In this document: in pieces, positions 1 to 64,000 of the stretch | Layout: each line of letters starts with the position of its first letter | Position numbering within the stretch: the first letter of the stretch is position 1 | Assembly: GCF_018320785.1 (NCBI RefSeq) | Contig: NC_054886.1 | Location: 36,230,520 to 36,294,519, forward strand | DNA: 64,000 bases | Origin: Cheilinus undulatus | Taxonomy: Eukaryota; Chordata; Actinopteri; Labriformes; Labridae | Direction of reading: 5' to 3' | Notes under the pieces: generated by a model | Seen by the model: the letters and a program-made list of their open reading frames with translations, nothing else | Databases searched by the model: none | Told to the model about the DNA's origin: nothing | Translations under genes and position numbers: made by a program

Positions 1-184
1 TGTCACACAGTAGGAAGCAGGAAGCATTTCACTCACCTGTGGGTCTGGTTGGAACACCTGCATTCAGTAATGAAGGCCCTTTTCTATTCCAGCATGACTG
101 TGGCCCAGAGACCAGAGAAGGACTAGAAAGATCTGGTTTGAGGAGTTCAGAGTCCTGACCTCATAAATGCTAATGCAAGAACAT

Positions 185-676
185 TCATTAAAAAGGATTT
201 TATTTCATCTGCAGAAAAGTCGATAAACAATAAAAAACGTTTTTATGGTAGATTTAACTTTAATCTGAAAGAATGAAAATAAAGAGACAAAACCAAAAAA
301 TACTATAAAGTTAGAGCCAGAACCACATCAAGAAAAGCCCCAGAACAGGACCCAGACTTAAGATCTTCAGTCATGTTAACCACGAGAGAGAGAGAGAGAC
401 CGGTCTGGAGACCAGTCCATCCAAGTTCACCAAACTTTACAAAAGTATTCATGGAAATAGACAATGTGGAGAAGTCCTCCTGCATTTTTAACCTATTTAA
501 ATCAAAAACTACCCAGGACTGGGACTTTGGGACTAATACTGGGACTCTAGGACTAGTACTGGGACTCTAGGGCTAGTACTGGGACTCCAGGACTAGTACT
601 GGGACTCTAGGGCTAGTACTGGGACTCTAGGACCAGTACTGGGACTCTAGGACCAGTACTGGGACTCATGGCGCTC
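185..676 (-). other. ift46: ift46 3' untranslated region with poly(A) signal
   Basis: This is the sequence following the ift46 stop codon on the minus strand. A canonical AATAAA hexamer reads on the minus strand at 199-204, about 475 nt past the stop, so the transcript probably ends near 180-190. The 3' UTR begins directly with a 20-bp tandem repeat (519-668). The end point is inferred from the hexamer only. Confidence 0.55.
519..668. repeat. 20-bp tandem repeat in the ift46 3' UTR
   Basis: Seven to eight copies of a 20-bp unit of the form gggactctaggactagtact, alternating ggactagt, ggctagt and ggaccagt variants. The array stops about 10 bp from the ift46 stop codon and would be transcribed into the mRNA 3' UTR. 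Confidence 0.9.
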
Positions 677-3600
677 TCATGCTCTCCGTGTGAAGTGCTG
701 CGAGTCTCTGAACTCCAGGTAAAGGCTGAAGAGCAGGTGCAGGCTCTGGATCCTGGATCCGTGGACGGGGATGTCGAGCAGGCTGCAGATGATGTCGGCG
801 TACTGGGCCGCGCTGCAGCTGAGGCGGGCCGGGGGCAGCTGCAGGCGGCCCAGCAGCTCCTCCAGCTCCGGCGGCCACTCCTGCATCAGGCTGTCGATGT
901 CCGGCATGGCCCGGCCGTACTGCACGCTGGCCGGAGGTTTGGAGTGGTGCAGGGCGCTGATGCTCTCCACCCAGCTGTCCACCACCCGAGGGTTGGACTG
1001 GGGGCTCGCCACGCTCGTCACCTTCTGCATCTGAGGGCGGGGAGAGAGGGGGGTCAGAGACAGTTTATACAGTCTATGAAGATATGTGCTGAGCTATCAG
1101 GTAGTAAACCTGAATGCTCTGTGACAGAATGAGGGAGAAAAGCTGTTAAAGAGGCTCCGCTAGCCTCTTAGCTAAAGGCTAACTCACCCTCATTCATCCT
1201 CAGCAGCAGTGGCTTCATTAAAACATGAGCTAGGAGGCTAGCCGTGCCTCTTTAACAGCTTTTCTCCCCCATGTTGAAACAGTAAATGAATAACTCCTAA
1301 ACTCAGGAGAAGAGGAGACCAGTGAGGCTGCAGGGATCAGCTAGCTAGCCCACACAGCCCAGACCTGAGTGTAAAGCAGTGTTACTCAACCCAAGAGCCA
1401 AACTGTTGAAAAATTAATTTACAAGAGCTACAATCTAAGTGGTGGACAGCGGCAAAAAGGGTTAAAGTGGCATTAAAAATGAGTTAAGGTGGTCAAAAAG
1501 CAGCAAACACTGGGAGAAAAGTGGCAAAAATGTGGAGGAAAAGTGGAAAAAAAGGGTGAGAAGTGGGACAAAATGAGTTACAGGTGGCAAAAAAGGTCCA
1601 AAAGTGGCAAACACGGGGGGGGAGAAGTGGCAAACACGGGGGGAAAAGTGGCAAAAATGTGGAGGAAAAGTGGAAAACACGGGTGAGAAGTGGGACAAAA
1701 TGAGTTACAGGTGGCAAAAAAGGTCCAAAAGTGGCAAACACGGGGGGGAAGAGTGGCAAACACGGGGGGAAAAGTGGCAAAAATGTGGAGAAAATGGGCA
1801 CAACAAGGGTGAGAAGTGGGACAAAATGAGTTACAGGTGGCAAAAAAGGTCCAAAAGTGGCAAACACGGGGGGGAAAAGTGGCAAACACGGGGGGAAAAG
1901 TGGCAAAAATGTGGAGGAAAAGTGGAAAAAAAGGGTGAGAAGGGGGACAAAATGAGTTACAGGTGGCAAAAAAGGTCCAAAAGTGGCAAACACGGGGGGG
2001 AAAGTGGCAAACACGGGGGGAAAAGTGGCAGAAATTGGAAGAAAATGTGGCAAAAACGGCAAAAAATGAGTGGAAGGTGAAGAAAAAGAAAATGTGCAAA
2101 AATTAGCAAAAAGGTGAGAAAATGGGAAATAGGTGGCACTTAATTGAAAAAGGTGGCTTACATGGGTGAAAAGTGGCAAAAAAAGGGGATTAAAGGGTAA
2201 AAAAAAAAGCATAAAAGCAGAGAAAAAGTGTCATAAACGTAAATAATGCTTTAAATCCCGACACACAGAGCCTCACGTGGGTCCAGAGCCACGCGTTGAC
2301 GATCACTTGTGTAAAGTGTAAACGAAGCATCAGGTGTGATATGGTGTAAAGGGTAAACCGGGTCAGAAGGATCAGGTGTGAGATGGTCTATAGTATAAAC
2401 CGGGTCAGAAGGATCAGGTGTGAGGTGGTGTAAAGTGTAAACCGGGTCAGAAGGATCAGGTGTGATATGGTGTAAAGGGTAAACCGGGTCAGAAGGATCA
2501 GGTGTGATATGGTCTAAAGGGTAAACCGGGTCAGAAGGATCAGGTGTGAGATGGTCTATAGTATAAACCGGGTCAGAAGGATCAGGTGTGATATGGTGTA
2601 AAGGGTAAACCAGGTCAGAAGGATCAGGTGTGAGATGGTCTATAGTATAAACCTGGTCAGAAGGATCAGGTGTGAGGTGGTGTAAAGTGTAAACCGGGTC
2701 AGAAGGATCAGGTGTGATATGGTGTAAAGGGTAAACCGGGTCAGAAGGATCAGGTGTGATATGGTGTAAAGGGTAAACCGGGTCAGAAGGATCAGGTGTG
2801 AGGTGGTGTAAAGTGTAAACCGGGTCAGAAGGATCAGGTGTGAGATGGTCTATAGTATAAACCGGGTCAGAAGGATCAGGTGTGAGGTGGTGTAAAGTGT
2901 AAACCGGGTCAGAAGGATCAGGTGTGAGATGGTCTAAAGTGTAAACCGGGTCAGAAGGATCAGGTGTGAGATGGTCTATAGTATAAACCGGGTCAGAAGG
3001 ATCAGGTGTGATATGGTCTATGGTATAAACCGGGTCAGAAGGATCAGGTGTGATATGGTCTAAAGTGTAAACCGGGTCAGAAAGATCAGGTGTGATATGG
3101 TCTAAAGTGTAAACCGGGTCAGAAAGATCAGGTGTGATATGGTCTAAAGTGTAAACCGGGTCAGAAAGATCAGGTGTGATATGGTCTAAAGTGTAAACCG
3201 GGTCAGAAAGATCAGGTGTGATATGGTCTAAAGTGTAAACCGGGTCAGAAGGATCAGGTGTGAGGTGGTCTAAAGTGTAAATCGGGTCAGAAAGATCAGG
3301 TGTGATATGGTCTAAAGTGTAAACCGGGTCAGAAGGATCAGGTGTGAAATGGTCTAAAGTGTAAACCGGGTCAGAAAGATCAGGTGTGATATGGTCTAAA
3401 GTGTAAACCGGGTCAGAAAGATCAGGTGTGATATGGTCTAAAGTGTAAACCGGGTCAGAAGGATCAGGTGTGAAATGGTCTAAAGTGTAAACCGGGTCAG
3501 AAAGATCAGGTGTGACATGGTTCAGTGAGGACTCCTACCTCTGGCGCTCCGTGCTGCTTGCTCTCCTCTGACAGCCACAGTGACAGCACCGTCGGCTCCG

Positions 3601-6600
3601 ACTGCTTCACGCTGGGCTCGTCCAGAACCAGCAGACCCAGGCTGTCCTCTTTACCGTCGGGCCGTGGAACCTGAACGCAAATCCAGTTAAAGCTGAGTTC
3701 AGGACTCATCTACCAGTCTCATTTCCTCTAGGAGTCAGACAGTAGCATCAGCCTCTGCTCAAACACGTCTACAGGTCTATTCTGAAGGTCTGACTGTGAG
3801 TCAGAACCATCAGCCTCAGCTCTGACAGACAGGAAGTGATGTTTTTTACCTTGAGGAAGGCGTCGATGTCTCCCACAGCGGGGATGAAGTCAGGGATGAA
3901 GGGCTTGAGGCTGTGCTCCAGCTCGATGTTCTGAGGGCTGTATCTGTAGGTGAGATCAGATTGATCCTGTCAGAGGTTAGAGTTCACCTGAGCACAGGTA
4001 GAATGGGACCCTGTCATCTGTGTTTCTAGTGCTGCATTCACTCTGAATACCAGGACAGGTAACTACGCTCTGAGGTGAAGAGGTGAGGAACACCTGGTCT
4101 GTCCGGACGTCCCGCTAAAGGAGGACTATCAGTCTAAAGCGCATGGGAAATAAAAGCATCACCTGACTGCACACGCTCAGTGCGTCCTCACCGTATGTTG
4201 TATTGACTGCACAAGCTCAGTGCGTCCTCACCGTATGATGTATTGACTGCACACGCTCAGTGCGTCCTCACCGTATGATGTATTGACTGCACACGCTCAG
4301 TGCGTCCTCACCGTATGATGTATTGACTGCACACGCTCAGTGCGTCCTCACCGTATGATGTATTGACTGCACACGCTCAGTGCGTCCTCACCGTATGATG
4401 TATTGACTGCACACGCTCAGTGCGTCCTCACCGTATGATGTACTGGAACAGCTCTTTGATGTCTGTGCTGACAGGCAGGTTGGCGTAGTCCGCCGCATCG
4501 TACGCCCCCTCTGGAGCGCCGCTGGGCTCGTCATCATCGTCGTCATCAGAGTCGTCCTCCTCTTCGTCAGAGTCTTCGTCTTCCTCCTCCTCTTCTTCGT
4601 GTGGACTGGCCCCGGACGGCCCCCTGCCGGCCTCGCCGGCCCTCTGAGCCTCGTCCTCCAGCTGGTCGATGCCGCTGTTGGCTGACATTCGGCCACGCCC
4701 CCTCCTGCTTCTCCTGGACAACGACTGAAAGATAGAGCAATGGTTAGGCTGCCTCCCATCATCAGCGTCTGTAAAAAAGAGAGCGACCACGGACGTTTCT
4801 GCTGATGTCGGCGGTTTACAATAAATAAGTCAGATAAAGAGTCTGTTCTCAGGACAAGACCAGGGGAAGACCTGATAGAATCAGAGTCAGGGAGGACCGG
4901 GTCTGGTACCTGTCTGTGTCTCACCTGTCCTCTCTCACCTGTCCTTTCTCACCTGTCTGTGTCTCACCTGTCCACTCTCACCTGTCCTCTCTCACCTGTC
5001 CTCTCTCACCTGTCCTCTCTCACCTGTCTGTGTCTCACCTGTCTGTGTCTCACCTGTCCTCTCTCACCTGTCTGTGTCTCACCTGTCCTTTCTCACCTGT
5101 CTGTGTCTCACCTGTCCTTTCTCACCTGTCTGTGTCTCACCTGTCCTCTCTCACCTGTCTGTGTCTCACCTGTCCTCTCTCATCTGTCTGTGTCTCACCT
5201 GTCCTCACTCACCTGTCTTTGTCTCACCTGTCTGTGTCTCACCTGTCCTTTCTCACCTGTCCTCTCTCACATGTCCTCTCTCACCTGTCTGTGTCTCACC
5301 TGTCCTCACTCACCTGTCTTTGTCTCACCTGTCTGTGTCTCACCTGTCCTCTCTCACCTGTCCTCACTCACCTGTCCTCTCTCACCTGTCCTCTCTCACC
5401 TGTCTGTGTCTCTCCTGTCTTTGTCGCACCTGTCTGTGTCTCACCTGTCCTTTCTCACCTGTCCTCTCTCACCTGTCTGTGTCTCTCCTGTCCTTTCTCA
5501 CCTGTCCTCTCTCACCTGTCTGTGTCTCACCTGTCTGTGTCTCACCTGTCCTTTCTCACCTGTCTGTGTCTCACCTGTCCTTTCTCACCTGTCTGTGTCT
5601 CACCTGTCTGTGTCTCACCTGTCCTCTCTCAACTGTCCTTTCTCACCTGTCTGTGTCTCACCTGTCCTCTCTCAACTGTCCTTTCTCACCTGTCTGTGTC
5701 TCACCTGTCCTCTCTCACCTGTCTGTGTCTCACCTGTCCTCACTCACCTGTCTGTGTCTCACCTGTCTGTGTCTCACCTGTCCTTTCTCACCTGTCTGTG
5801 TCTCACATGTCTGTGTCTCACCTGTCCTTTCTCACCTGTCCTCTCTCACCTGTCCTCTCTCACCTGTCCTTTCTCACCTGTCCTCACTCACCTGTCTTTG
5901 TCTCACCTGTCTGTGTCTCACCTGTCCTTTCTCACCTGTCCTCACTCACCTGTCCTCTCTCACCTGTCCTCTCTCACCTGTCTGTGTCTCTCCTGTTTTT
6001 GTCGCACCTGTCTGTGTCTCACCTGTCTGTGTCTCACCTGTCCTTTCTCACCTGTCCTCTCTCACCTGTCTGTGTCTCTCCTGTCTTTGTCTCACCTGTC
6101 TGTGTCTCACCTGTCCTTTCTCACCTGTCCTCTCTCATCTGTCCTCTCTCACCTGTCCTCTCTCACCTGTCTGTGTCTCTCCTGTCTTTGTCTCACCTGT
6201 CCTTTCTCACCTGTCCTCTCTCACCTGTCTGTGTCTCACCTGTCCTTTCTCACCTGTCCTCTCTCACCTGTCTGTGTCTCTCCTGTCTTTGTCTCACCTG
6301 TCTGTGTCTCACCTGTCCTTTCTCACCTGTCCTCTCTCACCTGTCTGTGTCTCACCTGTCTGTGTCTCACCTGTCCTCACTCACCTGTCTTTGTCTCACC
6401 TGTCTGTGTCTCACCTGTCCTCACTCACCTGTCTTTGTCTCACCTGTCTGTGTCTCACCTGTCCTCTCTCACCTGTCTTTGTCTCACCTGTCTGTGTCTC
6501 ACCTGTCCTCTCTCACCTGTCTTTGTCTCACCTGTCTGTGTCTCACCTGTCCTTTCTCACCTGTCCTCTCTCACCTGTCTGTGTCTCTCCTGTCTTTGTC

Positions 6601-7746
6601 TCACCTGTCTGTATCTCACCTGTCCTTTCTCACCTGTCCTCTCTCACCTGTCTGTGTCTCTCCTGTCTTTGTCTCACCTGTCTTTGTCTCACCTGTCCTT
6701 TCTCACCTGTCTGTGTCTCACCTGTCTTTGTCTCACCTGTCCTTTCTCACCTGTCCTCTCTCACCTGTCTGTGTCTCACCTGTCCTTTCTCACCTGTCCT
6801 CTCTCACCTGTCTGTGTCTCTCCTGTCTTTGTCTCACCTGTCTGTGTCTCACCTGTCCTTTCTCACCTGTCCTCTCTCACCTGTCCTCTCTCACCTGTCT
6901 GTGTCTCTCCTGTCTTTGTCTCACCTGTCTGTGTCTCACCTGTCCTTTCTCACCTGTCCTTTCTCACCTGTCCTCTCTCACCTGTCTGTGTCTCTCCTGT
7001 CTTTGTCTCACCTGTCTGTGTCTCACCTGTCCTTTCTCACCTGTCCTCTCTCACCTGTCTGTGTCTCTCCTGTCTTTGTCTCACCTGTCTGTGTCTCACC
7101 TGTCCTTTCTCACCTGTCCTTTCTCACCTGTCCTCTCTCACCTGTCCTCTCTCACCTGTCTTTGTCTCACCTGTCTGTGTCTCACCTGTCCTTTCTCACC
7201 TGTCCTTTCTCACCTGTCCTCTCTCACCTGTCCTCTCTCACCTGTCTTTGTCTCACCTGTCTGTGTCTCACCTGTCCTTTCTCACCTGTCCTCTCTCACC
7301 TGTCCTCTCTCACCTGTCTTTGTCTCACCTGTCTGTGTCTCACCTGTCCTCTCTCACCTGTCCTCTCTCACCTGTCTTTGTCTCACCTGTCTGTGTCTCA
7401 CCTGTCCTCTCTCACCTGTCTTTGTCTCACCTGTCTGTGTCTCACCTGTCCTTTCTCACCTGTCCTCTCTAACCTGTCCTCTCTCACCTGTCTTTGTCTC
7501 ACCTGTCTGTGTCTCACCTGTCCTTTCTCACCTGTCCTCTCTCACCTGTCTTTGTCTCACCTGTCTGTGTCTCACCTGTCCTTTCTCACCTGTCCTCTCT
7601 CACCTGTCCTCTCTCACCTGTCTGTGGCTGCCTGGTTCCGGGCTATAGACACTCGTCACCTCCTCGGGGTCGTTGACCTCCACCTCCTCGTCGTAGGGCT
7701 GGTTCTTCAGTAGGTTTGTGGTTTTACCTCGGTCACTCCGCTCCAT
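677..7746 (-). CDS. ift46: IFT46, intraflagellar transport protein 46 (IFT-B complex), five coding exons
   Basis: IFT46 is a subunit of the IFT-B train that carries cargo such as outer dynein arms into cilia. Coding exons read on the minus strand: 7746-7618 (43 codons), 4724-4432, 3943-3850, 3670-3539 and 1030-677 including TGA. They total 999 nt, or 333 residues, plus stop. All introns are GT-AG and the phases join cleanly (0, 2, 0, 0). The N-terminus (MERSDRGKTTNLLKNQPYDE) resembles fish IFT46 as I recall it. Residues about 86-109 are almost entirely Asp/Glu, as in vertebrate orthologues. The conserved part then follows: EGAYDAADYANLPVS, IKELFQYI, LKPFIPDFIPAVGDIDAFLK, VPRPDGK, LGLLVLDEPSVKQS, TVLSLWLSEESKQH, MPDIDSLMQEW and SRIQSLHLLFSLY. 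Length is slightly above the human protein (about 304). The start ATG was chosen because it gives the fish-type N-terminus; an in-frame ATG 13 codons upstream is not supported. Introns 1, 2 and 4 are filled with tandem arrays. Confidence 0.97.
1384..2220. repeat. Transposon fragment with expanded ~126-bp tandem repeat (ift46 intron 4)
   Basis: The left edge (gtgttactcaaccc, then gagccaaactgttgaaaa) matches the element copies at 30369 and, inverted, at 32991-34020. The interior is low-complexity (gtggcaaaaatg, gtggcaaacacgg). It is amplified into about four copies of a 126-127 bp unit; the landmark gagttacaggtggcaaa starts at 1575, 1702, 1828 and 1954. Long reading frames on both strands here are by-products of the repeat. 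Confidence 0.8.
2305..3518. repeat. 42-bp minisatellite in ift46 intron 4
   Basis: About 28 copies of a 42-bp unit containing aaaccgggtcagaaggatca followed by ggtgtgatatggtctaaag. Variants (ggatca or agatca; gtctaaagtg, gtgtaaaggg or gtctatagta) are interspersed on the left. They become more uniform (agatca, gtctaaagtg) from about 3060 to 3500, which suggests recent local amplification toward exon 4. The array ends about 20 bp from the exon 4 donor. Confidence 0.93.
4161..4440. repeat. 40-bp tandem repeat, seven copies, spanning the exon 2 donor of ift46
   Basis: Exact 40-bp periodicity (units begin at 4161, 4201, 4241, 4281, 4321, 4361 and 4401). Each unit contains tgcgtcctcaccgtatgatg. On the minus strand this reads CATCATACG|GTGAGGACGCA, the last nine coding bases of exon 2 plus its 5' splice site. 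The rightmost copy is the genuine exon end (4432). Confidence 0.95.
4915..7620. repeat. 14/15-bp minisatellite filling ift46 intron 1
   Basis: About 185 units built from interspersed variants: cacctgtcctctct, cacctgtcctttct (14 bp), cacctgtctgtgtct and cacctgtctttgtct (15 bp), with rare cactcac and gtcgcac types. On the minus strand nearly every unit reads gacaggtgaga, a consensus 5' splice site. The array directly abuts the exon 1 donor at 7617. Three overlapping plus-strand frames stay open for about 2.6 kb, but only because the repeat lacks stop codons. Confidence 0.97.
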
Positions 7747-8170
7747 GGACCGATAACGGACTACCGAGAGGACGAGCTCACCCACCGGGCCGTTAAACTC
7801 CCGTTAGAAGAGTCCTAATACCGAATCAAACCCCGGTCTGATCACATTAACCGACAACCGTTTACTTTAGCTCAGACGGCTAACGTTAGCCTCTTAGCAT
7901 CAAACTGCTAACGACTACCGGAAACACCGGAGAGTTTAACAAATAAGACAGACAGAGAGATGATCGAGTCTAAAACACCTACAGAAACACCGAATATCTC
8001 TGAATGTTTTGATTCCGTTACATCCGGTTAACGTCGACCAGAGATGGACGCTAACAGCTAACAGCTAGTCGCTGCTTCTGTATCCTAGCAACGGGTAACT
8101 TCTTCCTCTGTGTTGGCGGACCGGAAACCAACATTTATAAGGGTGCATACCGCCATCTACTGGACCGGAA
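7747..8170 (-). promoter_or_regulatory. ift46: ift46 5' flank / promoter
   Basis: Non-repetitive DNA upstream of the ift46 start. It is relatively CpG-containing, with several ccgga (ETS-like) sites and no TATA box, as expected for a broadly expressed ciliary gene. It includes the X-box at 8080-8092. The transcription start cannot be placed from sequence alone. Confidence 0.55.
8080..8092. promoter_or_regulatory. RFX X-box motif
   Basis: GTATCCTAGCAAC: a GTNNCC half site, one spacer base, and a perfect RGCAAC half site. This is the imperfect palindrome bound by RFX factors at ciliary gene promoters. It lies about 335 bp upstream of the ift46 ATG, in the only non-repetitive flank. Confidence 0.6.
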
Positions 8171-8525
8171 GGTTAAACATAATTCATTTATGAAGCTTAA
8201 ATGAGTTTCAAACCTTTTCATCATTAATAAACCGCCATTATCTGCGAATAGAAATACAATCATAATTATTCCATTTTTAAATTAAATAAAAGAATATTAA
8301 AATACATGATTTAGTTAAATATTCTTAAATGGAAGAAGTGTGGACCATCCAGGACTCTTCCAGGAGCTGGTCGCCTAAAAGGACCTTAGAGAGACCAAGA
8401 ACCTGATGGTCCCTCTGACTGAGCTCCAGAGATCCTGGAGGAGATGGAGAACGTTCTAGAAGGAGAACCATCACTGCAGCCCTCGCTGGTCTGGACTTTA
8501 TGGAGGAGAGATGAAGACTCTAGAT

Positions 8526-9420
8526 CAGGGGGGTCAGACTCAGTCACACGGGGGCCGGATTCTGGATACAGGTCTAACCTGAGGGCCTAACAGGATCATG
8601 ATAAATCCTTTAGAAATTCAGAAAAAGTAGAAATGATCCGTTTAAAGGCTCAAATCTGAGATAAAAATTCAAACTTATTAGTTCAAAAAATAGAAAAACA
8701 TTGTTTTTGAAGGGCAAATATATGAGGAGAAAGTTGAAATCATAAGTTTGATAGGTCAAAAATATGAGATCAAATTTGAAATCATGAGTTCAAAAGTCAA
8801 AATATGACTTAAAATTTTAAAATGTGACTCTGATTGGTCCAAATATTGGATTAGAAATCCAAACATTAGGAGTTGAAAATGACGAAATATGAGCTAGAAT
8901 TCAAAATGATGACTTAAAAAGTTAAAATATGATTTAAATTGAGAATTGGGAGTGTAAAAGTCAAAGTATGATGTAAAAAGTAAAAACTATTCAAAATATC
9001 AAAATATGAAAAATTGAAATTATGTGTTTAAAAGTCAAAATATGGGACTAAAAAGCTAAAGTAAAGAGTTAAAAATATTACTTAAAATCTAAAACTGGGA
9101 ATCTTAAAGTTAGAAATGTGACATAGAAAGTCCAAATCCTGAGGTGAAAAGGTCAAAATATGACTTAAAATTAAAAATTGTGAATCTAAAAGATAAAAAT
9201 GTGACATATAAAGTCCAAATCCTGAGGTGAAAAGGTCAAAATATGACTTAAAATTAAAAATTGTAAATCTAAAAGACAAAAATGTGACATATAAAGTCCA
9301 AATTCTGAGGTGAAAAGGTCAAAGCATGAAATGAAAAGTGAAATCATAAGTTCGAGTCGTAATCTTTAGAAGCAAAATTGAAAATATGAACTAAACACAA
9401 ATTATTCAGATTTTAGTTTC
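8526..9420. mobile_element. Decayed non-autonomous DNA transposon-like element with AT-rich interior
   Basis: The left edge (ggggggtcagactcagtcac, then gggggccggatt and gagggcctaacagg) resembles termini of fish non-autonomous hAT-like elements. The interior is a degenerate run of aaaatatgacttaaaa and aaagtcaaaatatgag motifs. It includes a locally clearer repeat at about 9090-9310 (gtgacatataaagtccaaat, then cctgaggtgaaaaggtcaaa). No right terminus could be placed with certainty. Confidence 0.5.
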
Positions 9421-9504
9421 TTAACAAGGATATTTTAAATAACCAAGTTGAAGTGTACTTTATTATACTGGAGGAAATCTGCAGACCTCCCACTGGTGAG
9501 TCAG

Positions 9505-9600
9505 TTATAATACAAATATGATTCAATTCAATACAATTTAAAAACTTTATTTGTCCCCGGGGGCAATTAAAGGCACACAGAGCAGCAAATAAACAGAGTT
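9505..9600. mobile_element. Short retroelement-like 3' tail fragment
   Basis: gattcaattcaatacaattt followed by actttatttgtccccggggg resembles the tail of common fish SINE/LINE copies. No body of such an element is seen; this is a fragment at best. Confidence 0.3.
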
Positions 9601-9769
9601 TGACAGCCGTGCTCTAGAGGAAAACACACAGAAAGCCTGCCTATAGTTTGAGCTTTCATGTGGATGTTTCTTAAGTGCAAACATCAAACTGAGAGAATAT
9701 TTAACCAATATTAACTTTCATACGTGTCAGTGAGAAACACCATGAGGAAAACACTGAGATTAAGGCTCA

Positions 9770-10340
9770 TTAAAACCATCAGGATGTTGTTTTAATGAGC
9801 TTTAGAGAGGCGACAGTATCAGACTGAAGACTCTCTCTCCTCTGGAGGTCATTACTCATGTCCGCTCTCTCGCTCCTCAGTGACGTCAATGCTGATTGGC
9901 TGAAGCAGTCTGGGGTGAAAGCAGCCTGTTGCCCGGTGATGGTCAGCAGCCGTGTGAGAAGTTTCAGTGAAGCAGCGAGGTGACGTTTCTGCAGCATGGA
10001 GAACAACAGCAGAGAAATCATTAACGTGGAGATATTCAGACTACAGGATAATCAAACACAGGCTAGGCTCAGGTCCCCTAAAGGTCAACAGAGGTCAGAT
10101 TATTAATGCTAATCTCAGAGACTGTTCATGACTCTGTTTTCCTTCAAAGGATTCCAGTCCTGCAGAACTAAAGGTGTGTCTGGTATGACTACACACCAGC
10201 CTGATGAACCTGTTTGTCAGGAGGGTTAGGTCCCGCCTCAGCTCCACCTCTGTCAGGTTGTAGTCTCTGGATCAGCTGTCCTCTGTCGACCAATCAGGTG
10301 ATGAGTGAGCATGTGGACAGGCCAGAGGGCAACCAAGAAG
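9770..10340. promoter_or_regulatory. Non-repetitive island with CRE and inverted CCAAT
   Basis: A palindromic CRE (TGACGTCA, 9881-9888) is followed within 10 bp by attggctg (inverted CCAAT). This is one of the few unique stretches between arrays. No coding exon is evident: the 80-codon minus-strand frame here has no recognisable motif. It may be a regulatory element or chance. Confidence 0.3.
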
Positions 10341-13300
10341 TTTTTCTCTAAAGTCTAAGTTTAATCCAAGAATTCTGACTTTAATCTCAGAATTTTGACT
10401 TTAATCTCACAATTCTGACTTTGATCTCAGAATTCTGAATATAACCTCAGAAGTCTGACGTTAATCTAAAAATGTTGAATTTGATCTCAGAATTCTGACT
10501 TTAATCTCAAAATTCTGACTTTGATCTCAGAATTCTGACTTTAATCTCAAAATTCTGACTTTAATCTCAGAATTCTTACTTTAATCTCAAAATTCTGACT
10601 TTGATCTCAGAATTCTGACTTTAATCTCAGAATTTTGACTTTGATCCCAGAATTCTGACTTTAATCTCACAATACTGACTGTAATCTCAGAATTCTAACT
10701 TTAATCTCACAATACTGACTGTAATCTCAGAATTCTGACTTTAATCTCAGAATTCTGAATATAACCTCAGAAGTCTGATGTTAATCTAAAAATTTTGAAT
10801 TTGATCTCAGAATTCTGACTTTAATCTCAAAATTCTGACTTTAATCTCAGAATTCTTACTTTAATCTCAAAATTCTGACTTTGATCTCAGAATTCTTACT
10901 TTAATCTCATAATTTTGACTTTGATCCCAGAATTCTGACTTTAATCTCACAATACTGACTGTAATCTCAGAATTCTAACTTTAATCTCACAATACTGACT
11001 GTAATCTCAGAATTCTGACTTTAATCTCAGAATTCTGACTTTAATCTCACAATACTGACTGTAATCTCAGAATTCTGACTTTAATCTCACAATACTGACT
11101 TTGATCTCAGAATTCTGACTTTAATCTCAGAATTCTGACTTTAATCTCACAATACTGACTGTAATCTCAGAATTCTGACTTTAATCTCAGAATCCTGACT
11201 TTAATCTCACAATACTGACTTTGATCTCAGAATTCTGACTTTAATCTCACAATACTGACTGTAATCTCAGAATTCTGACTTTAATCTCAGGATTCTGACT
11301 TTAATCTCAGAATTTTGACTTTGATCCCAGAATTCTGACTTTAATCTCAGAATTCTGACTTTGATCTCAGAATTCTGACTTTAAGAATTTTGACTTTAAT
11401 CTAAGAATTTTGACTTTGATCTTAGAATTCTGACTTTAATCTAAAAGTTCTTACCTTAAACTAAGAATTCCGACTTTAATCTAAGAATTCTGACTTTGTC
11501 CTCAGAATTTTGACTTTGATCTCAGAATTCTGACTTTGATCTCAGAATTCTTACTTTAATCTCAGAATTCTGACTTTAAGAATTTTGACTTTAATCTTAG
11601 AATTCTGACTTTAATCTCAGAATTCTGACTTTAATCTCAGAATTCTGACTTTAAGAATTTTGACTTTAATCTTAGAATTCTGACTTTAATCTAAAAGTTC
11701 TTACCTTAATCTCAGGATTCTGACTTTAATCTAAGAATTTTGACTTTGATCTTTGAATTCTGACTTTAATCTAAAAGTTCTTACCTTAATCTCAGAATAC
11801 TGACTGTAATCTCAGAATTCTGACTTTAATCTCAGAATTCTGACTTTGATCTCAGAATTCTGACTTTAATCTCAGAATTCTGACTTTAAGAATTTTGACT
11901 TTAATCTTAGAATTCTGACTTTAATCTAAAAGTTCTTACCTTAATCTCAGGATTCTGACTTTAATCTAAGAATTTTGACTTTGATCTTTGAATTCTGACT
12001 TTAATCTAAAAGTTCTTACCTTAATCTAAGAATTCTTACTTTAATCTCAAAATTCTGACTTTGATCTCAGAATTCTTACTTTAATCTCATAATTTTGACT
12101 TTGATCCCAGAATTCTGACTTTAATCTCACAATACTGACTGTAATCTCAGAATTCTAACTTTAATCTCACAATACTGACTGTAATCTCAGAATTCTGACT
12201 TTAATCTCAGAATTCTGACTTTAATCTCACAATACTGACTGTAATCTCAGAATTCTGACTTTAATCTCACAATACTGACTTTGATCTCAGAATTCTGACT
12301 TTAATCTCAGAATTCTGACTTTAATCTCACAATACTGACTGTAATCTCAGAATTCTGACTTTAATCTCAGAATCCTGACTTTAATCTCACAATACTGACT
12401 TTGATCTCAGAATTCTGACTTTAATCTCACAATACTGACTGTAATCTCAGAATTCTGACTTTAATCTCAGGATTCTGACTTTAATCTCAGAATTTTGACT
12501 TTGATCCCAGAATTCTGACTTTAATCTCAGAATTCTGACTTTGATCTCAGAATTCTGACTTTAAGAATTTTGACTTTGATCAAAGAATTTTGACTTTGAT
12601 CTTAGAATTCTGACTTTAATCTAAAAGTTCTTACCTTAAACTAAGAATTCCGACTTTAATCTAAGAATTCTGACTTTGTCCTCAGAATTTTGACTTTGAT
12701 CTCAGAATTCTGACTTTGATCTCAGAATTCTTACTTTAATCTCAGAATTCTGACTTTAAGAATTTTGACTTTAATCTTAGAATTCTGACTTTAATCTCAG
12801 AATTCTGACTTTAATCTCAGAATTCTGACTTTAAGAATTTTGACTTTAATCTTAGAATTCTGACTTTAATCTAAAAGTTCTTACCTTAATCTCAGGATTC
12901 TGACTTTAATCTAAGAATTTTGACTTTGATCTTTGAATTCTGACTTTAATCTAAAAGTTCTTACCTTAATCTCAGAATACTGACTGTAATCTCAGAATTC
13001 TGACTTTGATCTCAGAATTCTGACTTTAATCTCAGAATTCTGACTTTAAGAATTTTGACTTTAATCTTAGAATTCTGACTTTAATCTAAAAGTTCTTACC
13101 TTAATCTCAGGATTCTGACTTTAATCTAAGAATTTTGACTTTGATCTTTGAATTCTGACTTTAATCTAAAAGTCACAATACTGACTGTAATCTCATAATT
13201 CTAACTTTAATCTCACAATACTGACTGTAATCTCAGAATTCTGACTTTAATCTCAGAATTCTGACTTTAATCTCACAATACTGACTGTAATCTCAGAATT

Positions 13301-16140
13301 CTGACTTTAATCTCACAATACTGACTATAATCTCAGAATTCTGACTTTAATCTCAGAATTCTGACTTTAATCTCACAATACTGACTTTGATCTCAGAATT
13401 CTGACTTTAATCTCACAATACTGACTGTAATCTCAGAATTCTGACTTTAATCTCAGGATTCTGACTTTAATCTCAGAATTTTGACTTTGATCCCAGAATT
13501 CTGACTTTAATCTCAGAATTCTGACTTTGATCTCAGAATTCTGACTTTAAGAATTTTGACTTTAATCTAAGAATTTTGACTTTGATCTTAGAATTCTGAC
13601 TTTAATCTAAAAGTTCTTACCTTAAACTAAGAATTCCGACTTTAATCTAAGAATTCTGACTTTGTCCTCAGAATTTTGACTTTGATCTCAGAATTCTGAC
13701 TTTGATCTCAGAATTCTGACTTTAATCTCAGAATTCTGACTTTAAGAATTTTGACTTTAATCTTAGAATTCTGACTTTAATCTCAGAATTCTGACTTTAA
13801 TCTGAGAATTCTGACTTTAAGAATTTTGACTTTAATCTTAGAATTCTGACTTTAATCTAAAAGTTCTTACCTTAATCTCAGGATTCTGACTTTAATCTAA
13901 GAATTTTGACTTTGATCTTTGAATTCTGACTTTAATCTAAAAGTTCTTACCTTAATCTCAGAATACTGACTGTAATCTCAGAATTCTGACTTTAATCTCA
14001 GAATTCTGACTTTGATCTCAGAATTCTGACTGTAATCTCAGAATTCTGACTTTAAGAATTTTGACTTTAATCTTAGAATTCTGACTTTAATCTAAAAGTT
14101 CTTACCTTAATCTCAGGATTCTGACTTTAATCTAAGAATTTTGACTTTGATCTTTGAATTCTGACTTTAATCTAAAAGTTCTTACCTTAATCTCAGAATA
14201 CTGACTGTAATCTCAGAATTCTGACTTTAATCTCAGAATTCTGACTTTGATCTCAGAATTCTGACTTTAATCTCAGAATTCTGACTTTAAGAATTTTGAC
14301 TTTAATCTTAGAATTCTGACTTTAATCTAAAAGTTCTTACCTTAATCTCAGAATTCTGACTTTAATCTAAGAATTTTGACTTTGATCTTTGAATTCTGAC
14401 TTTAATCTAAAAGTTCTTACCTTAATCTCAGGATTCTGACTTTAATCTAAGAATTTTGACTTTGTCCTCAGAATTTTGACTTTGATCTCAGAATTCTGAC
14501 TTTGATCTCAGAATTCCTACTTTAATCTCAGGATTCTGACTTTGATCTCAGAATTCTGACTTTGATCTCACAATACTGACTTTGATCTCAGAATTCTGAC
14601 TTTGATCTCAGAATTTTGACTTTGATCTCAGAATTTTGACTTTGATCTCAGAATTCTGACTTTGATCTCAGAATTCCTACTTTAATCTCAGGATTCTGAC
14701 TTTGATCTCAGAATTCTGACTTTGATCTCAGAATTTTGACTTTAATCTAAAAGTTCTTACCTCAATCTAAGAATTCGGACTTTTATCTCAGAATTCTGAC
14801 CTTAATCTCAGAATACTGACTTTGATCTCAGAATTCTGACTTTGATCTCAGAATTCTGACTTTGTCCTCAGAATTTTGACTTTGATCTCAGAATTCTGAC
14901 TTTGATCTCAGAATTCTTACTTTAATCTCAGGATTCTGACTTTGATCTCAGAGTTCTGACTTTGATCTCAGAATTCTGACTTTGATCTCAGAATTCTGAC
15001 TTTAATCTCAGGATTCTGACTTTGATCACAGAATTCTGACTTTGATCTCAGAATTTTGACTTTAATCTCAGAATTTTGACTTTGATCTCAGAATTCTTAC
15101 TTTGATCTCAGAATTCTGACTTTAATCTCAGAATTCTGACTTTGATCTCAGAATTCTGACTTTAATCTTAGAATTCTGACTTTAAGAATTTTTACTTTAA
15201 TCTAAGAATTTTGACTTTGATCTTAGAATTCTGACTTTAATCTAAAAGTTCTTACCTTAATCTAAGAATTCTGACTTTAATCTAAGAATTTTGACTTTGT
15301 CCTCAGAATTTTGACTTTGATCTCAGAATTCTGACTTTGATTTCAGAATTCTTACTTTAATCTCAGGATTCTGACTTTGATCTCAGAATTCTGACTTTGA
15401 TCTCAGAATTTTGACTTTGACCTCAGAATTCTGACTTAAGCTCAGAATTCTGACTTTGATCTCAGAATTCTGACTTTGATCTCAGAATTCTGACTTTAAT
15501 CTAAAAGTTCTTACCTTAATCCAACAATTCTGACTTTAATCTAAGAATTTTGACTTTGTTCCCAGAATTTTGACTTTGATCTCAGAATTCTGACTTTGAT
15601 CTCAGAATTCTGACTTTAATCTCAGGATTCTGACTTTGATCTCAGAATTCTGACTTTGATCTCAGAATTTTGACTTTGATCTCAGAATTCTGACCTTAAT
15701 CTCAGAATACTGACTTTAATCTCAGAATTCTGACTTTAATCTCAGAATTTTGACTTTGATCTCAGAATTCTGACTTTGATCTCAGAATTCTGACTTTAAT
15801 CTCAGAATTCTGACTTTGATCTCAGAATTCTGACTTTGATCTCAGAATTCTGACTTTAAGAATTTTGACTTTGATCTCAGAATTCTGAATTTAATCTAAG
15901 AATTCCGAATTTAATCTCAGAATTTTGACTTTATGAATTCAGAATTTAATCTAAGAATATGACTTTACCTAAGAATTCTGACTTTAATCTCAGAATTTTG
16001 ACTTTAATCTCAGGATTTTGACTTTAACCTCAGAATTTTGACTTTAATCTCAGAATTTTCACTTTAATCTAAGAATTCTGACTTTAATCTCAGAATTTTG
16101 ACTTTAATCTCATTAATCTCAGGTTCTGAATTTTTACCCC
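10341..16140. repeat. 5.8 kb array of a 20-bp unit (EcoRI-site-rich satellite)
   Basis: About 285 copies of a 20-bp unit, agaattctgactttaatctc, with variants such as actttgatctc, aatactgactgtaatctc, aaaagttcttacctt and the shortened actttaagaatttt. GAATTC occurs in a large share of the units. Variant strings recur as blocks: the rare string cttaaactaagaattccgac occurs near 11461, 12641 and 13627, so higher-order duplication of about 1.18 kb and 0.99 kb is present. The edges (after about 15870) are more degenerate. Confidence 0.97.
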
Positions 16141-16674
16141 AGAATTGTAGGGGAAAACAACTTTGTCCCAACTATCTCTAATTCTCTTGTGTATAAATTA
16201 GAGTAAAAACCTCATTTTATCGTGGAGACTGTCTGAATCCACTCACGGACCCCTGGGTTCCACCAGAGTTCTCCTGGAAATGTTTATAAGAGCCGATCTG
16301 GTTTGTGAGGATGAGTGTGGTGGCGGCGGCAGTGGGGGGCGGGCAGGAATGTTCCTGACTCTGACTGGTTTAGTGATGGGCGACCTCTTTCTCTCTAATC
16401 AGGTGATTGATGAGCCGCTCTCTCTCCCTCTGCTCGTCCCGGGTTTATGTGCGTTGTTGATGACGTCAGAGGCTGAATGGGGGGCGGAGTTTCGTCTGAC
16501 TTGGACAAAGACGGTGGGGGGTCATTAAACACAAACACACACCTATCCTGGGACCATGTGAACCCTGGGAGACCCGCCCCCTTCCACAGGAAATAGTTGC
16601 CAAGGAGGATGGAGTCGCCGCGGTGACAGTTTACGAGGAGGCAGGAGGAGCGAGGTCAGAGGTCACGGGTGTCT

Positions 16675-16705
<31 letters not shown>

Positions 16706-16720
16706 CTGAGCTGTGATTGG
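16141..16720. promoter_or_regulatory. Unique GC-richer island with CRE, GC boxes and (AG)n
   Basis: Non-repetitive stretch between the 20-bp array and old repeats. It holds TGACGTCA at 16461-16468, ggggcggag shortly after it, and an (ag)n microsatellite at 16675-16701. The 82-codon plus-strand frame across it is Gly-rich without a recognisable domain. Possible enhancer of the natriuretic peptide gene downstream, by position only. Confidence 0.3.
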
Positions 16721-16849
16721 CTGAAACATGATGAGAATGGGGTCACAGATATAGGTGAGACTAACCTGCCCATGTGTAGATCAGATCACCTGGATCTACC
16801 TGCTGGTAACCATGGCACCCATGGACCATTTAGGCACCTACGGAAGATT

Positions 16850-17901
16850 CTCAACCAATCAGAACTGGCTCAAGGACTCCTGGACGACCCAGCTATCAGC
16901 CATCAGAACCAATGAGGATGTTAAAGAGATTCCAGGATCTTTGAAGAGATGAAGCCTTTCAGGGATACCTGTGACTGCTGCAAAGATCTGATACCCCCTA
17001 ACCAGCTCTAAGTCCTGGAACACAATCAAGACCTCCAGAATTATCCAGAAGGACAGCGTATCTTCTAAAACAAATCCAAGGACCTCTGCAAAGGATTCCA
17101 GGGATCCTGGACTCTCAAAAAGCACTCACTTAGGCTTCACAGTGGCTTCCCAAAATATCTGTGGCTCTTTCAAGGACCTCCGCAAAGGATTCCAGGCATC
17201 TTTACAACCATCACTGTAATCTTTCCAAGGACTTAAAAACATCATACAAAACCCCACTTTGCATCTAGGAAATTTTTTTAAGGACCCTTATTTATTGATG
17301 TTTGTTGTGTATTTCAGACCCAGAGCCTTTCCAGGAGCATTAGACCCTTTTTAAGGACTCCTTGTATCTGAAACCCATCCAGGTCCCCTGGTAGAACTCC
17401 ACTGATTAATATACCGACTCACTGAAGTCTGGAATAATTTCTTTGCACAATTTCTGTCTGGAAGTTACACTTTAGAAATGATCCTGGAATCTTTAAGGAG
17501 TGCAGAAGAATCTCCAGTGACTTTAGGAGCCTTTTCAAGGACTTATGGACCCTCAGACATAGCCCAAACATTCTCAAGGCCTTATCATCTCCAGGTTCCC
17601 TTTGAAAGCACTGGAGGCTTTACGGTAATATTTCAAGGACCATTCAAACTCTGCCTGATATTTGTAATCCCTTCCAAAAGCACATGACCTTTTAAGGACT
17701 CCTTGAGTCACAACTTTGACGTGTGATGATCCTCAAGGACCCTTAAAAGCCTGGGATTATTTCTTCTTACTTTATTTTAGCCTCCTCAGAGGCATACGCT
17801 ACATTTTCAAGGATCCTGGGATCATTAAAGAACTGCAGGAATCTTCTCAGGACTTAAAAACCTTTACCAGAGCTCCAAAAGACTTTTTAGATCATCTTCA
17901 G
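16850..17901. repeat. Degenerate dispersed repeat region, left part
   Basis: Ancient diverged repeats sharing ttccaggagca, ccctttttaaggactccttg and caaggacct motifs. Similar strings recur near 17327, 19028, 19261, 20089 and 20600. No coding signal is present. Confidence 0.5.
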
Positions 17902-18914
17902 CAGGGTTCATCAAGTCCATCTGCACCAGGGCCAGATTTAGTCTCAACAGAAACTCTGGGGGCCGGATTTTCAAATACACAAAAATCAATGAACATTTTG
18001 GTCTGACTGAAACATCACTGCAGTAGTATTTGTGTTTGCCTTTAAACTACAGGACATTTTTAGTCATCACCAGTGAGATCTATCTCTGTTATCTATAACC
18101 CAGCAGGCCTGACAACAGGATTGGCCGGACCCCTGAAAATCACAGAGAATGGGCCCTCCCTGATCTTCTTTTAGCACCATTATTAACCTGTTTTGACACT
18201 TTTAACCCCTTTTTGATACTTTTTGCCTCTGTAACCCAATTTTTTGCATGATTTTAACCCCTTTAAAACCACTTTTTCTGCATGTTTTATCCCCTTTATG
18301 CCACTATTATCAATTTTTGCCCCTTTTCTTTAATTTTTGCCACTTTTTAACCCCTTTAATTACATTTTTTAACAATTTTTGCCACTTTAAAACCATTTTT
18401 CAAACTTTTAACCCCTTTTTTGCCTCATTAACCCAATTTTTTAAAAAGATTTTAAACCACTTTTTCTGCACGTTTTATCCCTTTATGCCACTCTATCAAT
18501 TTTTTCCACTTTTCAACAATTTTTTTCCACTTTTTAACCCTTTTTCTTTACTTTCTTGCACTATTTTTTATCATTTGTAACCAATTTTTGATACCTTTGA
18601 CCCTTTTCCTCCTTTACCATTTTTGAGCTTTTTTTTCTGCCAATTTTTTACAACACTTCTGCCAACCTTAACCATTTTTTAAATTTCATTTAATTTTGAC
18701 AGTAAATTTCTGTAAAACAGATCAACTGGTTTGTCACTCTAAAACTATTTTAATGTTAATTGGGTTGGATTTAACAGCTGCAGACATTTAAAGCAAAAAG
18801 ATAATCTTAAAATCTTCTTTTCCTCCTTTACTGAATTTAATGATCTTTCGGGGGCCGGACAGGAAGCTTTGGGGGTCCTGATGTGGCCCCCGGGCCGCCA
18901 GTTGATGATCAGTG
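17902..18914. mobile_element. hAT-like non-autonomous DNA transposon (copy 1)
   Basis: The element begins cagggttcatcaagtccatc and ends ggccgccagttgatgatcagtg, whose complement starts cactgatcatcaactgg, so the termini are inverted and similar (shared TCATCAA). The flanking 8-mers atcttcag (17894-17901) and atctacag (18915-18922) match 7 of 8, as expected for an hAT target-site duplication. The interior is low-complexity gccactttttaacccctttt repeats and has no transposase frame. A related copy lies at 32563-34260. Confidence 0.75.
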
Positions 18915-19555
18915 ATCTACAGGCTCATGAAGCGCTGAAAGCATCAGAGGAACTTTTCAAGGACTGTTCAAGCTCCCTGTTCAAGGTTTTAATCTTTTTT
19001 TACATCTTTATATACCATGAATCTTTCCAGGAGCACTGGGCCCTTTTTGGAGGCTCCTTGGATCATATCACTGATTTGTAAAGACCATCAAGGAGCCCTT
19101 AAATCTTTTCAAGGACCTATAAACCTTTATGCAGAGCTCCCAGAATGTCCTCATGGACTTTGCTGATCATCTTTGGAAGGCCTGAAAGCATCGTGGTAAT
19201 ATTTCAGGACTGTTTACGCTCCCTGCTCAATCTTTATTAACTATTTAAACTTTGATTCTTTCCAGGAGCACCGGGCCCTTTTTGGAGGCTCCTTGAATCG
19301 TATCATTTATCTGTAACAACCCTCAAGGACCCGTTTGAACCTGTTAAAGTCACCTGGCAGAACTCAAACGATCATTTATCATCCTCATCGGAGCCTGAGA
19401 TGATTTCCTGAAATCTTCATCCTCACATGCAGACGGGCGTTAGACGTTCCATGATCCTAGAGGACTCACAGATGCTCGCAGGTCTTCTCAGGACCTTTTC
19501 ACCCCTCGACGGTTCCAGGCCCCCTCACAACAATCCCTGAACTTTTCAAGGCGTC
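18915..19555. repeat. Degenerate dispersed repeat region, middle part
   Basis: Two recognisable related segments (near 19021 and 19257) share ttccaggagcac and gggccctttttggaggctcc. They look like an old duplication of about 235 bp. No gene is seen. Confidence 0.5.
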
Positions 19556-19599
19556 CCGTCCTTCAGATTAAAAACAGATTAGCTTTGTTTTGATTATTT

Positions 19600-19760
19600 T
19601 GGCCAACGCTGGCGTCTGATTGGCTGATATTTTTGTCTTCGTGTCCACTCCGTCCCACAGTCGTCTCATCCATTGACCGTGTCTGTTGGTGGGAGCCGTC
19701 GTCGGGGGTAACAGCAGGAAGAATGTGTGACATCACAGCACCGGGTCATATATAACCCAG
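19600..19760 (+). promoter_or_regulatory. TATA promoter inferred for the natriuretic peptide gene
   Basis: TATATAA at 19749-19755, preceded by attggctg (inverted CCAAT, near 19618) and tgtgacatcac (CRE-like, near 19725). It is unique sequence embedded in old repeats and is followed by an ATG-free 200-bp stretch ending in a perfect GTGAGT donor. Assignment to the peptide gene at 23.1 kb is inferred from strand and distance. Confidence 0.5.
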
Positions 19761-19779
19761 AGTCCTGGGGTCCTCAGGC

Positions 19780-19980
19780 AGACCAGCGACCCGTCCTGGA
19801 TCTGAGACAGGACAGACCCAGACCTCATCCAGAGACTGACAGACTTTAGGACGTCTCCTGTCAGGACCAGAATCGGTTATTTTTGATTACCGGACGACCA
19901 GCAGCGCCCCCTGGAGTTTGTTGGGATTTTGATTTAATTTTGGGTTTTTATTGAAGTTTCTGTCTTCACCCTTTGAGACG
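19780..19980 (+). other. Putative non-coding first exon of the natriuretic peptide gene
   Basis: The stretch starts about 25-30 bp after the TATA box, contains no ATG over about 200 bp, and ends GAGACG|GTGAGT (donor at 19981). The next coding exon starts ATG directly after a pyrimidine-rich tract and acaaag (23093-23098), a plausible acceptor, implying a 3.1 kb intron. No transcript evidence is available here. Confidence 0.4.
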
Positions 19981-19985
19981 GTGAG

Positions 19986-20860
19986 TTCATCTCTAACACT
20001 TCAACTCATCTTCATTTAGACGGGTTCTAAAACCTCTCCCGGTCCATTTAAGACCCCTGTTTGATATTTGTTATTTATGAAAGACCTACCAGGAGAGCAC
20101 CACACCTTTAAAGGAGCCCTTAAATCATATCACTGATTTTTAATGGCCCTAAAAGACCCGTGAAACCCATCAAGGTCACCTGGTCAAGGACCAAAACTTT
20201 TATCATAAGGCCTGGAAAGATCTCCTTACTCCAGGGACCCTGGACTCTGAAAAAGCAAAGATTTAGCCTTCTCGAGGATCTCCCTAAATTTCTGTGATAT
20301 CCCCAATGACCCCTGGAACTCTGAGAATCTCTCAACTCCAGCAGGAGCCCGGGGACAATTTCTAAATGTTCCTTGAATGGTATTTAAAACTCCAGGATGT
20401 CTTCAAGGGAAACTTTAAATCTATATAAACCCTCCTAGAGTCCTCGGTTACCTGGAACTCTTTAAAACCTTATCCAGGCCCCCCAAAACATTCTCAAGGA
20501 CTCCTGATTATCTCCAGGGTCCTCTGGAAGGACTGGAGCTCCAGGGAGAATCCTGAAAAGGCCCATTCAAGCTCCCTGTTTGTCATTTATTCAAGACCTT
20601 GAAATTTTCCAAGACTCCTTCTAAGAAGTCCTTGAATCATATCACTGAGAACCTTCTCAGGGACCATTTTGATGAATCCTAACCCTGCAGACCTCTGAAC
20701 CTCCTCCTGGATCTTCTCATGACCCTTTAGTAGCTCAAGGATTCCAGGTACCTTCACAGCTATTACTGGAATCTTTTAAAGGACTTCTAAATCCTGATCT
20801 AAGCCCCCAGGACAATTTCAAGGATGTAAAACTTAATCAACCAGGCTTCAATGATAAAAA
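19986..20860. repeat. Degenerate dispersed repeat region, right part
   Basis: Continuation of the caaggacc / ggagcccttaaatcatatca repeat family (copies near 20089 and 20600). It would lie within the inferred first intron of the peptide gene. No coding exon is visible. Confidence 0.45.
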
Positions 20861-20899
20861 ACAGACTCTAAAGAGATTTAAATAAAAAAGAATAAATAC

Positions 20900-23010
20900 A
20901 AAAGTATATACAAAATCCAGTTTTTAATAATGATTTCATCTATTAAGGGAAAAAGCCATTCAAACAGATCTGGCACTAGATTTACATGTGCTACAAAATC
21001 ATTTCTAAGGCTTCTGGACTAAAGGGAATCATGGTGAGAGCCATTATCCACAAATGAAGAAAACTTGGACAAATGAAGAGCTCAAAAAGCGGCATGGCAT
21101 GGAAACATCTAAGGAAATTCAAGAACAGATGAGAAGCAAAGTCACTGACATCTATCACTGACATGACACTGAGAGCCATTACCCACAAATGGAGAAAAAC
21201 TGGGAACAGTGGTGAACCTTCCCAGGAGTAGCTGGCCTACCAACATGACTCAAAGAGAACATGGACGACTCATCCAGGAGGTCCCAGAAGAACCAGAACC
21301 ACATCTAAAGATCAACAAAGGAAAGGATGGAATGTTTTATAAGCTGTGATGACATCATTCTAAAAGGCAGGATGGAATGTTTTATATGCTGTGATGACAT
21401 CATACTGAAAGGAAAGGATGGAATGAGTTATAAGCTGTGATGAAATTGTTCTAAAAGGAAAGGATGAAATGTTTTGTAAGCTGTGATGACATCATACTGA
21501 AAGGCAAGGATGGAATGTTTTATAAGCTGTGATGAAGTCATTCTATAATGAAATGATGAAATGTTTTATAAGCTGTGATGAATCATACTGAAAGGCAAGG
21601 ATGAAATGTTTTATAAGCTGTGATGAAGTCATTCTAAAAAGAAAGGATGAAATGTTTTATAAGCTGTGATGAAGTCATTCTAAAAAGAAAGGATGAAATG
21701 TTTTATAAGCTGTGATGACATCATTCTAAAAGGAAAGGATGGAATGTTTTATGAGCTATGATGACATCATTCCAAAAGGAAAGGATGGAATGTTTTATGA
21801 GCTGTGATGACATCATTCCAAAAGGAAAGGATGGAATGTTTTATGAGCTGTGATGACATCATTCTAAAAAGAAAGGATGAAATGTTTCATAAGTTGTGAT
21901 GACATCATTCTAAAAGGAAATGATGGATTTTTAAAAAAAGTTTTGAAGACAACAGCTTGAAAGGCAAGGATGGAATGTTTTTCTAAGATTTAATACCATA
22001 AAAGAAGGAATGTCTACAAGCTTTGATGACATCCTCTTCAAAGACAAAGATGGATTTTTTTATAAACTTTGATGACATCATCTTCAAAGAAAAAAATGGA
22101 ATGTTTACAACATTTAAAACCATTTTTATAGGCAAGAATAGAATGTTTTGTAAGCTTTGATGACATCATCTTCAAAGTCAGACATGGAATGTTTTTCTAA
22201 GATTTGATACCATAAAAGATTGAATGTTTACAAGTTTTGATGATACCATCTTCAAAGGGAAAGATGGGATGTTTTATAAGCTGTGATCCATTCCATCCTC
22301 TGCCTATGAAAGGAAGAGTATGGAACTTTGGTGAGGCGGGGGATGTTGGGGCATTTTCCCTCCTTTTTCCTATCAGCCATGGTTGAAGAAAGTTGGGTGG
22401 AACTGGAGCGGAGAGAGAGAAACCCTCGCTCCTAAAAGTTGCCAACAAAGGGCAGTGAACATGAGAAAGAACGTTCTAGAAGGTGTGTGTCCCGCTCCCC
22501 TTTGTAAAACTAACCCAGCATTTCATCAGAAGAACATCAGACCAACAGTCAGACATGGTGGTGGTAGTGTGATGGTCTGGACCAGGACCTGGACCACTAG
22601 AACCATGAATTCTGCTCTCTACCAGAAAATCCTGAAGGAGAATGTCTGACCATCAGTTCACAACCTCATTTCAAGCACACTCGGGTTATGGAGTAGGACC
22701 ATGATCCCAAACACACCAGCAAGTCCACCTCTGAATGGACTGAAGACTAAAAGAAGGTTCTGGAGTGGTCTAGTCAGAGTCTGGACTTAGATCTGACTGA
22801 GATGCTGTGGCGTGACCTTAGACAGGCCGTTCATGCTGGAAAGGTTTGGATGGATTTAGCCTTAATAAATGAAATCATCATTTAAACTCTGACGTTAGTG
22901 TTGACTCAGGTTATCTCTGTCTGATATGAACACTAGTCTGATGATCTGAAACATTTTAATGTGACAAATATAAAAAATAAGAATTCAGGAAGGAGGAAAA
23001 TACGTGCCGA
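20900..23010 (+). mobile_element. Tc1/mariner-like transposon relic, interrupted by a satellite
   Basis: The left piece (about 21000-21310) contains degraded N-terminal transposase sequence, with residues resembling the AIIHKW and PRSGRP-type DNA-binding region. The right piece (about 22510-22860) keeps FHQKNIRPTVRHGGGSVMVW and MNSALYQKILKENV. Beyond that are broken remnants of the SPDLxPIEMLW region, the usual Tc1 catalytic C-terminal block. The 3' end (about 22870-23010) resembles Tc1 3' flanks. Frameshifts and stops make it inactive. A 46-bp satellite (21317-22290) sits between the halves. The relic ends about 90 bp before the peptide hormone ATG. Confidence 0.75.
21317..22290. repeat. 46-bp minisatellite inside the Tc1 relic
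   Basis: About 21 copies of a unit of roughly 46 bp containing ggatggaatgttttataagc, then tgtgatgacatcattctaaa. It is homogeneous at 21320-21920 and degraded to the right, where cttcaaag-containing variants appear (22020-22260). Those right-hand variants are intermediate with the 47-bp array at 26148-27802. Confidence 0.92.
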
Positions 23011-23098
23011 TCACATGACAGGATATTTGGATGCTGAGGTTTTCTGTTTAATCTGGTTTAATCTAAATTTTTGTCTTCTGTTTTACCTCAAAACAAAG

Positions 23099-23805
23099 AT
23101 GGCGTCTTCTTCTTCTTCTTCCTCCCCCGCTGCTGTCCTCACTCTCCTCTTTCTCCTCTTCCTCACCATCGCTGAGACGAGGCCTTCACCTCAGAGAGAC
23201 GACACACAGGTCTGAGAACATCTTCATCATCATCACCTTCATAGTATCATTTATAACCCATATTCCAAAAAAGTTGGGACGCTGTGTAAAATGTAAATAA
23301 AACCAGAAGTCAGTGATTGCCTCATAAACCCATTGTTTTTGTTTACATCTTACACGGTGTCCCAACTTTTTAGGAAATGGAGTTGTAGATATAATCAGTG
23401 AGCTCTTTTAAAAACAGAAAACCAGTGTAACTGTTCCTTTAAACAGCCATAACATCACTAGACTTTGTAAAAACAACCATTTTGTCTCCTCAGGTTCTTC
23501 ACTCTCTGTTTGGTTCTCACCTGTCCTCCCTCATCATGGCCACTCCCACCTCTGATGACATCACAGAGGGCTCAGCCGGACCACCCGCCCCCTCCGTTTC
23601 CTCTCCCTTCAGAGGATTGGCCGTGAGTCGGGATGCTGTGAGGGGATTGGCTGGCAGGCAGGAGGCGGTCCCTCAGTTCTTCCTAGACTTCCTGCAGCGG
23701 CAGTCGAAGATGAGGAGGCGGAGCAGGAAGTCGATGATGGGAGGAAGAGGATGCTTCGGGATGAAGATGGACCGCATCGGCTCCATCAGCGGGCTGGGCT
23801 GTTAG
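23099..23805 (+). CDS. nppc: C-type natriuretic peptide precursor (CNP family), two coding exons
   Basis: The gene encodes a secreted peptide hormone precursor; CNP signals through the guanylyl cyclase receptor NPR-B. Exon 1 is 23099-23209 (37 codons) and exon 2 is 23494-23805 (103 codons plus stop), joined in phase 0 across a GT-AG intron, giving 140 residues. A serine-rich start followed by LTLLFLLFLTIA forms a signal peptide, with cleavage likely near residue 25. A basic cluster RRRSRK (residues 111-116) is a furin-type processing region. The C-terminus is the 17-residue disulfide ring CFGMKMDRIGSISGLGC (C124-C140). It ends exactly at the second Cys with no tail, which separates CNP from ANP, BNP and VNP. 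Two Met replace the Leu residues of the common ring (CFGLKLDRIG). Teleosts have several CNP paralogues and I cannot decide which this is. The short intron contains a MITE. Confidence 0.94.
23253..23388. mobile_element. MITE in the natriuretic peptide intron
   Basis: The left end (attccaaaaaagttgggac, then gctgtgtaaaatgtaaa) and the reverse complement of the right end (atttcctaaaaagttgggac, then accgtgtaagatgtaaa) are long, nearly identical inverted repeats. The element is about 135 bp and makes up almost half of the 284-bp intron. Similar short elements are common in fish genomes. Confidence 0.85.
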
Positions 23806-24236
23806 AGACGGAATGTGTTACCATGACTGTTGGAATGGTAGATTTACCGCTGTAGGTCCTCCATGAGGCTAGACGGACTTTCTCTGAGAGAGACCTGAAC
23901 ACCTGTGATGTCACAGCGCCCATAGAGATATACAGGTAGATGCTGCCGGGCTGCTACTGGACGCAGGAGACACATGTCTACGATGGCGCCATACCCAAAC
24001 AGGCTCAGCTCAGAAAGGTGTCTGAATGTCTAAAATCAATCTACGATAGCAGGTCTATCCACGATTACAGTCCTTATGCTACTAATGGACTGTGTGACTA
24101 CAGGGCGGCCATCTTGGAGAGAGGTTGCTCATAGTAACTCAAGAGCGCATATTAACACGTTAACAACATAACTTATTGATTTTGGGCTCAAGTAATTCTC
24201 CAAACTCTCCATTCAGACTGGCTTTGTGCTCTAAGC
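23806..24236 (+). other. Downstream flank / 3' UTR of the natriuretic peptide gene
   Basis: Unique sequence after the stop. No AATAAA is found before the transposon at 24237. The first clear AATAAA hexamers on this strand are near 25450 and 25661, so the 3' end is unresolved. No additional coding exon is recognised. Confidence 0.35.
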
Positions 24237-24900
24237 CAGTGGTTCTCAATGTGGGGGTTGTGAGACACTGAGAGGGGGGTCTCCAGATGCCTTAAAAAAA
24301 ACTAAGAATATTTTCAAAATGACACTGTTGCCACTTTACACCAATTTGACAGATTTTTAACCATTTTTCATCACTATTAAACATCAATGTTGCCAATTTT
24401 AGCACATTTTAGCCACTTAAAACCCATTTGTGTAAATTTTATACCCTTTCCACCACTTTTTTCTGCCTGTTTTTGTCACTTCCGAACCAATCCTTGCCAC
24501 TTTCTGCCAATTGTTGCCTCATTATTACCACTGTTAACCACGTTTTATATTTCTTTTTGCCCATTTTAACCACAGTTAACCTATTTTTGCCAGTTTATAT
24601 CAATTTTTCCTCCCAGTCCACCTACTTTCCCCTCAATTTTTTGCACTTTAAAGCCATTTCAGCCACTTTTTCAATCCAATTTTTGTACCCATTCTTGCCA
24701 ATTTAATCCATTTTTGGCCACTTTTATCTATTTTTTAATTTTTACCACTTTTTACCCATTTATGTACTTTAAAAACCAATTTCTGCACATTTTCCACCAT
24801 TTTTTGCCATTATTCACTAACTTAAGCCACATCTTTTACCCATTTTAAATATGTTTTTAACAAAGTTATTTCATTTTAAGCTTAACTTCCCAATAGACCA
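24237..24900. mobile_element. hAT-like element with CAGTGGTTCTCAA terminus and low-complexity interior
   Basis: It starts with cagtggttctcaatgtgggg, a typical terminal inverted repeat of fish hAT-type elements. It continues into degenerate gccacttttaacccatttttg runs up to about 24860. The right terminus is not clear, and there is no transposase frame. Confidence 0.55.
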
Positions 24901-25755
24901 GGATTTTGCTGGCCCCCAGTTTTGCTGGATCCCAAAAACCTTCCCCTTATAGACGTCCTTGTCTCCACATGACTATTCTTGAATGTGCATGGCTCTGTTC
25001 AGCCCCCTTTAGGTACAGTGGGGGTCCCTGGTCTCTGGAACCTACATTTTTGGGGTCCCGGGCTGCAAAGGTTGATGAACCAACCAATAGGAAACAGGCA
25101 GAGGAAGGACCAATCCCGTTAGCCCTGCCCGTTGTTGCTGTGCTGTTCTCCAGGAGGTTTGTTAGAACGTTAGAGGAAATATCTGAGCCCTAAATCAATA
25201 CGTCATGGTTTCTCTAAGTGTTAAAATGCCCTCCTCAGTTTTGCATCAATAATGACTCCATATATTTACCATTCCATAACGCTTCATTTGGAAACATAAT
25301 GATAGAAATACAGCTACAGATCCATATCTGGAGCCTGACAGCAGCATCTACATACATATATCTCTGAGGTGACTCCAGTCTGACCAAACGTGACCTGTGG
25401 CTGTAGGACTCTCCGTCCGTCAGTCCTGGACTCCATGTTTGAAGAGTACTAATAAAGGACGATGTTAAAGGAGGTTTCCTCCTGCTGTAGTGATGTAGAG
25501 ATAAAAACAGGGAGGAAAAGGAGCTCCTCCTCCTCCCACCCTGACCTCTGATGGATTCCTGGCTCCACAGCCAGCAGAGCACCTTATGTATGTGTGAGAC
25601 GACCATGGGCTAACCATGATGATGAGTGTTAGTGGACCAACTGCTATGTGACAGCAGGAGAATAAAAGAGAAACTACACCTGGCTCTTATTGTCTCATTT
25701 ACTCATCTATTAATGTTACTGGAATACTGGAGTGTTCACTGGAGTGTAGGGCATT
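24901..25755. other. Intergenic, no gene recognised
   Basis: Mostly unique sequence. The 95- and 123-codon frames here show no recognisable domain and no convincing splice context. AATAAA hexamers near 25450 and 25661 could serve as distal poly(A) signals for the natriuretic peptide transcript. Confidence 0.4.
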
Positions 25756-25760
25756 CACTT

Positions 25761-25860
25761 TAAATTTATTTATTTATTTAACCTTTACTTAACCAGGATT
25801 TATTCCAACTGAGATACAAAAATCTCTTTTACAAGGGAGTCCTGGCCAAGACAGCTAATA
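25761..25860. mobile_element. Transposon-end fragment (ttatttatttaacctttact type)
   Basis: tttatttatttaacctttac, then ttaaccaggattta and caagggagtcctggccaaga. This combination is seen at ends of dispersed fish repeats. Only a fragment remains. Confidence 0.45.
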
Positions 25861-26147
25861 AATGTTTGGGGAATTTGACTGAAATTTAAGGAAAACAAAG
25901 GGATTGGTTGGGACATTTCAAAGTTTCTTTTTATGGACATTAAGGGAAATGTTATGGGTGTATTTTGGAAATTTACATTGGACATCTTGAAAAAAAAGCT
26001 TTCACTGTTTTTGGCATTTTCATTGAAAATAGGAAATGATCTGCTTATTTTGGTGAGTAACATACATTTTGGCAAATTGTAAAATATTATCACAAAGATT
26101 TTGAGAATATGTTTTTATATTCTGTGAAGATTCGCTGAAATTTTTTG

Positions 26148-27802
26148 AAAGACAGCGGATAGAATGTTTTATAAACTTTGATGCATCATCGTCAAAGACA
26201 GAAAATAGAATGTTTTATAACCTTTGATGGCATCATCTTCAAAGACAGAGAATAGAATGTTTTATAAACTTTGATGGCATCATCTTCAAAGACAGAGAAT
26301 AGAATGTTTTATAAACTTTGATGGCATCATCTTCAAAGACAGAGAATAGAATGTCTTATAACCTTTGATGGCATCATCCTCAAAGGCAGAGAATAGAATG
26401 TTTTATAACCTTTGATGGCATCATCCTCAAAGGCAGAGAATAGAATGTTTTATAAACTTTGATGGCATCATCTTCAAAGACAGAGAACAGAATGTCTAAT
26501 AACCTTTGATGGCATCATCCTCAAAGGCAGAGAATAGAATGTTTTATAAACTTTGATGGCATCATCCTCAAAGGCAGAGAATAGAATGTTTTATAAACTT
26601 TGATGGCATCATCTTCAAAGAAAGAAAATAGAATGTTTTATAAACTTTGATGGCATCATCTTCAAAGACAGAGAATAGAATGTTTTATAAACTTTGATGG
26701 CATCATATTCAAAGACAGAGAATAGAATGTTTTATAACCTTTGATGGCATCATCTTCAAAGACAGAGAATAGAATGTTTTATAAACTTTGATGGCATCAT
26801 CTTCAAAGACAGAGAACAGAATGTTTTATAACCTTTGATGGCATCATCTTCAAAGACAGAGAATAGAATGTTTTATAAACTTTGATGGCATCATCTTCAA
26901 AGACAGAGAATAGAATGTTTTATAAACTTTGATGGCATCATCTTCAAAGAAAGAAAATAGAATGTTTTATAACCTTTGATGGCATCATCTTCAAAGAAAG
27001 AGAACAGAATTTTTTATAAACTTTGATGGCATCATCTTCAAAGACAGAGAATAGAATGTTTTATAACCTTTGATGGCATCATCTTCAAAGACAGAGAATA
27101 GAATGTTTTATAACCTTTGATGGCATCATCTTCAAAGAAAGAGAACAGAATTTTTTATAACCTTTGATGGCATCATCTTCAAAGAAAGAGAACAGAATTT
27201 TTTATATCTTGATGGCATCATCTTCAAAGACAGAGAATAGAATGTTTTATAACCTTTGATGGCATCATCTTCAAAGAAAGAGAACAGAATTTTTTATAAC
27301 CTTTGATGGCATCATCTTCAAAGAAAGAGAACAGAATTTTTTATAACCTTTGATGGCATCATCTTCAAAGACAGAGAATAGAATGTTTTATAACCTTTGA
27401 TGGCATCATCTTCAAAGAAAGAGAACAGAATGTTTTTATAACCTTTGATGGCATCATCTTCAAAGACAGAGAATAGAATGTTTTATAACCTTTGATGGCA
27501 TCATCTTCAAAGAAAGAGAACAGAATGTTTTTATAACCTTTGATGGCATCATCTTCAAAGACAGAGAATAGAATGTTTTATAACCTTTGATGGCATCATC
27601 TTCAAAGACAGAGAATAGAATGTTTTATAACCTTTGATGGCATCATCTTCAAAGACAAAGAATAGAATGTTTTATATCTTTTGATGGCATCATCTTCAAA
27701 GACAAAGAATAGAATGTTTTATATCTTTTGATGGCATCATCCTCAAAGTCAAAGAACAGAATGTTTTATTAACTTTGATGGCATCATCTTCAAAAGCAGA
27801 CA
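26148..27802. repeat. 47-bp minisatellite
   Basis: About 35 copies of a unit containing agaatagaatgttttataaa, then ctttgatggcatcatcttca. Two main variants (ataaacttt and ataaccttt) alternate, and a sub-variant agagaacagaattttttat clusters at 27000-27350. Each unit contains the palindrome TGATGGCATCA and inverted CTTTGA / TCAAAG arms. It shares its core with the arrays at 21317 and 42920. Confidence 0.95.
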
Positions 27803-27899
27803 TTTTGAGTGAATTTGAGTGAAATTAAAAAAAAAGAGCAGTCGGATTAAAAAAAGAGCAGTTATTAAAAAAAGAAGAGCAGTATTAAAAAAAGCAGAC

Positions 27900-28975
27900 T
27901 CTTACTCCTATATTTCCTATCCTCTTGCTCCCACCTTTGCTATCCTCTTACTCCCACCTTTCCTATCCTATTACTCCCACCTTTGCTATCTTCTTACTCC
28001 TACCTTTCCTACCCTCTTACTGCCACCTTTCCTATCCTCTTGCTCCTACCTTTCCTATCCTTTACTCCTACTTTTCCTATCCTCTTGCTCCCACCTTTCC
28101 TACCCTATTATTCCTACCTTTCCTATCCTCTTACTCCTACCTTTCCTATCCACTTACTCCCTCCTTTCCTATCCTCTTGCTCCCACCTTTCCTAACCTCT
28201 TGCTCCCACCTTTCCTATCCCCTTGCTCCCACCTGTCCTATCCTCTTGCTCCCACCTTTCCTTTCCCCTTGCTCCCACCTTTCCTATCCTCTTGCTCCCA
28301 CCTTTCCTATCCCCTTGCTCCCACCTTTCCTATCCCCTTGCTCCCACCTTTCCTATCCTCTTGCTCCCACCTTTCCTATCCTCTTACTCCCTCCTTTCCT
28401 ATCCTCTTGCTCCCACTTTTGCTATCCTCTTGCTCCCACCTTTCCTAACCTCTTGCTCCCATCTTTCCTATCCTCTTACTCCCTCCTTTCCTATCCTCTT
28501 GCTCCCACTTTTCCTATCCTCTTGCTCCCACCTTTCCTATCCTCTTGCTCCCACCTTTCCTATCCTCTTGCTCCCATCTTTCCTATCCTCTTGCTCCCAC
28601 CTTTCCTATCCTCTTGCTCCCACCTTTCCTATCCTCTTGCTCCCTCCTTTCCTATCCTCTTACTCCCTCCTTTCCTATCCTCTTACTCCCACCTTTCCTA
28701 TCCTCTTGCTCCCACCTTTGCTATCCTTTACTCCCACCTTTCCTATCCTCTTGCTCCCACTTTTGCTATCCTCTTGCTCCCATCTTTCCTATCCTCTTAC
28801 TCCCTCCTTTCCTATCCTCTTGCTCCCACCTTTCCTATCCTCTTGCTCCCACCTTTCCTAACCTCTTGCTCCCACCTTTCCTATCCTCTTGCTCCCATCT
28901 TTCCTATCCTCTTGCTCCCACCTTTCCTATCCTCTTGCTCCCACCTTTCCTATCCACTTACTCCCACCTTTCCTT
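27900..28975. repeat. 23-bp pyrimidine-only minisatellite
   Basis: About 46 copies of a 23-bp unit of the type ctatcctcttgctcccacct (plus ttc), with ttactcc and ccttgctcc variants. The plus strand is almost entirely C/T apart from one or two A/G per unit, so all three frames stay open and encode only a repeat artefact. It lies about 550 bp upstream of the SERP start codon. Confidence 0.95.
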
Positions 28976-28984
28976 GACCCTGTG

Positions 28985-29532
28985 AGTTTTTTCGTCGGGG
29001 TTAAGGAACACTGAAAAGGAAAGGACTTAGGAGGTAATTTTTTGGACTTTTCGACCGGACCCTTGGTCTTACCTGGGGCCTCCCCATCACTGAAACGGTT
29101 CTAAAATGTCTAAATAAACAGGTTTATCAACAAAAACACAGCATAAACGCATTTAACAGATGAATTAGCATTAAAATGTTACCTGTTAGCAGCTTAGCTG
29201 CAGTAGTTTCTCCACATTATTTGTAAAATCGTCGAAGTTTTGATATTTTTAACAACCACACTGCTGTTTCCCGCCACTTGAGAGCAGCAGTGAGCTACTT
29301 TGTCCCTCGTCACGTGACGGGTACAGTCCCTTCAGCGCTAGCTTGTATGCTAGCAGCTAGCCGTCGGTTAGCATCTCCACGGACGTTGACTGCCCAACAA
29401 CACGGAAACAAACCCCGGCAGAGCTTCTCTTCCAGCGGGACGTTTTCAGCGGCACTGACGGCCTCCCTTCTACCGCTTCTACACCCGGCTGTTCCCGCTT
29501 CTCCGTCCTCCTGGTCTCGTCAAAGCCCAAAC
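28985..29532 (+). promoter_or_regulatory. SERP gene promoter / 5' UTR, CpG-containing
   Basis: GC-richer unique sequence just upstream of the SERP ATG. It contains a perfect 12-bp palindrome CGTCACGTGACG (29308-29319), which combines an E-box CACGTG with CRE/ATF half sites. No TATA box is seen. An in-frame upstream ATG is present at 29347. The exact transcription start is unknown. Confidence 0.55.
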
Positions 29533-38877
<9,345 letters not shown>

Positions 38878-41800
38878 TGACCTCCAGCCTGAGCCGAGCC
38901 TATCACACGGAGGGGGGCGGGGCATGTGGCCATTATGACTCCGCCCTCCACACCTTTACACACACCCACACACTCACTCACACACACTGACTCGTTCCTG
39001 TGGAGTTAAATCTGAGCTGTTTTCTTTTTTTTTTACTTCCTTCCTTGTTGATGAAGCTGATTGGTTATTGATTATTGATGGTTTGTCTGATGAAGTCTTA
39101 ACTCTGCCTCCTGTCGGTCTGTCTGCTGCTTTGATTGGAGCTCATGTTTGTTTATTTTCTGACCTGAGATCAGCTGAGAGGACTCTTGGATTTAAAGGAG
39201 CAGACCGCTGTTTTTACCCATCATTCCCTTTATCACCGTCACGTTCTTCATCTGTCTGATGATGACTCTGCACGATGGAAAACCCAGAGCAGAACACTCC
39301 TGTAAACAGGGCTGTCATTGGTTGATCCTAGTCCAATCAAATCAATCCATCCTTATCTGATAGTTTCACGACAGAAATGGAAGTCCTGAACACTGTCATT
39401 GGCTCATTTCTTTATTTCAGTCATAAATCACCAGAGAACTCCTGAACAGCGTGTCCTAACAGCAAACATCAGCCAATAAATCTGCTCAGTTCACCCGTTT
39501 CCTGTCATTATGTCCTGATGGCGTGTCAGCCTTTCACGCTGTTTTACCCCGTAGTCTCGCTTGTGTTTCCTCTCATGTCAGCGTGGATTTAGAGCAGGAA
39601 GGGAGGCATATTTAAAGAGCCAGGTCTTCACTAACTGAAGGCCATCTCAGACTCCCAGGACTGGTGTGGAGGGTTTATCAGAGGGGTCCACGGCCCAGCC
39701 AGTGAGCTGTCTTTATCAGAAGTTGAGATTTTATTGATTAAAACTGAAGCACAGCTGGGGTAAAATGCCAGCGTGAGTGCCGGTCATGTTCAGAAACATG
39801 GTTAAATCAGGCTGATCTAACAACGCCGTAGCGCCACCAACAGGAGAGCCGTTTGGGACCCAACGAGGTCTCCGGTGCGGTTCGTAGTGGTGTCAGAGCA
39901 AAGCGGACCAACTCATGAACTGAGGTTTTAGACATGTAGGGTACTACGGACTCATCACGGGGCCCGATGTACCCCGACCTTCGCTCAGCAGACAAGGTCA
40001 AGCTTGACGGCGTCTCTTTTGTCCAGCCCCCCCCCATTAATACGCCCAGCGTGTTTCAGGTCCCTGTAACACGCTGAGGGACCGTACCCTCGACTGTGTT
40101 TACCCTCCACGTCCAACGGTGTGGACTTCATCTTTCACCAGGTTTTTCCTCCATGCCCCCGGTACTGTGTAAAGACATCCACAGCATGATCGGGTTGTGT
40201 CAATCCTCCTCAGTCTGATGGGCCTTCAGCAGGCTCACTCGTCACGTCTACGCCTGACTGCAGCCTCAGTGTGTCGGTCCAAACACGCCTTAACGTTCAG
40301 CACAGCTCTGTGTCTGTGATTCAGATCCATTCAGAGAACAACACGCCGGACGGGTCGCTGCCTCGCTAGCAGCTCATACTGACACCAAAGAAACCAGACC
40401 GCGTGAGTCTGCTGTTTCCTTGTTTATAAGGTGAAAACAGCTGATGGAGGAGGGTTCCACCCTCTGTTCTGACCAATAATGAGCCGGGTCTTCAGTCCTT
40501 CTTCATCTCACCAAGTTTACAGAGAAAGACCAACGATGTTGGGATTCCAGCTCCCTCAGACCATCAGGTGTTAAATCGATCCTAGAACCGTGGCAGATTT
40601 AGGAAACTGAGAGTTTAGTGTCTGACCGTGTGATGAGGACAGTGAGCGTGTGATCTGTGATGCTAGCGTGCTGTCAGGACACGGCGTACATCAACGTTTC
40701 TGTGCAGTTTAGACTAGAAAAACAGGAGGACGGTTTTAGCTGATGTTTGATGGTAAAACCCTACGGATTCTAGAGCAGTGCTTCACGGGTCTAACCCCCT
40801 CCTATACTCCTGAAAACGTCCAACCAGTCAGAGGTTTTAGACCACGGATGGGCTGCTTTAACTACCAGGAGGCCACGTTTATGACTGTTGAAAACCATCA
40901 GATACCCTTAATCAGATGTTTAGAATAATTTAAGTCTGTTTTAGACCTTAGATCAAAATTAGTTTAAAGTAGAGGTGACCGATTGGGAAAACATCTCTGA
41001 ACATGATTATTTTCACTCATCCTGCAAATTTGATCTGAACTGTGTTAAAGAGAATGATCATTTTTATGTTACTCTTGTTTTAAATTAGAAAAAACAAACA
41101 AAAACAAAGAAAATATTTAATTCTAGAGGAAACAGACACTGAAATGTTTGCAGGATGTGAGATCAGAACATCATTAAACTGGTTTTCTAACACATTCAGG
41201 CACATTTGAAAAATAATACTCCTGTGATGTGATAACTGCAGTAGGACAGCTTCTAATTTAGCCTATTTTTTTATTTATTGTCCAGCCTCAGTTTAAACAG
41301 AGCACAAAAACATGATCACTGAAGCCCTGATAACGAGGGAAACAACCTAAATACACTAAACATTGCAGCTAAATGGAGTAAAATCAAATGTATACCTGCC
41401 TAGGGCTTCCGTACGTCACAGTCATACTAGATCTTCTTCAGACCCTCTCAGAACTGTGCTGGGACCCACTTTTGGGTCCTAATACACCAGTTGAGAACCA
41501 CTGCACCAGAGTATTCAGCCTGTTTGTAGTGACAGTGTCTACAGACATGAGATCTCACAGAAACTCTGGCTGGAGTTCTCTGGAACCATGAATATCTATG
41601 TTTGCAATAGCAGAACAAGCTGCAGGGATAGGACACCACAGACCTGGACAATAGTCCGTTAGGACACGTCAGCTGACAGCCGTAGACGGTCCCTGAGTGT
41701 ATGAAGAACAGTGAAGAATGCGTACGACTTTTTAAAACCGATTAAACGGTAGAAATGAGCTCCATAACAATCCAGATCTGTCTGAAACGGACTAAAAACA

Positions 41801-42060
41801 GCCATCTGGCTCCTTTAAATCAGAGTCACGTTTGGATGTAAATGATTCAAGCGACCAATAAGAAGCTCCGCCACCATCAGATCCAGTCTGAACTCGTCTC
41901 ACCTGGAGCCTCGCTGCCGTGTCTCTGCAGTGGAGGGTTCAGGTTTCTCAGCTGAAGCAGTCAGAGAGGTGAAGAGCTCAGCGAGCCTCCTTCCTGCTGG
42001 ACGAACACGCTCGCTTTTATACAAAATAAACCTCTGATATTTTCTCTAAACTTCTCTGAT
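38878..42060 (+). other. SERP 3' UTR and downstream flank
   Basis: AATAAA hexamers at 39475-39480 and 42025-42030 are candidate poly(A) signals; the second is followed by a GT-rich stretch. Frames of 60-76 codons here have no recognisable domain. Inverted hAT terminus ttgagaaccactg at 41491-41503, preceded by gggacccacttttgggtcct, marks a short transposon remnant. Confidence 0.45.
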
Positions 42061-42919
42061 GTCTGTCCTGTCTGCTCCGTCTCCTGCTTTCTACACTTTA
42101 GCAACAACAAAAAGATAAAAGAAGGGCTTAGGGAGTTTGATTTATTCTGAGGTTTACACAGAATCCAGATCTAGAAGTCCTAGACAGCCAACTTAGAGGA
42201 TTTTAGTTTTCAGTCACCAAAAATAAAACCCCCAGTTACTCAAATCCATGGATCATTAGTTCAGTTTAGACAGCACTAATAAATCCTGGGATTGAGTCCG
42301 GGGAATATTTATGCAGTAAAGAACCATTTCTTCCTTTGGTATGTTGGTAGGTACATTTTATCTGCTATGGGGTCTTTAATAGAACAAGGTCACAAAGTAG
42401 TTCAGAATCACCTGAATAAAAGATTCAGAAAAATTCACAAAGCAACTGAAACAGGAGATCTACACGTGGAAAACAATGGTTGAGAAGTTCAGAAGCTCCT
42501 GTTTGGAAGCAGATAGATGCTGAGTACGATGGCAGTGGATTAGAGCTCCAAAGAACCTGCCCACTAATATAAAACCTTTGACCTTAAGGTCAAGTCCACA
42601 CATAGGCTAGTTATTTTTTAAAACAGGTTTTCTCCTCTGTCTCCTCTTCAAAAATAATCTAATTAAAATTGAGCGTTTTAAAAAACATCCTGTTGTAAAG
42701 GTACCGCTGTGTTAGCAGTACTCCATCCTTCACTGCATAGTTTAGAAGCTCACTCAGACTCCAGCGATGACCTGGACATGAACAGTTTCACTCTGTTCCT
42801 CTGAAACAAACATGTCATGTTCAAGACCAGCCCACCAACCTGACCCAGGTCTGAGAAAAAAAACACTGATGCTGGGGCAGGGTGGGTGCCTGTATGCAGT
42901 AGGTGTGACCTCTGACATC
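42061..42919. other. Intergenic, nothing recognised
   Basis: Unique sequence up to the left edge of the large array. No gene, RNA gene or transposon could be supported. Confidence 0.4.
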
Positions 42920-45900
42920 TTTAAAGGCAGGGATGTTTGTTAAACTTTAAAGAATGAGATAACCTTCAAAGGTAGGGACGGAATGTTTGATAAACTTTAA
43001 AGGATGAGATAACCTTCAAAGGCAGGGACGGAATGTTTGATAAACTTTAAAGGATGAGATAACCTTCAAAGGCAGGGACGGAATGTTTGATAAACTTTAA
43101 AATATGAAAAAAAATTCAAAGGTAGGGACGGAATGTTTGATAAACTTTAAAGGATGAGATAACCTTCAAAGGCAGGGACGGAATGTTTGATAAACTTTAA
43201 AGGATGAGATAACCTTCAAAGGCAAAGACAGAATGTTGATAAACTTTAAAGGATGAGATAACCTTCAAAGGCAGGGATGAAATGTTTGATAAACATGAAA
43301 ATATGACAAAAACTTCAAAGGTAGGGACGGAATGTTTGATAAACTTTAAAGGATGAGATAACCTTCAAAGGCAGGGACGGAATGTTTGATAAACTTTAAA
43401 GGATGAGATAACCTTCAAAGGCAAAGACAGAATGTTGATAAACTTTAAAGGATGAGATAACCTTCAAAGGCAGGGACGGGATGTTTGATAAACTTGAAAA
43501 TATGACAAAAACTTCAAAGGCAGGGATAGAATGTTTGATGAATTTTAAAGGATGAGATAACCTGCAAAGGCAGTGATGGAATGTTTGATAAACTTTAAAG
43601 GATGAGATAACCTTCAAAGGCAGGGAGGGAATGTTTGATAAACTTTAAAGGATGAGATAACCTTCAAAGGCAGGGACGGAATGTTTGATAAACTTTAAAG
43701 GATGAGATAACCTTCAAAGGCAGGGAGGGAATGTTTGATAATTTTTAAAGGATGAGATAACCTTCAAAAGCAGGGACGGAATGTTTGATAAACTTTAAAA
43801 TATGACAAAACCCTCAAAGGCAGGGACGGAATGTTTGATAAACTTTAACGGATAAGGTTAACCTTCAAAGGCAGGGACGGAATGTTTGATAAACTTTAAA
43901 GGATGAGATAACCTTCAAAGGCAGGGAGGGAATGTTTGATAAACTTTAAAATATGACAAAAACTTCAAAGGTAGGGACGGAATGTTTGATAAACTTTAAA
44001 GGATGAGATAACCTTCAAAGGCAGGGAGGGAATGTTTGATAAACTTTAAAGGATGAAATAACCTTCAAAGGCAAAGACAGAATGTTGATAAACTTTAAAG
44101 GATGAGATAACCTTCAAAGGCAGGGATGAAATGTTTGATGAACTTTAAAGGATGAGATAACCTTCAAAGGCAGGGACGGAATGTTTGATAAACTTTAAAG
44201 GATGAGATAACCTTCAAAGGTAGGGACGGAGTTTTTGATGAACTTTAAAGGATGAGATAACCTTCAAAGGTAGGGACGGAGTTTTTGATGAACTTTAAAG
44301 GATGAGATAACCTTCAAAGGCAGGGACGGAATTTTTGATGAACTTTAAAGGATGAAATAACCTTCAAAGGCAAAGACAGAATGTTGATAAACTTTAAAGG
44401 ATGAGATAACCTTCAAAGTCAGGGATAGAATGTTTGATAAACTTTAAAGGATGAGAAAACCTGCAAAGGCAGGGATGGAATGTTTGATAAACTTTAAAGG
44501 ATGAGATAACCTGCAAAGGCAGGGACGGAATGTTTGATAAACTTTGAAGGATGAGATAACCTTCAAAGGCAGGGAGGGAATGTTTGATAAACTTTAAAGG
44601 ATGAGATAACCTTCAAAGGCAGGGACGGAATGTTTGATAATTTTTAAAGGATGAGATAACCTTCAAAAGCAGGGACGGAATGTTAAATAAACTTTAAAAT
44701 ATGACAAAACCCTCAAAGGCAGGGACGGAATGTTTGATAAACTTTAACGGATAAGGTTAACCTTCAAAGGTTGGGACGGGATGTTTGATAAACTTGAAAA
44801 TATGACAAAAACTTCAAAGGCAGGGATAGAATGTTTGATGAATTTTAAAGGATGAGATAACCTGCAAAGGCAGGGATGGAATGTTTGATAAACTTTAAAG
44901 GATGAGATAACCTTCAAAGGCAGGGAGGGAATGTTTGATAAACTTTAAAGGATGAGATAACCTTCAAAGGCAGGGACGGAATGTTTGATAAACTTTAAAA
45001 TATGACAAAACCCTCAAAGGCAGGGACGGAATGTTTGATAAACTTTAACGGATAAGGTTAACCTTCAAAGGCAGGGACGGAATGTTTGATAAACTTTAAA
45101 GGATGAGATAACCTTCAAAGGCAGGGACGGAATGTTTGATAAACTTTAAAATATGACAAAAACTTCAAAGGCAGGGACGGAATGTTTGATAAACTTTAAA
45201 GGATGAGATAACCTTCAAAGGCAAAGACAGAATGTTGATAAACTTTAAAGGATGAGATAACCTTCAAAGGCAGGGATGAAATGTTTGATAAACTTTAAAG
45301 GATGAGATAACCCTCAAAGGCAGGGATGAAATGTTTGATAAACTTTAAAGGATGAGATAACCTTCAAAGGCAGGGACGGAATGTTTGATAAACTTTAAAG
45401 GATGAGATAACCCTCAAAAGCAGGGAGGGAATGTTTGATAAACTTTAAAAGATGAGATAACCTTCAAAGGTAGGAACGGAATTTTTGATGAACTTTAAAG
45501 GATGAGATAACCTTCAAAGGCAGGGACGGAATGTTTGATAAACTTTAAAGGATGAGATAACCTTCAAAGGCAGGAACGGAATTTTTGATGAACTTTAAAG
45601 GATGAGATAACCTTCAAAGTCAGGGATAGAATGTTTGATAAACTTTAAAGGATGAGATAACCTGCAAAGGCAGGGATGGAATGTTTGATAAACTTTAAAG
45701 GATGAGATAACCTGCAAAGGCAGGGACGGAATGTTTGATAAACTTTGAAGGATGAGATAACCTTCAAAGGCAGGGAGGGAATGTTTGATAAACTTTAAAG
45801 GATGAGATAACCTTCAAAGGCAGGGACGGAATGTTTGATAATTTTTAAAGGATGAGATAACCTTCAAAAGCAGGGACGGAATGTTTAATAAACTTTAAAA

Positions 45901-48900
45901 TATGACAAAACCCTCAAAGGCAGGGACGGAATGTTTGATAAACTTTAACGGATAAGGTTAACCTTCAAAGGTTGGGACGGGATGTTTGATAAACTTGAAA
46001 ATATGACAAAAACTTCAAAGGCAGGGATAGAATGTTTGATGAATTTTAAAGGATGAGATAACCTTCAAAGGCAGGGAGGGAATGTTTGATAAACTTTAAA
46101 GGATGAGATAACCTTCAAAGGCAGGGACGGAATGTTTGATAAACTTGAAAATATGACAAAAACTTCAAAGGCAGGGATAGAATGTTTGATGAATTTTAAA
46201 GGATGAGATAACCTTCAAAGGCAGGGAGGGAATGTTTGATAAACTTTAAAGGATGAGATAACCTTCAAAGGCAGGGACGGAATGTTTGATAAACTTTAAA
46301 ATATGACAAAACCCTCAAAGGCAGGGACGGAATGTTTGATAAACTTTAACGGATAAGGTTAACCTTCAAAGGCAGGGACGGAATGTTTGATAAACTTTAA
46401 AGGATGAGATAACCTTCAAAGGCAGGGACGGAATGTTTGATAAACTTTAAAATATGACAAAAACTTCAAAGGTAGGGACGGAATGTTTGATAAACTTTAA
46501 AGGATGAGATAACCTTCAAAGGCAGGGACGGAATGTTTGATAAACTTTAAAGGATGAGATAACCTTCAAAGGCAAAGACAGAATGTTGATAAACTTTAAA
46601 GGATGAGATAACCTTCAAAGGCAGGGATGAAATGTTTGATAAACTTTAAAGGATGAGATAACCTTCAAAGGCAGGGACGGAATGTTTGATAAACTTTAAA
46701 GGATGAGATAACCCTCAAAGGCAGGGATGAAATGTTTGATAAACTTTAAAGGATGAGATAACCTTCAAAGGCAGGGACGGAATGTTTGATAAACTTTAAA
46801 GGATGAGATAACCCTCAAAGGCAGGGACGGAATGTTTGATAAACTTTAAAGGATGAGATAACCTTCAAAGGTAGGAACGGAATTTTTGATGAACTTTAAA
46901 GGATGAGATAACCTTCAAAGTCAGGGATAGAATGTTTGATAAACTTTAAAGGATGAGATAACCTTCAAAGGTAGGGACGGAGTTTTTGATGAACTTTAAA
47001 GGATGAGATAACCTTCAAAGGTAGGGACGGAGTTTTTGATGAACTTTAAAGGATGAGATAACCTTCAAAGGCAGGGACGGAATTTTTGATGAACTTTAAA
47101 GGATGAGATAACCTTCAAAGTCAGGGATAGAATGTTTGATAAACTTTAAAGGATGAGAAAACCTGCAAAGGCAGGGATGGAATGTTTGATAAACTTTAAA
47201 GGATGAGATAACCTGCAAAGGCAGGGACGGAATGTTTGATAAACTTTAAAGGATGAGATAACCTTCAAAGGCAGGGACGGAATGTTTGATAAACTTTAAA
47301 GGATGAGATAACCTTCAAAGGCAGGGAGGGAATGTTTGATAAACTTTAAAGGATGAGATAACCTTCAAAGGCAGGGACGGAATGTTTGATAAACTTTAAA
47401 ATATGACAAAACCCTCAAAGGCAGGGACGGAATGTTTGATAAACTTTAACGGATAAGGTTAACCTTCAAAGGCAGGGACGGAATGTTTGATAAACTTTAA
47501 AGGATGAGATAACCTTCAAAGGCAGGGACGGAATGTTTGATAAACTTTAAAATATGACAAAAACTTCAAAGGTAGGGACGGAATGTTTGATAAACTTTAA
47601 AGGATGAGATAACCTTCAAAGGCAGGGACGGAATGTTTGATAAACTTTAAAGGATCAGATAACCTTCAAAGGCAAAGACAGAATGTTGATAAACTTTAAA
47701 GGATGAGATAACCTTCAAAGGCAGGGATGAAATGTTTGATAAACTTTAAAGGATGAGATAACCTTCAAAGGCAGGGACGGAATGTTTGATAAACTTTAAA
47801 ATATGACAAAACCCTCAAAGGCAGGGACGGAATGTTTGATAAACTTTAACGGATAAGGTTAACCTTCAAAGGCAGGGACGGAATGTTTGAAAAACTTTAA
47901 AGGATGAGATAACCTTCAAAGGCAGGGACGGAATGTTTGATAAACTTTAAAATATGACAAAAACTTCAAAGGTAGGGACGGAATGTTTGATAAACTTTAA
48001 AGGATGAGATAACCTTCAAAGGCAGGGACGGAATGTTTGATAAACTTTAAAGGATGAGATAACCTTCAAAGGCAAAGACAGAATGTTGATAAACTTTAAA
48101 GGATGAGATAACCTTCAAAGGCAGGGATGAAATGTTTGATAAACTTTAAAGGATGAGATAACCTTCAAAGGCAGGGACGGAATGTTTGATAAACTTTAAA
48201 GGATGAGATAACCCTCAAAGGCAGGGACGGAATGTTTGATAAACTTTAAAGGATGAGATAACCTTCAAAGGCAGGGACGGAATGTTTGATAAACTTTAAA
48301 GGATGAGATAACCTTCAAAGTCAGGGATAGAATGTTTGATAAACTTTAAAGGATGAGATAACCTTCAAAGGTAGGGACGGAGTTTTTGATGAACTTTAAA
48401 GGATGAGATAACCTTCAAAGGTAGGGACGGAGTTTTTGATGAACTTTAAAGGATGAGATAACCTTCAAAGGTAGGGACGGAATTTTTGATGAACTTTAAA
48501 GGATGAGATAACCTTCAAAGTCAGGGATAGAATGTTTGATAAACTTTAAAGGATGAGAAAACCTGCAAAGGCAGGGATGGAATGTTTGATAAACTTTAAA
48601 GGATGAGATAACCTGCAAAGGCAGGGACGGAATGTTTGATAAACTTTGAAGGATGAGATAACCTTCAAAGGCAGGGACGGAATGTTTGATAAACTTTAAA
48701 ATATGACAAAACCCTCAAAGGCAGGGACGGAATGTTTGATAAACTTTAACGGATAAGGTTAACCCTCAAAGGCAGGGACGGAATGTTTGATAAACTTTAA
48801 AGGATGAGATAACCTTCAAAGGCAGGGACGGAATGTTTGATAAACTTTAAAATATGACAAAAACTTCAAAGGTAGGGACGGAATGTTTGATAAACTTTAA

Positions 48901-51900
48901 AGGATGAGATAACCTTCAAAGGCAGGGACGGAATGTTTGATAAACTTTAAAGGATGAGATAACCTTCAAAGGCAAAGACAGAATGTTGATAAACTTTAAA
49001 GGATGAGATAACCTTCAAAGGCAGGGATGAAATGTTTGATAAACTTTAAAGGATGAGATAACCTTCAAAGGCAGGGACGGAATGTTTGATAAACTTTAAA
49101 ATATGACAAAACCCTCAAAGGCAGGGACGGAATGTTTGATAAACTTTAACGGATAAGGTTAACCCTCAAAGGCAGGGACGGAATGTTTGATAAACTTTAA
49201 AGGATGAGATAACCTTCAAAGGCAGGGACGGAATGTTTGATAAACTTTAAAATATGACAAAAACTTCAAAGGCAGGGACGGAATGTTTGATAAACTTTAA
49301 AGGATGAGATAACCTTCAAAGGCAGGGACGGAATGTTTGATAAACTTTAAAGGATGAGATAACCTTCAAAGGCAAAGACAGAATGTTGATAAACTTTAAA
49401 GGATGAGATAACCTTCAAAGGCAGGGATGAAATGTTTGATAAACTTTAAAGGATGAGATAACCTTCAAAGGCAGGGACGGAATGTTTGATAAACTTTAAA
49501 GGATGAGATAACCCTCAAAGGCAGGGACGGAATGTTTGATAAACTTTAAAGGATGAGATAACCTTCAAAGGCAGGGACAGAATGTTTGATGAACTTTAAA
49601 GGATGAGATAACCTTCAAAGGTAGGAACGGAATTTTTGATGAACTTTAAAGGATGAGATAACCTTCAAAGGCAGGGCGGAATGTTTGATAAACTTTAAAG
49701 GATGAGATAACCTTCAAAGGCAGGGACGGAATGTTTGATAAACTTTAAAATATGACAAAACCCTCAAAGGCAGGGACGGAATGTTTGATAAACTTTAACG
49801 GATAAGGTTAACCTTCAAAGGCAGGGACGGAATGTTTGATAAACTTTAAAAGATGAGATAACCTTGAAAGGCAGGGACGGAATGTTTGATAAACTTTAAA
49901 GGATGAGATAACCTTCAAAGGCAGGGACGGAATGTTTGATAAACTTTAAAATATGACAAAAACTTCAAAGGTAGGGACGGAATGTTTGATAAACTTTAAA
50001 GGATGAGATAACCTTCAAAGGCAGGGACGGAATGTTTGATAAACTTTAAAGGATGAGATAACCTTCAAAGGCAAAGACAGAATGTTTGATAAACTTTAAA
50101 GGATGAGATAACCTTCAAAGGCAGGGACGGAATGTTTGATAAACTTTAAAGGATGAGATAACCTTCAAAGGCAAAGACAGAATGTTTGATGAACTTTAAA
50201 GGATGAGATAACCTTCAAAGGTAGGAACGGAATTTTTGATGAACTTTAAAGGATGAGATAACCTTCAAAGGCAGGGACGGAATGTTTGATAAACTTTAAA
50301 GGATGAGATAACCTTCAAAGGCAGGGACGGAATGTTTGATAAACTTTAAAGGATGAGATAACCTTCAAAGGCAGGGCGGAATGTTTGATAAACTTTAAAG
50401 GATGAGATAACCTTCAAAGGTAGGGACGGAATTTTTGATGAACTTGAAAGGATGAGATAACCTTCAAAGGCAGGGACGGAATTTTTGATAAACTTTAAAG
50501 GATGAGATAACCTTCAAAGTCAGGGATAGAATGTTTGATAAACTTTAAAGGATGAGATAACCTTCTAAGGCAGGGACGGAATGTTTGATAAACTTTAAAA
50601 TATGACAAAAACTTCAAAGGTAGGGACGGAATGTTTGATAAACTTTAAAGGATGAGATAACCTTCAAAGGCAGGGACGGAATGTTTGATAAACTTTAAAG
50701 GATGAGATAACCTTCAAAGGCAAAGACAGAATGTTTGATAAACTTTAAAGGATGAGATAACCTTCAAAGGCAGGGATGAAATGTTTGATAAACTTTAAAG
50801 GATGAGATAACCTTCAAAGGCAGGGACGGAATGTTTGATAAACTTTAAAGGATGAGATAACCCTCAAAGGCAGGGACGGAATGTTTGATAAACTTTAAAG
50901 GATGAGATAACCTTCAAAGGCAGGGAGGGAATGTTTGATAAACTTTAAAGGATGAGATAACCTTCAAAGGCAGGGACAGAATGTTTGATAAACTTTAAAA
51001 TATGACAAAACCCTCAAAGGCAGGGACGGAATGTTTGATAAACTTTAACGGATAAGGTTAACCTTCAAAGGCAGGGACGGAATGTTTGATAAACTTTAAA
51101 AGATGAGATAACCTTGAAAGGCAGGGACGGAATGTTTGATAAACTTTAAAGGATGAGATAACCTTCAAAGGCAGGGACGGAATGTTTGATAAACTTTAAA
51201 ATATGACAAAAACTTCAAAGGTAGGGACGGAATGTTTGATAAACTTTAAAGGATGAGATAACCTTCAAAGGCAGGGACGGAATGTTTGATAAACTTTAAA
51301 GGATGAGATAACCTTCAAAGGCAGGGACGGAAAGTTTGATAAACTTTAAAGGATGAGATAACCCTCAAAGGCAGGGACGGAATGTTTGATAAACTTTAAA
51401 GGATGAGATAACCTTCAAAGGCAGGGACAGAATGTTTGATAAACTTTAAAGGATGAGATAACCTTCAAAGGCAGGGACAGAATGTTTGATAAACTTTAAA
51501 GGATGAGATAACCCTCAAAGGCAGGGACGGAATGTTTGATAAACTTTAAAGGATGAGATAACCTTCAAAGGCAGGGACAGAATGTTTGGTAAACTTTAAA
51601 ATATGACAAAACCCTCAAAGGCAGGGACGGAATGTTTGATAAACTTTAACGGATAAGGTTAACCTTCAAAGGCAGGGACGGAATGTTTGATAAACTTTAA
51701 AAGATGAGATAACCTTCAAAGGCAGGGACGGAATGTTTGATAAACTTTAAAGGATGAGATAACCTTCAAAGGCAGGGACGGAATGTTTGATAAACTTTAA
51801 AGGATGAGATAACCTTCAAAGGCAGGGACAGAATGTTTGATAAACTTTAAAGGATGAGATAACCTGCAAAGGCAGGGATGGAATGTTTGATAAACTTTAA

Positions 51901-54900
51901 AGGATGAGATAACCTTCAAAGGCAGGGAGGGAATGTTTGATAAACTTTAAAGGATGAGATAACCTTCAAAGGCAGGGACAGAATGTTTGATAAACTTTAA
52001 AATATGACAAAACCCTCAAAGGCAGGGACGGAATGTTTGATAAACTTTAACGGATAAGGTTAACCTTCAAAGGCAGGGACGGAATGTTTGATAAACTTTA
52101 AAAGATGAGATAACTTTGAAAGGCAGGGACGGAATGTTTGATAAACTTTAAAGGATGAGATAACCTTCAAAGGCAGGGACGGAATGTTTGATAAACTTTA
52201 AAATATGACAAAAACTTCAAAGGTAGGGACGGAATGTTTGATAAACTTTAAAGGATGAGATAACCCTCAAAGGCAGGGACGGAATGTTTGATAAACTTTA
52301 AAGGATGAGATAACCTTCAAAGGCAGGGACAGAATGTTTGATAAACTTTAAAATATGACAAAACCCTCAAAGGCAGGGACGGAATGTTTGATAAACTTTA
52401 ACGGATAAGGTTAACCTTCAAAGGCAGGGACGGAATGTTTGATAAACTTTAAAAGATGAGATAACCTTGAAAGGCAGGGATGGAATGTTTGATAAACTTT
52501 AAAGGATGAGATAACCTTCAAAGGCAGGGACGGAATGTTTGATAAACTTTAAAATATGACAAAAACTTCAAAGGTAGGGACGGAATGTTTGATAAACTTT
52601 AAAGGATGAGATAACCCTCAAAGGCAGGGACGGAATGTTTGATAAACTTTAAAGGATGAGATAACCTTCAAAGGCAGGGACGGAATGTTTGATAAACTTT
52701 AAAGGATGAGATAACCTGCAAAGGCAGGGATGGAATGTTTGATAAACTTTAAAGGATGAGATAACCTTCAAAGGCAGGGAGGGAATGTTTGATAAACTTT
52801 AAAGGATGAGATAACCTTCAAAGGCAGGGACAGAATGTTTGATAAACTTTAAAATATGACAAAACCCTCAAAGGCAGGGACGGAATGTTTGATAAACTTT
52901 AACGGATAAGGTTAACCTTCAAAGGCAGGGACGGAATGTTTGATAAACTTTAAAAGATGAGATAACCTTGAAAGGTAGGGACGGAATGTTTGATAAACTT
53001 TAAAGGATGAGATAACCTTCAAAGGCAGGGACGGAATGTTTGATAAACTTTAAAGGATGAGATAACCTTCAAAGGCAAAGACAGAATGTTGATAAACTTT
53101 AAAGGATGAGATAACCTTCAAAGGCAGGGATGAAATGTTTGATAAACTTTAAAGGATGAGATAACCCTCAAAGGCAGGGACGGAATGTTTGATAAACTTT
53201 AAAGGATGAGATAACCTTCAAAGGCAGGGACGGAATGTTTGATAAACTTTAAAGGATGAGATAACCTTCAAAGGCAGGGACGGAATGTTTGATAAACTTT
53301 AAAGGATGAGATAACCTTCAAAGGCAGGGACGGAATGTTTGATAAACTTTAAAGGATGAGATAACCCTCAAAGGCAGGGACGGAATGTTTGATAAACTTT
53401 AAAGGATGAGATAACCTTCAAAGGCAGGGATAGAATGTTTGATAAACTTTAAAGGATGAGATAACCTTCAAAGGCAGGGACGGAATGTTTGATAAACTTT
53501 AAAGGATGAGATAACCCTCAAAGGCAGGGACGGAATGTTTGATAAACTTTAAAGGATGAGATAACCTTCAAAGGCAGGGACAGAATGTTTGATAAACTTT
53601 AAAGGATGAGATAACCTTCAAAGGTAGGAACGGAATTTTTGATGAACTTTAAAGGATGAGATAACCTTCAAAGGCAGGGACGGAATGTTTGATAAACTTT
53701 AAAGGATGAGATAACCTTCAAAGGCAGGGCGGAATGTTTGATAAACTTTAAAGGATGAGATAACCTTCAAAGGCAGGGACGGAATGTTTGATAAACTTTA
53801 AAGGATGAGATAACCTTCAAAGGCAGGGCGGAATGTTTGATAAACTTTAAAGGATGAGATAACCTTCAAAGGTAGGGACGGAATTTTTGATGAACTTGAA
53901 AGGATGAGATAACCTTCAAAGGCAGGAACGGAATTTTTGATGAACTTTAAAGGATGAGATAACCTTCAAAGGCAGGGACGGAATTTTTGATAAACTTTAA
54001 AGGAGGAGATAACCTTCAAAGTCAGGGATAGAATGTTTGATAAACTTTAAAGGATGAGATAACCTTCTAAGGCAGGGACGGAATGTTTGATAAACTTTAA
54101 AATATGACAAAAACTTCAAAGGTAGGGACGGAATGTTTGATAAACTTTAAAGGATGAGATAACCTTCAAAGGCAGGGACGGAATGTTTGATAAACTTTAA
54201 AGGATGAGATAACCTTCAAAGGCAAAGACAGAATGTTTGATAAACTTTAAAGGATGAGATAACCTTCAAAGGCAGGGATGAAATGTTTGATAAACTTTAA
54301 AGGATGAGATAACCTTCAAAGGCAGGGACGGAATGTTTGATAAACTTTAAAGGATGAGATAACCCTCAAAGGCAGGGACGGAATGTTTGATAAACTTTAA
54401 AGGATGAGATAACCTTCAAAGGCAGGGACAGAATGTTTGATGAACTTTAAAGGATGAGATAACCTTCAAAGGTAGGAACGGAATTTTTGATGAACTTTAA
54501 AGGATGAGATAACCTTCAAAGGCAGGGACAGAATGTTTGGTAAACTTTCAAATATGACAAAACCCTCAAAGGCAGGGACGGAATGTTTGATAAACTTTAA
54601 AGGATGAGATAACCTTCAAAGGCAGGGACGGAATGTTTGATAAACTTTAAAGGATGAGATAACCTTCAAAGGCAGGGACGGAATGTTTGATAAACTTTAA
54701 AGGATGAGATAACCTTCAAAGGCAGGGACGGAATGTTTGATAAACTTTAAAATATGACAAAAACTTCAAAGGTAGGGACGGAATGTTTGATAAACTTTAA
54801 AGGATGAGATAACCTTCAAAGGCAGGGACGGAATGTTTGATAAACTTTAAAGGATGAGATAACCTTCAAAGGCAGGGACAGAATGTTTGATAAACTTTAA

Positions 54901-57900
54901 AGGATGAGATAACCTGCAAAGGCAGGGATGGAATGTTTGATAAACTTTAAAGGATGAGATAACCTTCAAAGGCAGGGAGGGAATGTTTGATAAACTTTAA
55001 AGGATGAGATAACCTTCAAAGGCAGGGACAGAATGTTTGATAAACTTTAAAATATGACAAAACCCTCAAAGGCAGGGACGGAATGTTTGATAAACTTTAA
55101 CGGATAAGGTTAACCTTCAAAGGCAGGGACGGAATGTTTGATAAACTTTAAAAGATGAGATAACTTTGAAAGGCAGGGACGGAATGTTTGATAAACTTTA
55201 AAGGATGAGATAACCTTCAAAGGCAGGGACGGAATGTTTGATAAACTTTAAAATATGACAAAAACTTCAAAGGTAGGGACGGAATGTTTGATAAACTTTA
55301 AAGGATGAGATAACCCTCAAAGGCAGGGACGGAATGTTTGATAAACTTTAAAAGATGAGATAACCTTGAAAGGCAGGGACGGAATGTTTGATAAACTTTA
55401 AAGGATGAGATAACCTTCAAAGGCAGGGACGGAATGTTTGATAAACTTTAAAATATGACAAAAACTTCAAAGGTAGGGACGGAATGTTTGATAAACTTTA
55501 AAGGATGAGATAACCTTCAAAGGCAGGGACGGAATGTTTGATAAACTTTAAAGGATGAGATAACCTTCAAAGGCAAAGACAGAATGTTGATAAACTTTAA
55601 AGGATGAGATAACCTTCAAAGGCAGGGATGAAATGTTTGATAAACTTTAAAGGATGAGATAACCCTCAAAGGCAGGGACGGAATGTTTGATAAACTTTAA
55701 AGGATGAGATAACCTTCAAAGGCAGGGACAGAATGTTTGATAAACTTTAAAGGATGAGATAACCTTCAAAGGCAGGGACGGAATGTTTGATAAACTTTAA
55801 AGGATGAGATAACCATCAAAGGCAGGGACGGAATGTTTGATAAACTTTAAAGGATGAGATAACCTTCAAAGGCAGGGACAGAATGTTTGATAAACTTTAA
55901 AGGATGAGATAACCTTCAAAGGTAGGAACGGAATTTTTGATGAACTTTAAAGGATGAGATAACCTTCAAAGGCAGGGACAGAATGTTTGATAAACTTTAA
56001 AGGATGAGATAACCTTCAAAGGCAGGGACGGAATGTTTGATAAACTTTAAAGGATGAGATAACCTTCAAAGGCAGGGACGGAATGTTTGATAAACTTTAA
56101 AGGATGAGATAACCTTCAAAGGCAGGGACGGAATGTTTGATAAACTTTAAAGGATGAGATAACCTTCAAAGGCAGGGACGGAATGTTTGATAAACTTTAA
56201 AGGATGAGATAACCTTCAAAGGTAGGGACGGAATTTTTGATGAACTTGAAAGGATGAGATAACCTTCAAAGGCAGGAACGGAATTTTTGATGAACTTTAA
56301 AGGATGAGATAACCTTCAAAGGCAGGGACGGAATTTTTGATAAACTTTAAAGGAGGAGATAACCTTCAAAGTCAGGGATAGAATGTTTGATAAACTTTAA
56401 AGGATGAGATAACCTTCTAAGGCAGGGACGGAATGTTTGATAAACTTTAAAATATGACAAAAACTTCAAAGGTAGGGACGGAATGTTTGATAAACTTTAA
56501 AGGATGAGATAACCTTCAAAGGCAGGGACGGAATGTTTGATAAACTTTAAAGGATGAGATAACCTTCAAAGGCAAAGACAGAATGTTTGATAAACTTTAA
56601 AGGATGAGATAACCTTCAAAGGCAGGGATGAAATGTTTGATAAACTTTAAAGGATGAGATAACCTTCAAAGGCAGGGATGAAATGTTTGATAAACTTTAA
56701 AGGATGAGATAACCTTCAAAGGCAGGGACGGAATGTTTGATAAACTTTAAAGGATGAGATAACCCTCAAAGGCAGGGACGGAATGTTTGATAAACTTTAA
56801 AGGATGAGATAACCTTCAAAGGCAGGGACAGAATGTTTGATGAACTTTAAAGGATGAGATAACCTTCAAAGGCAGGGACGGAATGTTTGATAAACTTTAA
56901 AGGATGAGATAACCTTCAAAGGCAGGGCGGAATGTTTGATAAACTTTAAAGGATGAGATAACCTTCAAAGGCAGGGCGGAATGTTTGATAAACTTTAAAG
57001 GATGAGATAACCTTCAAAGGCAGGGACGGAATGTTTGATAAACTTTAAAGGATGAGATAACCTTCAAAGGCAGGGCGGAATGTTTGATAAACTTTAAAGG
57101 ATGAGATAACCTTCAAAGGCAGGGACGGAATGTTTGATAAACTTTAAAGGATGAGATAACCTTCAAAGGCAGGGCGGAATGTTTGATAAACTTTAAAGGA
57201 TGAGATAACCTTCAAAGGCAGGCACGGAATGTTTGATAAACTTTAAAGGATGAGATAACCCTCAAAGGCAGGGACGGAATGTTTGATAAACTTTAAAGGA
57301 TGAGATAACCTTCAAAGGCAGGGACAGAATGTTTGATGAACTTTAAAGGATGAGATAACCTTCAAAGGTAGGAACGGAATTTTTGATGAACTTTAAAGGA
57401 TGAGATAACCTTCAAAGGCAGGGACGGAATGTTTTATAATTTTTAAAGGATGAGATAACCTTCAAAAGCAGGGACGGAATGTTTGATAAACTTTAAAATA
57501 TGACAAAACCCTCAAAGGCAGGGACGGAATGTTTGATAAACTTTAAAGGATGAGATAACCTTCAAAGGCAGGGACGGAGTTTTTGATGAACTTTAAAGGA
57601 TGAGATAACCTTCAAAGGCAGGGAGGGAATGTTTGATAAACTTTAAAGGAGGAGATAACCTTCAAAGGCAGGGACGGAATTTTTGATGAACTTTAAAGGA
57701 TGAGATAACCTTCAAAGTCAGGGACGGAATTTTTGATAAACTTTAAAGGATGAGATAACCTTCAAAGTCAGGGATAGAATGTTTGATAAACTTTAAAGGA
57801 TGAGAAAACCTACAAAGGCAGGGATGGAATGTTTGATAAACTTTAAAGGATGAGATAACCTTCAAAGGCAGGGAGGGAATGTTTGATAAACTTTAAAGGA

Positions 57901-60900
57901 TGAGATAACCTTCAAAGGCAGGGATGGAATGTTTTATAATTTTTAAAGGATGAGATAACCTTCAAAAGCAGGGACGGAATGTTTGATAAACTTTAAAATA
58001 TGACAAAACCCTCAAAGGCAGGGACGGAATGTTTGATAAACTTTAAAGGATGAGATAACCTTCAAAGGCAGGGCGGAATGTTTGATAAACTTTAAAGGAT
58101 GAGATAACCTTGAAAGGTAGGGACGGAGTTTTTGATGAACTTTAAAGGATGAGATAACCTTCAAAGGCAGGAACGGAATTTTTGATGAACTTTAAAGGAG
58201 GAGATAACCTTCAAAGGCAGGGACGGAATTTTTGATGAACTTTAAAGGAGGAGATAACCTTCAAAGTCAGGGATAGAATGTTTGATAAACTTTAAAGGAT
58301 GAGATAACCTTCTAAGGCAGGGACGGAATGTTTGATAAACTTTAAAATATGACAAAAACTTCAAAGGTAGGGACGGAATGTTTGATAAACTTTAAAGGAT
58401 GAGATAACCTTCAAAGGCAGGGACGGAATGTTTGATAAACTTTAAAGGATGAGATAACCTTCAAAGGCAAAGACAGAATGTTTGATAAACTTTAAAGGAT
58501 GAGATAACCTTCAAAGGCAGGGATGAAATGTTTGATAAACTTTAAAGGATGAGATAACCTTCAAAGGCAGGGACGGAATGTTGGATAAACTTTAAAGGAT
58601 GAGATAACCCTCAAAGGCAGGGACGGAATGTTTGATAAACTTTAAAGGATGAGATAACCTTCAAAGGCAGGGACAGAATGTTTGATGAACTTTAAAGGAT
58701 GAGATAACCTTCAAAGGTAGGAACGGAATTTTTGATGAACTTTAAAGGATGAGATAACCTTCAAAGGCAGGGACGGAATGTTTGATAAACTTTAAAGGAT
58801 GAGATAACCTTCAAAGGCAGGGCGGAATGTTTGATAAACTTTAAAGGATGAGATAACCTTCAAAGGTAGGGACGGAATTTTTGATGAACTTGAAAGGATG
58901 AGATAACCTTCAAAGGCAGGGAGGGAATGTTTGATAAACTTTAAAGGATGAGATAACCTTCAAAGGCAGGCACGGAATGTTTGATAAACTTTAAAGGATG
59001 AGATAACCCTCAAAGGCAGGGACGGAATGTTTGATAAACTTTAAAGGATGAGATAACCTTCAAAGGCAGGGACAGAATGTTTGATGAACTTTAAAGGATG
59101 AGATAACCTTCAAAGGTAGGAACAGAATTTTTGATGAACTTTAAAGGATGAGATAACCTTCAAAGGCAGGGACGGAATGTTTGATAAACTTTAAAGGATG
59201 AGATAACCTTCAAAGGCAGGGCGGAATGTTTGATAAACTTTAAAGGATGAGATAACCTTCAAAGGCAGGGACGGAATGTTTGATAAACTTTAAAGGATGA
59301 GATAACCTTCAAAGGCAGGGCGGAATGTTTGATAAACTTTAAAGGATGAGATAACCTTCAAAGGTAGGGACGGAATTTTTGATGAACTTGAAAGGATGAG
59401 ATAACCTTCAAAGGCAGGGAGGGAATGTTTGATAAACTTTAAAGGAGGAGATAACCTTCAAAGGCAGGGACGGAATTTTTGATGAACTTTAAAGGATGAG
59501 ATAACCTTCAAAGTCAGGGATAGAATGTTTGATGAACTTTAAAGGATGAGATAACCTTCAAAGGCAGGGACGGAATTTTTGATAAACTTTAAAGGATGAG
59601 ATAACCTTCAAAGTCAGGGATAGAATGTTTGATAAACTTTAAAGGATGAGAAAACCTACAAAGGCAGGGATGGAATGTTTGATAAACTTTAAAGGATGAG
59701 ATAACCTTCAAAGGCAGGGAGGGAATGTTTGATAAACTTTAAAGGATGAGATAACCTTCAAAGGCAGGGATGGAATGTTTTATAATTTTTAAAGGATGAG
59801 ATAACCTTCAAAAGCAGGGACGGAATGTTTGATAAACTTTAAAATATGACAAAACCCTCAAAGGCAGGGACGGAATGTTTGATAAACTTTAAAGGATGAG
59901 ATAACCTTCAAAGGCAGGGCGGAATGTTTGATAAACTTTAAAATATGACAAAACCGTCAAAGGCAGGGACAGTTTGATGAACTTTAAAGGATGAGATAAC
60001 CTTCAAAGGCAGGAACGGAATTTTTGATGAACTTTAAAGGAGGAGATAACCTTCAAAGGCAGGGACGGAATTTTTGATGAACTTTAAAGGATGAGATAAC
60101 CTTCAAAGTCAGGGATAGAATGTTTGATAAACTTTAAAGGATGAGAAAACCTGCAAAGGCAGGGACGGAATGTTTGATAAACTTTAAAGGATGAGATAAC
60201 CTTCAAAGGCAGGGAGGGAATGTTTGATAAACTTTAAAGGATGAGATAACCTTCAAAGGCAGGGATGAAATGTTTGATAAACTTTAAAGGATGAGATAAC
60301 CTTCAAAAGCAGGGACGGAATTTTTGATAAACTTTAAAATATGACAAAACCCTCAAAGGCAGGGACGGAATGTTTGATAAACTTTAACGGATAAGGTTAA
60401 CCTTCAAAGGCAGGGAGGGAATGTTTGATAAACTTGAAAATATGACAAAAACTTCAAAGGCAGGGATAGAATGTTTGATGAATTTTAAAGGATGAGATAA
60501 CCTGCAAAGGCAGGGATGGAATGTTTGATAAACTTTAAAGGATGAGATAACCTTCAAAGGCAGGGAGGGAATGTTTGATAAACTTTAAAGGATGAGATAA
60601 CCTTCAAAGGTAGGGACGGAATTTTTGATGAACTTGAAAGGATGAGATAACCTTCAAAGGCAGGAACGGAATTTTTGATAAACTTTAAAGGATGAGATAA
60701 CCTTCAAAGTCAGGGATAGAATGTTTGATAAACTTTAAAGGATGAGAAAACCTACAAAGGCAGGGATGGAATGTTTGATAAACTTTAAAGGATGAGATAA
60801 CCTTCAAAGGCAGGGAGGGAATGTTTGATAAACTTTAAAGGATGAGATAACCTTCAAAGGTAGGGACGGAATGTTTTATAATTTTTAAAGGATGAGATAA

Positions 60901-62690
60901 CCTTCAAAAGCAGGGACGGAATGTTTGATAAACTTTAAAATATGACAAAACCCTCAAAGGCAGGGACGGAATGTTTTATAATTTTTAAAGGATGAGATAA
61001 CCTTCAAAAGCAGGGACGGAATGTTTGATAAACTTTAAAATATGACAAAACCCTCAAAGGCAGGGACGGAATGTTTGATAAACTTTAAAGGATGAGATAA
61101 CCTTCAAAGGCAGGGCGGAATGTTTGATAAACTTTAAAGGATGAGATAACCTTGAAAGGTAGGGACGGAGTTTTTGATGAACTTTAAAGGATGAGATAAC
61201 CTTCAAAGGCAGGAACGGAATTTTTGATGAACTTTAAAGGATGAGATAACCTTCAAAGGCAGGGACGGAATTTTTGATGAACTTTAAAGGATGAGATAAC
61301 CTTCAAAGGCAGGGATAGAATGTTTGATAAACTTTAAAGGATGAGAAAACCTGCAAAGGCAGGGACGGAATGTTTGATAAACTTTAAAGGATGAGATAAC
61401 CTTCAAAGGCAGGGAGGGAATGTTTGATAAACTTTAAAGGATGAGATAACCTTCAAAGGCAGGGATGAAATGTTTGATAAACTTTAAAGGATGAGATAAC
61501 CTTCAAAAGCAGGGACGGAATTTTTGATAAACTTTAAAATTTGACAAAACCCTCAAAGGCAGGGACGGAATGTTTGATAAACTTTAACGGATAAGGTTAA
61601 CCTTCAAAGGCAGGGATGGAATGTTTGATAAACTTGAAAATATGACAAAAACTTCAAAGGCAGGGATAGAATGTTTGATGAATTTTAAAGGATGAGATAA
61701 CCTGCAAAGGCAGGGATGGAATGTTTGATAAACTTTAAAGGATGAGATAACCTTCAAAGGCAGGGAGGGAATGTTTGATAAACTTTAAAGGATGAGATAA
61801 CCTTCAAAGGCAGGGATGGAATGTTTGATAAACTTTAACAGATAAGGTTAACCTTCAAAGGTTGGGACGGGATGTTTGATAAACTTGAAAATATGACAAA
61901 AACTTCAAAGGCAGGGCGGAATGTTTGATAAACTTTAAAGGATGAGATAACCTGCAAAGGCAGGGATGGAATGTTTGATGAACTTTAAAGGATGAGATAA
62001 CCTTCAAAGGCAGGGACGGAATGTTTGATAAACTTTAAAGGATGAGATAACCTCCAAAGGCAGGGACGGAATGTTTGATAAACTTTAAAGGATGAGATAA
62101 CCTTCAACGGCAAATTAGAATGTTTGATAAACTTTAAAGGATGAGATAACCTCCAAAGGCAGGGACGGAATGTTTGATAAAGTTTAAAGGATGAGATAAC
62201 CTTCAAAGGCAGTGATGGAATGTTTGATAAACTTTAAAGGATGAGATAACCTTCAACGGCAAATTAGAATGTTTGATAAAGTTTAAAGGATGAGATAACC
62301 TGCAAAGGCAGGGATGGAATGTTTGATAAACTTTAAAGGATGAGATAACCTTCAAAGGCAGTGATGGAATGTTTGATAAACTTTAAAGGATGAGATAACC
62401 TTCAACGGCAAATTAGAATGTTTGATAAAGTTTAAAGGATGAGATAACCTGCAAAGGCAGGGATGGAATGTTTGATAAACTTTAAAGGATGAGATAACCT
62501 TCAAAGGCAGTGATGGAATGTTTGATAAACTATAATGAATTCAATTAGCTTTCAAGGCAGAGTCAGAATGTTTGATTTTAAGGGACAATATCGTCTTCAA
62601 TAGCAAGTAAGCAATTTTTTATAACCTTTAAAGGATTTCATATTTTAAGACAAGGCTGGAATGTTTTATAGACTTCAAAATGATATTGAA
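42920..62690. repeat. 19.8 kb array of a 50-bp unit
   Basis: Close to 390 copies of a 50-bp unit containing caaaggcagggacggaatgt, ttgataaactttaaaggatg and agataacctt. Recurrent variant monomers include aaaatatgacaaaaccctca, taacggataaggttaacc, gtaggaacggaatttttgatg, the 48-bp agggcggaatg and the 49-bp caaagacagaatgttgataa. Variant monomers recur in fixed order, so multi-monomer blocks have been copied as units. Units decay at the right edge (62530-62690) and mildly at the left. Long minus-strand frames inside (e.g. 43396-43617, 61985-62206) are repeat artefacts. Confidence 0.98.
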
Positions 62691-63099
62691 ATCATTTCAT
62701 GAAATATGATATTTTTCTAAATATTTTAGGTCCGGAGACCTTGATTTATAAATCTCATTAATTAAGGATTTATGTGTTGAGACACTGAGAAATGAGTGAA
62801 AGTAACTCATCATTCACAGGAAATAAAAAGTCAATAAATATAAGATGATTTTTTCCTTTATTAGTTAGGCTTATATTATTATTTTTTAAATGAATAATTA
62901 TTATAAATTGTTGGGTGCATGTCCTTTTAGGGCCTCCATACTGTAGGTAGATTAGGGAGACTATCTTAATGACAGGGTGATAAATATGAGATAAAGTAAA
63001 GTTATTAATAAACATATTGTAAAATGAAAACCGTCCACAGCCTCAGACCGTAGTGAGTTATTCTTGAAAAACAGGGGTAGAATAATCCAGAATTTAATC
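62691..63099. other. AT-rich intergenic DNA right of the array
   Basis: AT-rich unique sequence. The 81-codon minus-strand frame has no recognisable motif. It separates the satellite from the CpG-rich promoter that follows. Confidence 0.4.
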
Positions 63100-63177
63100 C
63101 GGTGATCTCATTGATGGAGGAAGATTTGCATCTTCCACATCTCCCATAACTACGTGATGACGTCAGAGAGGGAGAAG
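63100..63177 (+). promoter_or_regulatory. TATA-less promoter with CRE
   Basis: TGACGTCA at 63158-63165, about 13 bp before an ATG that itself overlaps a YY1-type motif AAGATGGCGGC (63175-63185). The following 500 bp is CpG-containing. This is typical of broadly expressed vertebrate genes. Confidence 0.55.
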
Positions 63178-63202
63178 ATGGCGGCTGTGCTGAAGGCGGA
63201 AG
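63178..63202 (+). CDS. Probable first coding exon of an unidentified gene (partial)
   Basis: ATG followed by codons for MAAVLKAE and one extra base, then GTAAAG, a good 5' splice site (donor at 63203). The ATG sits in a YY1-type start context just downstream of a CRE. The rest of the gene would lie beyond the window: 63203-64000 reads as intron, with no acceptor or further exon recognised. Eight residues are too few to name a family. The ATG could also lie within a 5' UTR. Confidence 0.42.
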
Positions 63203-64000
63203 GTAAAGAGCTTTAACTGACTGTTATACCTTTAAACTCCTCTCCTCCTGGTTGCCTTTTACCCCGTTTACTCGTGTTTAGGTAATATTAAACATGTATG
63301 GAGCAGCACGGACTGTCTGGCTCGGGTTAGCCCGGCTAATCCCGGCGGTAGCCCCCTATGCTCGGCTGTGGAGGTGTTTAATCACCGGGACCACTGGAGC
63401 TGCCGTTAGCTTAGCCTCTGAAGCTAACGCTAGCGGCTAGCTGGACAGCTACTCAGACAAACATCGATTATTGATTTTAAAAATCGGAGATTAAATCTGA
63501 CTGTGTGGTTACTTACGGCGTAAGAGAGCGAGGATGTACAGGCCGGGCTAAAACGAGCTGTCGTTTACGTAAATGATTTAAAGATGCGAATACTTAAAAG
63601 CGATGTAGAAGCTAGTTTAGCTTAGCCTAGCACACCGCGAGGAGTTGGACTGCTGCGCCCGAGAAGGAAGCTCCGAGAGGCGGCCTGATCAGCCAGGCGA
63701 GTTCGCGGTCACTGCGCGGCCTTCGGTCTTGTGTGGGTGTGTGGTTCTGTTTATCTGAGGGAAAGATGGGCACGGAGGCTCCAGAAATAAACATCTTAGT
63801 GGTTTTCACTCAAGTTATACTACAGCTGTACCTGTTTGACATAATAGCAATAAAATAATGTTCAATTATTACTGATTTATGTATTAATTTATCATATATA
63901 GCCGGTTAACTGCTTACATGGGCTTAACAGTACAAAAACACCACCAACATTTCTCCTCTGCAGGAGTTTCTCTTATGATTTTTCAGTTAAAACAGAAATA

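Follow-up and report, generated by a model that had tools for sequence, protein, structure and literature searches.

A minisatellite anchored on the first splice donor of Cheilinus undulatus ift46 resembles an accidental repeat expansion

Arrays of tandem repeats that begin at a splice donor are already known from human ABCA7, where, according to the excerpted text of the report (PMC5954066), the first bases of the intron-18 VNTR are the donor GT of exon 18 and the number of units ranges from ~12 to 427. The same excerpts give frameshifting isoforms at 14% and 2% 'respectively', which, following the order of the paper's wording, we read as use of a cryptic acceptor (14%) and retention of one unit (~2%). 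Retention of one unit is described there as independent of array length and skipping of exon 19 as dependent on it, and blocking mRNA decay substantially raised stop-containing transcripts, the ~2% being a post-decay figure. Among human genes in segmental duplications, internal tandem repeats have also been surveyed at exon-intron boundaries (PMC2812944, in excerpt), and PMC5133863 (in excerpt) describes saGHFIM, a minisatellite that is polymorphic and lies in the first intron of seabream growth hormone. Excerpts on a seabream myostatin-2 intron, the C. elegans minisatellite CeRep25B, Nothobranchius repeats, and U1 and polyadenylation serve here as background only. Among the matches listed from the open-licence PMC literature there was no report of the array described below, and a text search for the letters of its unit turned up no paper.

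The array lies in ift46, a minus-strand gene within the window, the 64,000-nucleotide stretch of Cheilinus undulatus contig NC_054886.1 that was analysed (Table 1). The identity of the gene, proposed in an initial annotation of this DNA, was confirmed by a match to Pfam PF12317 (IFT46_B_C) over residues 117-327 (4.1e-92). Five coding exons join into an open 333-residue protein that matches a solved IFT46 chain at 2e-69. NQPYDEEV of exon 1 aligns with NQPHDEEV of that chain, at 5.8 bits and an i-Evalue of 60, which alone is not significant. Intron 1 is 2893 nt long, of which 2710 nt are array and 183 nt are not. The CpG observed/expected ratio is ~1 at 7600-8399. An X-box-like GTTGCTAGGATAC lies ahead of the start codon at 8092 (minus strand); it is matched by a loose pattern only, and a stricter RFX consensus had no match. 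At the other end of the gene, a 20-bp array (518-667, minus strand) lies in the 3' UTR, starting ~10 nt past the stop codon.

Table 1. Coordinates of ift46 and its donor-proximal arrays within the window
Feature	Position	Strand	Detail	Basis
First coding exon, ATG to donor	7618..7746	-	43 codons, phase 0	
Genuine donor GT of intron 1	7616..7617	-	CAG|GTGAGA; sole frame-preserving donor	assigned from the frame
Donor-anchored minisatellite	4908-7626	-	187 units of 14/15 bp, 166 with CAG|GTGAG	TRF and unit parsing
Remainder of intron 1	4725..4907	-	183 nt, acceptor TTTCAG	
Exon 2	4432..4724	-		
Remainder of coding region, with introns 2-4	677..4431	-		
Second donor-anchored array	4164..4442	-	40-bp unit, seven copies, spanning the end of exon 2 (TACATCATACG) and intron 2 start	
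Exon 3	3943-3850	-		
Exon 4	3670-3539	-		
42-bp array	2324..3521	-	28.5 copies, starts 17 nt into intron 4	TRF
Exon 5	1030-677	-		

TRF reports the intron 1 array with a period of 14 and 187.5 copies at 4908-7622, and again with a period of 58 at 4908-7626, and parsing its minus strand gives 97 units of 14 bp, 89 units of 15 bp and a final 22-bp piece that contains a partial unit. The initial annotation had counted about 185 consensus donors. The array is indeed present, but the consensus core CAGGTGAG occurs in 166 of the 187 units, GT stands at the donor position in 171, and the remaining 16 have lost it, 12 of these sharing the 9-mer CAGGAGAGA. The donor 9-mer is CAGGTGAGA in 158 units and CAGGTGAGT in 8, and one more GT (CAG|GTACC), in the partial unit farthest from exon 1, falls outside the count of 171. 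An ideal donor has T at +6, so that CAG|GTGAGA is one base short. Six unit types account for 174 of the 187 units. These are head-to-tail units of a length within the 6-99 bp of minisatellites, and since the array contains what the frame identifies as the genuine donor, and its units repeat that donor, it is probably a donor-anchored intronic VNTR.

The window holds 170 copies of CAGGTGAG where 100 shuffles lead one to expect 2.19 (sd 1.42). This excess is a single event, however often it is counted, because the repeat copies one unit. What counts above chance is therefore not the number of motifs but the anchoring of the array to exon 1. The last 9 nt of the exon, CACAGACAG (7618-7626), are in phase with the 14/15-bp array and identical to the 15-bp unit, and CACAGACAGGT occurs at both ends of the array, with one copy inside exon 1. 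Two further claims of the initial annotation thus held: the array is continuous with the end of exon 1, and the genuine donor looks like a first unit, its 9-mer being that of 158 units.

The closest precedent is ABCA7, in which, judging from the excerpts, the first GT of the minisatellite is likewise the donor of the upstream exon, the donor is repeated in each unit and the frame is lost when splicing uses the second one. The human array differs in having a 25-bp unit, a C-rich region and an internal intron, whereas the ift46 unit is 14/15 bp, purine-rich and mostly donor, sits in the first coding intron, and is followed in intron 2 by another array anchored on a donor. The ift46 array is of a kind already known, and ABCA7 offers an experimental parallel both for mostly using the first donor and for a possible effect of array length on splicing. 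The human boundary repeats (PMC2812944, in excerpt) share minisatellite expansion at exon-intron junctions with an altered gene structure, but have units of mean length 30 bp, about four of them, and create new introns or are retained in exons. Likeness to saGHFIM extends, in the text seen of PMC5133863, to a fish intron 1 and a 13-17 bp unit, TGACCTGTCTSTCTCTC, in which ACCTGTCT is shared with one strand of the ift46 array; reporter assays are described there as showing a negative regulatory structure, and that text makes no mention of donor anchoring.

The reading that we favour, with a probability of about 0.72, is that this is an intronic minisatellite born by junction duplication in which the donor copies are passengers. 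A tandem duplication spanning the exon 1/intron 1 junction of ift46 would have started the array, slippage or unequal exchange would have enlarged it, and the donor copies would have ridden along as part of the repeat unit, close to neutrally. The first donor would be the one that matters because only the first donor gives protein; it would probably be favoured as the cap-proximal, exon-adjacent site, and mRNA spliced at later donors, being frameshifted or stopped, would be degraded. In short, the array looks like an accidental repeat expansion and not like a purpose-built splicing platform.

Another way to regard the array is as a natural competition assay, in which one pre-mRNA presents 158 donors of identical 9-mer, the real one included. 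For these 158 units U1 pairing is predicted at -11.1 kcal/mol and for 8 others at -11.9 kcal/mol, compared with -8.8, -6.8 and -9.3 kcal/mol at the three remaining donors (introns 2, 3 and 4), and so the ladder of equivalent U1 sites that the initial annotation had proposed does exist on paper. Because the RNA of the array is 80% purine and a folded 351-nt piece (7300-7650) had no extra structure over shuffles (z 0.79), the copies should, on these predictions, be open and equal rivals of the real site. A structured RNA was considered and dropped: the window, searched at gathering thresholds, had no match in Rfam, and the 351 nt gave the z just cited. The consequences for the protein are uneven: the native frame is kept by the first donor, 1 of the 171 with GT, and the other 170 lack the native C-terminus. 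Use of the second array donor gives a predicted 197-residue frameshifted product, and for the next four donors listed after it a stop follows five added codons. Read-through past the true donor reaches a stop after five codons, just as the initial annotation said, but the alternative donors it envisaged would yield no functional isoform, as 170 of 171 break the frame, and for the same reason we discarded redundant donors as a safeguard.

Proximity to exon and cap would favour the first of these donors, whereas in studies of duplicated donors the intron-proximal site is often preferred at high U1 occupancy, which would predict splicing from the last units. Eperon 1993 and Hodson 2012, both among the references of PMC8724738, are reportedly part of the work on duplicated donors. 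Among all 171 GT donors only one gives protein, so that RNA reads at ift46 would reveal how strictly exon-proximal choice holds against identical rivals. A functional alternative is that the array is an accidental donor-anchored VNTR that nevertheless alters ift46 splicing or output in a length-dependent manner, with intron 1 acting as a sink for U1 and SR proteins. Predicted U1 pairing is better at the array sites than at the other ift46 donors and the sites should be open (80% purine; z 0.79 for 351 nt), exon-19 skipping in ABCA7 increases with VNTR length while the one-unit isoform, which speaks against such an effect, stays constant across array lengths (PMC5954066, in excerpt), and seabream growth hormone intron 1, which bears a minisatellite, represses reporters (PMC4848999 and PMC5133863, both in excerpt). 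On balance we consider a length effect of this kind unlikely, though not far-fetched.

The initial annotation also suggested that the array might be a landing platform for U1. As a selected feature, such a platform would protect the transcript from premature polyadenylation or boost transcription, and the 171 GT donors, 166 of them with CAGGTGAG, have some parallel in the large introns of Drosophila, where donor-like motifs co-occur with AATAAA (PMC4889658, in excerpt). Scanning for AATAAA and ATTAAA from 8100 (weaker variants not counted), however, found only those at 264 and 204, both in the 3' UTR, so there is no such signal in the gene ahead of its 3' UTR for the array to suppress; the proposed protection from premature polyadenylation is not supported by this finding, and neither is U1 telescripting. 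The donor motif itself gave no sign of being maintained: 9 of 12 rare substitutions fall inside the donor 9-mer and 3 outside, where the 9-mer makes up 1683 of 2715 bases (p 0.55, with low power for twelve events), and units without GT have multiplied. In this comparison the six common unit types were taken as parents, differences among the types and the last piece were left out, and a single event may have been copied into several of the 12 substitutions; selection in an array can also be masked by homogenisation. Thus, there is no detectable constraint on the donor motif, by tests that are individually weak, and we regard a selected U1 platform as very unlikely.

The same 9-mer bears on a possible role at the level of DNA. 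CAGGTG is an E-box bound by Snail, ZEB and E-protein factors, and intron 1 could be viewed as a cluster of it: the array has 168 copies of CAGGTG, and the remaining 61,285 bases have 53 when both strands are counted. The motif lies within the donor motif, however, and so any array built on this donor brings it along, while the 9-mer that encloses it is without visible constraint; we find an E-box element extremely improbable. Most units also read ACAG|GTGAG, and this juxtaposition of AG and GT raises the idea of a ladder of recursive (zero-exon) splice sites. Recursive sites have a pyrimidine tract ahead of AG|GT, and in the 20 nt upstream the pyrimidine fraction averages 0.17 over all units and does not exceed 0.30 beyond the first one, but is 0.60-0.95 at the four real ift46 acceptors. 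With AG|GT sites that lack pyrimidine tracts, recursive splicing was rejected, its likelihood being close to nil.

Returning to an array born by junction duplication, the distribution of variants gives some indication of how it grew. Of the 12 rare variants, ten lie in the half farther from exon 1 (mean position, one-sided permutation P 0.024), which fits more recent turnover at the exon 1 end. Block periodicity is stronger in the exon-proximal half: unit identity there reaches 0.45 at lag 17, the top of 24 lags, whereas the distal half has 0.18 and shuffles, scored at lag 4, have 0.19. Successive quartiles away from exon 1 contain 2, 5, 6 and 3 units without GT, with no simple gradient.

A comparable array lies in intron 2. 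It repeats the exon-2 donor ACG|GTGAGG, and use of donor copies 2-7 would end the predicted protein at residue 141. With 98% matches by TRF at 4164-4442, it is probably recent. Its copies include the codons for YIIR, and these lie in a stretch (ELFQYIIRY of exon 2) that aligns with ELFSYIGRY of the solved IFT46 chain; we infer from this alignment that the array derives from the exon, whose conserved codons have been copied into the intron. The real donor as seed is thus much clearer for the intron 2 array than for intron 1, where it is plausible but the reverse direction, from array to exon, may also hold. Together, the two arrays show how exon ends can enter introns as copies, and suggest a genome-wide test: do minisatellites start at donors?

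Within ift46 itself, three of the four intronic arrays start at or within 17 nt of a donor (Table 1), and the fourth starts 1482 nt from one. The distances from array end to the acceptor of the same intron are 183, 220, 1293 and 472 nt, so that none of the four touches an acceptor. Under random seeding, at least two of four arrays overlapping a donor has P 0.05, and at least three of four starting no more than 17 nt from a donor has P 0.011, but these tests are post hoc and concern four arrays only. A preference of ift46 arrays for donors is therefore only suggestive. A bolder proposal, which we consider doubtful, is that minisatellites in this fish arise preferentially at splice donors and that PRDM9-less recombination near promoters may drive their growth; the fish would, presumably, lack a functional PRDM9. 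A duplication across a donor would be tolerated because the first copy still functions, and one across an acceptor would not. The significance of this proposal, if true, is that ift46 would display the birth of minisatellites at three donors simultaneously, and that introns would lengthen from their 5' ends through the copying of exon ends.

Repeats are abundant in the remainder of the window. Fourteen TRF arrays, smaller TRF rows being left out, sum to 37,604 of the 64,000 bases (59%), and one array of 19.6 kb with a 50-bp unit spans 42933-62535. MAGGTRAG was absent from 12 of the 13 other arrays checked in the window; a 5.7-kb array of 20-bp units outside ift46 (10360-16112, minus strand) has 18 on the minus strand. 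Scans with the unit pattern found 9 stretches in IMG/VR, with one match each, and 23 stretches in prokaryotes, 21 of them with one match, one with two and one with four. A natriuretic peptide gene lies at 22937-23802 (plus strand), its frame at 23443-23802 matching Pfam ANP (8.2e-15) and ending in CFGMKMDRIGSISGLGC; presumably it is of the CNP type. The upstream frame at 22937-23212 resembles a signal peptide and had no family match, and TRF lists no array between the two frames. On either side of this gene, the arrays at 21317-21981 and 26148-27794, with units of 46 and 47 bp, have in common a GAATGTTTTATAA...TGATG.CATCAT-like core (TRF consensus, compared by eye) and may be related.
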